Virus record (IMG/VR): IMGVR_UViG_3300044648_000120
Span: 1-41,270 of that record
Reading direction: 5' to 3' (one strand)
Source: a virus
DNA: 41,270 nucleotides
Below, in pieces: positions 1-41,270 of the stretch. The translations under genes and the position numbers were made by a program. Each line of letters opens with the position of its first letter. Position 1 is the stretch's first letter. Below the pieces are notes generated by a model. It was not told the origin of the DNA, searched no databases, and was given only the letters and a program-made list of their open reading frames with translations.

Positions 1-102
1 AAGGTGCTAGAGGCGAATGACGGGGATCATATTATCACGCCGGACAGTGACGCGCAACGTGCCCAGGCCTGGCTGGACGCGCACAAGGAGCAGGCTCAAT
101 GA
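1..102 (+). CDS. 3' end of an unknown rightward gene (5' truncated)
   Basis: The frame is open from the first base and gives 33 residues ending in DAHKEQAQ before TGA. The composition (many Ala, Gln, Asp) is that of a soluble protein. The start lies outside the window, so the product cannot be named. Its last 7 bases overlap the 3' end of the leftward gene at 96-314, so the two genes converge. Joining the two ends of the window directly would not restore this frame. Confidence 0.55.
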   Translation, partial: KVLEANDGDHIITPDSDAQRAQAWLDAHKEQAQ

Positions 103-314
103 TTCCCGTCATTGCTTTCAACATTCTCGGTCGGCGGCTTGATAATGTCCTGGATCGTGCGCTGCTCCTGCTCTTTGATCCGATCATAGAGCGGGAGCCC
201 CAGGTTGACGAGGTACTGGATGGTGGCTCCAACGGTCATTTTCCGTTCATCAGCGACTGCTTTGACCTTGGCATACCACTCTTTCGAGGCCTGAAAGCCG
301 TTAATGTTGGTCAT
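96..314 (-). CDS. small ribbon-helix-helix-like DNA-binding protein, probable repressor
   Basis: A 72-residue protein. A short N-terminal strand (NINGFQAS) is followed by two helices (KEWYAKVKAVADERKMT and VGATIQYLVNLGLPLY), the order seen in MetJ/Arc-type ribbon-helix-helix repressors; the tail is polar. The ATG at 314 is chosen because GGGGAG sits 7 bases upstream; a longer reading upstream has no such site. It is the only leftward gene in the left part of the window and is transcribed away from the plus-strand block. Between the two lie divergent promoters, direct repeats and a palindrome, which fits a regulator acting on its own and the opposite promoter. The fold is inferred from the sequence pattern only. 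Confidence 0.6.
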   Translation of the reverse strand: MTNINGFQASKEWYAKVKAVADERKMTVGATIQYLVNLGLPLYDRIKEQEQRTIQDIIKPPTENVESNDGNH

Positions 315-357
315 CGTTCTCCCCTGTTTCAACAAGAACGAACCGGCCATTGCGTTG

Positions 358-386
358 ACCCTAGTCCGAGATTGTCTGTCAGTCAA
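358..386 (-). promoter_or_regulatory. probable sigma-70-type promoter of the leftward regulator gene
   Basis: On the minus strand TTGACT (386-381) is separated by exactly 17 bases from TAGGGT (363-358). Transcription would start near 351, leaving a leader of about 36 bases before the ATG at 314. The -35 box is good and the -10 box is poor. The motif ATTGTTGACT also occurs on the plus strand near 40723, upstream of the late operon. Confidence 0.4.
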
Positions 387-388
387 CA

Positions 389-426
389 ATTAAATGATAA
401 TAATTTTCAATTGCACGCATTAAATG
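389..426. repeat. pair of direct repeats ATTAAATG, 30 bases apart
   Basis: ATTAAATG occurs at 389-396 and again at 419-426, a centre-to-centre distance of 30 bases or about three helical turns. The stretch between is very AT-rich (ATGATAATAATTTTCAATTG). It lies between the two divergent promoters, the usual place for an operator pair bound by a small dimeric repressor such as the ribbon-helix-helix protein encoded next door. Confidence 0.4.
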
Positions 427-429
427 TAC

Positions 430-456
430 TTGACAGATCTTAGAAAAACGTATACA
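430..456 (+). promoter_or_regulatory. probable early rightward promoter
   Basis: A perfect -35 box TTGACA (430-435) is followed after 15 bases by TATACA (451-456). The spacing is shorter than the optimal 17, so it may need an activator or be weak. Transcription would begin around 463, just before or inside the palindrome at 467-484, and lead into the gene at 500. Confidence 0.45.
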
Positions 457-466
457 GCATTCGGCA

Positions 467-484
467 ACTAGGGGTTCCCCTAGT
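467..484. promoter_or_regulatory. palindrome ACTAGGGG-TT-CCCCTAGT, operator or 5'-leader hairpin
   Basis: Two perfect 8-base arms flank a TT centre. It lies between the predicted transcription start and the ATG at 500. As DNA it could be an operator. As RNA the two-base loop would strain a hairpin, so the DNA role is more likely. Confidence 0.45.
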
Positions 485-499
485 GAGGCTATCATAACA

Positions 500-949
500 A
501 TGCCTACGCTCCATCGAGAACTCGTCCTCCCCGGCCTGGATTCGCTCGTCAACCGTCAAGAGATTGACGCCGTTTCGATGGGCGACGGCACCTACAAGCT
601 CACGTTCATTGTGAAATCTGAGTCTATGGCGATGCTGGTCCAAACGATACGGATGATTTCCCTAGTCAGTGACCGGATCTATAAAGAGGTGGATCGGGCC
701 GCCATTGTAGAACGGTCTGATGAACAGGTGGCGGTCCTGCGCGAGGATGAACAGGCCGTGGCCCTGTTCTATTGGACGCTCCGGGACAAGGGCTTTAAGC
801 ATCGCCAGGCGGTCCAGATCACGCACGGGGACTGTCCCACGGTCAAGCACCGGAACTTTTCCAAGGCCGATATCTGGCACTTTGCGAAGTGTTACCCGAA
901 GGAGTCAATCTGTTTGCCGGAACGCAATGAACTGGAGGTGATCGTATGA
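500..949 (+). CDS. unknown 149-residue protein, first gene of the rightward block
   Basis: No family was recognised. The protein is soluble, with a central part rich in Val, Glu and Asp and a C-terminal part holding HGDCPTVKHRNFSK and two further Cys residues; no metal-site pattern is clear. The ATG follows a weak GTGAGG and the palindrome at 467-484. Position directly behind the regulated promoter suggests an immediate-early role, but nothing in the residues shows a function. The stop overlaps the next start in ATGA. Confidence 0.7.
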   Translation: MPTLHRELVLPGLDSLVNRQEIDAVSMGDGTYKLTFIVKSESMAMLVQTIRMISLVSDRIYKEVDRAAIVERSDEQVAVLREDEQAVALFYWTLRDKGFKHRQAVQITHGDCPTVKHRNFSKADIWHFAKCYPKESICLPERNELEVIV

Positions 950-1128
950 ACCAGTCCTGGTGCTTGTCCGACGCTGAATGCAACTTTAACAAGGCCCTGA
1001 TCATGGAACTGGTCGAGCGGGTCCAGAAGCTGGAGAAGGTGATTGTCCAGCTCTATGGCCAGGACATGCTCGATATGATTAACACGTGGCCGATTGAAAA
1101 GGAGGTGAATCATGGTACGGGAGAATAA
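946..1128 (+). CDS. unknown small protein (60 residues) with a short coiled-coil stretch
   Basis: It starts within ATGA of the previous gene after the ribosome site GGAGGTGAT. The middle (MELVERVQKLEKVIVQLYG) has heptad-like spacing of Leu and Val and could dimerise. No family was recognised. Its 3' end overlaps the next small gene by 17 bases. Confidence 0.6.
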   Translation: MNQSWCLSDAECNFNKALIMELVERVQKLEKVIVQLYGQDMLDMINTWPIEKEVNHGTGE

Positions 1129-1273
1129 ACGGGTCCAGAGCACGAACCGGGAGCTGCACGAGGCCATGTTGCTGGCGAAGTTCCAGGAACAGGCCGGGTA
1201 TCATGTGCCGTGGGTACTCATTGCCATTGGCCTGGGCGGGCTGTGGTGGGTCTTGTGCGGGATTGTGCTGTAG
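1112..1273 (+). CDS. small single-span membrane protein (53 residues)
   Basis: A polar, charged N-terminal half (about residues 1-30) is followed by one hydrophobic segment of about 20 residues (VPWVLIAIGLGGLWWVLCGIV) ending at the C-terminus, typical of a small inner-membrane protein. The start is fixed by a very strong ribosome site, AAAAGGAGGTG, 5 bases upstream. It overlaps the preceding frame and is one of about eight tiny membrane proteins in the early block. Function unknown; phage proteins of this shape often act on the host membrane or on superinfection. Confidence 0.6.
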   Translation: MVRENKRVQSTNRELHEAMLLAKFQEQAGYHVPWVLIAIGLGGLWWVLCGIVL

Positions 1274-1308
1274 GTGGCACGTATTTTGACACGGCAAAGG
1301 AGGTGAAT

Positions 1309-1452
1309 ATGGGCGAGCATGAAATTGCAATGTTGCTAGACCCTCACGATGCAGCACTAGAGATCATTAACTTGAGGGATCGAGTAGATGAACTGGAAGC
1401 GTTGGTGCAGCGGTTAATCACACTGAACGATCTAAGGGAGGTAGAGCGATGA
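1309..1452 (+). CDS. small coiled-coil protein (47 residues), unknown
   Basis: The ATG at 1309 is preceded by AAAGGAGGTGAAT, nearly identical to the leader of the gene at 1112, so it is preferred over a longer upstream reading. Residues 18-47 (EIINLRDRVDELEALVQRL and on) form a clear leucine heptad pattern, so the protein probably dimerises. No family was recognised. The stop overlaps the next start by 4 bases. Confidence 0.6.
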   Translation: MGEHEIAMLLDPHDAALEIINLRDRVDELEALVQRLITLNDLREVER

Positions 1453-1646
1453 ATTTCGTGGACGTAGAGGAGCGGGAACGCACCTATCATTACAGTGACG
1501 GCGGGAAGGTGTCGATCAAGAACGTGGCCTGTATTAGCGTGTCCGATAGTGGGCATCACCGTATCACCACTAAGGACGATACAAAATACATCATTGCTCC
1601 AGGCTGGCGGTATGTCGAGCTGGACATGGACGAATGGACATTTTAA
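1449..1646 (+). CDS. unknown 65-residue protein, beta-rich
   Basis: Alternating hydrophobic and polar residues (KVSIKNVACISVSD, HHRITTKDDTKYIIA) suggest a small beta-sheet protein. The start overlaps the previous stop (ATGA) and follows AAGGGAGGTAG. No family was recognised. Confidence 0.65.
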   Translation: MNFVDVEERERTYHYSDGGKVSIKNVACISVSDSGHHRITTKDDTKYIIAPGWRYVELDMDEWTF

Positions 1647-1658
1647 AGGAGGCGAATC

Positions 1659-1823
1659 ATGTTTTATCAGGAACAGATCCTGGACGGGGTGCTGTGCTGG
1701 AGGAACAGCCCGGACGGGGCCTGGACACCGTTTACAGTCGAGGAATTGACCGAGCGGATCAGGCGAATGGAAAAGCGCTTGAACTATATGCTGAACAAAT
1801 TCATGAAAGGCGATGCGGTATGA
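1659..1823 (+). CDS. unknown small protein (54 residues)
   Basis: A frame not visible as a long reading, but supported by the strong leader AAAGGAGGCGAATC before ATG and by ATGA coupling to the next gene. The product has an aromatic N-terminal half (FYQEQILDG, CWRNSPDGAWTPF) and a C-terminal helix TVEELTERIRRMEKRL. The leader matches those of the genes at 1112 and 1309, pointing to duplicated gene-start cassettes. Function unknown. Confidence 0.55.
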   Translation: MFYQEQILDGVLCWRNSPDGAWTPFTVEELTERIRRMEKRLNYMLNKFMKGDAV

Positions 1824-2026
1824 GCGAAACAGAGGAGGAGAAGAAAATTGATCTGTGCGTGAACTGTGGCCGGACCTTCGAGCCGAGCCCGACCATGTTC
1901 GGCTGGGCTGGCGTGATCTGGACACGGTATTGCGAGAAGTGTGTTGTGTTTAATAACTGGAATCAGAGTCGGTTGCGTTACCGTCCCTATCAACTACCAA
2001 TTGAACGACCAAAGAAAGGAGCCTAG
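1820..2026 (+). CDS. small zinc-finger-like protein (68 residues)
   Basis: CVNC near residue 13 and CEKC near residue 38 form two Cys-x2-Cys knuckles about 22 residues apart, the layout of a small treble-clef or zinc-ribbon finger. The C-terminus is basic (RLRYRPYQLPIERPKKGA). The ATG at 1820 is chosen because it overlaps the previous stop in ATGA, and AGGCGATGCG lies just upstream. Nucleic-acid or protein binding is likely from the pattern but not proven. Confidence 0.65.
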   Translation: MSETEEEKKIDLCVNCGRTFEPSPTMFGWAGVIWTRYCEKCVVFNNWNQSRLRYRPYQLPIERPKKGA

Positions 2027-2028
2027 CC

Positions 2029-2238
2029 ATGACTTGCCCAAAATGTACAACTGGCCTCTTAATCATTGAGCGCAATTACGATGCCCACGAAGGGCGCGGG
2101 TACTTGACCATGACCAAGTGCCTCTGTTGCGGGTTCTATGACGATGACACGATGCGGGCCAATCGCCAGGCCACGAACAGTTCATTTCCGACCTTTAAGT
2201 CACGTGAAATGACACGGTACGAGGAGGTGTTAAAGTGA
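2029..2238 (+). CDS. small zinc-ribbon protein (69 residues)
   Basis: CPKC at residues 3-6 and CLCC near residue 32 give two Cys knuckles, as in zinc ribbons of transcription and RNA-associated proteins. It is the second Cys-knuckle protein in a row after the gene at 1820. The start follows AAAGAAAGGAGCC. The stop overlaps the GTG start of the next gene. Confidence 0.65.
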   Translation: MTCPKCTTGLLIIERNYDAHEGRGYLTMTKCLCCGFYDDDTMRANRQATNSSFPTFKSREMTRYEEVLK

Positions 2239-2387
2239 GCTACGACGACATTGACGACACACAATTCGTCCATTTGCCAAACAGAATCAGCGCACAGCTT
2301 GACCGGGAACTGAGCGAGGAAGAGGAGCTAAACGAGATGATTGAAGGGCTCATGATGCTTGAAATGGCAGAGGAGGAGGAATTATGA
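2235..2387 (+). CDS. very acidic small protein (50 residues), GTG start
   Basis: It begins with GTG in a 4-base overlap (GTGA) behind GAGGAGGTG and ends in ATGA coupling. The product has long acidic runs (ELSEEEELNEM, MAEEEEL) and a predicted net charge far below zero. Small acidic phage proteins can mimic DNA or bind host nucleic-acid enzymes, but that is only a possibility here. No family was recognised. Confidence 0.5.
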   Translation: MSYDDIDDTQFVHLPNRISAQLDRELSEEEELNEMIEGLMMLEMAEEEEL

Positions 2388-2572
2388 GTAACACCTTTCG
2401 AGGCCCAGTCACCAGCGACATCGAGAACCTGTTCCTGCGCTATGGCGTGGACCCGTTCCGGTATCCAGAACTGGTCCGGGGCCTGATGAACTATATTTAC
2501 GATGAAAAAATTGCCACGGTAAAAGATACGCAAAAACACGTGACAAATACGATAGAAGATGCTAAGATCTAA
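2384..2572 (+). CDS. unknown 62-residue protein
   Basis: The start lies in ATGA overlap behind GAGGAGGAATT. The product looks helical and soluble (DIENLFLRYGVDPFRYPELV). No family was recognised. It directly precedes the sigma-like gene. Confidence 0.6.
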   Translation: MSNTFRGPVTSDIENLFLRYGVDPFRYPELVRGLMNYIYDEKIATVKDTQKHVTNTIEDAKI

Positions 2573-2575
2573 TGA

Positions 2576-2839
2576 ATGACACGTACAGAGTTTGAAGCCA
2601 TGTACCAGATCCTGTTCCCAGAACTGGCCCGGTCGCTTGTCCGGGCCGGATACCAAGACGGACCAGACGCGATGCAGACCGTGTACGTGTCCTGTATCGA
2701 GGACAAGTCCTACCGGGGCTACTGGGCCAAGGACAAGGCCTGGCTGGAGACACAGGTCTGGAACCTGGCCAAGAAACAGCACTGGGCACGTATGCGTGAA
2801 CTAACCAACAACAACAACAATGGAGGGGCAGATGAGTGA
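2576..2839 (+). CDS. sigma-70 region-2-like mini protein (87 residues)
   Basis: Residues 5-75 follow the pattern of region 2 of ECF-type sigma factors: FEAMYQILFPELARSLVRAG, then DAMQTVYVSCIED (in place of the usual D/E-D-A-x-Q-E/D-x-F), then AWLETQVWNLAKKQHWARMR (in place of W-L-x-x-I-A-x-N and a basic end). Region 4, which reads the -35 box, is absent; the protein ends in an Asn run and a short acidic tail. It could redirect host RNA polymerase through -10 contacts, act with a separate partner, or sequester core enzyme. The ribosome site is weak. The Asn run is encoded by AAC triplets that extend to the ribosome site of the next gene. The family assignment is an inference from motif order. 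Confidence 0.55.
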   Translation: MTRTEFEAMYQILFPELARSLVRAGYQDGPDAMQTVYVSCIEDKSYRGYWAKDKAWLETQVWNLAKKQHWARMRELTNNNNNGGADE

Positions 2840-3206
2840 CGAAGCGGGAACCATAGAGGAAACGGAAGTGTTACAGAGCGGGATGCTGGTCAATCTGAGT
2901 GCGTCAGCCCTGTACAAGGCTGATGACGTGAAAGAGAACGACCTGATCCTGCACGTGGCGGGGCTGAAGCAGCGCACGTTCGATGACGGCACCAAGGCCT
3001 GGATCTTGTGTTTCCAGGAAGAAGGCCCGAGCCTGCGCCTGAACAATACCAACCGGGAAAAGCTCATGGAGATCATGGGCAGTGGCCGGATTGATGACAT
3101 GATCGGTAGGGCCGTTCGGTTGTACTACGACAAGAACGTGACCATGGGCAGCAAGAAGGTCGGCGGCATTCGTCTGGAACGGGCCGAGGATTTAGCAGGA
3201 GCCTAA
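2832..3206 (+). CDS. phage OB-fold-like DNA-metabolism protein (124 residues), function unconfirmed
   Basis: The C-terminal half holds a pattern often seen in small phage proteins encoded near recombination genes: LRLNNTNREKLMEIMGSGRIDDMIGRAVRLYYDKNV split into N-x-T-N, a G-x-x-I/D-D-M-I-G turn and V-x-L-Y. The alternating strands fit an OB-like barrel. The start at 2832 follows TGGAGGGGCAG and is preferred over the ATG at 2820, which would overlap its own ribosome site. A role near DNA recombination or repair is inferred from the Cas4-like nuclease four genes downstream. Confidence 0.6.
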   Translation: MSDEAGTIEETEVLQSGMLVNLSASALYKADDVKENDLILHVAGLKQRTFDDGTKAWILCFQEEGPSLRLNNTNREKLMEIMGSGRIDDMIGRAVRLYYDKNVTMGSKKVGGIRLERAEDLAGA

Positions 3207-3207
3207 C

Positions 3208-3342
3208 ATGGATATTATGGATATTCCCGCGATGTTGTTCGTAGGAGTCGTGTCGCTGCTCATGCTGTGTCTGACGGTAGTGGTTGCGTCAGGGATCATC
3301 ATAGTGTTCTGGGATATGTTCAAAATGATCTGGGGATTCTAA
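3208..3342 (+). CDS. small membrane protein (44 residues)
   Basis: A 10-residue head is followed by about 27 hydrophobic residues (LFVGVVSLLMLCLTVVVASG and on) and a short aromatic C-terminus (FWDMFKMIWGF). A single membrane helix is clear. Its last base is the first base of the next ATG (TAATG), so the two membrane proteins are translationally coupled. Function unknown. Confidence 0.55.
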   Translation: MDIMDIPAMLFVGVVSLLMLCLTVVVASGIIIVFWDMFKMIWGF

Positions 3343-3467
3343 TGACCCATCTCAAGTCCTTTGCCCTGTCCGTCCTGGCGCTGGTCCTGGTCCTGCCTCT
3401 GATGCTGGTCCTGGCGCTGGGACATGGGCTGTGGCAGATCAAGTTCTGGGGGAGGAAATTGTTATGA
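3342..3467 (+). CDS. small membrane protein (41 residues) encoded by Leu/Val-rich repeats
   Basis: After MTHLKSFA the product is an almost pure Leu/Val/Ala helix (about residues 9-28) and ends with basic residues (KFWGRKLL), so the C-terminus probably faces the cytoplasm. The DNA is built from near-repeats of CTGGTCCTG, suggesting growth by slippage. The start is chosen for TAATG coupling to the gene before. Function unknown. Confidence 0.55.
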   Translation: MTHLKSFALSVLALVLVLPLMLVLALGHGLWQIKFWGRKLL

Positions 3468-3637
3468 CCGTCGCTGAATTGCGCAAGAAACTGGAACAGT
3501 TCGGACCAGGGCGACAGGTGAAAATTAGCCTGGCCAAGCAAGATACGCGAGAAGAAGTGTATCAAGTTGATCGTGCAGTTACTGGCGTTGAACTTTATGG
3601 CGAAAGCGTATGGATAAACTATGACGACTCCTACTGA
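3464..3637 (+). CDS. unknown 57-residue protein
   Basis: It starts in ATGA overlap behind GGAGGAAATT. The N-terminal MTVAELRKKLEQFGPGRQVKI resembles the opening of many small phage proteins with a helix followed by beta strands. No family was firmly recognised. The 3' end overlaps the nuclease gene by 17 bases. Confidence 0.6.
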   Translation: MTVAELRKKLEQFGPGRQVKISLAKQDTREEVYQVDRAVTGVELYGESVWINYDDSY

Positions 3638-4652
3638 ACTCATCACCTCCGGCCAGCTCTTTGATCCAGTCGAGCCGGTACAGCGCCAGACGCTGGTCGC
3701 CAATCAAATGACCGCATATCTGGAGAGCGAGCAGAAGACGCTCAATGAATCGATCCTGAACGAGATGCTGGCCGCGTTTAAGAAAGCGATCACGCGCCAG
3801 CTCATGCAACCGCGCATGAACCGGACCGGCTACGAGTCCACGACCAGTTACACGGGGCCGTGCGCCAGAAAGGCCCGGCTCCAGTACGATGGCGTGAAAG
3901 GGGAACCGGTCCAGGCCCGGACCATGATGAAGTTCTTGTTAGGTGACATGGTCGAACTGTCTGCTATTGGTGTGGCACAATTGGCTGGTGTGACCTTAGT
4001 CGATAATAACCGGGACCTGTTCGTGACCGGCAAGGACGGGGTCAAGGTCAATGTCCATCCTGACGGTCGAGTGGTGGACGTGTTCCTGGACAATCCTGAT
4101 CTATCGCAACACTATAACTTTGAATGTAAGAGCACAAATTCACAGACCTTTGACAAGTGGCTGGAGCAGGGCGGGCCGGATGATTCCTGGGGCTACCTGA
4201 CCCAGTGCTCGATCGAGATCGCAGCCTGGCGCGAAGCTGGCTATGACGTGGACAGTACCTGTTTCGTGGCCGTCTCAACTGGCTCCCGCCAAGGCTCAAT
4301 TGCAGAATGGATCATTCCGTATGATCAGAAACTGGTCGATAAATGGCACGAAAGGCGTGCCATGGCCCGGCACGAGACAATTCCGCCAGTCCCGTTTGAA
4401 CTGGAAGACGAAACCGAGTACAAGGCGGGCAAGGTGATTGACGCGGAGGCGTTTGTCTATGGCGAGGCCAAGCCACGGGTCAATGCGAAGGGCGCAGTGT
4501 ATGGATGGGACATCTGCACGGGCCGTAAGATACTCCCGATGGTGTGCTCGTACTGCTCCTTTAAGCAGCATTGTCATCCCGGTGCGGAAATGGAAATAAA
4601 AGGCGGGCGTCCTGTTTGGGTTGTGGCGAAGGAGGGACGCGATGAACGGTGA
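3621..4652 (+). CDS. Cas4/RecB-like PD-(D/E)xK nuclease with an Fe-S cluster site
   Basis: A 343-residue protein. The nuclease core shows G108-D109-M-V-E112, HPDGR with D148, then the E168-C-K170 catalytic pair and Q195, the motif order of RecB-family nucleases. Four Cys frame the core: C81 at the start of motif CARKARLQ, and C309, C312 and C318 near the end (CSYCSFKQHC), the arrangement that binds a 4Fe-4S cluster in Cas4 and AddB. The expected activity is exonuclease action on DNA ends during recombination or replication. There are no other CRISPR genes, so a Cas4-like phage exonuclease is meant, not an adaptation protein. The OB-like gene upstream and the exonuclease and resolvase downstream support a recombination set. 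Confidence 0.85.
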   Translation: MTTPTELITSGQLFDPVEPVQRQTLVANQMTAYLESEQKTLNESILNEMLAAFKKAITRQLMQPRMNRTGYESTTSYTGPCARKARLQYDGVKGEPVQARTMMKFLLGDMVELSAIGVAQLAGVTLVDNNRDLFVTGKDGVKVNVHPDGRVVDVFLDNPDLSQHYNFECKSTNSQTFDKWLEQGGPDDSWGYLTQCSIEIAAWREAGYDVDSTCFVAVSTGSRQGSIAEWIIPYDQKLVDKWHERRAMARHETIPPVPFELEDETEYKAGKVIDAEAFVYGEAKPRVNAKGAVYGWDICTGRKILPMVCSYCSFKQHCHPGAEMEIKGGRPVWVVAKEGRDER

Positions 4653-5172
4653 TCCATTCATGGCTGAATTACGCCGCTTACAAGCTGAGAACCGCGCCCT
4701 GCACAGCCAGGTGGGCGTCTTAACCGAACGGGTCAAATTGGATGACATCGCTATTGAGACCTACCAGGCCAGAATCACGGCGCTGGAGAATGATTTAGCT
4801 GATGCCCTTGACCTGAAAAACGGCTGTGGTCCAACTGTTCTGACAGCGATGAAGCAGCGCATCACGCAGTTGGAGGCGCAATTACTTCGATGGGGTCGCT
4901 GGACACCTGAACATAATATTGAGCAATGGTTGAGGGAAGAACAGCAACGCCTCGACGAAGCACAGCAGCGCATCACGCAGCTTGAGGCTGACATCGTGCG
5001 ATTAAGGGCGAAATGGGAAGAACGTCGAGCCAACCTGATTGAGCATTATGAGCAGCGCATCACGCAACTGGAAGGGGCGCTGAAGGAGCAGATGAGACAA
5101 ATGGACTTTCCTGATTTACCACCAGCGTTTGCTGCGACCATGAAGCGCATGATGAGTGAGGCACTAGCATGA
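4642..5172 (+). CDS. coiled-coil protein with repeated QRITQLE units (176 residues)
   Basis: Almost the entire length is a leucine/isoleucine heptad pattern. The unit QRITQLE recurs three times, at about residues 73, 110 and 138, and the underlying DNA AGCAGCGCATCACGCA is conserved at 4856, 4966 and 5052, which points to recent duplication. The start at 4642 follows AAGGAGGGACGCG. It is probably a long rod or dimeric scaffold in the cytoplasm; no catalytic motif is seen. Function unknown. Confidence 0.7.
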   Translation: MNGDPFMAELRRLQAENRALHSQVGVLTERVKLDDIAIETYQARITALENDLADALDLKNGCGPTVLTAMKQRITQLEAQLLRWGRWTPEHNIEQWLREEQQRLDEAQQRITQLEADIVRLRAKWEERRANLIEHYEQRITQLEGALKEQMRQMDFPDLPPAFAATMKRMMSEALA

Positions 5173-5234
5173 AACTCCCAACAATCAACCCAAATGCAAA
5201 GCCGTGCCCGAAGGACCCAACCTGTGCGGATTAA
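5169..5234 (+). CDS. possible 21-residue Cys-containing peptide
   Basis: The ATG overlaps the stop of the coiled-coil gene (ATGA) and the frame ends just before the ribosome site of the next gene. The product contains KPCPKDPTCAD with two Cys. The gene fills a gap of about 70 bases in a block that otherwise has none, which is the main argument for it. Confidence 0.3.
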   Translation: MKLPTINPNAKPCPKDPTCAD

Positions 5235-5244
5235 GGAGGCAGTT

Positions 5245-5385
5245 ATGGACTATGTCGAGGCCTGGGAATATCTGCACGATGAAATGCGCCTGTACTTTAC
5301 CGGCGACCGAAACTATGACAAGGACATGGAAGCGATAGAGGCCGTCAATGGAGCGATCTATCGCCTGAAGGGCCTAGAGAAATGA
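5245..5385 (+). CDS. unknown acidic 46-residue protein
   Basis: The ATG at 5245 has TTAAGGAGGCAGTT upstream and is preferred over an earlier in-frame ATG. The product is acidic and helical (YVEAWEYLHDEMRLY). ATGA links it to the next gene. No family was recognised. Confidence 0.6.
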   Translation: MDYVEAWEYLHDEMRLYFTGDRNYDKDMEAIEAVNGAIYRLKGLEK

Positions 5386-5795
5386 GCCAGGACCAGCTCA
5401 ATAGAATTGAACAGAAACTGGACCAGCTCCTGGAGGAGATGAAGAAGGTCACTTCGGGCGCTCGCCGCCTGAAGTCGAGCGCAGCGATGAAGCAGACGGA
5501 CGAGGAATGGTTGGCTGAAACGAAGCAGGCCTATCACTGGGTAGACTGGCCCACGGAACTGACCAAGATGCAGACCTGGCTGGCGCTGCCAAAGAACAAG
5601 GGCAGACACATGACCAGAGACTTTATCCTGAAATGGATTAATAAGATCCCGGCTCCGGTCCAGGTCAAGGTGCCGGTCCAGGCCCCGCCCGCGTACAAGA
5701 AAACAGAAAATGCCAATATCAAGGGCGAGCCACCACCGCCTGAAGTGGCACGTCAATTGTCACGTTTGATGGGCGGGGAATGGGGGAGAATGTGA
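5382..5795 (+). CDS. phage replication-associated-like protein (137 residues)
   Basis: The N-terminus is a short coiled coil (LNRIEQKLDQLLEEM). The centre has WVDWPTELTKMQTWL followed by NKGRHMTRDFILKWINK, which resembles the short C-terminal module of many phage replisome-organiser or replication-initiation proteins (a W/L-x-x-N-P-x-K...R-F-I-x-x-W-L pattern). The remainder is Pro- and Val-rich linker. A role in replication is therefore suggested but the usual winged-helix part is absent. ATGA coupling joins it to the gene before. Confidence 0.5.
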   Translation: MSQDQLNRIEQKLDQLLEEMKKVTSGARRLKSSAAMKQTDEEWLAETKQAYHWVDWPTELTKMQTWLALPKNKGRHMTRDFILKWINKIPAPVQVKVPVQAPPAYKKTENANIKGEPPPPEVARQLSRLMGGEWGRM

Positions 5796-6127
5796 GAAGA
5801 TATTATGAGAACTTCAAGTCAGTCAAGGACGTTCATGAGGCATTTAGTATCGATCCGTCTGAAGTGCTCGATGAGGAAATACTCTTTGCCTATTATGGAT
5901 CTGGTTCATATTGCGGGAGCGCAACAGTCCTGTATCACCGGGACGGGAAGCTGTACGAGGTAAGTAGTTCTCACTGCTCTTGTTATGGTCTGGAAGATAC
6001 ATGGGAACCGTCAGAGATCACTTGGGAGCAATTAGCCGTACGCAATTCCACATATTTTGAAGACGATTATGAAGGCGCAGAAGATCGCTTTAAGGCCCTT
6101 ATCAATGAGCATGCCCCGAGAGCGTGA
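5792..6127 (+). CDS. unknown protein with GSGSYCG motif (111 residues)
   Basis: GTG at 5792 is chosen because it makes the 4-base GTGA overlap common in this block and has GGGGGAG 7 bases upstream; ATG at 5780 is the alternative and would add four residues. The centre reads YYGSGSYCGSATVLYHRDGKLYEV followed by SSHCSCYGLEDTW when split, giving four Cys/His-type residues in a beta-rich core. Similar phage proteins exist by eye, but no function was recognised. Confidence 0.65.
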   Translation: MRRYYENFKSVKDVHEAFSIDPSEVLDEEILFAYYGSGSYCGSATVLYHRDGKLYEVSSSHCSCYGLEDTWEPSEITWEQLAVRNSTYFEDDYEGAEDRFKALINEHAPRA

Positions 6128-6390
6128 TGAACCATCCTAAGCAATACATGGGTTATGTGCTGTACCTGTCCCAGGAGGTTCGCCTGGACAGTGCCACGCC
6201 GGGCAAGGTCGCCAGCGACCGGCTCGCGGCCAATGCCAAGCTCCTGGGCGAAACGATCGAATCCTGGGCCAGTTACTGTGGCTGGCAACCAAAGGACTTA
6301 CTAGAGGAGGTCTGGAAACATGACCCGGAGGCCAAAAAGAGAGAGCTTGACCGGCAGAAAAAAGCTAAAGGGCGACGAACGAGAAATTAG
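6127..6390 (+). CDS. unknown 87-residue protein
   Basis: The ATG overlaps the previous stop in TGATG. The product is helical with a basic tail (KKRELDRQKKAKGRRTRN) that could bind nucleic acid. No family was recognised. Its last 70 bases also encode the start of the out-of-frame gene at 6320. Confidence 0.6.
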   Translation: MNHPKQYMGYVLYLSQEVRLDSATPGKVASDRLAANAKLLGETIESWASYCGWQPKDLLEEVWKHDPEAKKRELDRQKKAKGRRTRN

Positions 6391-6487
6391 AGAGATCAAG
6401 AACGGGCTCCCGAAAGTGATCGAATACTGGGCGATGGTCGGCAAGGAGCTGTTAGATTTGAAAGTCACGGTTGACAAGTTACGTTAA
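6320..6487 (+). CDS. overlapping basic small protein (55 residues)
   Basis: An ATG preceded by AGAGGAGGT at 9 bases opens a second frame inside the end of the gene at 6127 and runs on to TAA. The product is strongly basic at its N-terminus (TRRPKRESLTGRKKLKG) and then a regular amphipathic helix (EIREIKNGLPKVIEYW and LLDLKVTVDKLR). The good ribosome site and the continuation past the older gene make it likely real. It ends inside the promoter at 6471-6499. Confidence 0.55.
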   Translation: MTRRPKRESLTGRKKLKGDEREIREIKNGLPKVIEYWAMVGKELLDLKVTVDKLR

Positions 6488-6499
6488 TTCACGTATCAT
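6471..6499 (+). promoter_or_regulatory. strong sigma-70-type promoter inside the rightward block
   Basis: A perfect -35 box TTGACA (6471-6476) is followed after exactly 17 bases by TATCAT (6494-6499). Transcription would start near 6506, directly at the ATG of the next gene (6507). The motif TTCACGTAT occurs twice here (6488-6496 and 6500-6508), so a repressor or activator site may overlap the -10 box. Confidence 0.65.
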
Positions 6500-6506
6500 T
6501 TCACGT

Positions 6507-6815
6507 ATGCCAATGCCACTGATTACACGCCAGCAATTCATTCACGATCTCCGCTGTGTGGCCAAGCGCCTGAACGTGCGCCGGATCAGTCGTGCGCTCT
6601 ATGCCAGAGAAGGCTCGTTCAGTCCCTTTAACCGCCGCTTTGCCAGGCGCGGGCAATGGAGTGCGCTGTGCCAGGACGCTGGTCTGTTACGGACTGGACG
6701 AGGGACAAAGGGCATCGATGAACGGCCCTGCGCACGGTGCCGGATCAGGACGGCGTTTATCCATGAGGGCCGGGAGCAGAGACTGTGCTGTGAATGTCGG
6801 AAGCGGTATAGATGA
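6507..6815 (+). CDS. homing-endonuclease-associated-repeat (HNR) and zinc-finger DNA-binding protein
   Basis: A 102-residue protein. Residues 7-59 (RQQFIHDLRCVAKRL to RRGQWSALCQDAGL) match the helical repeat found beside HNH homing nucleases: an opening helix, a phi-S-F-S turn, an R-x-F-A element and W-x-x-L-x-x-A-G-L. A C-terminal finger follows (CARC, then CCEC). No HNH catalytic residues are present, so it is likely a DNA-binding regulator rather than a nuclease. The ATG at 6507 coincides with the predicted transcription start; ATG 6513 is the alternative. A transcript from that promoter would be leaderless. Confidence 0.65.
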   Translation: MPMPLITRQQFIHDLRCVAKRLNVRRISRALYAREGSFSPFNRRFARRGQWSALCQDAGLLRTGRGTKGIDERPCARCRIRTAFIHEGREQRLCCECRKRYR

Positions 6816-7567
6816 AAATACTTCTTTTGGACATTGAGACGGCCCCGAACACGGCCTGGATCTGGGACACGAAACCGCAATGGATTCCTCCCAGTCAGAT
6901 CAAGGAAAGTTCCTATACGTTGTGCTGGGCGGCAAAGTGGCTGGGCAGTCGGGACATGATGTGGGCGCGATCGAGTGGCAAGAAAGGGATTCATCGCGTG
7001 GGCATGTTACGGGAAATTCACAGCCTCCTGGACCAGGCCGATGCCGTGATCCATTTCAATGGACGGAAATTTGACGTGCCAAAATTGAACACCGACTTTC
7101 TCTTGCACCGTATCCCACCCTATGCCCCGTTCAGGCAAATGGACCTGATCTTGACCATGCGCAGCAAGTTCAAGTTCACGAGCAATAAACTGGACTATCT
7201 CTGTAAGCAAATGAAGCTAGGCGAGAAGCTGGACCATGAAGGGCAAGAGCTGTGGAGTAAGTGCATGGACAATGACCCGCAGGCGTGGAAGACCATGGAA
7301 GCCTACAACAAGCATGACGTGGTGATTACAGAACGCCTGTATCACGAGATCCTGCCATGGATCAAGGACCATGCCAATTACACGCTCTTTTCGCCGTCCA
7401 GAACCGGGGTGCAATGCCCGAAATGTGGCAAGTCTGATTACCAGTCCCGAGGCTGGGACTATACCCAGACCAGGCGCTATCGCAAGTACAAGTGCAAGGC
7501 CTGTCTCGGATGGTTCCGGTCCGTGTCCAGTGACAAGGACCAGAAAGCGAGTACGGTGGCGCTATGA
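6812..7567 (+). CDS. DEDD-type 3'-5' exonuclease with C-terminal zinc ribbon
   Basis: A 251-residue protein of the RNase H-like DnaQ/YprB class. Exo I is D7-I-E9-T, Exo II includes HFNGRKFD with D88, and Exo III is Y165-N-K-H-D169, the DEDDy arrangement. Residues 202-231 (CPKC...CKAC) form a zinc ribbon. It is expected to trim single strands or mismatched DNA, or act on RNA. It starts by a 4-base overlap (ATGA) with the HNR gene and is followed by membrane-protein genes. With the Cas4-like and Hjc-like enzymes it completes a small DNA-processing set. No polymerase domain is attached. Confidence 0.8.
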   Translation: MKILLLDIETAPNTAWIWDTKPQWIPPSQIKESSYTLCWAAKWLGSRDMMWARSSGKKGIHRVGMLREIHSLLDQADAVIHFNGRKFDVPKLNTDFLLHRIPPYAPFRQMDLILTMRSKFKFTSNKLDYLCKQMKLGEKLDHEGQELWSKCMDNDPQAWKTMEAYNKHDVVITERLYHEILPWIKDHANYTLFSPSRTGVQCPKCGKSDYQSRGWDYTQTRRYRKYKCKACLGWFRSVSSDKDQKASTVAL

Positions 7568-7791
7568 ATTTTTCTGGAACAGAACTGGTCCTGTGCGTGA
7601 TCTTAGCTGCCGGGATCGGTGGCTTGATCGGGATCGAGCGTGGCCATGACATGGCCTGTAGCCAGGCCCGTTCCCTGGCCAAGCAACATCGCATAGGCGA
7701 GATCCTGGTCCAGGTCCCGGCCAGGATGAAGATCGATGCCACGACCTGGGGCAGTGGCTGGCTTGCAAGCAAGTTATGTGAGGGGCGATGA
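7564..7791 (+). CDS. small membrane-anchored protein (75 residues)
   Basis: Residues 7-24 (ELVLCVILAAGIGGLIGI) form a membrane helix followed by a soluble basic domain of about 50 residues. A cleavable signal is less likely because no A-x-A site follows. It is coupled by ATGA to the exonuclease. Function unknown. Confidence 0.6.
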   Translation: MNFSGTELVLCVILAAGIGGLIGIERGHDMACSQARSLAKQHRIGEILVQVPARMKIDATTWGSGWLASKLCEGR

Positions 7792-7835
7792 TACGTACAA
7801 TACTCAGCTACCTGTACGGCTATTTAACCAGATGA
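7788..7835 (+). CDS. possible 15-residue coupling peptide
   Basis: ATGA overlaps on both sides join this 16-codon frame (MIRTILSYLYGYLTR) to the genes before and after, and GGGGCG lies upstream. It may be a translational relay rather than a functional protein. It could equally be chance. Confidence 0.3.
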   Translation: MIRTILSYLYGYLTR

Positions 7836-7939
7836 AGTTATTTATTTACGGAATAGCTCTCGGGTACTTCATGCGTCCCATCATCGAGAGGCTGTGGATC
7901 AAGATCAATAACAAGCTCGATGAGTGGGCCGGGCTATGA
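7832..7939 (+). CDS. tiny membrane-associated protein (35 residues)
   Basis: The sequence KLFIYGIALGYFMRPIIERL begins with a short hydrophobic helix and continues into a charged helix. The ATG at 7832 overlaps the upstream stop; a longer in-frame reading upstream lacks a ribosome site. Function unknown. Confidence 0.45.
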   Translation: MKLFIYGIALGYFMRPIIERLWIKINNKLDEWAGL

Positions 7940-8124
7940 CCACCGGCTGGGTGCTGACCATGGTGCTGTTCGAGGGCCTGGTGACGTTCACGGACCCGAA
8001 ACCGTTCCCGACCGAGGCCCTGTGCCGGGAAGAGGGGAAACGGCAAATGATTTGGTATCGAACGGATCATGTCCAGGCCAGTTATGAATGTGAACAGGTC
8101 CAGATCAAGGAGGAGACGTTATGA
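7936..8124 (+). CDS. small protein with hydrophobic N-terminus (62 residues)
   Basis: Residues 3-17 (TGWVLTMVLFEGLVTF) are hydrophobic and the remainder is polar with two Cys (about residues 30 and 52), as in small exported phage proteins. Fifteen residues are short for a membrane helix. Coupling by ATGA on both sides. Function unknown. Confidence 0.55.
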   Translation: MTTGWVLTMVLFEGLVTFTDPKPFPTEALCREEGKRQMIWYRTDHVQASYECEQVQIKEETL

Positions 8125-8501
8125 ATGATGGCGCGGCAGTTGGATTTGTCATTGTTATTGCTCTGTTCCTGATCGTGGGCGGTTGCTTTGGCTACCCGCA
8201 ATACAACGTCTACCAGCAACGGCTCGAAGGCGAGGCTGAACTGGAAAAGCAAAAGTACGAGAAACAGGTTGCCGTCCAGGGGGCCTTAGCCAAGAAAGAA
8301 TCGGCTGGACTTTTAGCTGATGCGGAAGTGTTGCGAGCTGAAGGCGTGGCGAAGGCAAATAAGATCATTGGCGACTCGCTCAAGAACAATGAGAGTTACC
8401 TGCGCTGGCTCTGGATCGAACATATGTCCGACAGTAAAAAGGAAACGATCTACATCCCGACCGAGGCAGGCCTGCCCATTCTGGAGGCAGGCAAGCGATG
8501 A
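8121..8501 (+). CDS. SPFH/band-7-like small membrane protein (126 residues)
   Basis: A membrane helix at residues 7-23 (GFVIVIALFLIVGGC) is followed by a long charged helix (QQRLEGEAELEKQKYEKQV), then AEVLRAEGVAKANKIIG, and ends in YLRWLWIEHM and IYIPTEAGLPIL. This is the end portion of prohibitin/SPFH proteins: the helical stalk and the tail, without the globular SPFH domain. Truncated members occur in phages, and they probably oligomerise at the inner membrane. Starts behind AAGGAGGAGACGTT. Confidence 0.65.
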   Translation: MNDGAAVGFVIVIALFLIVGGCFGYPQYNVYQQRLEGEAELEKQKYEKQVAVQGALAKKESAGLLADAEVLRAEGVAKANKIIGDSLKNNESYLRWLWIEHMSDSKKETIYIPTEAGLPILEAGKR

Positions 8502-8728
8502 ACGATCCAGTCAATCATCCCGTCCACTACACCAGGGGCAAGATCGAGGTGCTGGACTTTATTCTGGACCAGAACTTTGGCTACCTGGCTGGGCAAGTGA
8601 TCAAGTATCTGAGCCGGTATCGGTGGAAGGGCACGCCCCTGGAGGATCTGAAGAAGGCGCAGTTTTACCTCAATCAACTGATCGAGAAACTGGAGCTAGA
8701 ACATGGCCAAGCGACGACGCAAGATTGA
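8498..8728 (+). CDS. DUF3310 family protein (76 residues)
   Basis: The N-terminus VNHPVHYTRGKIEVLDFI is the hallmark of DUF3310, with the conserved N-H-P-x-H-Y and K-I-E-x-x-D-F. The C-terminus YLSRYRWKG...LKKAQFYLNQLI matches too. The family is common in phages and is annotated only loosely as nucleotide-metabolism related; its reaction is not established. ATGA overlap with the gene before. Confidence 0.85.
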   Translation: MNDPVNHPVHYTRGKIEVLDFILDQNFGYLAGQVIKYLSRYRWKGTPLEDLKKAQFYLNQLIEKLELEHGQATTQD

Positions 8729-8969
8729 GCCGGTCAGTCAGTTGGAATATATGCGGGCTACTGGCGAGCCGCCGACAGAACTGAACTTTAAGACGGGACC
8801 AGGCCAGCACGTGATGCTCGATATACGGAACTTTTACACGTACCTGGACAACGAAGAGGCGTACCAGATGTTACGGGCCTTGCACCGAGCGGCAACAGTC
8901 CAGTTCGGCAAAGAGTTCCACGACCGGGTACAGCGGTATCTGGATACGGTCCATATTGTTGGGGGGTGA
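8703..8969 (+). CDS. unknown 88-residue protein
   Basis: The start has GGAG 8 bases upstream and overlaps the previous gene by 26 bases. The N-terminus is basic (AKRRRKIEPVSQ); the C-terminal half is helical with HRAATVQFGKEFHDRVQRYL. No family was recognised. Confidence 0.6.
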   Translation: MAKRRRKIEPVSQLEYMRATGEPPTELNFKTGPGQHVMLDIRNFYTYLDNEEAYQMLRALHRAATVQFGKEFHDRVQRYLDTVHIVGG

Positions 8970-8971
8970 AG

Positions 8972-9301
8972 ATGAAGGTACGTGACAGGATCAATAAAGG
9001 TGAGGTCCGAGACGTGTATCGTACGGCCATGCTGGGAGAAGGTGGAGAATACTACCTTTTCACTGACGGGAAGTGGGGGAGTGCGCGGTGTTATGAGCCT
9101 GTCCCCACCGAGACCTGGCGTGATGTCACATCGGAATGTGAGTTCTCCGAGAGAACTGACATGCCGTTAGGGGGCTATGCGCTCAAGCATAATGGCACCA
9201 TAATTTCTCTTAGCGGGAGCCATTACCGCCTCCGCAAGGAACGGGTAACAAGGGGCCATGAGAACGTCTACGCCTTCATCGTGGAGAAGAAAAATGCCTA
9301 A
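8972..9301 (+). CDS. unknown protein, paralogue of the gene at 9659 (109 residues)
   Basis: ATG at 8972 follows GGGGGGTGAAG; an in-frame GTG at 8966 is the alternative. From about residue 47 the protein reads WRDVTSECEF, later YALKHNG, then HYRLRKERV and YAFIVEKK. The product of the gene at 9659 has the same order of elements (WVDVTEDCYT, YPVEL, DYRITKSGK, LIVERKK), so the two share a small beta domain of about 60 residues. This one carries an extra N-terminal segment of about 45 residues. Function unknown. Confidence 0.65.
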   Translation: MKVRDRINKGEVRDVYRTAMLGEGGEYYLFTDGKWGSARCYEPVPTETWRDVTSECEFSERTDMPLGGYALKHNGTIISLSGSHYRLRKERVTRGHENVYAFIVEKKNA

Positions 9302-9662
9302 TCCAGCCTACTTACGCGGCGTGCGCCTTGAACGTGAACTGGTCAATCTGGGTCGTGCCCATGGCTGGATTGCCTATCGCAGTGCCGGGAGCCATTCCTG
9401 TATTGATGTGACCTGGGTCCGGGAGAAGGACAAGTTGCCGGGCACGGCCATGGAAGGCGTGGAACTGATCAGGACCAGTGGTTGGTTTGCGGAGCCGAAA
9501 ACGACCCTGATCCCGGACCCGTTCCTGTACGGCTTCTATCGCTATACCCGTGGCCTGAACAAGCACTGGATCTGGGTCCGGGCCGTGGACGACGGCATGA
9601 CGCATGTGATCCTGATACAATGCAAGACGAAGTTAGGGAAGAAGAAAGGCAAGAAGAAATGA
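9294..9662 (+). CDS. Hjc-like Holliday-junction resolvase (PD-(D/E)xK nuclease)
   Basis: A 122-residue protein matching archaeal-type Hjc resolvases: G-V-R-L-E14-R-E-L at the N-terminus, then YRSAGSHSCIDV with R29, S33 and D38, and finally I-L-I-Q109-C-K111-T, where Q replaces the usual acidic residue of the E-x-K pair. Between D38 and Q109 there is an insert of about 45 residues, longer than in short Hjc proteins. Expected role: cutting four-way junctions during replication or packaging. The ATG at 9294 overlaps the 3' end of the previous gene. The basic tail (KKKGKKK) fits DNA binding. Confidence 0.75.
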   Translation: MPNPAYLRGVRLERELVNLGRAHGWIAYRSAGSHSCIDVTWVREKDKLPGTAMEGVELIRTSGWFAEPKTTLIPDPFLYGFYRYTRGLNKHWIWVRAVDDGMTHVILIQCKTKLGKKKGKKK

Positions 9663-9865
9663 GCGACGAATGGGTGGATGTGACAGAAGACTGTTATACC
9701 GAAGCTAAGAAGTGTGAGTATCCGGTTGAGTTACGGAATGAAGACGAATACCTACCTAGCCAGCGTAATTATATCTGGCACCATGGGATGAACGTCATGT
9801 ACTACGCTGATGATTACCGCATTACGAAATCAGGGAAGGCTTTGATCGTGGAAAGGAAGAAATGA
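9659..9865 (+). CDS. unknown protein, short paralogue of the gene at 8972 (68 residues)
   Basis: It shares with that gene the order D-V-T...C, Y-x-L, Y-R-I/L-x-K and I-V-E-x-K-K. It overlaps the resolvase stop by 4 bases (ATGA). Two copies flanking the resolvase suggest duplication around it. The domain is unnamed. Confidence 0.6.
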   Translation: MSDEWVDVTEDCYTEAKKCEYPVELRNEDEYLPSQRNYIWHHGMNVMYYADDYRITKSGKALIVERKK

Positions 9866-10011
9866 AGAAACGTACCTACAAGGACATTTCCCTCACGCCC
9901 CTGGACTGGGCCAGGAAGCCAGGCGTGGTCCGTCGCCGTCAGGAAAAGTCCGGCGGCACGTTGATGGCGCTGGCGCTGCTCAAGCGCCTGGAGAAGGAGA
10001 AGAAGCTGTGA
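9862..10011 (+). CDS. small basic protein (49 residues)
   Basis: Very basic: the N-terminus is KKRTYKDISL, the centre VVRRRQEKSGG and the end KRLEKEKKL. ATGA overlap behind GGAAAGGAAG. It may bind nucleic acid; nothing more can be said. Confidence 0.55.
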   Translation: MKKRTYKDISLTPLDWARKPGVVRRRQEKSGGTLMALALLKRLEKEKKL

Positions 10012-10253
10012 ACGAGTGGCATGTCCTGTGCGTGACACGCGGCGGCACCGTGTCGCTACTGAACAATCTCAGCGAGGACGTGGCTATTGAAACGGTCAAG
10101 CGCCTGACACCCTGGCATGAGCGCCCAGATGTAAAGTGGGAGGGCATTATGGGGTTTCAGTACAGTGATAGCGATCTAGTGCGGATCGAGGCATTTGGCC
10201 CTGAAGGCAAGAAGCTAGACGTATGGAGGACCAATGGCCCCACACATGCCTGA
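10008..10253 (+). CDS. unknown 81-residue protein, GTG start
   Basis: GTG lies in a 4-base overlap (GTGA) behind GGAGAAGAAG. The product is mixed alpha/beta with two Trp residues. No family was recognised. Confidence 0.6.
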   Translation: MNEWHVLCVTRGGTVSLLNNLSEDVAIETVKRLTPWHERPDVKWEGIMGFQYSDSDLVRIEAFGPEGKKLDVWRTNGPTHA

Positions 10254-10335
10254 CCATGACTTTAATATGATCTTTGGCACGGCCCTGGTCCTGGGCATGG
10301 CCATTGGCTGGGTCCTGCGCATGCTGATTAGCTAA
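10234..10335 (+). CDS. tiny single-span membrane protein (33 residues)
   Basis: After a short His/Asp head (MAPHMPDHDFN) comes a hydrophobic stretch MIFGTALVLGMAIGWVLRML. The ATG follows TATGGAGGACC. It is the last plus-strand gene of the block and its stop overlaps the stop of the leftward gene at 10332 by 4 bases. Function unknown; an alternative holin or spanin-type role is possible from its place beside the lysis genes but it lies on the opposite strand. Confidence 0.45.
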   Translation: MAPHMPDHDFNMIFGTALVLGMAIGWVLRMLIS

Positions 10336-10547
10336 CTGTTCTTGACCCCGAGATAGGCCAAGAGCATGGCCAGTCCGCCCCAGGTCACTTGAAAGGCTTT
10401 GCGAATGAAGTAGACCTCGTTGGCGAGCTTGCGATCTTCCTCGATATGGTCCAGGACGACCTGGTGATTGCTCTTGATGTCGGCGTGCATATCGTCCATT
10501 TTCCTGAACATTACCTCGAACAACTTATCTTCCGCCGTTCCTTCCAC
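10332..10547 (-). CDS. small phage membrane protein, holin-like (71 residues)
   Basis: GTG at 10547 has AAGGAG upstream and follows the stop of the holin gene by one base. A charged helical N-terminus (EDKLFEVMFRKMDDMHADI, HQVVLDHIEEDRKL) precedes a single C-terminal membrane helix (WGGLAMLLAYLGV). This shape is seen in accessory holin/i-spanin-type proteins. It is the last gene of the late strand. Confidence 0.6.
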   Translation of the reverse strand: MEGTAEDKLFEVMFRKMDDMHADIKSNHQVVLDHIEEDRKLANEVYFIRKAFQVTWGGLAMLLAYLGVKNS

Positions 10548-10548
10548 T

Positions 10549-10989
10549 TTACTGCTCCTTGTGATTCGCAATCCTGTCCAGAGTCTTGTCCTTCTGTGCC
10601 GAGCCATGCGATGAACCGAAATAGTATGACATGATGCTGTACTGGCCAGCCGTGAGCACGCCCATCAGCACATCGACTAAGCCCTTCATCTGTTCCTGGA
10701 CCTGGACCCAGCCAAGGAGCAAGGCCATGAACGCGCCAAAGTACCCGCCTGTGTAGACATACGCGAGCCTGCGCGTGGTGGGATCGCCCATCTTGGCCTC
10801 TCGTTCCCTGGCGCTAGCCCGGTCCTTGTCCTCCAGTTCCCAGATCTGTTTCTGGAAATCGTACATGGCCTGCTTCGCGGCCTGTTCCAGTTGCAGGGCC
10901 TTCTCAGGCTCCAGGTGAAACTCCTTGATGATGGACACGATATTGTCACTGACGGCCCGTATCGCTCCTGCGACGGCATCCCAGATCAT
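10549..10989 (-). CDS. holin-like membrane protein (GTA-type 3TM family)
   Basis: A 146-residue protein. A soluble N-terminal helix with DRASAREREAKMGD is followed by hydrophobic segments (LAYVYTGGYFGAFMALLLG and VLMGVLTAGQYSIMSYYFG). The C-terminal motif YYFGSSHGSAQKDK is typical of the 3TM holin family found in gene-transfer agents and phages. Location beside an endolysin gene supports the call. Expected role: pore formation that lets the endolysin reach the wall. The exact helix count cannot be verified by eye. Confidence 0.75.
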   Translation of the reverse strand: MIWDAVAGAIRAVSDNIVSIIKEFHLEPEKALQLEQAAKQAMYDFQKQIWELEDKDRASAREREAKMGDPTTRRLAYVYTGGYFGAFMALLLGWVQVQEQMKGLVDVLMGVLTAGQYSIMSYYFGSSHGSAQKDKTLDRIANHKEQ

Positions 10990-10990
10990 C

Positions 10991-11233
10991 TTACATTTCC
11001 TTCCCGGTCATCTTGACTTGAATCAGGGCGTCAGGATCAATATTGCAAAAGACACTGTCGCCGGTCGGGGGATTGGTCTTGGCCAGGAACAGGGCCATCT
11101 TCTTGCCCTCAACCATGATCGTGGCCCAGTAACCCACTTGCCCATCGTGGCACGGGGGCACGCCGTCGTGAAAGGCGCTGGTCGAGGCGGGAAGTAACGC
11201 AATAACGCACGCGAGTAGTAATGGTCTCATCAT
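10991..11233 (-). CDS. small secreted protein of the lysis cluster (80 residues)
   Basis: A Sec signal peptide is clear: MMRPLLLACVIALLPASTSA, with A-x-A-like cleavage at about residue 20. The mature part is about 60 residues with two Cys (CHDG and CNID) that could form a disulphide in the periplasm. It lies between endolysin and holin, the place where many phages encode spanins; no lipobox or membrane helix is present, so a spanin is not supported. Function unknown. Confidence 0.6.
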   Translation of the reverse strand: MMRPLLLACVIALLPASTSAFHDGVPPCHDGQVGYWATIMVEGKKMALFLAKTNPPTGDSVFCNIDPDALIQVKMTGKEM

Positions 11234-11592
11234 ATTCCCTCAAAGTGTCCAAAGTCGCCCATGGTCCAGTCGCCACCCCACTTGCCCCCAAGAGCTTTCC
11301 ACTTCTCTCCGAGTGGTTGGTAGTCTTCGTTGGGGGCGATCTTTCCCTCGCTCGTAAACAGAATCAGATCGAAGGCCAGCCTGTCGGCATGCTTCGAGTT
11401 GCGCGTCTTACTGCGTCCGTTATTGACCAGGAGATCCTGGTACGTGACCGGCATCCCGCATTCTGGACAGAGCAATTTATCGCTACTGCGCCAGGCATCT
11501 CCCATGGTCCAGTAGTAATCCTTCTCAGCCATCCAGGCGAGGAACAGGCCCATGGTGCGTGCAAAGACATGCTGCCGTTCACGTAAGGTCAT
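11230..11592 (-). CDS. M15-type peptidoglycan peptidase, endolysin
   Basis: A 120-residue protein of the M15/VanY-like L-alanyl-D-glutamate peptidase type, as in T5 endolysin. The metal ligands follow the pattern SKH68...FD75 and GH116F, with WGGDW before the last His. It cuts peptide cross-links of the cell wall after the holin opens the membrane. It holds an additional CPECG element near residue 42. There is no signal peptide, in line with holin-dependent release. The gene overlaps its neighbours by 4 bases. Confidence 0.8.
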   Translation of the reverse strand: MTLRERQHVFARTMGLFLAWMAEKDYYWTMGDAWRSSDKLLCPECGMPVTYQDLLVNNGRSKTRNSKHADRLAFDLILFTSEGKIAPNEDYQPLGEKWKALGGKWGGDWTMGDFGHFEGI

Positions 11593-13223
11593 TCGGTCAT
11601 CTCCGTGTTAGGTTGGTGACGTAACGCTGACGTGTATGCGGCCAGGACGGAGGCATTGCGCGGGGTAAAGATCCCGCCCTTCGTCTTGGCCAGTTCCTTG
11701 ACCATGGCCCGGCCAACCTTCGTGCTCATGGCAAAGCCCATGTTCGTGGCAAAATCGGCAGCATCCCTGGCGGTAAAGCCTGCGACGGCACCGATGGCTC
11801 CACCGACTGGCCCGCCAGCATAGGTGCCTACGCCTGCTCCAGCCGCTGCTCCAGCAATGCGCTGGTTCATGCGCTTACTGCCTGCGTTAATCGATCCGGG
11901 CGTGGGCAGGGCAGGGGCCCGGTTAATGGTGTGGAGCGTCTGTTCAATATCTTTCCGTTCGGCAGCGGTAAAGGCCTTCTCGTAGAAACGATCGTCCTTG
12001 AGTTTGCGAATAACTTCAGCGGCGTTAAATTGCTGGTCGCCGCCCTGTCCCCGGAGCGACTTCATGGCCTGGTTCATGTAGTTGCCAATGTCTTCGACAG
12101 ACTTCTCTCTGAGATAGATCGTGAGCGCGTTCTTGAGCTTGCCAGCGCCGGTGCCTGGCAGTTCAAAGTCATAGGCACTGTCAGGAATGCGTGCGCCTTC
12201 CGGCGCTTTCAATTCAGTGGACGGGACCTGGCCCTTCTCTGGTACGGCTGGCAGATTGTCGCCAGTCAGTTTTGGCACGGTCTCGCCAGGCATTGGGATA
12301 GCGGATGACTTTGGTTCAACGACAGGACGCTTCCCCAATGGGGTCACGACGCCATCGACAATGCCCGTATTCCTTGGTCTGACTTCATTCTCAGCCGCTC
12401 GTTCCAGATCGTCATACATGGCGGCATACAGTTGCTTGGCACGGTCCAGGCCCTTCTTCTGTCCCGTCTCTTCCATCTGGCCAATGGTCTGGCCCAGGCG
12501 CGTGTGCAGGAACTGCCACTGTTTGGCGGACATGGGACGGCCAGAAGCAAGCTCTGACTCAATCACGCGAATGTCTTTGGCCGCTGCCCCATAGGCGTAG
12601 GTCATCGTGCGCTGCCCACCGATCGGGGCCATGGTCGCACGCATCACGCCCATGGTCTGGTTCATGGGAATCTCTGCGCCTTCCTTAAACGCTTCATCAA
12701 AGGCCACGGCAGATTCAGTCGTGGGCTTGTACTTGCCAATCATCTGACGGCCTTCTTTCGCCGCCAGGTCATTGGCCAACACGGCCCCGCGTCTGCCCGT
12801 GAATGGGATCAGCATGCTGGCCGCTTTGCCGATCATGGACGGGGCGGCTTGGAGCCCGCCCTGGAGCACGGCCTGTCCTTCTGATTCTGGGGTCAGGCCA
12901 ATAGCCTGGTTCATTTTCTCGCCAATGTACCCAGCCGCACCTTGATACGCGCCTTCCACGAGCGGAGCGGCTAAGAGCCCGGTCCTGCCAGGTAAGGTCA
13001 TGGCAGGAATGCGCGTGGCCAGACCAGACAAGGTCGTAGGAATAATCTGGTCAGCGATGTAGTTCTCCCAGATATGTTTGCCGGTCCGTTTCGCAGAGCC
13101 GACAAAGTCAAAGTCACCGGCCTCTGGCGAACCGGCTTCACTGCCAACGGCCTTGGCCTGTTTCAGCTTCTCCGGGTCAAACGACCGTTTAGCCTGTTCC
13201 AGCTTATTGGGATCAAATCCCAT
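11589..13223 (-). CDS. internal virion / ejection-type protein (544 residues)
   Basis: No enzyme motif is present. The N-terminus has two near-repeats (PNKLEQAKRSFDPEKLKQAK), then a hydrophobic Gly/Ala-rich part (about residues 70-150), a helical middle, and a second Gly/Ala-rich segment (about 470-505, AGAAAGAGVGTYAGG). Such helical proteins with glycine-rich membrane-active stretches, encoded between tail and lysis genes, are typical of podovirus internal proteins ejected into the host envelope. The assignment rests on composition and position. Confidence 0.55.
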   Translation of the reverse strand: MGFDPNKLEQAKRSFDPEKLKQAKAVGSEAGSPEAGDFDFVGSAKRTGKHIWENYIADQIIPTTLSGLATRIPAMTLPGRTGLLAAPLVEGAYQGAAGYIGEKMNQAIGLTPESEGQAVLQGGLQAAPSMIGKAASMLIPFTGRRGAVLANDLAAKEGRQMIGKYKPTTESAVAFDEAFKEGAEIPMNQTMGVMRATMAPIGGQRTMTYAYGAAAKDIRVIESELASGRPMSAKQWQFLHTRLGQTIGQMEETGQKKGLDRAKQLYAAMYDDLERAAENEVRPRNTGIVDGVVTPLGKRPVVEPKSSAIPMPGETVPKLTGDNLPAVPEKGQVPSTELKAPEGARIPDSAYDFELPGTGAGKLKNALTIYLREKSVEDIGNYMNQAMKSLRGQGGDQQFNAAEVIRKLKDDRFYEKAFTAAERKDIEQTLHTINRAPALPTPGSINAGSKRMNQRIAGAAAGAGVGTYAGGPVGGAIGAVAGFTARDAADFATNMGFAMSTKVGRAMVKELAKTKGGIFTPRNASVLAAYTSALRHQPNTEMTE

Positions 13224-13225
13224 TG

Positions 13226-14989
13226 TTAGTAACCTTCCTCTGCCATCTTCTTGTATATCTGTTCGTCTTTCATCCCGCCTTTCGATAGCTCGTTATAGCG
13301 AGCATCAGGCGACTTCTTTGATTTCTGTTGCGATGTGCCGCTACCATCGATCGACTTCAGGACATTGTTCAAGGTCTTATGAAGTTCATCTCGTATTTTC
13401 TTGACCTCGCCCATATCGCCAACAATCGCTCGACGCTGGGCAATATACGCGGCCTGAGCCAATGTCTTCAGTGCAGCTTTCTTCTTCTCCTTGACATCTA
13501 TCGTGTCGCCCGGCTTTGGCATGGCGTTGACCCATCGAGTTACGTCCACATTCGTGAGCACGCCGCGCTCGCCGCCGAACGCTTTAGCTAGGCCATTGCC
13601 GAGAGCCTGGACGGAATCGTAATAGGTCGCCATGGTTTCGTCATAGACGCCAGGGACTGCACGTGTCACGACATTGGAATTGGCTAGGTACTTACCTGAC
13701 TGCATCAACGCTTCGCCTGGCGTTTTTGCCGTAATAATCTGGTCAGCAAAGTCAAAGATCTGATCAAGCGAGATGGCCGACTTCTCCACCTCCTGGAGCG
13801 TGTCCATGTTCTTTTCACTAATACGGACCACATCCTTAGTTCTGGCTTGCCGGTTCGTGACATCAGGGCGCGGGATCATTTCACCTGTAGCTTCAAAGGC
13901 CTTACGATCGTACAAGGTCTCGCCAAGAACAGGGTCAACCGGCGTATTGAGCATGACATCGTTGCGGCCCTGCGGGTACAGTTGCCCGTACCTGGTCAGG
14001 ATCTGTTGCTTCTGCTGCGGGGTCGCTGCGCTGTAGGATTGCAATCCCCACGGGGCAGACTGGGCGACGCGGTTCAGCGTGCTTCTGTCGGTGTTCTCCA
14101 TCCTGGCCCGGATCATCAGGTTATTAATGAACTGCAAGCCTTCTTGACGCGGGATCGGTTTGTCAGGAATCGAGATCGATTCGAGTGCGACACCTTCAGG
14201 TAATTGATGAGTTTCCTCTAATTGCTTCAGCCCGAGCTTGAAATCCTCCGGTGACATATCGCCATGGTAGGGCTTGGCTAATTGCATCGGCGTATAGGTG
14301 CCGTTTTGCATCACGCCACGGCCCTGCGTAATGTCATCGACCAGACCCTGCTCAAATGGACTGACCTTGGCCTGCATGTCCGGGCCGTAGACCGTGCCCA
14401 TCGGACGCGGGCCTTCGACCATGGCTGGTTCTAAGGATGGAGCCGTGAGCTTGCCACGGCTAACAATTTCATTCGTACGGGGATTGAACTGCCTGGTCGG
14501 TTCCATCGTGTACGGGTTCAGTTCCTGGGGAATGCCCGCTAACGGTTCCGTAGACATGCCCTGCGGCTGGAACGGAATCGGCGCACCAGGACCGAGCGCT
14601 TCCTGCTGACTGGGGATGGTCATGGGCGGTTTCAGGCCTAGCCCATACTGCTCCGCTTCCGCATAGGTCGGGGCATTGGCCCTGGCAAAGTCCTGCTTGA
14701 CCTTGAGCTGGGCCGTTTGCTGGCCGATTTCCTTGAGGATGCCAATACCTACTTCATCCATCAGCGCCTGCTCTTTGGCAAGCTGCTTGGCCTCTCTGGA
14801 GAACTTGTCCCGGAGCCCGCTAATGATCGGGGGTAATTCGTCGCTCGGCATGAGCCCGCGCTGGCTGGCTTCAGTGCCAAGGGCCTGGTGAAATTCCTTC
14901 GTGCGAGGGCGCAGGCCTGCGTCAAGCGCCTGTAAAATCTTGGGGATCATGCCCTCTGGGACTGCCGGGGCCTTTTGAAGTTCAGCCAC
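13226..14989 (-). CDS. internal virion-type protein (587 residues)
   Basis: A large hydrophilic helical protein without recognised catalytic motifs. The middle third is Pro/Gln-rich (TIPSQQEALGPGAPI, PLAGIPQELNPYTM), the C-terminal third is helical (EKKKAALKTLAQAAYIA) and ends in a charged tail. It precedes the 544-residue gene by two bases and belongs to the same cluster of internal or tail-associated proteins. A lytic transglycosylase domain, common in such proteins, was looked for and not seen. Confidence 0.55.
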   Translation of the reverse strand: MAELQKAPAVPEGMIPKILQALDAGLRPRTKEFHQALGTEASQRGLMPSDELPPIISGLRDKFSREAKQLAKEQALMDEVGIGILKEIGQQTAQLKVKQDFARANAPTYAEAEQYGLGLKPPMTIPSQQEALGPGAPIPFQPQGMSTEPLAGIPQELNPYTMEPTRQFNPRTNEIVSRGKLTAPSLEPAMVEGPRPMGTVYGPDMQAKVSPFEQGLVDDITQGRGVMQNGTYTPMQLAKPYHGDMSPEDFKLGLKQLEETHQLPEGVALESISIPDKPIPRQEGLQFINNLMIRARMENTDRSTLNRVAQSAPWGLQSYSAATPQQKQQILTRYGQLYPQGRNDVMLNTPVDPVLGETLYDRKAFEATGEMIPRPDVTNRQARTKDVVRISEKNMDTLQEVEKSAISLDQIFDFADQIITAKTPGEALMQSGKYLANSNVVTRAVPGVYDETMATYYDSVQALGNGLAKAFGGERGVLTNVDVTRWVNAMPKPGDTIDVKEKKKAALKTLAQAAYIAQRRAIVGDMGEVKKIRDELHKTLNNVLKSIDGSGTSQQKSKKSPDARYNELSKGGMKDEQIYKKMAEEGY

Positions 14990-15019
14990 TTGTATACTCC
15001 TGTCTTCGTCTGGTAGAAT
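14990..15019 (+). promoter_or_regulatory. candidate promoter for the plus-strand gene at 15040
   Basis: TTGTAT (14990-14995), 18 bases, then TAGAAT (15014-15019). A start near 15026 leaves 14 bases of leader with GGAGGTG. It would let this lone gene be expressed independently of the surrounding minus-strand late genes. Confidence 0.4.
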
Positions 15020-15039
15020 ACCCGTACTGGAGGTGCCCT

Positions 15040-15228
15040 ATGAAATCCTTTATCCTCGGCGTCCTGGTTGGTGCGTGCTTAACAAGTGCAGTCGCCATTG
15101 CCCAGAATCAAGATTTCTATGGTCGCCCACAGTGGGGCAGGCAAATTTACCCGCCCGTTGATGCCTATGGACGACCCAATCCGCCGCCACAACAGAACTA
15201 CTCCAAGCGGCCAGGCGATCCTTGCTGA
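15040..15228 (+). CDS. secreted moron-like small protein (62 residues)
   Basis: A lone plus-strand gene inside the late minus-strand region. It has its own candidate promoter and a good ribosome site (GGAGGTG). The first 21 residues are a Sec signal peptide (KSFILGVLVGACLTSAVAIA); the mature part is Pro/Tyr/Asn-rich (GRPQWGRQIYPP, DAYGRPNPPPQQNY) with one Cys at the end. This is the profile of a moron, an extra gene inserted between phage genes and often altering the host surface. Its 3' end overlaps the leftward gene by 31 bases. Confidence 0.6.
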   Translation: MKSFILGVLVGACLTSAVAIAQNQDFYGRPQWGRQIYPPVDAYGRPNPPPQQNYSKRPGDPC

Positions 15229-16058
15229 CCTAGTGCTAGCACACGCAACTGCGCAAAGATGGCTTGCCATGGTTGCGGGCTGATTAAGCCGCTCCCGATC
15301 CCATCGGCAATGGCCTTCCCGTTCGCTGCGTACCATCGCGCAAACCGTCCAATGCTCGACTCGCTGTCGAGCTGCTCATTGAGGTAGTCGCGAATCAGTG
15401 ACACGCGCTCGTCATTGGCTCCATACAATTCCATCGCGATATAGCACATGACTGGGGTCGCGTTGCCTGCTGCTGCTGATCCGCCGCCACCGCCCCAGAA
15501 GGAGCCGATGTTGTTCCACATGTTCCACCAGTTGCTGGTCCCGCTATTGATGTTGTTGTATTCCATGCCGGGGCCGAGCGAGCGATTGCCTAAGCCGCCA
15601 AGTGTCTTGAGCGGTTCAAGCGGGGCGCTCAAGGCAAAGAGATTCTGCTTATTGATTTCGCCGGGCAGAAGCTGGTTCTGGTTCTGGACCTGGAACAGAT
15701 TCGGTAGCGCCTGCATCAGGGCCGAGCTGACAACCGCATTCTGGTTCTCGGGTGCGTTCATGCCACGGACCGTGCTACCAGCGCTGGCCTGGCTAAACAG
15801 GTTCTTGGCCACGACGCCCATCCCGGCCATTTGATATGGCATCAGTCCAGTCCTGGGATCAGGGCGGACCATGGGCGAGAGGTTGTTCTTCCCGTACAGG
15901 CTCAGGTCATCGTAAATACCGTAGACCTTGGACTTGTATTCCGGGTCTGTTGCGAACTGGTTCCAGGACCCGCCAGCAAAGGTCGAGGAGTTTGGATCGT
16001 TGCTGCTTTGATCAGGATCGACCCCGATCAGTTTCATTGCTCCATCAAAAATTCCCAT
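15198..16058 (-). CDS. virion-associated protein with C-terminal CFIATAAYG-like module (286 residues)
   Basis: The N-terminal two thirds is Asn/Gln/Gly-rich and low in charge. A GGGGGSAAAGN linker separates it from residues 206-250, which start with CYIAMELYG, a variant of the CFIATAAYG motif, followed by a helical stretch (RVSLIRDYLNEQL, FARWYAANGKAIA). This module occurs in phage and bacterial proteins, usually at the C-terminus, with no established function. The gene lies between tail-collar and internal-protein genes, so a tail-related structural role is likely. Confidence 0.6.
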   Translation of the reverse strand: MGIFDGAMKLIGVDPDQSSNDPNSSTFAGGSWNQFATDPEYKSKVYGIYDDLSLYGKNNLSPMVRPDPRTGLMPYQMAGMGVVAKNLFSQASAGSTVRGMNAPENQNAVVSSALMQALPNLFQVQNQNQLLPGEINKQNLFALSAPLEPLKTLGGLGNRSLGPGMEYNNINSGTSNWWNMWNNIGSFWGGGGGSAAAGNATPVMCYIAMELYGANDERVSLIRDYLNEQLDSESSIGRFARWYAANGKAIADGIGSGLISPQPWQAIFAQLRVLALGQQGSPGRLE

Positions 16059-16069
16059 GCGATAACCTC

Positions 16070-16858
16070 TTAGGTCTTAATAATGTAATTCAGTGCGAGC
16101 CAGGGCTGCATATTGTTGTGCAATGCAGAGCCTCCCGTTGACGGAGCGATTGTGGCGCTGCTATCGTACAGTTCCCCTGCGGTGGCCATGTCTGGGCTAT
16201 TGGCAGGCACAGACGATCCTACGCCGACAACATTGTAGGTCGTGAACGCATGCGTGTGAGCCGGGATTTGCGCTTCTGTCAACGTATGTGTTTCTGCTCC
16301 GCCAGAGCCGCCGAGCGTATCCGCCGAACTGCCACCGACGCTCGCACTCGTGACGCGACTGGCTACGCCATCTGTCATGATCACGACTCGTCCGCGCAGG
16401 TCTGGCACGTTAAAGGTGGTGAATCCGTCCCCGACGCCGTACACGGTCCCGACCACGCCAAAGAGTGCGGTATAGGTCGTGCGACTAATTGCTGAGCCGT
16501 CACAGAGCAAGTACCCGTTCGGGGCCGTACTGCCTGCATAGGGCGTGACTGCGCCAGTCGGCATGCCGCCGAGCTGCGGGGCCAGTTGCCCACTCCAGGC
16601 CGCATCGGTCGTGGCCTTAATCGTGCCGCTTGGATTGAGTGCCACGGCCAGGCGCTCGACCAGATCAGCCTTGCTCCCTTTCAGATCTGGACCCACCCCG
16701 AGAATGCCCTGCATCGCGACAATCGCACTGGCCGGGCCATTGATCTTCGCCGCAGAGGCTTCGCCACGAATCGGTACTGGATCGTCATTGACCTGCGTCG
16801 TGGCAATATCGATCGACCCGGTTGCGTACCCTGAACTGCCTGTCATTAAATCAGCCAT
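16070..16858 (-). CDS. tail collar-domain fibre protein (262 residues)
   Basis: Residues 97-160 match the phage tail collar domain: PYAGSTAPNGYLLCDGSAI, Y-T-A-L-F, VGDGFTTFNVPDLRGRV. Around it the N-terminal part is a short structural segment and the C-terminal part ends in THTHAFTTYN, GGSALHNNMQPWLALNYII, which is typical of short tail fibres. It is probably receptor-binding or fibre-tip material. It immediately follows the stabilisation protein in transcription order. Confidence 0.8.
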   Translation of the reverse strand: MADLMTGSSGYATGSIDIATTQVNDDPVPIRGEASAAKINGPASAIVAMQGILGVGPDLKGSKADLVERLAVALNPSGTIKATTDAAWSGQLAPQLGGMPTGAVTPYAGSTAPNGYLLCDGSAISRTTYTALFGVVGTVYGVGDGFTTFNVPDLRGRVVIMTDGVASRVTSASVGGSSADTLGGSGGAETHTLTEAQIPAHTHAFTTYNVVGVGSSVPANSPDMATAGELYDSSATIAPSTGGSALHNNMQPWLALNYIIKT

Positions 16859-18286
16859 TTATACCGCCGTAATAGGTAAGTCAGTTGCGATCGTATGATC
16901 GAGATCGTGAAGGTCGCAGGTCGCACTGCCAACTGGCATATACAGATCGAAGTTAATGTGGTGCAGATACTTCTGCCGAGACGGCCAGCCAAAGGACGGG
17001 AACGGGGTCCTGTAGCTCCGGCGAATGTCCGCGACTGTGGCTCCGTTGGCATCGGTGAAATTACCCGGTACGCGCAATTGGTAGACGAAGGCCCCAGTCG
17101 TGGGATTGCCCTCGCCCGCGTAAATGGCGTTATCGCCGTTCTGGTTCTCGGCCCAGGCTCGCCCAATACTCTGGCCCGTCATGGGGCCATACCAGACCAC
17201 GTCTTTCGGGAACCGGCGCACGTCGAGCCACCATTGCTGAGTCGAGTACAGGCCGGAGCCCATCGGCACGCCCAGCATCAGAAACGGGTACTGGTACGTC
17301 ATCCAGACCTGGGACAGGGCAGCCGGGTTGACAGATTCAATACCGGTGGGGCTAGATTGCGTGGATTGAATCTTGTCGCCAATGTATTGGCCAGTCAGGG
17401 AACCGTCCGGGAGCCAGAACACGTTAAAGTCTGACGTGAACCAGAACAGGCCGACTCCAGGCACCGAACAGACACTGTACGGGCTACTGGTCCCCACCTT
17501 GGAATCGAGCAGTTTAATGCTCGCATCTTCACCAAGTGACGCAGCAGCGGATGTGACATCGGACCCGAAATTGCTACCTGTAATGACGTAATAGGCATTG
17601 GACTGAAAAGCAATAAGACCAGGATACAGCGTGTCTGTCCCTCGAATCGTAAACGGCGCGGCATGGGTAAAGAGTCCGACCAGGGAGGGCCTGAGCGTTG
17701 CCCAGGACGAGTTATGGGACCAGGACGTAGGATTGCGCGGGTCGGTCCGCTCGATCCCGTCTGTCGTGATACACATCAGCCGATCGAGAATTGGGAAGAC
17801 GCCAGTTCTGGCCACGGGGATAGGGTTGGACGTGCTTGAGGTCACAGTCTCGAATGTATCGGTGTTCCCATCGTACTGCCTGAGTGTATCGACATTGTTT
17901 CCGATATAGACCTTGTCCGTGATACTCCACGTGGTAAAGAACGTGTCCCGGTTACTCGTCATCCCGCTTGTCAGGACCGTCTCAGCGCCCGTGCCACTGA
18001 TCTTGGAAATCTTCGTATCGTAGGCAATGAGCCTGGCACTTTGCGGGGCCGGTCCACCGAAGTAATACTTGTGCCCGCCCTTGATGCCGAAATCGCCGTA
18101 GCTGATCCCGCCAGGATTCAGGTAGATGGACCCGGTACGGGACCGTGTCCCGCCATCGAACACAAGGTTTTCCATCTTCTTGGCTTCGCCTGGTTGCAGA
18201 TCATCGTCCGCACTGCGCAGGTTCACGCCAAAGACCGGGTCCGGGAACTGGGCTTTGCTTTCAGGTATTTGATCGCGTAAGGCCAT
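16859..18286 (-). CDS. gp10-like tail/packaged-DNA stabilisation protein (475 residues)
   Basis: A beta-rich protein with repeated W/Y-G strands suggesting a propeller-like barrel. The opening GVNLRSADDDLQPGEAKKMENLVFDGG and the segments YIGNNVDTLRQYDG, YLHHINFDLYMPVG resemble the P22 gp10 / phage stabilisation family, which closes the portal channel below the adaptor. Length (475) is close to that of P22 gp10 (472). The adaptor-like gene lies two genes upstream in transcription order, as expected for a connector stack. Confidence 0.65.
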   Translation of the reverse strand: MALRDQIPESKAQFPDPVFGVNLRSADDDLQPGEAKKMENLVFDGGTRSRTGSIYLNPGGISYGDFGIKGGHKYYFGGPAPQSARLIAYDTKISKISGTGAETVLTSGMTSNRDTFFTTWSITDKVYIGNNVDTLRQYDGNTDTFETVTSSTSNPIPVARTGVFPILDRLMCITTDGIERTDPRNPTSWSHNSSWATLRPSLVGLFTHAAPFTIRGTDTLYPGLIAFQSNAYYVITGSNFGSDVTSAAASLGEDASIKLLDSKVGTSSPYSVCSVPGVGLFWFTSDFNVFWLPDGSLTGQYIGDKIQSTQSSPTGIESVNPAALSQVWMTYQYPFLMLGVPMGSGLYSTQQWWLDVRRFPKDVVWYGPMTGQSIGRAWAENQNGDNAIYAGEGNPTTGAFVYQLRVPGNFTDANGATVADIRRSYRTPFPSFGWPSRQKYLHHINFDLYMPVGSATCDLHDLDHTIATDLPITAV

Positions 18287-18288
18287 AG

Positions 18289-18849
18289 TTAATCCGTCAG
18301 GTATGAACCAGAGAAAAAGATGGAAGAGTTATCTCCAAGGACAGCTCGAAGGGTCAGATTGTCATCGGCTGCTAGGGCTGACCACAGATTCGCCGTTGAG
18401 GACAGGCCACGGACAATGAGGGCCACCACTGGGGTGGTGAGAGAATCCCAATAGCAGGGGGCAATAAACGGCGTGCCGGTTTTGATTGGATACGGTAGCC
18501 CACTAATGCTGGCCGTGCTCCCTGTCCCAATCGTGGTAATGCTCAGAACGCACGTTACCGTGACCACGTTCCCAATTTTTGTGTACTGCCCCGAATTATT
18601 TTCTGTCGCGGTGCCACCCACCGTTGGGGTCCAACTGCCAGTTGCGTAGGCGGTGAGTCCGACTGGCGTAGAGGCATGAATCCATGTCGTGCCATTATCC
18701 ACATAGATAGCAGGTGTATCAGTGACATAGATCAGCCGCCCCACAATTCCCGCCGCAGGAAGGTCTGCGAACAGGCATGTGGAGATACCCGAGACCGTGA
18801 CACTTGTAATCACTCCAGAACTGCTCGGCTGTGTATTCCAGGTCGTCAT
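18289..18849 (-). CDS. small tail fibre/appendage protein (186 residues)
   Basis: Residues 70-115 read GLTAYATGSWTPTVGG, then YTKIGNVVTVTCVLSI and ASISGLPYPI, a pattern recurring in C-terminal domains of phage tail fibres and spikes. The N-terminal half has ...LPAAGIVGRLIYVTDTPAIYVDNGTTW, a common short-fibre attachment element when split. The ATG at 18849 overlaps the stop of the adaptor gene (TAATG) and is preferred over a longer start. Confidence 0.65.
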   Translation of the reverse strand: MTTWNTQPSSSGVITSVTVSGISTCLFADLPAAGIVGRLIYVTDTPAIYVDNGTTWIHASTPVGLTAYATGSWTPTVGGTATENNSGQYTKIGNVVTVTCVLSITTIGTGSTASISGLPYPIKTGTPFIAPCYWDSLTTPVVALIVRGLSSTANLWSALAADDNLTLRAVLGDNSSIFFSGSYLTD

Positions 18850-19718
18850 TAGCGTGAGCCCTCGCATTGCGAGTACTGGGGCGAGTCAAAGGCCAGGCGC
18901 TGGAGCTGGGACTGGTACATACTCCAGAAGGCTGGGAACCGCTCATCGTCCCATTCCTGGGCCGTGTACGCCGCCACGCCCTGTATCCAGAGCGAGCGCC
19001 ATTCCCGGAGTAATTGAATGAAGAGTGTGGAGGCTTCATCGACCTTGGATAGGTCGGCATAATAATGATGCACGAGCCCGTACGTGGACTTGTCGGGAGT
19101 CGGCTGTAGATAGAACTCTTGGTTGAAGAGGGCGCAGCGCCTGGGCAAGGACACGTTCGGCTCACTGGATTGGAACCGGCTATAGACCTCGTCAAAGTTG
19201 TCTGGATAGAGGCAGTACCGGGTATTGGCGATCAAGTAAGTCGTGGAACTCGTCGGCGCTGTCGTAAAGTCTGTATCGGGCGTGACCGCTTTTGTCGTGT
19301 TATTGTACGAGACAATTTGCCGGTACTGGCCTGACCCAGTTCCACCAGTCAAGATCATCCACTTGCCCGCCAGCACATCGTCACTTTCACTGAAGCTAGA
19401 GGCCAACGTGATTGTAGAGCTGGTTCCGGTCTGGGCCGTGCCTCGCCATTCGTCTGGACCGTCCAATAAGTACAAGGACAAGGACTGGTTATGATCTTCC
19501 GGAATCGCGTACCGTTGCTGGCCGCGCACCGTTGGCGCGGTGGCGGTAATGGCAAGGAGCCGATTAAACGGCGCGACACGTTGAATGTCAGACTTGATCT
19601 CTTGAATAAAATCGTCTTCAGCCAGATCGATCTGGTCCTGATCGGGATTACGTTGTCCGCCACGCTTGAGACCTTTCGTACAGATCCCAGTAAGTGTAGG
19701 GTTAGATGGAACGGCCAT
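18849..19718 (-). CDS. tail adaptor / head-to-tail connector protein (289 residues)
   Basis: The N-terminal and C-terminal parts are helical and soluble (IDLAEDDFIQEIKSDIQR; LLREWRSLWIQGVAAYTAQE) and enclose a beta module (about residues 90-160) with ILTGGTGSGQYRQIVSY, a G-T-G-x-G-Q-x-R motif found inserted in phage connector/adaptor proteins. The position, two genes before the gp10-like gene in transcription order, fits the ring that joins portal and tail. The exact P22 gp4 relationship is not claimed. Confidence 0.6.
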   Translation of the reverse strand: MAVPSNPTLTGICTKGLKRGGQRNPDQDQIDLAEDDFIQEIKSDIQRVAPFNRLLAITATAPTVRGQQRYAIPEDHNQSLSLYLLDGPDEWRGTAQTGTSSTITLASSFSESDDVLAGKWMILTGGTGSGQYRQIVSYNNTTKAVTPDTDFTTAPTSSTTYLIANTRYCLYPDNFDEVYSRFQSSEPNVSLPRRCALFNQEFYLQPTPDKSTYGLVHHYYADLSKVDEASTLFIQLLREWRSLWIQGVAAYTAQEWDDERFPAFWSMYQSQLQRLAFDSPQYSQCEGSR

Positions 19719-22474
19719 TAACTGTGCCTCCGCTGTTTCTTGAGATTCATCACGGGCCTGATCGATTGAATGACAAAGTCATCACTACTGCCGCTGATGA
19801 TCTCGACACTGAGTCGTTCAAAGCCATCTTCATCGACAAAGGCTTGGTACTTATCTGGGATCTGCGCATTCACATTCAGGATCGGAGTGATCTGCGCAAT
19901 AACAAAGTCTGCTGACGAAGACTGATCGATTTCGACCTGAAGGTAATAGACCAGCTTATTGAGTTGGTTCGTTCGATACGGCTGCACCCTCCGGTGCGAA
20001 CACCAGCTATGCCCACCCCAGGTATTACTCCGGCTCCAGCGCGGGTAACATGGCAGGGGAGTAACGCGGACCTTAGGAAAGGCTCCAGGGCTGGCTGGTC
20101 CAATCGTGAGCGTAGCAGTTCCAGGCGTAATGCCCGTGGTAGTCGAGGCTTGCCCGACGAGATCGAGTTGCCCAGTGTCAGTCTCAAGGGAAAGGCCTTG
20201 TGTCGGTTGCTGGCCAGTGGCAATAAGCTGGGCACGGGATGGTGCCACGCTTGTGTTGCCAGGCACCTGCAATAGCGGCTCATCACTCTCAATGACCAGG
20301 GCTCCTGGCTGAACCGTCAGTGCCAGGTGTAAGCTACTGGCCAGGTCGGTGAATGTGAGCGAACCCTCTTGTGTCAGAATGGCATAGTCAAGGGTGGTGC
20401 CTGGTTGACCGTCCAGCGTCAGTTCATTGGCTGTTCCAATGAACACGTCTTGGTTCATGACAGGGCGGCGACCATCAAAGGCGAGCGACCCGGTACTTGG
20501 GACTATACCTATAGCAAAGTTCGGAACGATCCCGATTTCCGTTAAGGCCCCAGTGATAGGGGTCAGGACCTGTTCATTTGAGATGCTGGTGGACGGGGCC
20601 AGGCCGTTCAGCGTCAGGCTGGCGCGTACCGGTGTAAGGAACGTGTCGGTAGACTGCTTCGCGAGCGGGGCGAATTCCGTCACCGTCAAGGCCCCGTCGC
20701 TTGGGATCAAGACGAATGATTCGCCAGGGGTCGGTGGAATGCCTGTGAATGTCAGTTCGCCAGTAAACGGCGCAATGCTCGTCTGTGGCGGGGCGATCTC
20801 AATCAGTGTCGGCGTATGGCCAGTGATGGAGTGTTCCACCGCAGGGACAGTAATGGGCAGTGACCGGTACAGGGTCGGTGCCCAGCCACCGCCAGACGTA
20901 AACGTGGAGACCGTGGAAGACGGCGCACTCTCATTGTCTGATGTGTCGTAGGCTTGAACCCAGAAATAGTTCGTGCCGTAAGGCAGGCCTTCCCAAACAT
21001 AGGATAAGGCCCCGGTCCCGCCAGGGACGTTGCGGGATTCCGCCACGGCCACGCCATCGAGACTGCGATAGACGATATAACCTGCCAGATCTGGCTCGGT
21101 ATTCGCGTCCCACTCAATCTTAACCCACTGCATGCACTTGAGTGTGGCTGTGCCTGGGGTGCAAGCGGCTTGGTTAAAGCCTGCATTCTGGCCTTCAAGT
21201 GTCAGTGCGCCGACGAGTGGCTGAATCTCTGGCGAGAAAACAGGCGCACGCCCCTGAAGCACGAGTGCCCCGGTCCCAGGGGTCAGACCTTCGATCTCAC
21301 CAAGGAGCAGTTCGCCAGCATTGGGCGTGAGGCTGACTGGGGCAGAGCCAGCCGACTCTGAGAGGCTGGGAGCCAGGCCAGTCAGGACGAGATCGGCGGC
21401 CACATTGGGAACGATGGTCAGTGATGTGTCGCCATCTGTAAAGCTGCTGGTATTGATCCTGGTTCCAGCCGTGATGGCAGAGCCGGTCCGCCAGTTAATG
21501 TCGGCAGCAGCTAAGGTCGCGCCACCGGTCCGTTCCCAGGCTATCTGGAAGAACAGGTACTGGTTCGTGATCGAGAACGCGCCAGGATTAAAGGTCAGGG
21601 AGGAGTCGTGTGCCGCAGTCGTGACATTCGTGAGAAGAGAACAGAACTGTTGCCCGCTCGTAATCTCAGTCGCATTCGAGCCATCAGCATCGGCCTTGAG
21701 AAGGCGGAACCGTATCCGGCCATCCTGTCCAGTGGCGCTACTGACAGCTGAGACGACAAAGTGCGCATCCCAGTCACCAGCCGCAAATGTACCAAGATAG
21801 GGAGAGGATGTCCTGAAGGCATCTTTCAGGACTGTATCAAGCGTCCCGTCAGGCTGTAAAGCATCAGCAAAGGTCGTGGACGCCCGCTCGACCCCGACTG
21901 CATAAGCCGAAGTATTGACCGCGTCCGTGGCGACCACCCAGCCGTCATTGATGATAGCCGCAGGTTGTAGTGATTCGGAGAGTACGCGCCAGCCTGCATT
22001 GGTCTGATCTTCAGCAAGGATCGGATCTCCAACCTCATTAAGGATCGGGCTCCCCGATTCGTCGAGGACATAGACCGGATCGCTCGTTGCATTGGCCAGA
22101 TACCAGCTCTTGCTGCTAGTCAGGGAGGAAACGGTCGGGGCAGAACCTGTAAGCGTAAGGGTGCCAGTGTCGGTGAGCCTGGCCGTGAGCAGACCAGGAG
22201 CGTATCCGGTCAATGCAAGACTTGCCGAAGCCGGTTCGCTCGCATCGCCAAAGTACAAGGCACCGGTCTGTGGCGTGATCGGCGTATCGGAAACGCCAGC
22301 GCCGATAGACAGGGTCGGGGCGTGTCCTTCAATGGACATGCCAAGGGCAAACTCGGGAGCCGCGCCAGAGAGGGCCATGGCCCCGGTCAGGGCAGTAATG
22401 GAGATGTTGGTGGCCACACTGCCCCAACTCGATCCCCAGCTATTGCCCCAGCTATTGCCCCAGGAACTCGCCAC
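19718..22474 (-). CDS. 918-residue repeat protein with L-T-G-x-A-P repeats and an Fn3 domain
   Basis: The N-terminus has a SWGNSWGNSWGSSWG repeat. About twenty degenerate repeats of form P-x-x-G-x-L-x-L-x-G-x-A-P follow (for example TGTLTLTGSAP, GALVLQGRAP, ASLTLNGLAP). One unrelated beta domain sits at about residues 115-330 and one fibronectin type III domain at about 446-530 (WDANTEPDLAGYIVYRS). The C-terminus is a new beta module. Such proteins are long surface fibres or sheaths on virions; function here is inferred from architecture and from neighbours. It lies directly upstream of the adaptor gene in transcription order. Confidence 0.65.
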   Translation of the reverse strand: MASSWGNSWGNSWGSSWGSVATNISITALTGAMALSGAAPEFALGMSIEGHAPTLSIGAGVSDTPITPQTGALYFGDASEPASASLALTGYAPGLLTARLTDTGTLTLTGSAPTVSSLTSSKSWYLANATSDPVYVLDESGSPILNEVGDPILAEDQTNAGWRVLSESLQPAAIINDGWVVATDAVNTSAYAVGVERASTTFADALQPDGTLDTVLKDAFRTSSPYLGTFAAGDWDAHFVVSAVSSATGQDGRIRFRLLKADADGSNATEITSGQQFCSLLTNVTTAAHDSSLTFNPGAFSITNQYLFFQIAWERTGGATLAAADINWRTGSAITAGTRINTSSFTDGDTSLTIVPNVAADLVLTGLAPSLSESAGSAPVSLTPNAGELLLGEIEGLTPGTGALVLQGRAPVFSPEIQPLVGALTLEGQNAGFNQAACTPGTATLKCMQWVKIEWDANTEPDLAGYIVYRSLDGVAVAESRNVPGGTGALSYVWEGLPYGTNYFWVQAYDTSDNESAPSSTVSTFTSGGGWAPTLYRSLPITVPAVEHSITGHTPTLIEIAPPQTSIAPFTGELTFTGIPPTPGESFVLIPSDGALTVTEFAPLAKQSTDTFLTPVRASLTLNGLAPSTSISNEQVLTPITGALTEIGIVPNFAIGIVPSTGSLAFDGRRPVMNQDVFIGTANELTLDGQPGTTLDYAILTQEGSLTFTDLASSLHLALTVQPGALVIESDEPLLQVPGNTSVAPSRAQLIATGQQPTQGLSLETDTGQLDLVGQASTTTGITPGTATLTIGPASPGAFPKVRVTPLPCYPRWSRSNTWGGHSWCSHRRVQPYRTNQLNKLVYYLQVEIDQSSSADFVIAQITPILNVNAQIPDKYQAFVDEDGFERLSVEIISGSSDDFVIQSIRPVMNLKKQRRHS

Positions 22475-22891
22475 TTACGGTCCCCACTCCGTGCCAGATT
22501 GCCCGTCGCCAGTCACGGCCACGTCATTGACGTACTGTACGTTGGCGTTCGGTAAATGCTCCCGAATGCTCCACAAGACCGTGATGGTGCCAGCTAGCGC
22601 GTCCAGTGTGGCGTCCCAGCCGTGCATCACCATGAACAGTGGCGAGTACCAGAGCGGGGAGGCTTGTGCGCCAGATAAGATCCATTCCTGGGCTAACCGT
22701 TGCGTATCCCCCGATCGGCACTTTTCATAGAGCCGGATCTGGAGAATGTCGCCTGCGACCATATCGCTGACATCCAACACGATCTGAATGTTGCCGTCTG
22801 TCGTGTCGGCGTCAGGACCGGCCGTGTCTGTGGTCATGGACCATTCAGTTGTGCTGACGGCCTCTGTACCTGTGAAGAGTTCAGTTATCAT
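22475..22891 (-). CDS. phage structural protein, beta-sandwich type (138 residues)
   Basis: The opening MITELFTGTEAVSTTEWSMT followed by DTTDGNIQIVLDVSDM resembles a family that recurs in uncultured phage structural modules. The centre IQIRLYEKCRSGDTQRL and the end SPLFMVMHGWDATL are also of that family. It is probably a fibre or capsid-surface protein; the partner is unknown. Confidence 0.55.
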   Translation of the reverse strand: MITELFTGTEAVSTTEWSMTTDTAGPDADTTDGNIQIVLDVSDMVAGDILQIRLYEKCRSGDTQRLAQEWILSGAQASPLWYSPLFMVMHGWDATLDALAGTITVLWSIREHLPNANVQYVNDVAVTGDGQSGTEWGP

Positions 22892-22898
22892 CAGTCCC

Positions 22899-23714
22899 TC
22901 AGTAAAAACAGTAAAACGCCACGTCCTGCGCCTCTGCTGTGCCGCTACACTCTGCCCGTACCTGTAACTGTGTCCCGCTAGGAATGCTCACCTGGAAAGG
23001 CGCTGGCGGTATCGGCCCTAATGTAAATTCACCACCGTTCATATTCGACCACCATTCGCAAATCGTCCCGCCACCGATTTGCAGTTCCCAGTGATATTGA
23101 GCTGTCCCGGCGTTCGTATCCGCGAGTGTTCCGCCGATGCCCAGCATCACCGCGCCGTAATGCTTTGAGGTTGTGCTGCCAATGTTTGCCGCAACAGATT
23201 CCGCCCCGCTATTGCCGGGAGTGTGACTCGTGCCTTGCGAGGCTGCCGTGCTGGTGCCGTAGGCATCACAGCCGCTAAATAATGGCCCTGGCATCGCACT
23301 CGCCCCGCCATTGGCGAACATCAGCACGTCGCATGTATCTGCGGTAATCAGGGCCTGGATTCGTCCTGAGACCAGCGTCCCTTTCGGAATGAAGATTGGG
23401 AAGTAGATCGGAGAAATGGCGGCGTTCGGGGTATTGCGCCAACCACATAAGAACTCAGGGACGATCACTGTCTCCTGGCTCCCACCAATCGCAATGTCGA
23501 GGAGCATGTCCGTTTGCGTGCCTGCCGCATTGGTTCCGCCAGCGGCCAGCCAAAAGCCGTACACGTCATACGTGGTGGTCATCAACGTGGCATAGGTGCC
23601 CTTTTCGTGCGGGTTGGCGTGCGCGGTTAGTCGGGTTCCCCAGGCCGTGGAGGGAGACGCGGCAAGGTTACTTTGCCAGATGGCATTCTGAAATTGACGG
23701 TTCAGTGCCAGCAT
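22899..23714 (-). CDS. phage structural protein (271 residues)
   Basis: The sequence is Gly/Ala/Thr-rich with few charges, typical of beta-sandwich virion proteins. Segments such as SPIYFPIFIPKGTLVSGRIQA and PPAPFQVSIPSGTQLQVRAE point to a surface appendage with strand-turn repeats. No specific family was recognised. It follows the beta-helix gene in transcription order with one-base overlap. Confidence 0.5.
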   Translation of the reverse strand: MLALNRQFQNAIWQSNLAASPSTAWGTRLTAHANPHEKGTYATLMTTTYDVYGFWLAAGGTNAAGTQTDMLLDIAIGGSQETVIVPEFLCGWRNTPNAAISPIYFPIFIPKGTLVSGRIQALITADTCDVLMFANGGASAMPGPLFSGCDAYGTSTAASQGTSHTPGNSGAESVAANIGSTTSKHYGAVMLGIGGTLADTNAGTAQYHWELQIGGGTICEWWSNMNGGEFTLGPIPPAPFQVSIPSGTQLQVRAECSGTAEAQDVAFYCFY

Positions 23715-24922
23715 TAAGGCACCGTCACAAAGCCGTTTTTGTCGAAGCGAATCGACTTCCCGCCGACATAGGACAGGAGCCCGATAAAACTCAGGGGGTC
23801 TGCACTCACTTGCACCGAGTTCTCTTGATCATCAATCATGGTCGTATAGTTATTACCCGCCACCATCCCCATCAGCGTGACCGTGGGATTGACCGTCACC
23901 GTGTTGTGGATTTCCAAGAACGTGGTAGAGGACACGCCCGCTTGCAGGGCATTCCCGCCCACGATGGTGAGATTGAACGCGGCCCCGCCGCTGCCGCTCC
24001 CACCAATAGTGACGGCTGGTCCTGGAACCGTGGTCTTTTCGCTCTTAAAGTCGGTAATCTGTAGGCCACCACCCGAATTGAGAATACACAGCGTCACAGG
24101 GTTGTTATCCCCGCCGATGCCGAGCATCGACATGGCGCTGGTAAAATTCTCCAACTTGAATCCGCACACATCACTCGAATTGACCGTCACGTTACGGATG
24201 GTGCCGGTGCCAGAATTGCTCCCAGTCAGATACACCCCATTGCCTTTGCAGTTCACAATGTTCAACTCTGAAATCACGCTGGTCTCACCGATCAGGTAGG
24301 ATTCGACACAGTTATTCGCGGTGGTTTGAAACGCCTTCTGTCCATCCAGCCGAATGTTTTTCAATGACCCGTTATGCCACCAGTTCGTCACTCCAGCACT
24401 AGAGACCAACTTAATCATGGGCACGCTGCAATTCGCATTGTGTCGAATGGTGGTTCCGCCTGGGCTGTTGCGCCCGCTGCCGATCAAGTGCCCGCCCTGC
24501 TGGACCGTGATGGAGGTATTACAGAGCAAGGTATGGAAGACAGGGCCGAGGAGGACCGTGACTCCCGGCGTAATGGTAAAGCCGCTCAATGTGACTGGAT
24601 TCGCAAAACCTCTCGCGTCCACGATGCCGCCAACCCCGGATGGCAACGAAGCAATCGCCGCATTGATCTTGTCGGTAACGGACGTGCCCGGCATCCGGTG
24701 GGCAGGGACACTGACAGCGCACGGCGACTCGCAGAACTTCCGTACGTCCTCCACGGTCGTCTTCACGTCCAGCCCGCCCTGAATGATTCCCACGGTCTCC
24801 GAGCCGGTCAACGGAGTCGAAGCCGACGAGCGTTCGCTAATCTTGCCCGCAAATAATGTAAACGGAATTGCAGCAAGCACCACGAACACGATGAGGGCCG
24901 CTTTCCGTGAGCTAATGTTCAT
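23714..24922 (-). CDS. beta-helix spike-like protein with Sec signal peptide (402 residues)
   Basis: Residues 1-26 are a signal peptide or anchor (KAALIVFVVLAAIPFTLFA). From about residue 75 the chain is a right-handed beta-helix: short strand-turn repeats such as VDARGFANPVTLSGFTI, GSLKNIRLDG, ELNIVNCKGNGVYLTG and GTIRNVTVNSSD. Such folds occur in pectate lyases and tailspikes that cut or bind polysaccharide; no catalytic residues could be identified. A signal peptide is not expected for a virion spike assembled in the cytoplasm, so export to the host envelope is possible. Confidence 0.65.
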   Translation of the reverse strand: MNISSRKAALIVFVVLAAIPFTLFAGKISERSSASTPLTGSETVGIIQGGLDVKTTVEDVRKFCESPCAVSVPAHRMPGTSVTDKINAAIASLPSGVGGIVDARGFANPVTLSGFTITPGVTVLLGPVFHTLLCNTSITVQQGGHLIGSGRNSPGGTTIRHNANCSVPMIKLVSSAGVTNWWHNGSLKNIRLDGQKAFQTTANNCVESYLIGETSVISELNIVNCKGNGVYLTGSNSGTGTIRNVTVNSSDVCGFKLENFTSAMSMLGIGGDNNPVTLCILNSGGGLQITDFKSEKTTVPGPAVTIGGSGSGGAAFNLTIVGGNALQAGVSSTTFLEIHNTVTVNPTVTLMGMVAGNNYTTMIDDQENSVQVSADPLSFIGLLSYVGGKSIRFDKNGFVTVP

Positions 24923-24934
24923 GTCATACCCTTT

Positions 24935-26233
24935 CTAATTTTGCCCGCGTATGGTCGTGCGCGTGGTCATGGCCAGATCCATGCGGCTCGCCACACCGGT
25001 GAGGGTCGCGGCCCCGACTGCACCGGTTATTTGCGAGACGGATTCCTGAATAAAGAGTACGGCACGTTTCCTGGCTGTGGCGGCGACGTTGGCCGTGGTG
25101 TAGTTAAAGGTACAGCCATCGCTATCGAAGCTGGTAAGGGTGGCCACCTGAAAGTCCGCAGCCCCGCGTCTGAGGAAGACCGGCTTCGCGTCAGTGACTG
25201 ATTCGTTATCATGAGGGTTCACGTTATCCTCAGCCCAGACCGCCGAGCAGCCCTGTGCGGAGGAGGTAAAGGCGCTGATCCCTAATACCTCGGCATTGAC
25301 ATCGGTCGTGATTGTATCCACTGCTGTCACGGCGGAGTGCAGCATCAAGCCGAACTGTGGGGTAAACCCTGCGCCGGTAATGCTATGAGAGCCGGTTCCT
25401 GTAGGCGAGTCAGACGTGAGCAGTTTGGCGCTGATCCCGCTCAACTTAATCGCCATGTACCAGCCTTCCCAGCCAACGGCGGAGCTACGGACAATCAAGC
25501 TAAACCCGTTCGCGTCAAAGTCTTGGCACTGTATCTCGGTTCCGCCTGCGCCTGCCGAGGCAGACCTGGCAATGCGATTCGTGGTGAGGACTGAGACGGA
25601 TTGTGAGGGGTTAAATGTTTGTCCAGCGCGCCAACTCAGCCCGCGCTGAGTCGCTGAACCATCATTGACGCAGATACCGTAGCAGCAATCGAAATTGCTA
25701 TTAGCTGAGTCATTGAAGCTGAAGTTGGCTCCGTTCGTGCCGATAAATACAATGTCTGGCGTGAAGCCTGGCTCAGTAATATCATCGCCAGAGCCGATCA
25801 CGGCCCCAGTGTTGAACGAGTCCACATATACATTCGAGACACCGTTCCCGCCAAGCAGGACGCAAGTCACGAGATAGGCCGATGGAGGCGCATCGGTCCA
25901 ATTGATGCGGACCCCGTCAGTGATCCAGGAACTGAACTCTGCGGCTCCGTCAATGGCTCCGCTGGTTGCAAGCAACGTAATAACTGGCTTGGTCGTGCTT
26001 TCATGGCTCGTGGTCGTAGTTGTGCCTGTATCGGCCCGGCCCGCGTTTGCCTTTGACCGCGTTCCGTCCGTGGCTCCAACTGACAGCATAGCTTCAGTCA
26101 CTGCCGTGCCACCCACCGTGCCATACGTAAGAAAGAACAGGGCCCCCTTTGGCGTGCCGAATCCTGTGCTGGTAAAGTCCTGCGTACCGAGTGAGGTGCT
26201 GGCTGCTTGCTGGACAACTGCAAAATCTGCCAT
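24935..26233 (-). CDS. phage structural protein (432 residues)
   Basis: Beta-rich, Gly/Thr/Ser/Ala-rich and low in charge. Repeated strand segments such as SVSVLTTNRIARSASA and GSHSITGAGFTPQFGLML suggest two related jelly-roll-like halves. No family was recognised. It lies between two beta-helix genes and is probably a virion surface or fibre protein. Confidence 0.5.
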   Translation of the reverse strand: MADFAVVQQAASTSLGTQDFTSTGFGTPKGALFFLTYGTVGGTAVTEAMLSVGATDGTRSKANAGRADTGTTTTTSHESTTKPVITLLATSGAIDGAAEFSSWITDGVRINWTDAPPSAYLVTCVLLGGNGVSNVYVDSFNTGAVIGSGDDITEPGFTPDIVFIGTNGANFSFNDSANSNFDCCYGICVNDGSATQRGLSWRAGQTFNPSQSVSVLTTNRIARSASAGAGGTEIQCQDFDANGFSLIVRSSAVGWEGWYMAIKLSGISAKLLTSDSPTGTGSHSITGAGFTPQFGLMLHSAVTAVDTITTDVNAEVLGISAFTSSAQGCSAVWAEDNVNPHDNESVTDAKPVFLRRGAADFQVATLTSFDSDGCTFNYTTANVAATARKRAVLFIQESVSQITGAVGAATLTGVASRMDLAMTTRTTIRGQN

Positions 26234-26236
26234 GGT

Positions 26237-28912
26237 CTAGCTCTCACTCTCTTCTCTATTGAGATCAAGGATACGTGTAATTCTTACATTCGTCGGCGGA
26301 GCTGGCGGGCCCTCATCAGACGGCGGCGGGGGAGGATCAGGATCGGTCCAGGCCCCTATCAGTAACTCTCCTGGCACTTCCACAATGAAGGCATCGAGTC
26401 GGCTCCCGCCTAAGTTACTCGTCCACATGAAATAGCGCCCGGTAATGTCAAGCGCCCCTTTCGGGAGCTTGCAATAGTTCTGGTCTGAGCACCCAGCCCC
26501 ATTGCCTCCCGTGGCGTTGAGGCGGCTCATTAAGGGGGCCACAATCAACTGTTGGAGCGGCGCTGTGCCGTCAGCCCTGGCGCAGACCAGTTCATTTTCG
26601 TGTGTGTTCGTGTCAGCGGTGCTCCCGCAGAAATATTGATTACTAAGCGGACGTGTCGTGGTCGGGACCGCGTTGGAATGCGTGATATGGTTCATGATCG
26701 CCGCTGTAAAGCTGGCGCTGTAATGCAGGGTCGTCGTCGTCATCGGATCGGTGAAGAAATAGCGAGCCGACCTGGACGGTTCGGTGCCGTGACCATCCTG
26801 ACCAATGATGTAGTTGTAACCTGTATCGACGTGAGCAAGATTGCCGACCGAAGAGGTACGCCGAAATTCGACCCCTGTGGTGTTATTAAAGATCCGGTTG
26901 ACTTCATCGTTCGGCACCCCGACATCTTCCTGGCTCATCGTCCAGGTGCCGGTCCGATCGAGAATGCACTCATCGAAAGTGGCCCCGGTGATGGTGGGAT
27001 AGAAACGGAAGATATTCGTGGTACTGTTATAGACGAGGCAGCCGAGATAGCCTCCGCTCGTCGTGCGCAAGGCCCCGCCATGGATCGTGTCGTTGTAGTT
27101 ACTGTGCCAGGCCCAGAGGTTTCTCGGACAGTTGCCAGTGACGCAGCCGAGGCTCGTACTGGAGCCGTCTGGAAGCAGCGCCGTGCGGTTCGTAATATCG
27201 ACCACCGTTTCGGCGGTCTGGGAAATAATGTCGTAGCGTTTCAACTGGTAGTCCTGGAGGTAGTACAGCTTGGTCGCCTGCCCATAGCTGAAGTACATCA
27301 TTTCCCCGGTGCTGCCCTGTTGCACGGAAAAGCCAGATGGGAACAGGTTCCCTAGTTTCGTCACGACACCCGTGGCCTTCGTGAGCTTCATCAGGGTCAT
27401 GCCTGCCCCGCCGTTAAGCTGGCTCAGACCCACGATGATATACATATCCGCCTGGCCTGTATGGTTATTCATCTGCATCCAGTAGGAATAACCGTGGTAA
27501 TTTACGCAGTCTTGGCCAGCACAATCGGTAGGAATAGTCAGCCTATACCCACGAGTGTTGTACGGCGAAGGGAACGTAAACGCTCCCCGGCTTGCGGTCA
27601 TAAAGGCGCTGATTTGTGTCGTCGTCAGTTTCGTGCGCGTGAAGGCCGACCCGGTGGGTTCGATGAATCCTGGGGAGCCAGACGAGCTGAACTCGTCAGC
27701 ACCAATGTCATAGGGGGCGCTCCGTGGATGGCCCTCGTAGTCAGTCGTCACGATGGAGATGGTCGTCCCGGCGTTGATCGCTGGGCTGCCGGATTGCAGA
27801 TGGAAATCCCCAGTGGCCGCATTCACAAAGAGCGGATTGACACCGAAGAGGTTGAACGTCTGCGTGGTCGTACAGGTGCTACAGTTCAGATAGTTAGCAA
27901 TCTGGTTGAGGTAGCTGATGTTATTCTGGATCACCGAGTTCAACGGCGGGCCTGTTGAGGTCGCTGTCTGTGTCAGAATCCCGTAACCGTTATTATTATA
28001 AACGGTGTTGTTCCAGACCTTGGTATTGTCGGCACCACCACCCACGCGAATGCCTTGAGTATAGCCGTTGGCGATGCCTCCTGGCGCGACGGCCCGGCCT
28101 TCGTTGTAGATGATGTTGTTGTAGACCTGGGCGTTACTTATCTGCCCGCCCCCATTGGCTGGCGTTTCCTCCATAATGGTAATGCCCCCGACTTGGGAGG
28201 AGGCGCACCAGTTGTTGTCATGAATGACGTTGTTCCTCATGACGATGTTGAGAATGGGGCCAGGATAAATGTGCAGCCCACCTCCTGGGTTGTTGTCCAT
28301 CTCATTATTTTCGATCAGCACCCGATCAGCATCGTGAACATAGACGGCGTACCAGCGTGGAACACAATCCGTTCTGGCGTGGTGAATACGCATGCCCCGG
28401 ATAATCGCGTCATGGCCACCATCCACATAGAAGCCGTTGTCAGTTTGATTCTTGACTTCCCCACCGATAAACCACATGCCCGCGCCTGTGACGCGGATGC
28501 CCCGCGCATTCGTGGAGCCGTTCAAGTGGTTGACGCCGTCAAAGACAATGTTCTCAAACGTGGTGTAGGTTGGGCTATCATCCGTGATTGCCCTGGCTCC
28601 CGACACCGGTTGAATTATCGCGGTCTCGGTGGGATAGCTCGCAATGGTGATACGGTTGGTCGAGAACCCTTTCTTGGTCCCCATCGTGATCGTCGTGCTC
28701 GTGTACGTGCCGCCGCGCAGATACAGCGTATCGCCTGGATTCACACAGTTCACAATCGCGTTGTTAGGCGTCCGCTTCGGCGTGGCAACATTCGTCGCCT
28801 GCGAGCATAGGCGGTTATCGTCCCCAGCCGTTGGATGGACGTAATAGGTCGCCGCCCACGCCTCACTGCCCAGACCGAGCAGTAAGGCGCTGATCAGTAT
28901 CAGGTAACGCAT
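26237..28912 (-). CDS. secreted beta-helix protein (891 residues), NosD/pectate-lyase-like
   Basis: Residues 1-20 are a textbook Sec signal (RYLILISALLLGLGSEAWA with A-x-A cleavage). A right-handed beta-helix covers about residues 21-380 (TLYLRGGTYTS, RVLIENNEMDNN, NIVMRNNVIHDNN, NAQVYNNIIYNEG). It closes with GDFHLQSGSPAINAGT and APYDIGADEF, as in secreted bacterial beta-helix proteins. A second large domain of about 450 residues follows, propeller-like in pattern, then a Pro-rich tail ending in PPAPPTNVRITRIL. The bacterial style of the helix and the signal suggest capture from a bacterial extracellular protein. Function: polysaccharide binding or cutting is possible, unproved. Confidence 0.65.
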   Translation of the reverse strand: MRYLILISALLLGLGSEAWAATYYVHPTAGDDNRLCSQATNVATPKRTPNNAIVNCVNPGDTLYLRGGTYTSTTITMGTKKGFSTNRITIASYPTETAIIQPVSGARAITDDSPTYTTFENIVFDGVNHLNGSTNARGIRVTGAGMWFIGGEVKNQTDNGFYVDGGHDAIIRGMRIHHARTDCVPRWYAVYVHDADRVLIENNEMDNNPGGGLHIYPGPILNIVMRNNVIHDNNWCASSQVGGITIMEETPANGGGQISNAQVYNNIIYNEGRAVAPGGIANGYTQGIRVGGGADNTKVWNNTVYNNNGYGILTQTATSTGPPLNSVIQNNISYLNQIANYLNCSTCTTTQTFNLFGVNPLFVNAATGDFHLQSGSPAINAGTTISIVTTDYEGHPRSAPYDIGADEFSSSGSPGFIEPTGSAFTRTKLTTTQISAFMTASRGAFTFPSPYNTRGYRLTIPTDCAGQDCVNYHGYSYWMQMNNHTGQADMYIIVGLSQLNGGAGMTLMKLTKATGVVTKLGNLFPSGFSVQQGSTGEMMYFSYGQATKLYYLQDYQLKRYDIISQTAETVVDITNRTALLPDGSSTSLGCVTGNCPRNLWAWHSNYNDTIHGGALRTTSGGYLGCLVYNSTTNIFRFYPTITGATFDECILDRTGTWTMSQEDVGVPNDEVNRIFNNTTGVEFRRTSSVGNLAHVDTGYNYIIGQDGHGTEPSRSARYFFTDPMTTTTLHYSASFTAAIMNHITHSNAVPTTTRPLSNQYFCGSTADTNTHENELVCARADGTAPLQQLIVAPLMSRLNATGGNGAGCSDQNYCKLPKGALDITGRYFMWTSNLGGSRLDAFIVEVPGELLIGAWTDPDPPPPPSDEGPPAPPTNVRITRILDLNREESES

Positions 28913-29382
28913 TACGCCAGCGTAAAGACGCCGGTTGCTGCCGGAAGAATGGTCAGCGTATTAGGCGAGCTGATCGTGAAGCCTGTCGCAGACAAGGTGC
29001 AGAAGCAGAGCAATTTCCCTGCGTTCGCACCCGTGCTGTTACGGATCACGGCGTACTTAATCGCCTTGGTATTGCCCAGCGTAGAACCGGAGGCGGTAAA
29101 GATATGCCCCGCAGTCGTGTAAGTGAACTTCATCTGCTTGGCTGAGGCTCCAGCGGTCCAGAGGATACCGCCTAAGGTCTCGCCGCTGGCTTGGTAGCCG
29201 CCACGAGCAGAGATCGCAAATGTGCTGATCGATCCCCAGGTGGAGACCGAGGCGAGTTTCAGAATGGTGGCGCTGGCGGAAGCGTGCAATAAACAGAGAC
29301 GGAATGCACCGGTCAGGTTGATCGATGCCGCTCCGATACCACGCTTCGCTCTCGCATAAATTTTCCAGGTTCCTGCTGCCAT
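28912..29382 (-). CDS. phage structural protein (156 residues)
   Basis: A beta-rich chain with Ala/Gly/Thr/Ser dominance and few acidic residues, as in small virion decoration or fibre proteins. Its stop overlaps the start of the 891-residue gene by 1 base (TAATG). No family was recognised. Confidence 0.5.
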   Translation of the reverse strand: MAAGTWKIYARAKRGIGAASINLTGAFRLCLLHASASATILKLASVSTWGSISTFAISARGGYQASGETLGGILWTAGASAKQMKFTYTTAGHIFTASGSTLGNTKAIKYAVIRNSTGANAGKLLCFCTLSATGFTISSPNTLTILPAATGVFTLA

Positions 29383-29385
29383 GGT

Positions 29386-30891
29386 TTACTTCTCTCCTTG
29401 TTGATCTGCGAGTGACGCTCCCACTTCCAGAACATGGCGCAGGAGGCCGTCACCATAAATTTCAATTTCCACTTCATCGCGCATGACTTGCAGCATGTCG
29501 ATAAACTGCTGGGCCTGCGCAGCCATCCAGGGATGGCAATGGAACACTCTGCCGTCATTGAGCATGACTGGTGCGACAATGTCGGTATCGTTCTCAGGTT
29601 GCTCGTAGGCGTGATGCGTAGACTTGTCTGACGCCAGACAGGAATCACACCCGAACAGATGAAACTTCTTGAAGCCGAGCTGTCGCAGGAGGAAGAACGA
29701 AGTCACCAGCACGGTGGTCGCACTCGGGATCGGGTAGACCGGTCCCTGGTACTCGGCATTGATCACATCTTCAATGCTGTCGTACATGGTATGCCACATC
29801 AATGTACGTGACTTTGGCAATCCTGCGAACACACTCGGATGACACTGGGAGGCAATGAGATAGCGCACGTGCAGGAGGCCATCGACAACCTCCTGCGAGA
29901 GGCCCTCAGTTGAGCCATGAATCTTCCCTTCATCGTCCATGCAGGGCTTTGTGAACCGTGCATTAAACGGACGACTATCGACCATGAGCTGGCAACTGGG
30001 AATGAGACCGTGCTGGAGCGCCCAATTATACGTGCCATTTAACGTGATCAATTTCACGCCATTGGCTCGCATCTGCTGGATCGTTTCAAGCTGTCCTTGC
30101 AGGGATGGACCCCCGCCGACAATCATCACTTCCATGTCATTTTCGACATGGGGCTGAACGTGTGCCCAGCCGTCCTTGCAATTTTGCTGGACATTGGCCC
30201 GAATGTTCTCTCTTGATTCATTCACGCCACCGGCCTTGACCAGATCATTGCCCGTGCTCCAGCCACTGACATAGAACAGGGCATAGTCCTGTATCTCGGC
30301 AGACCAATGGATGACGCACTCCCGTTTCTTGAAATGCTCCATCCACCAGTCATACGGTTGTACAGTCAGGTGCAATTGTTCCCCGATCAGTTTCCCGCAA
30401 TGATCAGGAGCGGTACAGATCGCAAAGAACACGTGCTGCGCTGACCCGAGAATGTTATTGATCACCTGATCGACCTTATCAGTCGGAATGTGCTCCATCA
30501 CGTCTGTGCAGTAGCCGTATTCCGAGATCAAGCCAATAGGCTTTTCAAGATCCTTCTTGACGAACTTGAGCGAGTCAGAGTGAACTTCACAGGCCTTCGC
30601 CACCTCAGAGTCGAGGCAGTTCTTGACGAAGTCGATCATCGTGACCTTCATCCCGCCGACTGTGGCAAGATGAAATGCCCCGCGCCCGGTCCCGCAGCCG
30701 AAGTCAATCAGCGTGGTCCCAGGTTTGGGCTTTGCGTGATCCAGGAACGTCTTGGCAAACTCTTCCCCAGGCGCAACCGCACGGTACTCTGGATGATCTG
30801 CCCAGAGCTTCCCGTACTTCATCGCCTCGGGATTCCCTTGTCCTTGACCCACTACTGGCGCAAAGCCCTCGACTCCTGCCCGTGTCGTCAT
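29386..30891 (-). CDS. fusion: class I methyltransferase + MptE-like (DUF115) domain (501 residues)
   Basis: Residues 40-215 form a SAM-dependent methyltransferase: motif I is L-I-D-F-G-C-G-T-G-R-G (63-71) and a post-motif TDVMEHIP lies at about 129-136. Residues 253-500 match the DUF115/MptE-like domain (V-G-G-G-P-S-L at 258-264, LMVDSRPFN at 302-310, HLFGCDSCLAS). DUF115 is known from flagellin-modifying and hydroxymethylpterin pyrophosphokinase proteins. Together they may modify a surface sugar or protein. The gene sits among head and fibre genes, so the target may be the virion or the host envelope. No signal is present. Confidence 0.7.
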   Translation of the reverse strand: MTTRAGVEGFAPVVGQGQGNPEAMKYGKLWADHPEYRAVAPGEEFAKTFLDHAKPKPGTTLIDFGCGTGRGAFHLATVGGMKVTMIDFVKNCLDSEVAKACEVHSDSLKFVKKDLEKPIGLISEYGYCTDVMEHIPTDKVDQVINNILGSAQHVFFAICTAPDHCGKLIGEQLHLTVQPYDWWMEHFKKRECVIHWSAEIQDYALFYVSGWSTGNDLVKAGGVNESRENIRANVQQNCKDGWAHVQPHVENDMEVMIVGGGPSLQGQLETIQQMRANGVKLITLNGTYNWALQHGLIPSCQLMVDSRPFNARFTKPCMDDEGKIHGSTEGLSQEVVDGLLHVRYLIASQCHPSVFAGLPKSRTLMWHTMYDSIEDVINAEYQGPVYPIPSATTVLVTSFFLLRQLGFKKFHLFGCDSCLASDKSTHHAYEQPENDTDIVAPVMLNDGRVFHCHPWMAAQAQQFIDMLQVMRDEVEIEIYGDGLLRHVLEVGASLADQQGEK

Positions 30892-31037
30892 TATGTCCCT
30901 GTTCCTAAGGTTGAACTTTCCTTGCAGGCCCGTGCCGCAAACATGCTGCTCTGGACGACTGCCCCAGTGCCTGATGTGGCGCTGGCGCTGCTCGTCTCGG
31001 TGGACCCTGCCGTTGGTGTGATCGGTGTATCAGCCAT
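30891..31037 (-). CDS. small Ser/Thr/Ala-rich protein (48 residues)
   Basis: The ATG at 31037 follows the stop of the previous gene by three bases and the stop overlaps the start of the methyltransferase fusion (TAATG). The product is low in charge (TPITPTAGSTETSSASATSG) with one Cys. A small virion protein is possible, but the only evidence is tight packing in the operon. Confidence 0.45.
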   Translation of the reverse strand: MADTPITPTAGSTETSSASATSGTGAVVQSSMFAARACKESSTLGTGT

Positions 31038-31039
31038 CG

Positions 31040-31363
31040 TTACAGCATGATATTGACATCAAGTGCTGTACTTGGAGCCGTGCTATTAGCACGTCCAGTC
31101 GTGCCAGCGATCGTGAACCCGCTGCCACCAAGATCCACCAGACAGCCAGGGGCAATGACTTTGCCACTGTTAGCGGGAATCTCAATGGTCATGAGCGGGG
31201 TCGTGGTGCCGACCGTCACATCACCTGAGGCCAGGTTAAAGACTTGAAGGAACGACACGGCAGCATTATTGTTGCCAATGTCAATGACACTGAACCGGCA
31301 CCGCGTGCCGTCCACTGCCACTTTCGTGTTACTGACTGCGCCGGAATAGGCTTTTAACAGCAT
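31040..31363 (-). CDS. small head/decoration-type protein (107 residues)
   Basis: A beta-rich Gly/Ala/Thr/Val protein without catalytic residues (TPLMTIEIPANSGKVIAPGC, GFTIAGTTGRAN). Similar size and composition are found in capsid decoration proteins. No family was recognised. It lies among capsid-proximal genes. Confidence 0.5.
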   Translation of the reverse strand: MLLKAYSGAVSNTKVAVDGTRCRFSVIDIGNNNAAVSFLQVFNLASGDVTVGTTTPLMTIEIPANSGKVIAPGCLVDLGGSGFTIAGTTGRANSTAPSTALDVNIML

Positions 31364-31381
31364 CGTGCTACCTCATTCCGG

Positions 31382-32026
31382 TTAGTACAGTGAACCTAAT
31401 GCTGTGGTCGGCATGGCGGCAGGCGCAGCCATTCCGTCTGGTCCACGCATCCGTTTCGGTGAATAGACCATTTCAAGTCCCAGGAGGAACTTGTCCTCGG
31501 CCAGGCCCACGTCAAAGGCATCCATCTCGACCTGGACGGCGAGGATTTCCACGTCCTGGGTCAAGGTGCCGCCCGCGAGTACCCCATACGCAGTCACTTG
31601 ATAATCATAGGCACCAGTCACGTCCTGCGCTGCCACGACAGTCGTCAACGCATTCGACGCTGCTGCAATCGTGGTCACGTTCGGGACGATCCCGAGATAG
31701 AACACTTTCCAGGTCACCGTGTCTGCGGTATCCGCAGAACCGGAAGTCCAATGCACGCGGAATTTGATGTCTTTCTTCAAATCCACGTCATAGGGCAACA
31801 TGAAGTTATGATCGAGCGCATCGGCTGCCGTATCCATGAGGACCGCGTTCAAGCCGAACGTGCTGATCTCTTGCTGGACCGGCGCACCAGGCCCGGTTCC
31901 TGCGCTGACACCCGCCGCACCAATCAGGCCAGTAAATTCACTGACCGGAATGTAGAGGCGTCCCGGACGCCACGAGAGCGACTTGTCAGAATAGATTCGG
32001 TTCGGAGAATCGAGATTGCTGTGCAT
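31382..32026 (-). CDS. phage structural protein (214 residues)
   Basis: A beta-rich structural protein: LYIPVSEFTGLIGAAG, an early GAPVQQEISTF, a centre with LPYDVDLKKDIKFRVHW and WKVFYLGIVPNVTTI, and a short hydrophilic tail. The ATG at 32026 has AAAGGAATTG upstream. No specific family was recognised. Upstream in transcription order lies the hairpin at 32038-32078. Confidence 0.5.
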   Translation of the reverse strand: MHSNLDSPNRIYSDKSLSWRPGRLYIPVSEFTGLIGAAGVSAGTGPGAPVQQEISTFGLNAVLMDTAADALDHNFMLPYDVDLKKDIKFRVHWTSGSADTADTVTWKVFYLGIVPNVTTIAAASNALTTVVAAQDVTGAYDYQVTAYGVLAGGTLTQDVEILAVQVEMDAFDVGLAEDKFLLGLEMVYSPKRMRGPDGMAAPAAMPTTALGSLY

Positions 32027-32037
32027 CAATTCCTTTC

Positions 32038-32078
32038 GTCACTCGGGCGGGGCCGCACAAGCCCCGCCGTCTGGTGAC
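32038..32078 (-). terminator. strong GC hairpin between two head genes
   Basis: GGCGGGGC (32046-32053), a 7-base loop, and GCCCCGCC (32061-32068) form a perfect 8-pair stem; outer arms GTCAC (32038-32042) and GTGAC (32074-32078) extend it around small internal loops. There is no U-tract, so it is not a classical intrinsic terminator. It may lower read-through or protect the 3' end of the mRNA of the capsid genes. The next ribosome site begins directly after it. Confidence 0.5.
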
Positions 32079-32080
32079 AT

Positions 32081-32416
32081 TTACCGCCAAGCGATAAAGT
32101 TATAAGTCTTCAGAGCTTCTTGGACGGAGGCATCGGTGCCCACCGAGAAACCATGGTTGGTTCCATCGGTCTGGGCGACCGTGCTGATACCACCGGATGT
32201 CACTGCCACTCCGGCATCGGTCATGCCGTGCGCGGCTGTCATGTCGTTAGTCCAGGTCAATCCCACATCTTTGTCAGTCGCATTGATGACTTGCACCATG
32301 CGGGGCACGAAACCAATGTTGATGTAGGACAAGGAGACGGTCGAGGCACAGACGTACTTGCCCATGACCGGCCCACCGGGAAGTCCTGCTTGAATCGTAA
32401 CTGTCGCTGCTCCCAT
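32081..32416 (-). CDS. small structural protein (111 residues)
   Basis: A beta-rich protein (VQVINATDKDVGLTWTNDM, VTSGGISTVAQTDG) without charge clusters. It is read just before the strong hairpin and after the 116-residue gene. Probably a capsid accessory or decoration protein from position; no family was recognised. Confidence 0.5.
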   Translation of the reverse strand: MGAATVTIQAGLPGGPVMGKYVCASTVSLSYINIGFVPRMVQVINATDKDVGLTWTNDMTAAHGMTDAGVAVTSGGISTVAQTDGTNHGFSVGTDASVQEALKTYNFIAWR

Positions 32417-32419
32417 TGT

Positions 32420-32770
32420 TTACTCCTCAATGACGTGATAATCGTTGATGTACTGATATTCCTGCTTCCGTTGATGCAGTTCGGACTGATTGCGTCCAGA
32501 CCCACCACTGACCCGGTCCACGTCATGTGGCGTGCTCATCCCACCGGCCTTACCAGAGACCATGCTCTTGGCATCCTTGAGGGCATTGACCACGCTACGA
32601 GGCAGTTTCTGACGTTCGCCAAAGACTGCCTCGTACTCGTAGCCGTTGATATTCACGGGCACGCTATAACGCTTGTTCGGGTCCATGAACTGTTGCCGCT
32701 CCAGATAGAACGACACCTGTTCTTCTTCGTCAGGACTCGGGTACTGTTTAATCGATCTTCCGTTGCTCAT
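32420..32770 (-). CDS. virion-associated-type protein (116 residues)
   Basis: The central stretch VPVNINGYEYEAVFGERQKLPRSVVNAL, read in parts, resembles a small head-protein family in which V-x-I-N-G, a basic turn and L-P-x-x-V-V are conserved. The remainder is polar. The ATG at 32770 has AAGGAGG 11 bases upstream, and longer starts lack a site. Function unknown. Confidence 0.5.
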   Translation of the reverse strand: MSNGRSIKQYPSPDEEEQVSFYLERQQFMDPNKRYSVPVNINGYEYEAVFGERQKLPRSVVNALKDAKSMVSGKAGGMSTPHDVDRVSGGSGRNQSELHQRKQEYQYINDYHVIEE

Positions 32771-32777
32771 GAGTACG

Positions 32778-33002
32778 TCAGCCTCCTTGTTTGGCCCATT
32801 TGTACAGGGCATCCTCTTCTGTGGTGATCTGCTTATCGACCTTCACTTCCAGTTCGGGTGCCCGCCGCTTGTCCGACGCCTTCTTCCGGCACACATTCTT
32901 GGCGAAGTAATCGGCATGCGCATACGCCTGAGCTTTCGAGAGGCCGCGTTGAATCGGCCTCCCGTCCAAGTACACGCTATAGACGTTCTCACTAATCGGC
33001 AT
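32778..33002 (-). CDS. small unknown protein directly after the capsid gene (74 residues)
   Basis: The ATG at 33002 overlaps the capsid stop (TAATG) and is preferred over a longer in-frame start. The product is basic, partly helical (RGLSKAQAYAHADYFAKNV) and acidic near its end. No family was recognised; a capsid accessory role is possible. Confidence 0.55.
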   Translation of the reverse strand: MPISENVYSVYLDGRPIQRGLSKAQAYAHADYFAKNVCRKKASDKRRAPELEVKVDKQITTEEDALYKWAKQGG

Positions 33003-34018
33003 TACAAGCTCGCGGCACACTCAATACGGCACAGCCAGCTCTCGTTGGTCCGCAACCGCGCACCGACTGTCTTCCAGCCGATGGTCGCAATCTGCTCCAA
33101 TGGATCAGCCGCACCTGCCGAGCCGAGGGGCTTGGCGTAGAAGTTCGAGGTCTTCCCGGACAAGGGCACCTTGGTGAACCCGTTCTGCCCGAAAATCATG
33201 ATGCTGTAGACATCGACGGTCCCAGTTGAGTTCTTGACCAGTGAGGATGTTCCACCTCCACCGGCCCATTTCTTTCCACCCGCACCGAGGGACGAAGGAT
33301 CGGACGCCTCGAAGAATGCGAGCTGCTTGTAGCGGCCCACTTCTCCATCGACTCCACCCTTGTACTCAGACGCCCACTTGAACCCGGTGATGTTCTGGAG
33401 ATCGAAAATCACATCCGGGAGCGTGATTGCTGGCCATGCGGCCATCGTGGGGTAGCTGTTCTCGGAGCTGTTCGAGCTGTTCCCGCCCAGCATCTTCTCC
33501 GCCCCGTTGTTGGACAACGTACGGATCGCACGATCGAGGTCATTGAAGTCCACGATCTCGGTCACGTCCGTTCGGTTCGTGCCGTTTGAGCGAATGACGG
33601 TTGTTCCGCCAACCGCTGTATCCCGATCGACTGCATCGATCGTATAGCCTTCCTGTTCGCCCAGGAGCATCGTCCAGTGCTGGAGGATCGGATCTTTCTG
33701 TGTCCATTGCGCAAAATCAGACATGGCAATGAAATCGCCGTGCTGATAGAGCTGCGCCGTGTAGTCATCGAGTGACGGGGTCTTGCCCGCAGGCGCTTGT
33801 CCTTCTGTCAAGGGCGACAGGGCCAAGGCGAGGTGCAACCACCGGCGCATGATAATGTGCTTGCCTTCCTTGGAAGGAAGTTCCGAGGACGCGGCCCAGC
33901 GTGCGTGATAGTTCCGGTACTTCGCACGGGTGAGCAACTTCTTGCTGAAATAGGCCTGGGTTACGTCCGGGGACGAACTCAGATCCGTTACGAGGTTCGT
34001 TGAAACAACTGTCGCCAT
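33002..34018 (-). CDS. major capsid protein, N4-gp56 family
   Basis: A 338-residue protein with the layout of N4-gp56-like major capsid proteins: an N-terminal arm (QAYFSKKLLTRAKYRNYHARW), a conserved segment LSPLTEGQAPAG, then YTAQLYQHGDFIAMSDFAQW and DPILQHWTMLLGEQ. The rest is beta-rich. TAGGAGTC lies about 10 bases before the ATG. It follows scaffold and portal in transcription order, the usual arrangement. The HK97-type fold is expected from the family. Confidence 0.8.
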   Translation of the reverse strand: MATVVSTNLVTDLSSSPDVTQAYFSKKLLTRAKYRNYHARWAASSELPSKEGKHIIMRRWLHLALALSPLTEGQAPAGKTPSLDDYTAQLYQHGDFIAMSDFAQWTQKDPILQHWTMLLGEQEGYTIDAVDRDTAVGGTTVIRSNGTNRTDVTEIVDFNDLDRAIRTLSNNGAEKMLGGNSSNSSENSYPTMAAWPAITLPDVIFDLQNITGFKWASEYKGGVDGEVGRYKQLAFFEASDPSSLGAGGKKWAGGGGTSSLVKNSTGTVDVYSIMIFGQNGFTKVPLSGKTSNFYAKPLGSAGAADPLEQIATIGWKTVGARLRTNESWLCRIECAASL

Positions 34019-34022
34019 GGAT

Positions 34023-34862
34023 TTAGACTCCTAAGAGCTTCCGCTCGTAGGCTGCAAATTCAGCCGGGGACATATTGTCAATGTCTTTGGCCGTCACGGC
34101 TCCTGACTTCACTGCGGCTGGACCACCAGCCCCGGACACGACCGCTTTCTTCAAATTCGTGTTCAGGCTCTTGAGCAACTTGCCACGATCTTGCTGGACG
34201 GCAGCTTTCGCATCCCGTCCCGTCTGGGCAGCGGCATAGGCCACAGCCAGCGCCTTCGTGGTGTTATTGTCTGGATAGCCCGCCCGTACCAGTGCGTCAA
34301 AGCGTGACGATGCAGCTTGATAGAGCGGCGAACTCATGTTTTGTAAGTCGGTTTGATAATGCTGAAGAACCTGGACGCTTTCCGTTTCCAGTTGCTGCTC
34401 TGCCGTGCGCTTGGTCGAGACGGTTTCAAACTCGTGTCTGGCCCGCTCGTACGCAATTTCACGATCGTGGAGCCGCACCTGTTCATCGGCCTGAAGCCGT
34501 TCCGCTTCAGACAGGTTCGGATTGCGGTAATACTGAGCCCACTTGTTCCGCTCCGCTTCCAACTGCTTCCACTTCGGCTCTGCCGCTGTGGCTTGCACGG
34601 TGGGAGTTTTGCGCATCGCAGACAGTTCACCGGCCATACGGCTGGCTTCCCGTTGCGATTCGAGATAGGCCCGCTCCAGTTCCTCAGGACTCTGATACTT
34701 GCCAGCCCAGGCCCGCGTCTCGAATGAGGGTTGCTCCGTAGAGGCCTCAGTCGTCTCGGTCTCTGGCGCTGCGACTGCTTCCTGAGTCTCAGGCGCGACG
34801 GCCTCTGCAACGGGTTGCTCCTGTTCGGAGGCCGCTGTGTCGAGGGTTGCGTCGTCTTCCAT
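34023..34862 (-). CDS. capsid scaffold protein (279 residues)
   Basis: The N-terminal 60 residues are acidic and Pro/Ala/Thr/Glu-rich. The centre is strongly helical and coiled-coil-like (LERAYLESQREASRMAGE, KQLEAERNKWAQYY, RHEFETVSTKRTAEQQLE), and the C-terminus contains a helix-turn (SPAEFAAYERKLLGV). This is the standard appearance of scaffold proteins. The gene lies between portal and capsid and has the strong site AAGGAGTCAT. Confidence 0.75.
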   Translation of the reverse strand: MEDDATLDTAASEQEQPVAEAVAPETQEAVAAPETETTEASTEQPSFETRAWAGKYQSPEELERAYLESQREASRMAGELSAMRKTPTVQATAAEPKWKQLEAERNKWAQYYRNPNLSEAERLQADEQVRLHDREIAYERARHEFETVSTKRTAEQQLETESVQVLQHYQTDLQNMSSPLYQAASSRFDALVRAGYPDNNTTKALAVAYAAAQTGRDAKAAVQQDRGKLLKSLNTNLKKAVVSGAGGPAAVKSGAVTAKDIDNMSPAEFAAYERKLLGV

Positions 34863-34880
34863 ATGACTCCTTCCTAAAAG

Positions 34881-36887
34881 TTATTGGCTCGTGTTGACGC
34901 CGTTGGCACCCTGGCCCTGGCCTGCGCCAAGTACCTTCGCCAGTCCTTCATTTGGCTGGCCCATTCCCTGCTTCGCTAAGGCTTGCCCAATCGTTTCCTT
35001 GTAGGGCACATCTGACGCATCAAGCATGATCTGCGGCGGCACCGGCATTCCGGCTGCGGCCAGTTGCATGAGCTGGTTGAACTGCGACTGTCTTGCGGTC
35101 GAACTCGCTTCCACGAGTCCCACGACCACGTCAAAGTCAATGTCCTTGATCTTGGTATAGTTCGCGTACTGCACCTGGGGCGGAATCATCACAGGAATGC
35201 CCAGGAGTTGTTGCACGCGATATTCCTGGCCAATGATCCGGTCCATCTTCTCGGGCGAATGGAACTGTTGAATGCGCTTGGCGAGGAGCATGCCCGTGTA
35301 CTGCTTGGTCCGTTTCCAGTTATTAAAAATAGACGCGAGCCCGGTCATGCCACCCGCTTGGGAGGCCATCACGGCCCGGCCCGATCGGGTTGTGGCCGTA
35401 TCGCCCCCGACCATGGACCCGCGCACGCCAGAGATCTCAGCGGCAAAGTCCCGGCCAATCTCCATCATGGCGAGGTCGCCAGGGGAGAAGGAGCCTGGAG
35501 GCCAGTATTGCGGCATGGCTCCGTTAAAGGTCCCGATAAAGCCTGCACGCGGGAGTCGTTTCTTCAAATCTTCAATGTTCGGGTTACTGGCGGCATCCAG
35601 CCATGTCGCGCCCTTTGGGGCTCTGGCTAACGTGTCAATGGCCGTGCTATGGTGCCAGTTAATTTCCCGCTGCGGGTCCTTAATGTCACGTGTCACGCCC
35701 TTCCAGTCGTCGAACGATTCGCCGTCACCAAAAGGACAGAAGAAGGAGAAGGGATAGCGCCAGTCATCTTCATAGGGCGAGGGCTTGTCGTCGAGCAGTT
35801 CCCAGCCGGTCAGGTGTGCCACCCGTAAGGCGTAGGCTTCACGCTTCATCACTTCAAAGTTCGCAGCGGCGGCGTTGCCTGCTTCAGCCCGGACCGTTTC
35901 AATGAACTGATCACCCTCATTCGAATCGGCAATAGGCATGATCCCGCCCGTTTGCAGATTCTGGAGCCCGTACAGATTCTGCTCTTGCAGGACCTGGAAC
36001 TGGGACGCGGCCTGCTTCCCGGCCTGGTCGTACACGTTCCTGATATAGGCCTCGGCCTCTTGCCCGTTCTTGACCCGGATAACGGCCTTGGCCGGGTCCA
36101 TCTCCGCTTTATTGACAATGAGTGTGGCCGTGACATTGATGCGATACCAGTGCTGTAAGACCCGGATGCGATCGCCTTCCTTGTCGTACAGTTCACGGAG
36201 CAAGTGCTCAGGGACACCGGTTGTGGTCGGATCGTAGGGGAGCCAGTCCTCGCTATGGAGCTTCCCGGCAGAATCAGGCCATTGCTTGTCGGCCTTCTCC
36301 CGCGTGTACCACATCAGCTTCTGCTGCCATGCGGCGTCACATTTATCGTAGCGTCTAGCGAGCGTATCGCAGGCCCAGCTATTCATGGCGAGGTACGTGA
36401 GCCCGATGTCACCTTCGATCAGGTCATCGGTCCACATATAGTCATGGGCCACTTCCAGGACGGCGGGGCCGACAATACAGCCCATACGGAACTGCTTGCC
36501 TTCCTCGTGATAGCCGCCTGAGCGGTCCATGACGTACTTGACCTGGGCGGTGAGAATGCGCCCGAGCTGTTCGTCTTCTGTTCCACGGGGGAAGTAGCGG
36601 TAATCGGTTTCGCGCTGTTCCTGCAACCCGCAGATGAAATTGATCGTGGACTGGCAGATATTGAATGATAAGGCAGGGCGTTCTTCAGCCTTGAGTTTGG
36701 TGTAATCACCTTCATCCCACTGTTTAATCCCGCCCACGACAAAGTCCAAATCTTGTTTCACGTTTCGGCGCAAGGCCTCAGTCGTGTCAAAATAGGACTT
36801 GTAACACTTGACGATCTCCTGGACCCGTTCACGGGTCTTGGCCGATTCGTCAGATTTTGGTTTGGATTCTTTCTTCTTGCGTGCCAT
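34881..36887 (-). CDS. portal protein, P22-like
   Basis: A 668-residue protein close to the length of P22 portal (725). The N-terminal region reads LDFVVGGIKQWDEGDY, then RPALSFNICQSTINFICGL and QRETDYRYFPRG, which match the P22-portal family. It forms the twelve-subunit ring through which DNA enters and leaves the head. A central helical region includes SGVRGSMVGGDTATTRSG; the tail is Gln/Gly-rich. The terminase lies upstream in transcription order and the scaffold downstream. The ribosome site is weak. Confidence 0.85.
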   Translation of the reverse strand: MARKKKESKPKSDESAKTRERVQEIVKCYKSYFDTTEALRRNVKQDLDFVVGGIKQWDEGDYTKLKAEERPALSFNICQSTINFICGLQEQRETDYRYFPRGTEDEQLGRILTAQVKYVMDRSGGYHEEGKQFRMGCIVGPAVLEVAHDYMWTDDLIEGDIGLTYLAMNSWACDTLARRYDKCDAAWQQKLMWYTREKADKQWPDSAGKLHSEDWLPYDPTTTGVPEHLLRELYDKEGDRIRVLQHWYRINVTATLIVNKAEMDPAKAVIRVKNGQEAEAYIRNVYDQAGKQAASQFQVLQEQNLYGLQNLQTGGIMPIADSNEGDQFIETVRAEAGNAAAANFEVMKREAYALRVAHLTGWELLDDKPSPYEDDWRYPFSFFCPFGDGESFDDWKGVTRDIKDPQREINWHHSTAIDTLARAPKGATWLDAASNPNIEDLKKRLPRAGFIGTFNGAMPQYWPPGSFSPGDLAMMEIGRDFAAEISGVRGSMVGGDTATTRSGRAVMASQAGGMTGLASIFNNWKRTKQYTGMLLAKRIQQFHSPEKMDRIIGQEYRVQQLLGIPVMIPPQVQYANYTKIKDIDFDVVVGLVEASSTARQSQFNQLMQLAAAGMPVPPQIMLDASDVPYKETIGQALAKQGMGQPNEGLAKVLGAGQGQGANGVNTSQ

Positions 36888-36913
36888 GTAGTCTTTGTGG
36901 TACGTTAAGTGCT

Positions 36914-37132
36914 ATGGAATTTACGTGGGAGACCCTGTCAAAGTTCTTGCTTCAGAATCGCCATTGCTATCGGTCTTCGCTCGACCCGTACTATGATGGC
37001 GATGTCCCCTATGTGGCCATCGATGGAGCGATCACCAAAACAGATTTTGACGAATTTATACGGTCATCCAACTCCCGCCAGAAGGCTGAGACGCCGCAAA
37101 CGGATTCAGCCGCGCCCGCATCTCCTGAATAA
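36914..37132 (+). CDS. plus-strand small protein between terminase and portal (72 residues)
   Basis: The 168-base gap between the leftward terminase and portal genes holds this plus-strand reading. Its product (ETLSKFLLQNRHCYRSSLDP, YDGDVPYVAIDGAITKTDF, tail rich in Pro, Ala and Ser) looks like a real soluble protein, and the gap is otherwise unexplained. No good ribosome site is present, and the last 77 bases are antisense to terminase. A candidate promoter is TTGCGT-18-TACGTT just upstream, weak. It may be a second moron-like gene. Confidence 0.4.
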   Translation: MEFTWETLSKFLLQNRHCYRSSLDPYYDGDVPYVAIDGAITKTDFDEFIRSSNSRQKAETPQTDSAAPASPE

Positions 37133-38591
37133 TTTCTAGTGGCGATTTCTTCCGCACCTCTTCTTGCAATACCGGCTGGGCCGGGACGAGCGAGAGGAAA
37201 TAGCGCGTTTCATCAATCGTATGATCGTTGTAATCAATCGGTTCATCCGGCGCATTGCGCAACACCGAGCCTTTCGCCTTCTTCCACTTGTAATTGCTCA
37301 TCTCCCGCAGCCAGTTCCGGCACGAGGTAAAGGACAGGAGCCGGGGCGAGCCCTGTGCGCCTGTCACCGGATGGATCAGCTTTGGGTCAACAGTCAGTCC
37401 TTCGTTAATGCGGTTAAAGCCTGACGCCCATTCGTTCTGGCCAAAGAGCGGGAACACGTCATTGGCGTTATATTCATCTACGACACTGAATACGCGCCCG
37501 TCCTTGGACTGGTTCCTGGCCCCGCAGGCCGGATCGATACAGATCCAGACCGGTTTATTGGGCAAGTCACTGGTCAAATGCTTGAGCACGGTCGCGTGAT
37601 AGGACACGGGCTTGCCCCCGCCCTCGTAATGTTCTCGCACGCGAATGCGATGGCCCTGTGGCGTGACGGCCCACACGCCAATTGACGTGGGATTGGTCAA
37701 ACCATGGTCAATCGACACGTAATAGGACCAGTTGGCCTCCAGTTTGATGGGTGGAATGCCGTGCAGGTTCGGGTCAAACTGGGAAAAGACCTTGCCCTCG
37801 AACACGTCCCAGGAGCCCTCGAGGTAACGCTTCCGTGCTGCCTCGGGATAGATGGCCACCATGGCATCGACATAGTCTTTCGTGAGAAAGCCAGCGGCCA
37901 ATCCGTCATAGGTCGTCGCCTGGTAAAGCTGGTAGTCCGGTTGCTTCTGTGGAGAGTCCGGGTGGAACCACTTCCACAGGTACGAACCCGTCCCATCCGG
38001 GTTGAAGGTACAGAAGCCGTAGGTGGGCGCAATCAATTGTTTGCCGTCCCGACCAATCAAAGGCTTCCCGCCATCTCCGAATAGTGGCGTGATCCGCCGC
38101 AGACGACTGACCCCGTGCTTCCATCGTGCTTCGTCCGTTTCCTCAGCCTGATCGAACCAGAACCAGCCCAGGTTTAAGGAGCTGGCCCACTCTTCTTTCT
38201 TCAAATCGCCGTAATAAATCTCAGAACCGCCGTATTTCTTCTTAAACTTGATATAGCCCATCTGCTTGTTGTGCGATTCAAAGAACTGTTCCGGCACGAG
38301 CCGGAAAAACTCACTCATCGTGGTCTGGACAAGTTCCTTTCCGTCCCAACGGCCAATGTATCCACAATTTCCAGGAAAGCATACGGACAGAAACCAAGCG
38401 AGCGTAACTCCACTAGATGTTTTGCCGTTTCCCAGCCCACCACCGAAGCCTCGAAATCGCTTGCTCCAGTCGTGGACAAAGTCTGACTGGGGCTGGAGGA
38501 AGCCGGGCTGGTCCGGGTTCCAGAGATTGAGCGGCCACTCGAAAACTTTGCGCTCTTGCTGCTTGTCACGTAGCTGTTTCCTCCCGGCCAT
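37056..38591 (-). CDS. large terminase subunit (packaging ATPase-nuclease)
   Basis: A 511-residue protein. Walker A is GGGLGNGKTSS at residues 50-60; Walker B is LGWFWFDQAEE at about 141-151. The RNase H-like nuclease has acidic residues in YVSIDHG (D295), ICIDPAC (D353) and HTIDETRYFL (D460). It cuts and translocates DNA into the procapsid through the portal. The downstream gene is the portal. The small subunit is not identified with certainty; the 219-residue first late gene is a candidate. Confidence 0.9.
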   Translation of the reverse strand: MAGRKQLRDKQQERKVFEWPLNLWNPDQPGFLQPQSDFVHDWSKRFRGFGGGLGNGKTSSGVTLAWFLSVCFPGNCGYIGRWDGKELVQTTMSEFFRLVPEQFFESHNKQMGYIKFKKKYGGSEIYYGDLKKEEWASSLNLGWFWFDQAEETDEARWKHGVSRLRRITPLFGDGGKPLIGRDGKQLIAPTYGFCTFNPDGTGSYLWKWFHPDSPQKQPDYQLYQATTYDGLAAGFLTKDYVDAMVAIYPEAARKRYLEGSWDVFEGKVFSQFDPNLHGIPPIKLEANWSYYVSIDHGLTNPTSIGVWAVTPQGHRIRVREHYEGGGKPVSYHATVLKHLTSDLPNKPVWICIDPACGARNQSKDGRVFSVVDEYNANDVFPLFGQNEWASGFNRINEGLTVDPKLIHPVTGAQGSPRLLSFTSCRNWLREMSNYKWKKAKGSVLRNAPDEPIDYNDHTIDETRYFLSLVPAQPVLQEEVRKKSPLEIIQEMRARLNPFAASQPSGGSWMTV

Positions 38592-38735
38592 TCAGTGACA
38601 GTCCATCTCCTCGACGCACGGGATCTCTTTGCCGTCCTTGTCGTAGCAGGTCAGGGGGGCGGTCGGCATTTGTGGACCGGTCGCGCAGCCTGCTAAAACT
38701 AATAGAGCAATTACAGCCCCAGCCAACATGCCCAT
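38592..38735 (-). CDS. small lipoprotein with LAGC lipobox (47 residues)
   Basis: MGMLAGAVIALLVLAGC is a lipoprotein signal with the lipobox L-A-G-C and lipidated Cys at residue 17. The mature protein has about 30 residues with two further Cys pairs (TCYDKDG, CVEEMDC). ATG 38735 has AAGGA 8 bases upstream; ATG at 38744 is the alternative and adds three residues. It ends directly at the terminase start (terminase ATG at 38591). An outer-membrane anchored host-surface or spanin-type role is possible; partners were not found beside it. Confidence 0.6.
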   Translation of the reverse strand: MGMLAGAVIALLVLAGCATGPQMPTAPLTCYDKDGKEIPCVEEMDCH

Positions 38736-38748
38736 CGTCGCCATCCTT

Positions 38749-39033
38749 TTAGCTGGTTACAACGGCCAGGCCAGTCGGGGCTTGTGGAGGGACCACGTTC
38801 ACCGTCTTGACCACCACCGCTGACTTGATCGATTCATTGCCTGCCACGTCTATAGCGGTCAGTGCATAGCCAATGTCCCCGTCAATGTTCGGAATCGGGT
38901 CATCGACAAAGGTCGTCGTGCCTTTCGGCACTGAGTTCAGGAGCGTCAACGGGCCTGTACCGACCGACCGATACACCTTATACCCGGCCAGATCCGCTTC
39001 AGGACTCGGATTCCACGTCAGCGTATTTTTCAT
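38749..39033 (-). CDS. strand-permuted fibronectin type III protein (94 residues)
   Basis: The sequence begins at the B strand of an Fn3 fold: LTWNPSPEADLAGYKVYRS, then strand FVDDPIP, and YALTAIDVAGNES. It ends with PPQAPTGLAV, the usual A strand that opens a following Fn3 domain. The N-terminal A strand is absent. ATGA overlaps the gene before. A similar Fn3 occurs in the 918-residue protein (WDANTEPDLAGYIVYRS). It may be a virion accessory or a surface-binding protein. Confidence 0.65.
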   Translation of the reverse strand: MKNTLTWNPSPEADLAGYKVYRSVGTGPLTLLNSVPKGTTTFVDDPIPNIDGDIGYALTAIDVAGNESIKSAVVVKTVNVVPPQAPTGLAVVTS

Positions 39034-39197
39034 TTCTTGGCCTTTAACCTTTCTAGACGGGCCAGATCGACAATGACCTTCGCCACGCAATCTTCCACTT
39101 CGTTATCACTCATGTAGTACATGACGCCCTGGAGCATGAAAATGTTCCCGTTCCAGCGATGGGTCCGTCCGTCACAGAGTAGTTGGTAAGGTGTCAC
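39030..39197 (-). CDS. small protein, GTG start, overlapping the next frame (55 residues)
   Basis: GTG 39197 opens the frame that ends in DLARLERLKAKK. The product is partly hydrophobic near residues 20-30 (IFMLQGVMYYMSD) and has a C-terminal helix. A longer reading upstream begins with TTG at 39329, but the gene at 39172 overlaps that part in another frame. Which start is used cannot be decided from the sequence. No family was recognised. Confidence 0.45.
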   Translation of the reverse strand: MTPYQLLCDGRTHRWNGNIFMLQGVMYYMSDNEVEDCVAKVIVDLARLERLKAKK

Positions 39198-39333
39198 GTT
39201 TGTTCCAGCTCGCGTTCGGCAGTTGATAGATCTTGTAGTGGTACTCGCGCCACTTGATCCCGCAATAGCTCCCAAGAGGAACCCCAAGACAAAGCGCCAC
39301 AATGAGATTTTCCCAAGCAAAGTGTTCAAACAT
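39172..39333 (-). CDS. small membrane protein (53 residues)
   Basis: A frame starting with MFEHFAWENLIVALCLGVPLG when split has one hydrophobic segment (residues 7-22), followed by a polar basic part (IKWREYHYKIYQLPN). It overlaps the previous stop by 3 bases (TGATG), is in a different frame from the gene at 39030, and fits the overlap pattern of the cluster. Function unknown. Confidence 0.45.
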   Translation of the reverse strand: MFEHFAWENLIVALCLGVPLGSYCGIKWREYHYKIYQLPNASWNKRDTLPTTL

Positions 39334-39500
39334 CAGGCAACTGGAAACAGTTCACGTTCGATCATGGCCACAAACTCTTTCACGTCCTTCTCCAGGACCG
39401 GGGCAATTTGGCTGTCAAAGTACCAGCGCCGTTCGGGTTCGGGGCAGGTCAGGTGCTTGATCCTGGACAAGAACAGGGTAATGGCCTCGGGACGGGTCAT
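39333..39500 (-). CDS. unknown small protein (55 residues)
   Basis: Start at ATG 39500 in 4-base overlap with the gene before. The product is helical and mixed in charge (TLFLSRIKHLTCPEPERRWY, LEKDVKEFVAMIEREL). No family was recognised. Confidence 0.5.
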   Translation of the reverse strand: MTRPEAITLFLSRIKHLTCPEPERRWYFDSQIAPVLEKDVKEFVAMIERELFPVA

Positions 39501-39691
39501 TTCAGGCCCTCCACGTCCACCTTGACCCGCTTCCAGTAGCCAGCGGCAAACATCTGGACCGGGAACTCGTTTCGATCGATAAAGATCAGGTCGCCTACTT
39601 CGCTGGTCATTGCGGTATAGGCCCGGATAGTCGTAAACGTATCTGCATAGTCCACGATGAAGTCCACGTCCTGGTCACGATCGTTGCTCAT
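39497..39691 (-). CDS. unknown acidic protein (64 residues)
   Basis: The sequence SNDRDQDVDFIVDYADTF and AAGYWKRVKVDVEGLK suggest a small alpha/beta protein. A weak site CCTAGCTGCC precedes the ATG. The 26 bases to the next gene (39692-39717) hold nothing else visible. No family was recognised. Confidence 0.5.
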   Translation of the reverse strand: MSNDRDQDVDFIVDYADTFTTIRAYTAMTSEVGDLIFIDRNEFPVQMFAAGYWKRVKVDVEGLK

Positions 39692-39717
39692 ATTGGCAGC
39701 TAGGGGCCTTCCTGAGG

Positions 39718-39921
39718 CTATTTACCGCGACGTTGCCCTTGCTTCGGCATCGCCTGCGGCTTGATCTGTTTCAGCGTCATGCCCTTGTTCAGGCCCCCAC
39801 GGGCTCGAACCATGGCCTTGCGGTTGAGACTGGCAACGGTACGCATATTAATCGCCTTCCTGTCGTACTTGATCCCGTACTCCATGAGGGACAGGATCAG
39901 GGTCTGGAGATTGAGCCGCAC
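39718..39921 (-). CDS. basic small protein, GTG start (67 residues)
   Basis: The GTG start is preceded by GGAGG and GGAG. The C-terminal half is strongly basic (RKAMVRARGGLNKGMTLKQ, KPQAMPKQGQRRGK), suggesting nucleic-acid binding. It overlaps the preceding gene by 25 bases. Function unknown. Confidence 0.5.
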   Translation of the reverse strand: MRLNLQTLILSLMEYGIKYDRKAINMRTVASLNRKAMVRARGGLNKGMTLKQIKPQAMPKQGQRRGK

Positions 39922-40061
39922 GGCTCCGGTCCTCCGACCTGGATCATGTCTGCTCGGTCCTTTGACGTGTACCGGGCAATGGTCTTCTCAATAATTCTGA
40001 CTACTTCACGCATCATTTCCCGGTCACGTGCTGTGCCAAGTCCTGCTCGGAGACAGATCAT
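39897..40061 (-). CDS. unknown small protein (54 residues)
   Basis: ATG at 40061 overlaps the stop of the first late gene by 4 bases. The centre is a helix (REMMREVVRIIEKTIARY). No family was recognised. The frame was checked to run from 40061 to TGA at 39897. Confidence 0.45.
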   Translation of the reverse strand: MICLRAGLGTARDREMMREVVRIIEKTIARYTSKDRADMIQVGGPEPCGSISRP

Positions 40062-40717
40062 TTCTTGAACGGGTCCACGAACCGTTTCGGGCCTAGGACA
40101 CGGGAGGGTGCTGGCACCGGCTTGTCCGCCTGTTCAGCGTCTATAGCCACTGAATGATTCACAGCGCCAGCGACCGTACCTTTTTGATTTTCCTGAATAT
40201 TTTCTGGTTCTGTTCTAGCTGGCGACAGGGCCTGGTACGCAGCCCCGGCCCCCGCATCTGAATCGGACCGCAAGCCTACCCCCGGCTCGATAGCAGGGTC
40301 GGTAACGAGTGCTTGACCTTGGCCCTGTATCATAACAGATCCAGTCTCCGAACTAGGCGTAATCACAGACGCACTTGGAACCTGGTTGACATTATGTGCA
40401 TTATCAGACACTAGAGCCTTGACGATTGCACGCTCAAGTGTGGTCGGTATTGCCACGGTAGTATCGGTCTGATCTGCCTTGCTAAACGCCTTGTCGTAGG
40501 CAATTGCGGCCTGGGTAAGTAATTGTCCAGGGATCGGTTCCTTCTTTTTGACAAACCCTTGACACTGCGCAGCGAGGGTCAGAGCCAGTTCCCTCCATTG
40601 GATCTGTGACAGCTCAACGGCTTGCGCCGATTCCTTGGCAATAGCATGGTGCTTGACCGCATATGGTCTACCAGCCTTGCCCTTAGAATGTGCCGGAATT
40701 GATTCAGTCACGGTCAT
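40058..40717 (-). CDS. first gene of the late operon, possible small terminase or regulator (219 residues)
   Basis: The N-terminal half is basic and helical (GKAGRPYAVKHHAIAKESAQ, WRELALTLAAQCQGFVKKK); the C-terminal half is a low-complexity linker rich in Ala, Pro and Ser. No conserved motif was recognised. Its place at the head of the packaging and head operon is where a small terminase could stand, but eight small genes separate it from the large subunit, so the call is uncertain. No ribosome site precedes the ATG (ATCAATT). Confidence 0.45.
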   Translation of the reverse strand: MTVTESIPAHSKGKAGRPYAVKHHAIAKESAQAVELSQIQWRELALTLAAQCQGFVKKKEPIPGQLLTQAAIAYDKAFSKADQTDTTVAIPTTLERAIVKALVSDNAHNVNQVPSASVITPSSETGSVMIQGQGQALVTDPAIEPGVGLRSDSDAGAGAAYQALSPARTEPENIQENQKGTVAGAVNHSVAIDAEQADKPVPAPSRVLGPKRFVDPFKK

Positions 40718-40851
40718 AATTGATTGTTGACTAACTTACTTCAGATTCTGATTAGCCCAGGGCTTTCTTTTCCTTCCTGTCCCTTGACAAGGTTAAGGAT
40801 CAGAATCAGCCCTGGCTCAGTTCCTTGTATGTACCGGCGAACTGGGACAGG

Positions 40852-40894
40852 GTACAGGTCGTGAGAAAGCCCTTACAAAGCACGGAGCCTGTAC
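40852..40894. ncRNA. candidate two-part stem-loop
   Basis: GTACAGG (40852-40858) pairs with CCTGTAC (40888-40894), and inside it CGTG (40860-40863) pairs with CACG (40881-40884), leaving a 17-base loop. No T-tract follows. It could be a structured leader, a small RNA or a binding site; only the pairing is seen, and the expression of this segment is unknown. Confidence 0.3.
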
Positions 40895-40910
40895 GATTAG
40901 GGAGCGACCC

Positions 40911-40928
40911 GCTTATTGTGGAATAAGC
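40911..40928. repeat. perfect hairpin GCTTATT-GTGG-AATAAGC
   Basis: Seven perfect base pairs close a 4-base loop. There is no U-tract on either strand. It lies 16 bases after the two-part stem-loop, so the two may act together. Confidence 0.4.
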
Positions 40929-41099
40929 CTGACAAGACCAGGGAAAGTTACCTCTCCCTACTATATATAGACAATGTGTGTAGAATCGCACGGTTACAAG
41001 GTGACAATTTAGACGTGTTACTTGACGTGAAATTACGTCGCACTGTGGCACGCCGGACACAGTTTTGGTACAAATCACACAGCACTGTGGTATTAATGT

Positions 41100-41174
41100 C
41101 ACGTACTAGGCAACGTGCAATTCTCGCAATGGCCTATTATCAATAGGTTAGCAGCTAGCACGTACTGGCACGTG
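41100..41174. repeat. iteron-like repeats with CACGTACT core
   Basis: CACGTACTAGGCAACGTG (41100-41117) recurs as CACGTACTGGCACGTG (41159-41174). Each unit carries ACGT cores on both sides and could be bound by a dimeric protein. Further ACGT cores occur at 41013, 41025, 41035 and 41182. They may be operator sites or an origin. Confidence 0.4.
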
Positions 41175-41194
41175 GTATGCACACGTAGAGAGGC

Positions 41195-41270
41195 ATGAAG
41201 CGCAGCGACAGCATGAACGCGACGAACACTAAACCAGGAGGCGCGAACATGAACCGCATGTGGCATATAC
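41195..41270 (+). CDS. 5' end of a rightward gene (cut by the window end)
   Basis: ATG at 41195 follows GAGAGG closely; the same frame has a better-placed ATG at 41249 with CAGGAGGCGCGAAC upstream. The frame is open through the edge of the window. The few residues (NRMWHI after the second ATG) do not identify a family. Confidence 0.45.
   Translation, partial: MKRSDSMNATNTKPGGANMNRMWHI

Follow-up and report, generated by a model that had tools for sequence, protein, structure and literature searches.

The uncultured short-tailed phage of IMG/VR record IMGVR_UViG_3300044648_000120 and two of its relatives probably carry a swappable set of spike-like exported proteins among their virion genes. 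Sequence comparison leans towards an exchangeable virion-operon cassette of Sec-exported, disulfide-stabilised, glycan-directed proteins in this podovirus group. Two such proteins, of 402 and 891 aa, are encoded in the window (the whole podovirus-like contig of 41,270 bases); they probably leave the cytoplasm before lysis, unlike normal phage spikes. Their export, disulfides, glycan target, timing and final location are what we infer from the evidence below.

Signal-bearing genes in the virion operons

The genes that define the context of the two proteins are the following.

37056-38591, minus strand: terminase
34881-36887, minus strand: portal
33002-34018, minus strand: major capsid protein
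18849-19718, minus strand: SU10-type adaptor
26237-28912, minus strand: 891-aa signal-bearing beta-helix protein, whole ORF, ATG start
24935-26233, minus strand: 432-aa signal-less ORF, between the 891-aa and 402-aa ORFs
23714-24922, minus strand: 402-aa signal-bearing spike-like protein, whole ORF, ATG start

The 402-aa and 891-aa genes sit in the virion operon, where they abut neighbouring genes or overlap them by one base. The usual assumption is that tail spikes are made in the cytoplasm and carry no export signal; both proteins have signal-type N-termini. Signals were called by a home-made rule combining charge, hydrophobic core and the -3/-1 rule, which in a benchmark of 111 E. coli proteins found 16 of the 18 exported ones, with false positives mostly among membrane proteins and lipoproteins. 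The initial annotation had described two ORFs with signal peptides in a virion module, and these are the only two calls among the 55 picked window ORFs; none were obtained for T7 (0/39) or PEp14 (0/37). The signal of the 891-aa protein, MRYLILISALLLGLGSEAWA followed by ATYY, has the clear A-x-A cleavage site (AWA before AT) that had been noticed earlier. The signal of the 402-aa protein, MNISSRKAALIVFVVLAAIPFTLFA followed by GKIS, has a strongly hydrophobic core, an n-region charge of +2 and a weaker site, L-F-A. After shuffling of the first 50 residues, the rule was still passed by 1.2% of shuffles for the 891-aa protein and by 12.6% for the 402-aa protein; the composition of the latter is thus weak evidence alone, and the claim is carried by comparative evidence.

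Another signal-type N-terminus, MMRPLLLACVIALLPASTSA followed by FHDG, was found in an 80-aa ORF (10991-11233, minus strand), which adjoins the probable lysis genes, has a near-identical start in the related record G002 and stands outside the window counts, having been lost by the overlap filter of the ORF picker.

Scans of IMG/VR gave only five related records, most of them fragments; no cassette was seen in the fragments G003 and G004. In G001, five signal-bearing genes lie at 4464-11191 (clustering p 0.0014); in G005, five lie at 29676-37778, around a signal-less spike (clustering p 0.0097). The beta-helix relatives of the 891-aa protein, of 930 aa in G001 and of 1259 and 577 aa in G005, are signal-bearing too, and A-x-A-type cleavage sites are present in other cassette genes. 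The cassette genes vary between G001, G005 and the window. Residues 53-146 of a signal-bearing 147-aa protein of G005 are 49% identical to a signal-less 93-aa protein of podovirus MW202785, which adjoins the capsid gene; the G005 protein is the second example of a virion-module protein bearing a signal. Against an export cassette counts G002, in which the spike in the slot of the 402-aa gene has no signal. Among 50,697 named phages, no homologues of the 402-aa and 891-aa proteins, or of the 930-aa and 453-aa proteins of G001, were found.

Two further genes were observed beside or within the cassettes. Just before the cassette, both the window (29386-30891, minus strand) and G001 (2791-4476) contain a methyltransferase/PF01973 (MptE-like) fusion, which may modify virion or surface glycans. 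Inside the cassette of G005, at 33757-33990 (L058:13757-13990), lies an ORF of 77 aa whose start, MTRRAFLRWTLQLTALAVCAPLVAVGAAWA, is twin-arginine-like.

Modular structure of the 402-aa protein

By comparison with the related phages, the 402-aa protein is a chimera of a signal, a spike adaptor and a body.

24848-24922, minus strand: Sec-type signal sequence, residues 1-25 (LFA before GK); codons 2-25 are missing in G002
24737-24847, minus strand: spike adaptor motif GKISERSSASTPLTGSETVGIIQGGLDVKTTVEDV, residues 26-62, matching the N-termini of signal-less spikes
23717-24736, minus strand: body, with eight cysteines conserved in G001 and the beta-helix start at about residues 70-150
24935-24948, minus strand: copy 1 of the near-exact repeat GCGGGCAARATTAG (14 bp), where the 432-aa gene ends
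24837-24850, minus strand: copy 2 of the repeat, at the signal/adaptor junction

The same slot in G002 is occupied by the gene of a 611-aa spike. The two phages have nearly the same DNA just upstream, ribosome-binding site included, and in G002 the adaptor GGTAAAATTAGCGAACG (GKISER...) directly follows the ATG, with no signal; in the window, the ATG and the adaptor are separated by exactly 24 codons, which encode the signal sequence. The adaptor is 61% identical to the signal-less spike N-terminus of G002 and 53% identical to that of G005; in a comparison of substitutions with G002, 22/35 residues are identical and pN is 0.25 against pS 0.70. The G005 N-terminus belongs to a 421-aa protein, a recognisable tail spike with matches to the PHROG tail spikes and to Pfam Pect-lyase_RHGA_epim. 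The sole homologue of the 402 body, encoded in G001, is 72% identical (dN/dS about 0.11), lacks the adaptor and carries an unrelated, equally good signal peptide, MKLAFRFLVGLALFGVTSGAVA followed by A, so that a signal is present in both proteins known to contain this body. These comparisons with G001, G002 and G005 indicate three separate modules, namely the signal, the adaptor and the body. The 14-bp repeat is a possible recombination point for swapping the signal.

No in-frame start was found between the hydrophobic segment and the adaptor. The nearest alternative starts, GTG at codons 12, 14 and 15 and TTG at codon 38, lie within the hydrophobic segment and within the adaptor, respectively, so no alternative start drops the former yet keeps the latter. 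A start downstream of the hydrophobic segment in close relatives, which had been named earlier as an argument against export, is present in the G002 adaptor gene, which has another body, whereas the G001 homologue of the 402 body has a signal of its own.

The adaptor bears on a competing explanation, according to which the proteins are exported but are true virion parts, namely tail spikes that mature with disulfides in the periplasm and are added at lysis to particles that are otherwise complete. In podoviruses, the spike is the last part added, and purified spike can be used to complete P22 tails. The 402-aa protein retains the spike adaptor after its signal, the genes adjoin those of the virion operon or share a single base with them, and the 147-aa protein of G005 resembles a virion-module protein; the G001 homologue, however, has a signal but no adaptor, and the 891-aa protein is likewise without an adaptor and looks like the free enzymes that bacteria secrete. 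We regard this explanation as possible, with the odds against it. A related and somewhat more doubtful proposal, for which the adaptor conserved between the window and G002 gives scope, is that some of the receptor-binding parts are built outside the cytoplasm: spike-type proteins would be Sec-exported, disulfide-bonded in the periplasm and fitted at lysis, with signal and adaptor swapped as modules.

The 891-aa protein and its probably glycan-directed fold

In the 891-aa protein, the following regions are distinguished.

28853-28912, minus strand: Sec-type signal peptide, residues 1-20 (AWA before AT), from the rule and cellular homologues
27689-28852, minus strand: right-handed beta-helix, residues 21-408, from the model and from fold and profile matches
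27689-27817, minus strand: choice-of-anchor Q domain (GDFHLQSGSPAINAG ... IGADEF), residues 366-408, NF041518
26240-27688, minus strand: C-terminal half, 89% identical to G002 where comparable, with eight conserved cysteines

Beta-helix folds had been suggested for both proteins. That of the 891-aa protein was confirmed for residues about 18-409 (model pLDDT mostly 70-95); the model of the 402-aa protein, which has few homologues (mean pLDDT 45), is confident only at residues ~70-150 and gave no significant fold match. The best solved fold match of the 891-aa protein is pectate lyase Pel9A (PL9, 1ru4; Z 37.3, 340 residues, 2.4 A), followed by a rhamnogalacturonan lyase (Z 36); phage tail spikes scored lower (Z 25-28). 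The matches comprise polysaccharide lyases, epimerases and hydrolases. An alignment profile searched against the PDB matched PL9 with E 1.6e-8 and also found GH120-type structures, while single protein sequences gave chance matches only. In the profile alignment with 1ru4, which is weak in this part, the DD..D cluster, which we take to be the PL9 calcium ligands, lies opposite mostly non-acidic positions, and the comparison with PL9 identified no catalytic residues.

The likeness to bacterial secreted proteins, proposed in the initial annotation from the closing motifs, was borne out. The motifs belong to the choice-of-anchor Q domain, and NCBIfam model NF041518 matched at 40 bits (cut-off 25). 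Among 84,980 prokaryote genomes, 46 relatives were found, the best in two Nitrospira-group genomes, where they lie in exopolysaccharide loci near genes of glycosyltransferases and sugar aminotransferases. In nearly all of those cellular relatives that were examined, a signal peptide immediately precedes a YYV/FYV start, as in the 891-aa protein. The simplest reading of these sequences is that the phage captured a secreted bacterial gene, and the product is most likely a beta-helix protein of the type that bacteria secrete, which binds glycan or acts on it as an enzyme. In the C-terminal half, no Pfam match was found; a beta-propeller, suspected there by eye, was dropped, as no test supported it. 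The relatives in G001 and G005 have other C-terminal halves (LamG-like in G005). Nitrospira as the host is a lead, not a result: among the 175 Nitrospira-family genomes scanned, the capsid protein was matched at just 22-29% identity in 2/175, and the 402 body was absent from all.

The fold matches to lyases, epimerases and hydrolases are also as expected if the exported products strip or mask the host glycan receptor, so that progeny or rivals are not re-adsorbed to infected cells and debris. Variability between related phages, as expected of receptor-specific parts, and lambda Lom as a precedent favour this explanation, but the genes are positioned in the late virion operon, and the proteins contain no anchor or barrel; we consider it unlikely.

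Cysteine content provides a line of evidence for the favoured export reading. Mature cassette proteins contain 1.93% cysteine, compared with 0.86% in other virion-operon proteins (p 5e-5) and 0.4-0.5% in the virion regions of T7, PEp14 and BcepC6B. Cysteine counts are even in 10/11 cassette proteins (p 0.006) and in 17/33 signal-less proteins; the test was devised after inspection of the sequences, and there is partial homology among the proteins. The 402-aa protein and its G001 homologue have eight cysteines each, at matching places, and in the comparable part of the 891-aa protein 8/8 are kept in G002. The pattern fits disulfide folding outside the cytoplasm, as support and not as proof. Purifying selection acts on both genes (dN/dS 0.11 for the 402-aa and 0.09 for the 891-aa protein).

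The same evidence bears on the question of whether the hydrophobic N-termini are uncleaved membrane anchors or chance starts on ordinary cytoplasmic spikes. The weak L-F-A site of the 402-aa protein and its pass rate on shuffling are compatible with this; the unrelated signal of the G001 homologue, the A-x-A-type sites of other cassette genes, the even, conserved cysteines and the secreted cellular homologues speak against it and make it improbable. A chimeric misassembly, in which bacterial secreted genes were misjoined into phage DNA and to which the resemblance of the 891-aa protein to Nitrospira genes might point, is rejected as highly improbable by synteny in the independent contig G002, which has the same 432, 271, 138 and 918 neighbours and an 89% identical 891 C-terminal half, and by a GC content equal to that of the genome.

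The export proposed in the initial annotation is thus supported at the sequence level by the differing signals of homologues, the 24-codon segment, the cassettes of two phages and the paired conserved cysteines. According to the proposed mechanism, the two proteins would be made late from the exchangeable accessory cassette. Their Sec signal peptides would direct them across the inner membrane of the host, which is probably diderm; signal peptidase I would remove the signals, and the mature proteins would fold in the periplasm and form disulfides there. Lysis would then release them to bind or cut extracellular glycan. The 402-aa protein would be of tail-spike type, diverted from its usual route by the signal peptide added to it, and would act free or join the tail at lysis; the retained adaptor makes the latter plausible. 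If true, exported spike-like, disulfide-rich glycan proteins would add a late-infection step, in which either spikes are fitted late or the matrix or capsule is conditioned, at lysis or ahead of it, and would affect both the search for depolymerase genes and their expression. Related phages that have one adaptor either behind a signal peptide or without it represent a comparative natural experiment.

Comparison with known systems

Use of Sec by phages is established for endolysins (Lys44, SAR endolysins; PMC6116005). These are likewise late phage proteins exported via host Sec, but they act on peptidoglycan for lysis, and no peptidoglycan hydrolase domain was found in the 402-aa and 891-aa proteins with Pfam and PHROG. 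Lambda Lom is an exported gene amid tail genes (PMC12309495), and the phage-encoded variable proteins in a survey of diversity-generating retroelements are without signal peptides (PMC6199706). The esterase gp40 of PBR31 is described as having a signal peptide and as resembling tail-associated hydrolases; it differs from the proteins described here in being an SGNH esterase near lysis genes, proposed there to help lysis (PMC10975493). In the open-access literature searched on exported phage tail proteins, endolysins, Lom and the PBR31 esterase turned up, but no exported cassette of several genes for spike-like proteins.

In the cultured podophages BcepC6B (gp19, L077:20959-22032) and PBR31 (orf035, L079:5932-6741), the gene that follows the spike or fibre gene encodes a fibre-like protein with a signal, so a signal on a protein beside a spike is not unprecedented. 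Both contain the sequence ATLxPIQLLNPAGSTSGQ and are annotated as tail fiber or structural protein; the excerpts of the PBR31 paper do not discuss the orf035 signal. In contrast to the window, each is a single protein, with no beta-helix match, no adaptor and no cassette.

Secreted PL9-like/choice-of-anchor Q proteins (Pel9A, rhamnogalacturonan lyase, the Nitrospira paralogues) share with the 891-aa protein the signal before YYV, the fold and NF041518. The 891-aa protein differs from them in being phage-encoded in a virion operon and in its extra phage-specific C-terminal half, and from PL9 in that the calcium-ligand cluster is not aligned, in a weak alignment. Compared with phage tail spikes, it is without an adaptor and closer to free enzymes (Z 37 against 25-28). 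Tail spikes of the P22/Sf6/HK620 type share the beta-helix, confirmed for the 891-aa protein, and the virion-operon position, and the adaptor of the 402-aa protein is common to the spike genes of the relatives; the proteins described here differ from these spikes in the Sec signal peptide and in many cysteines, even in number.
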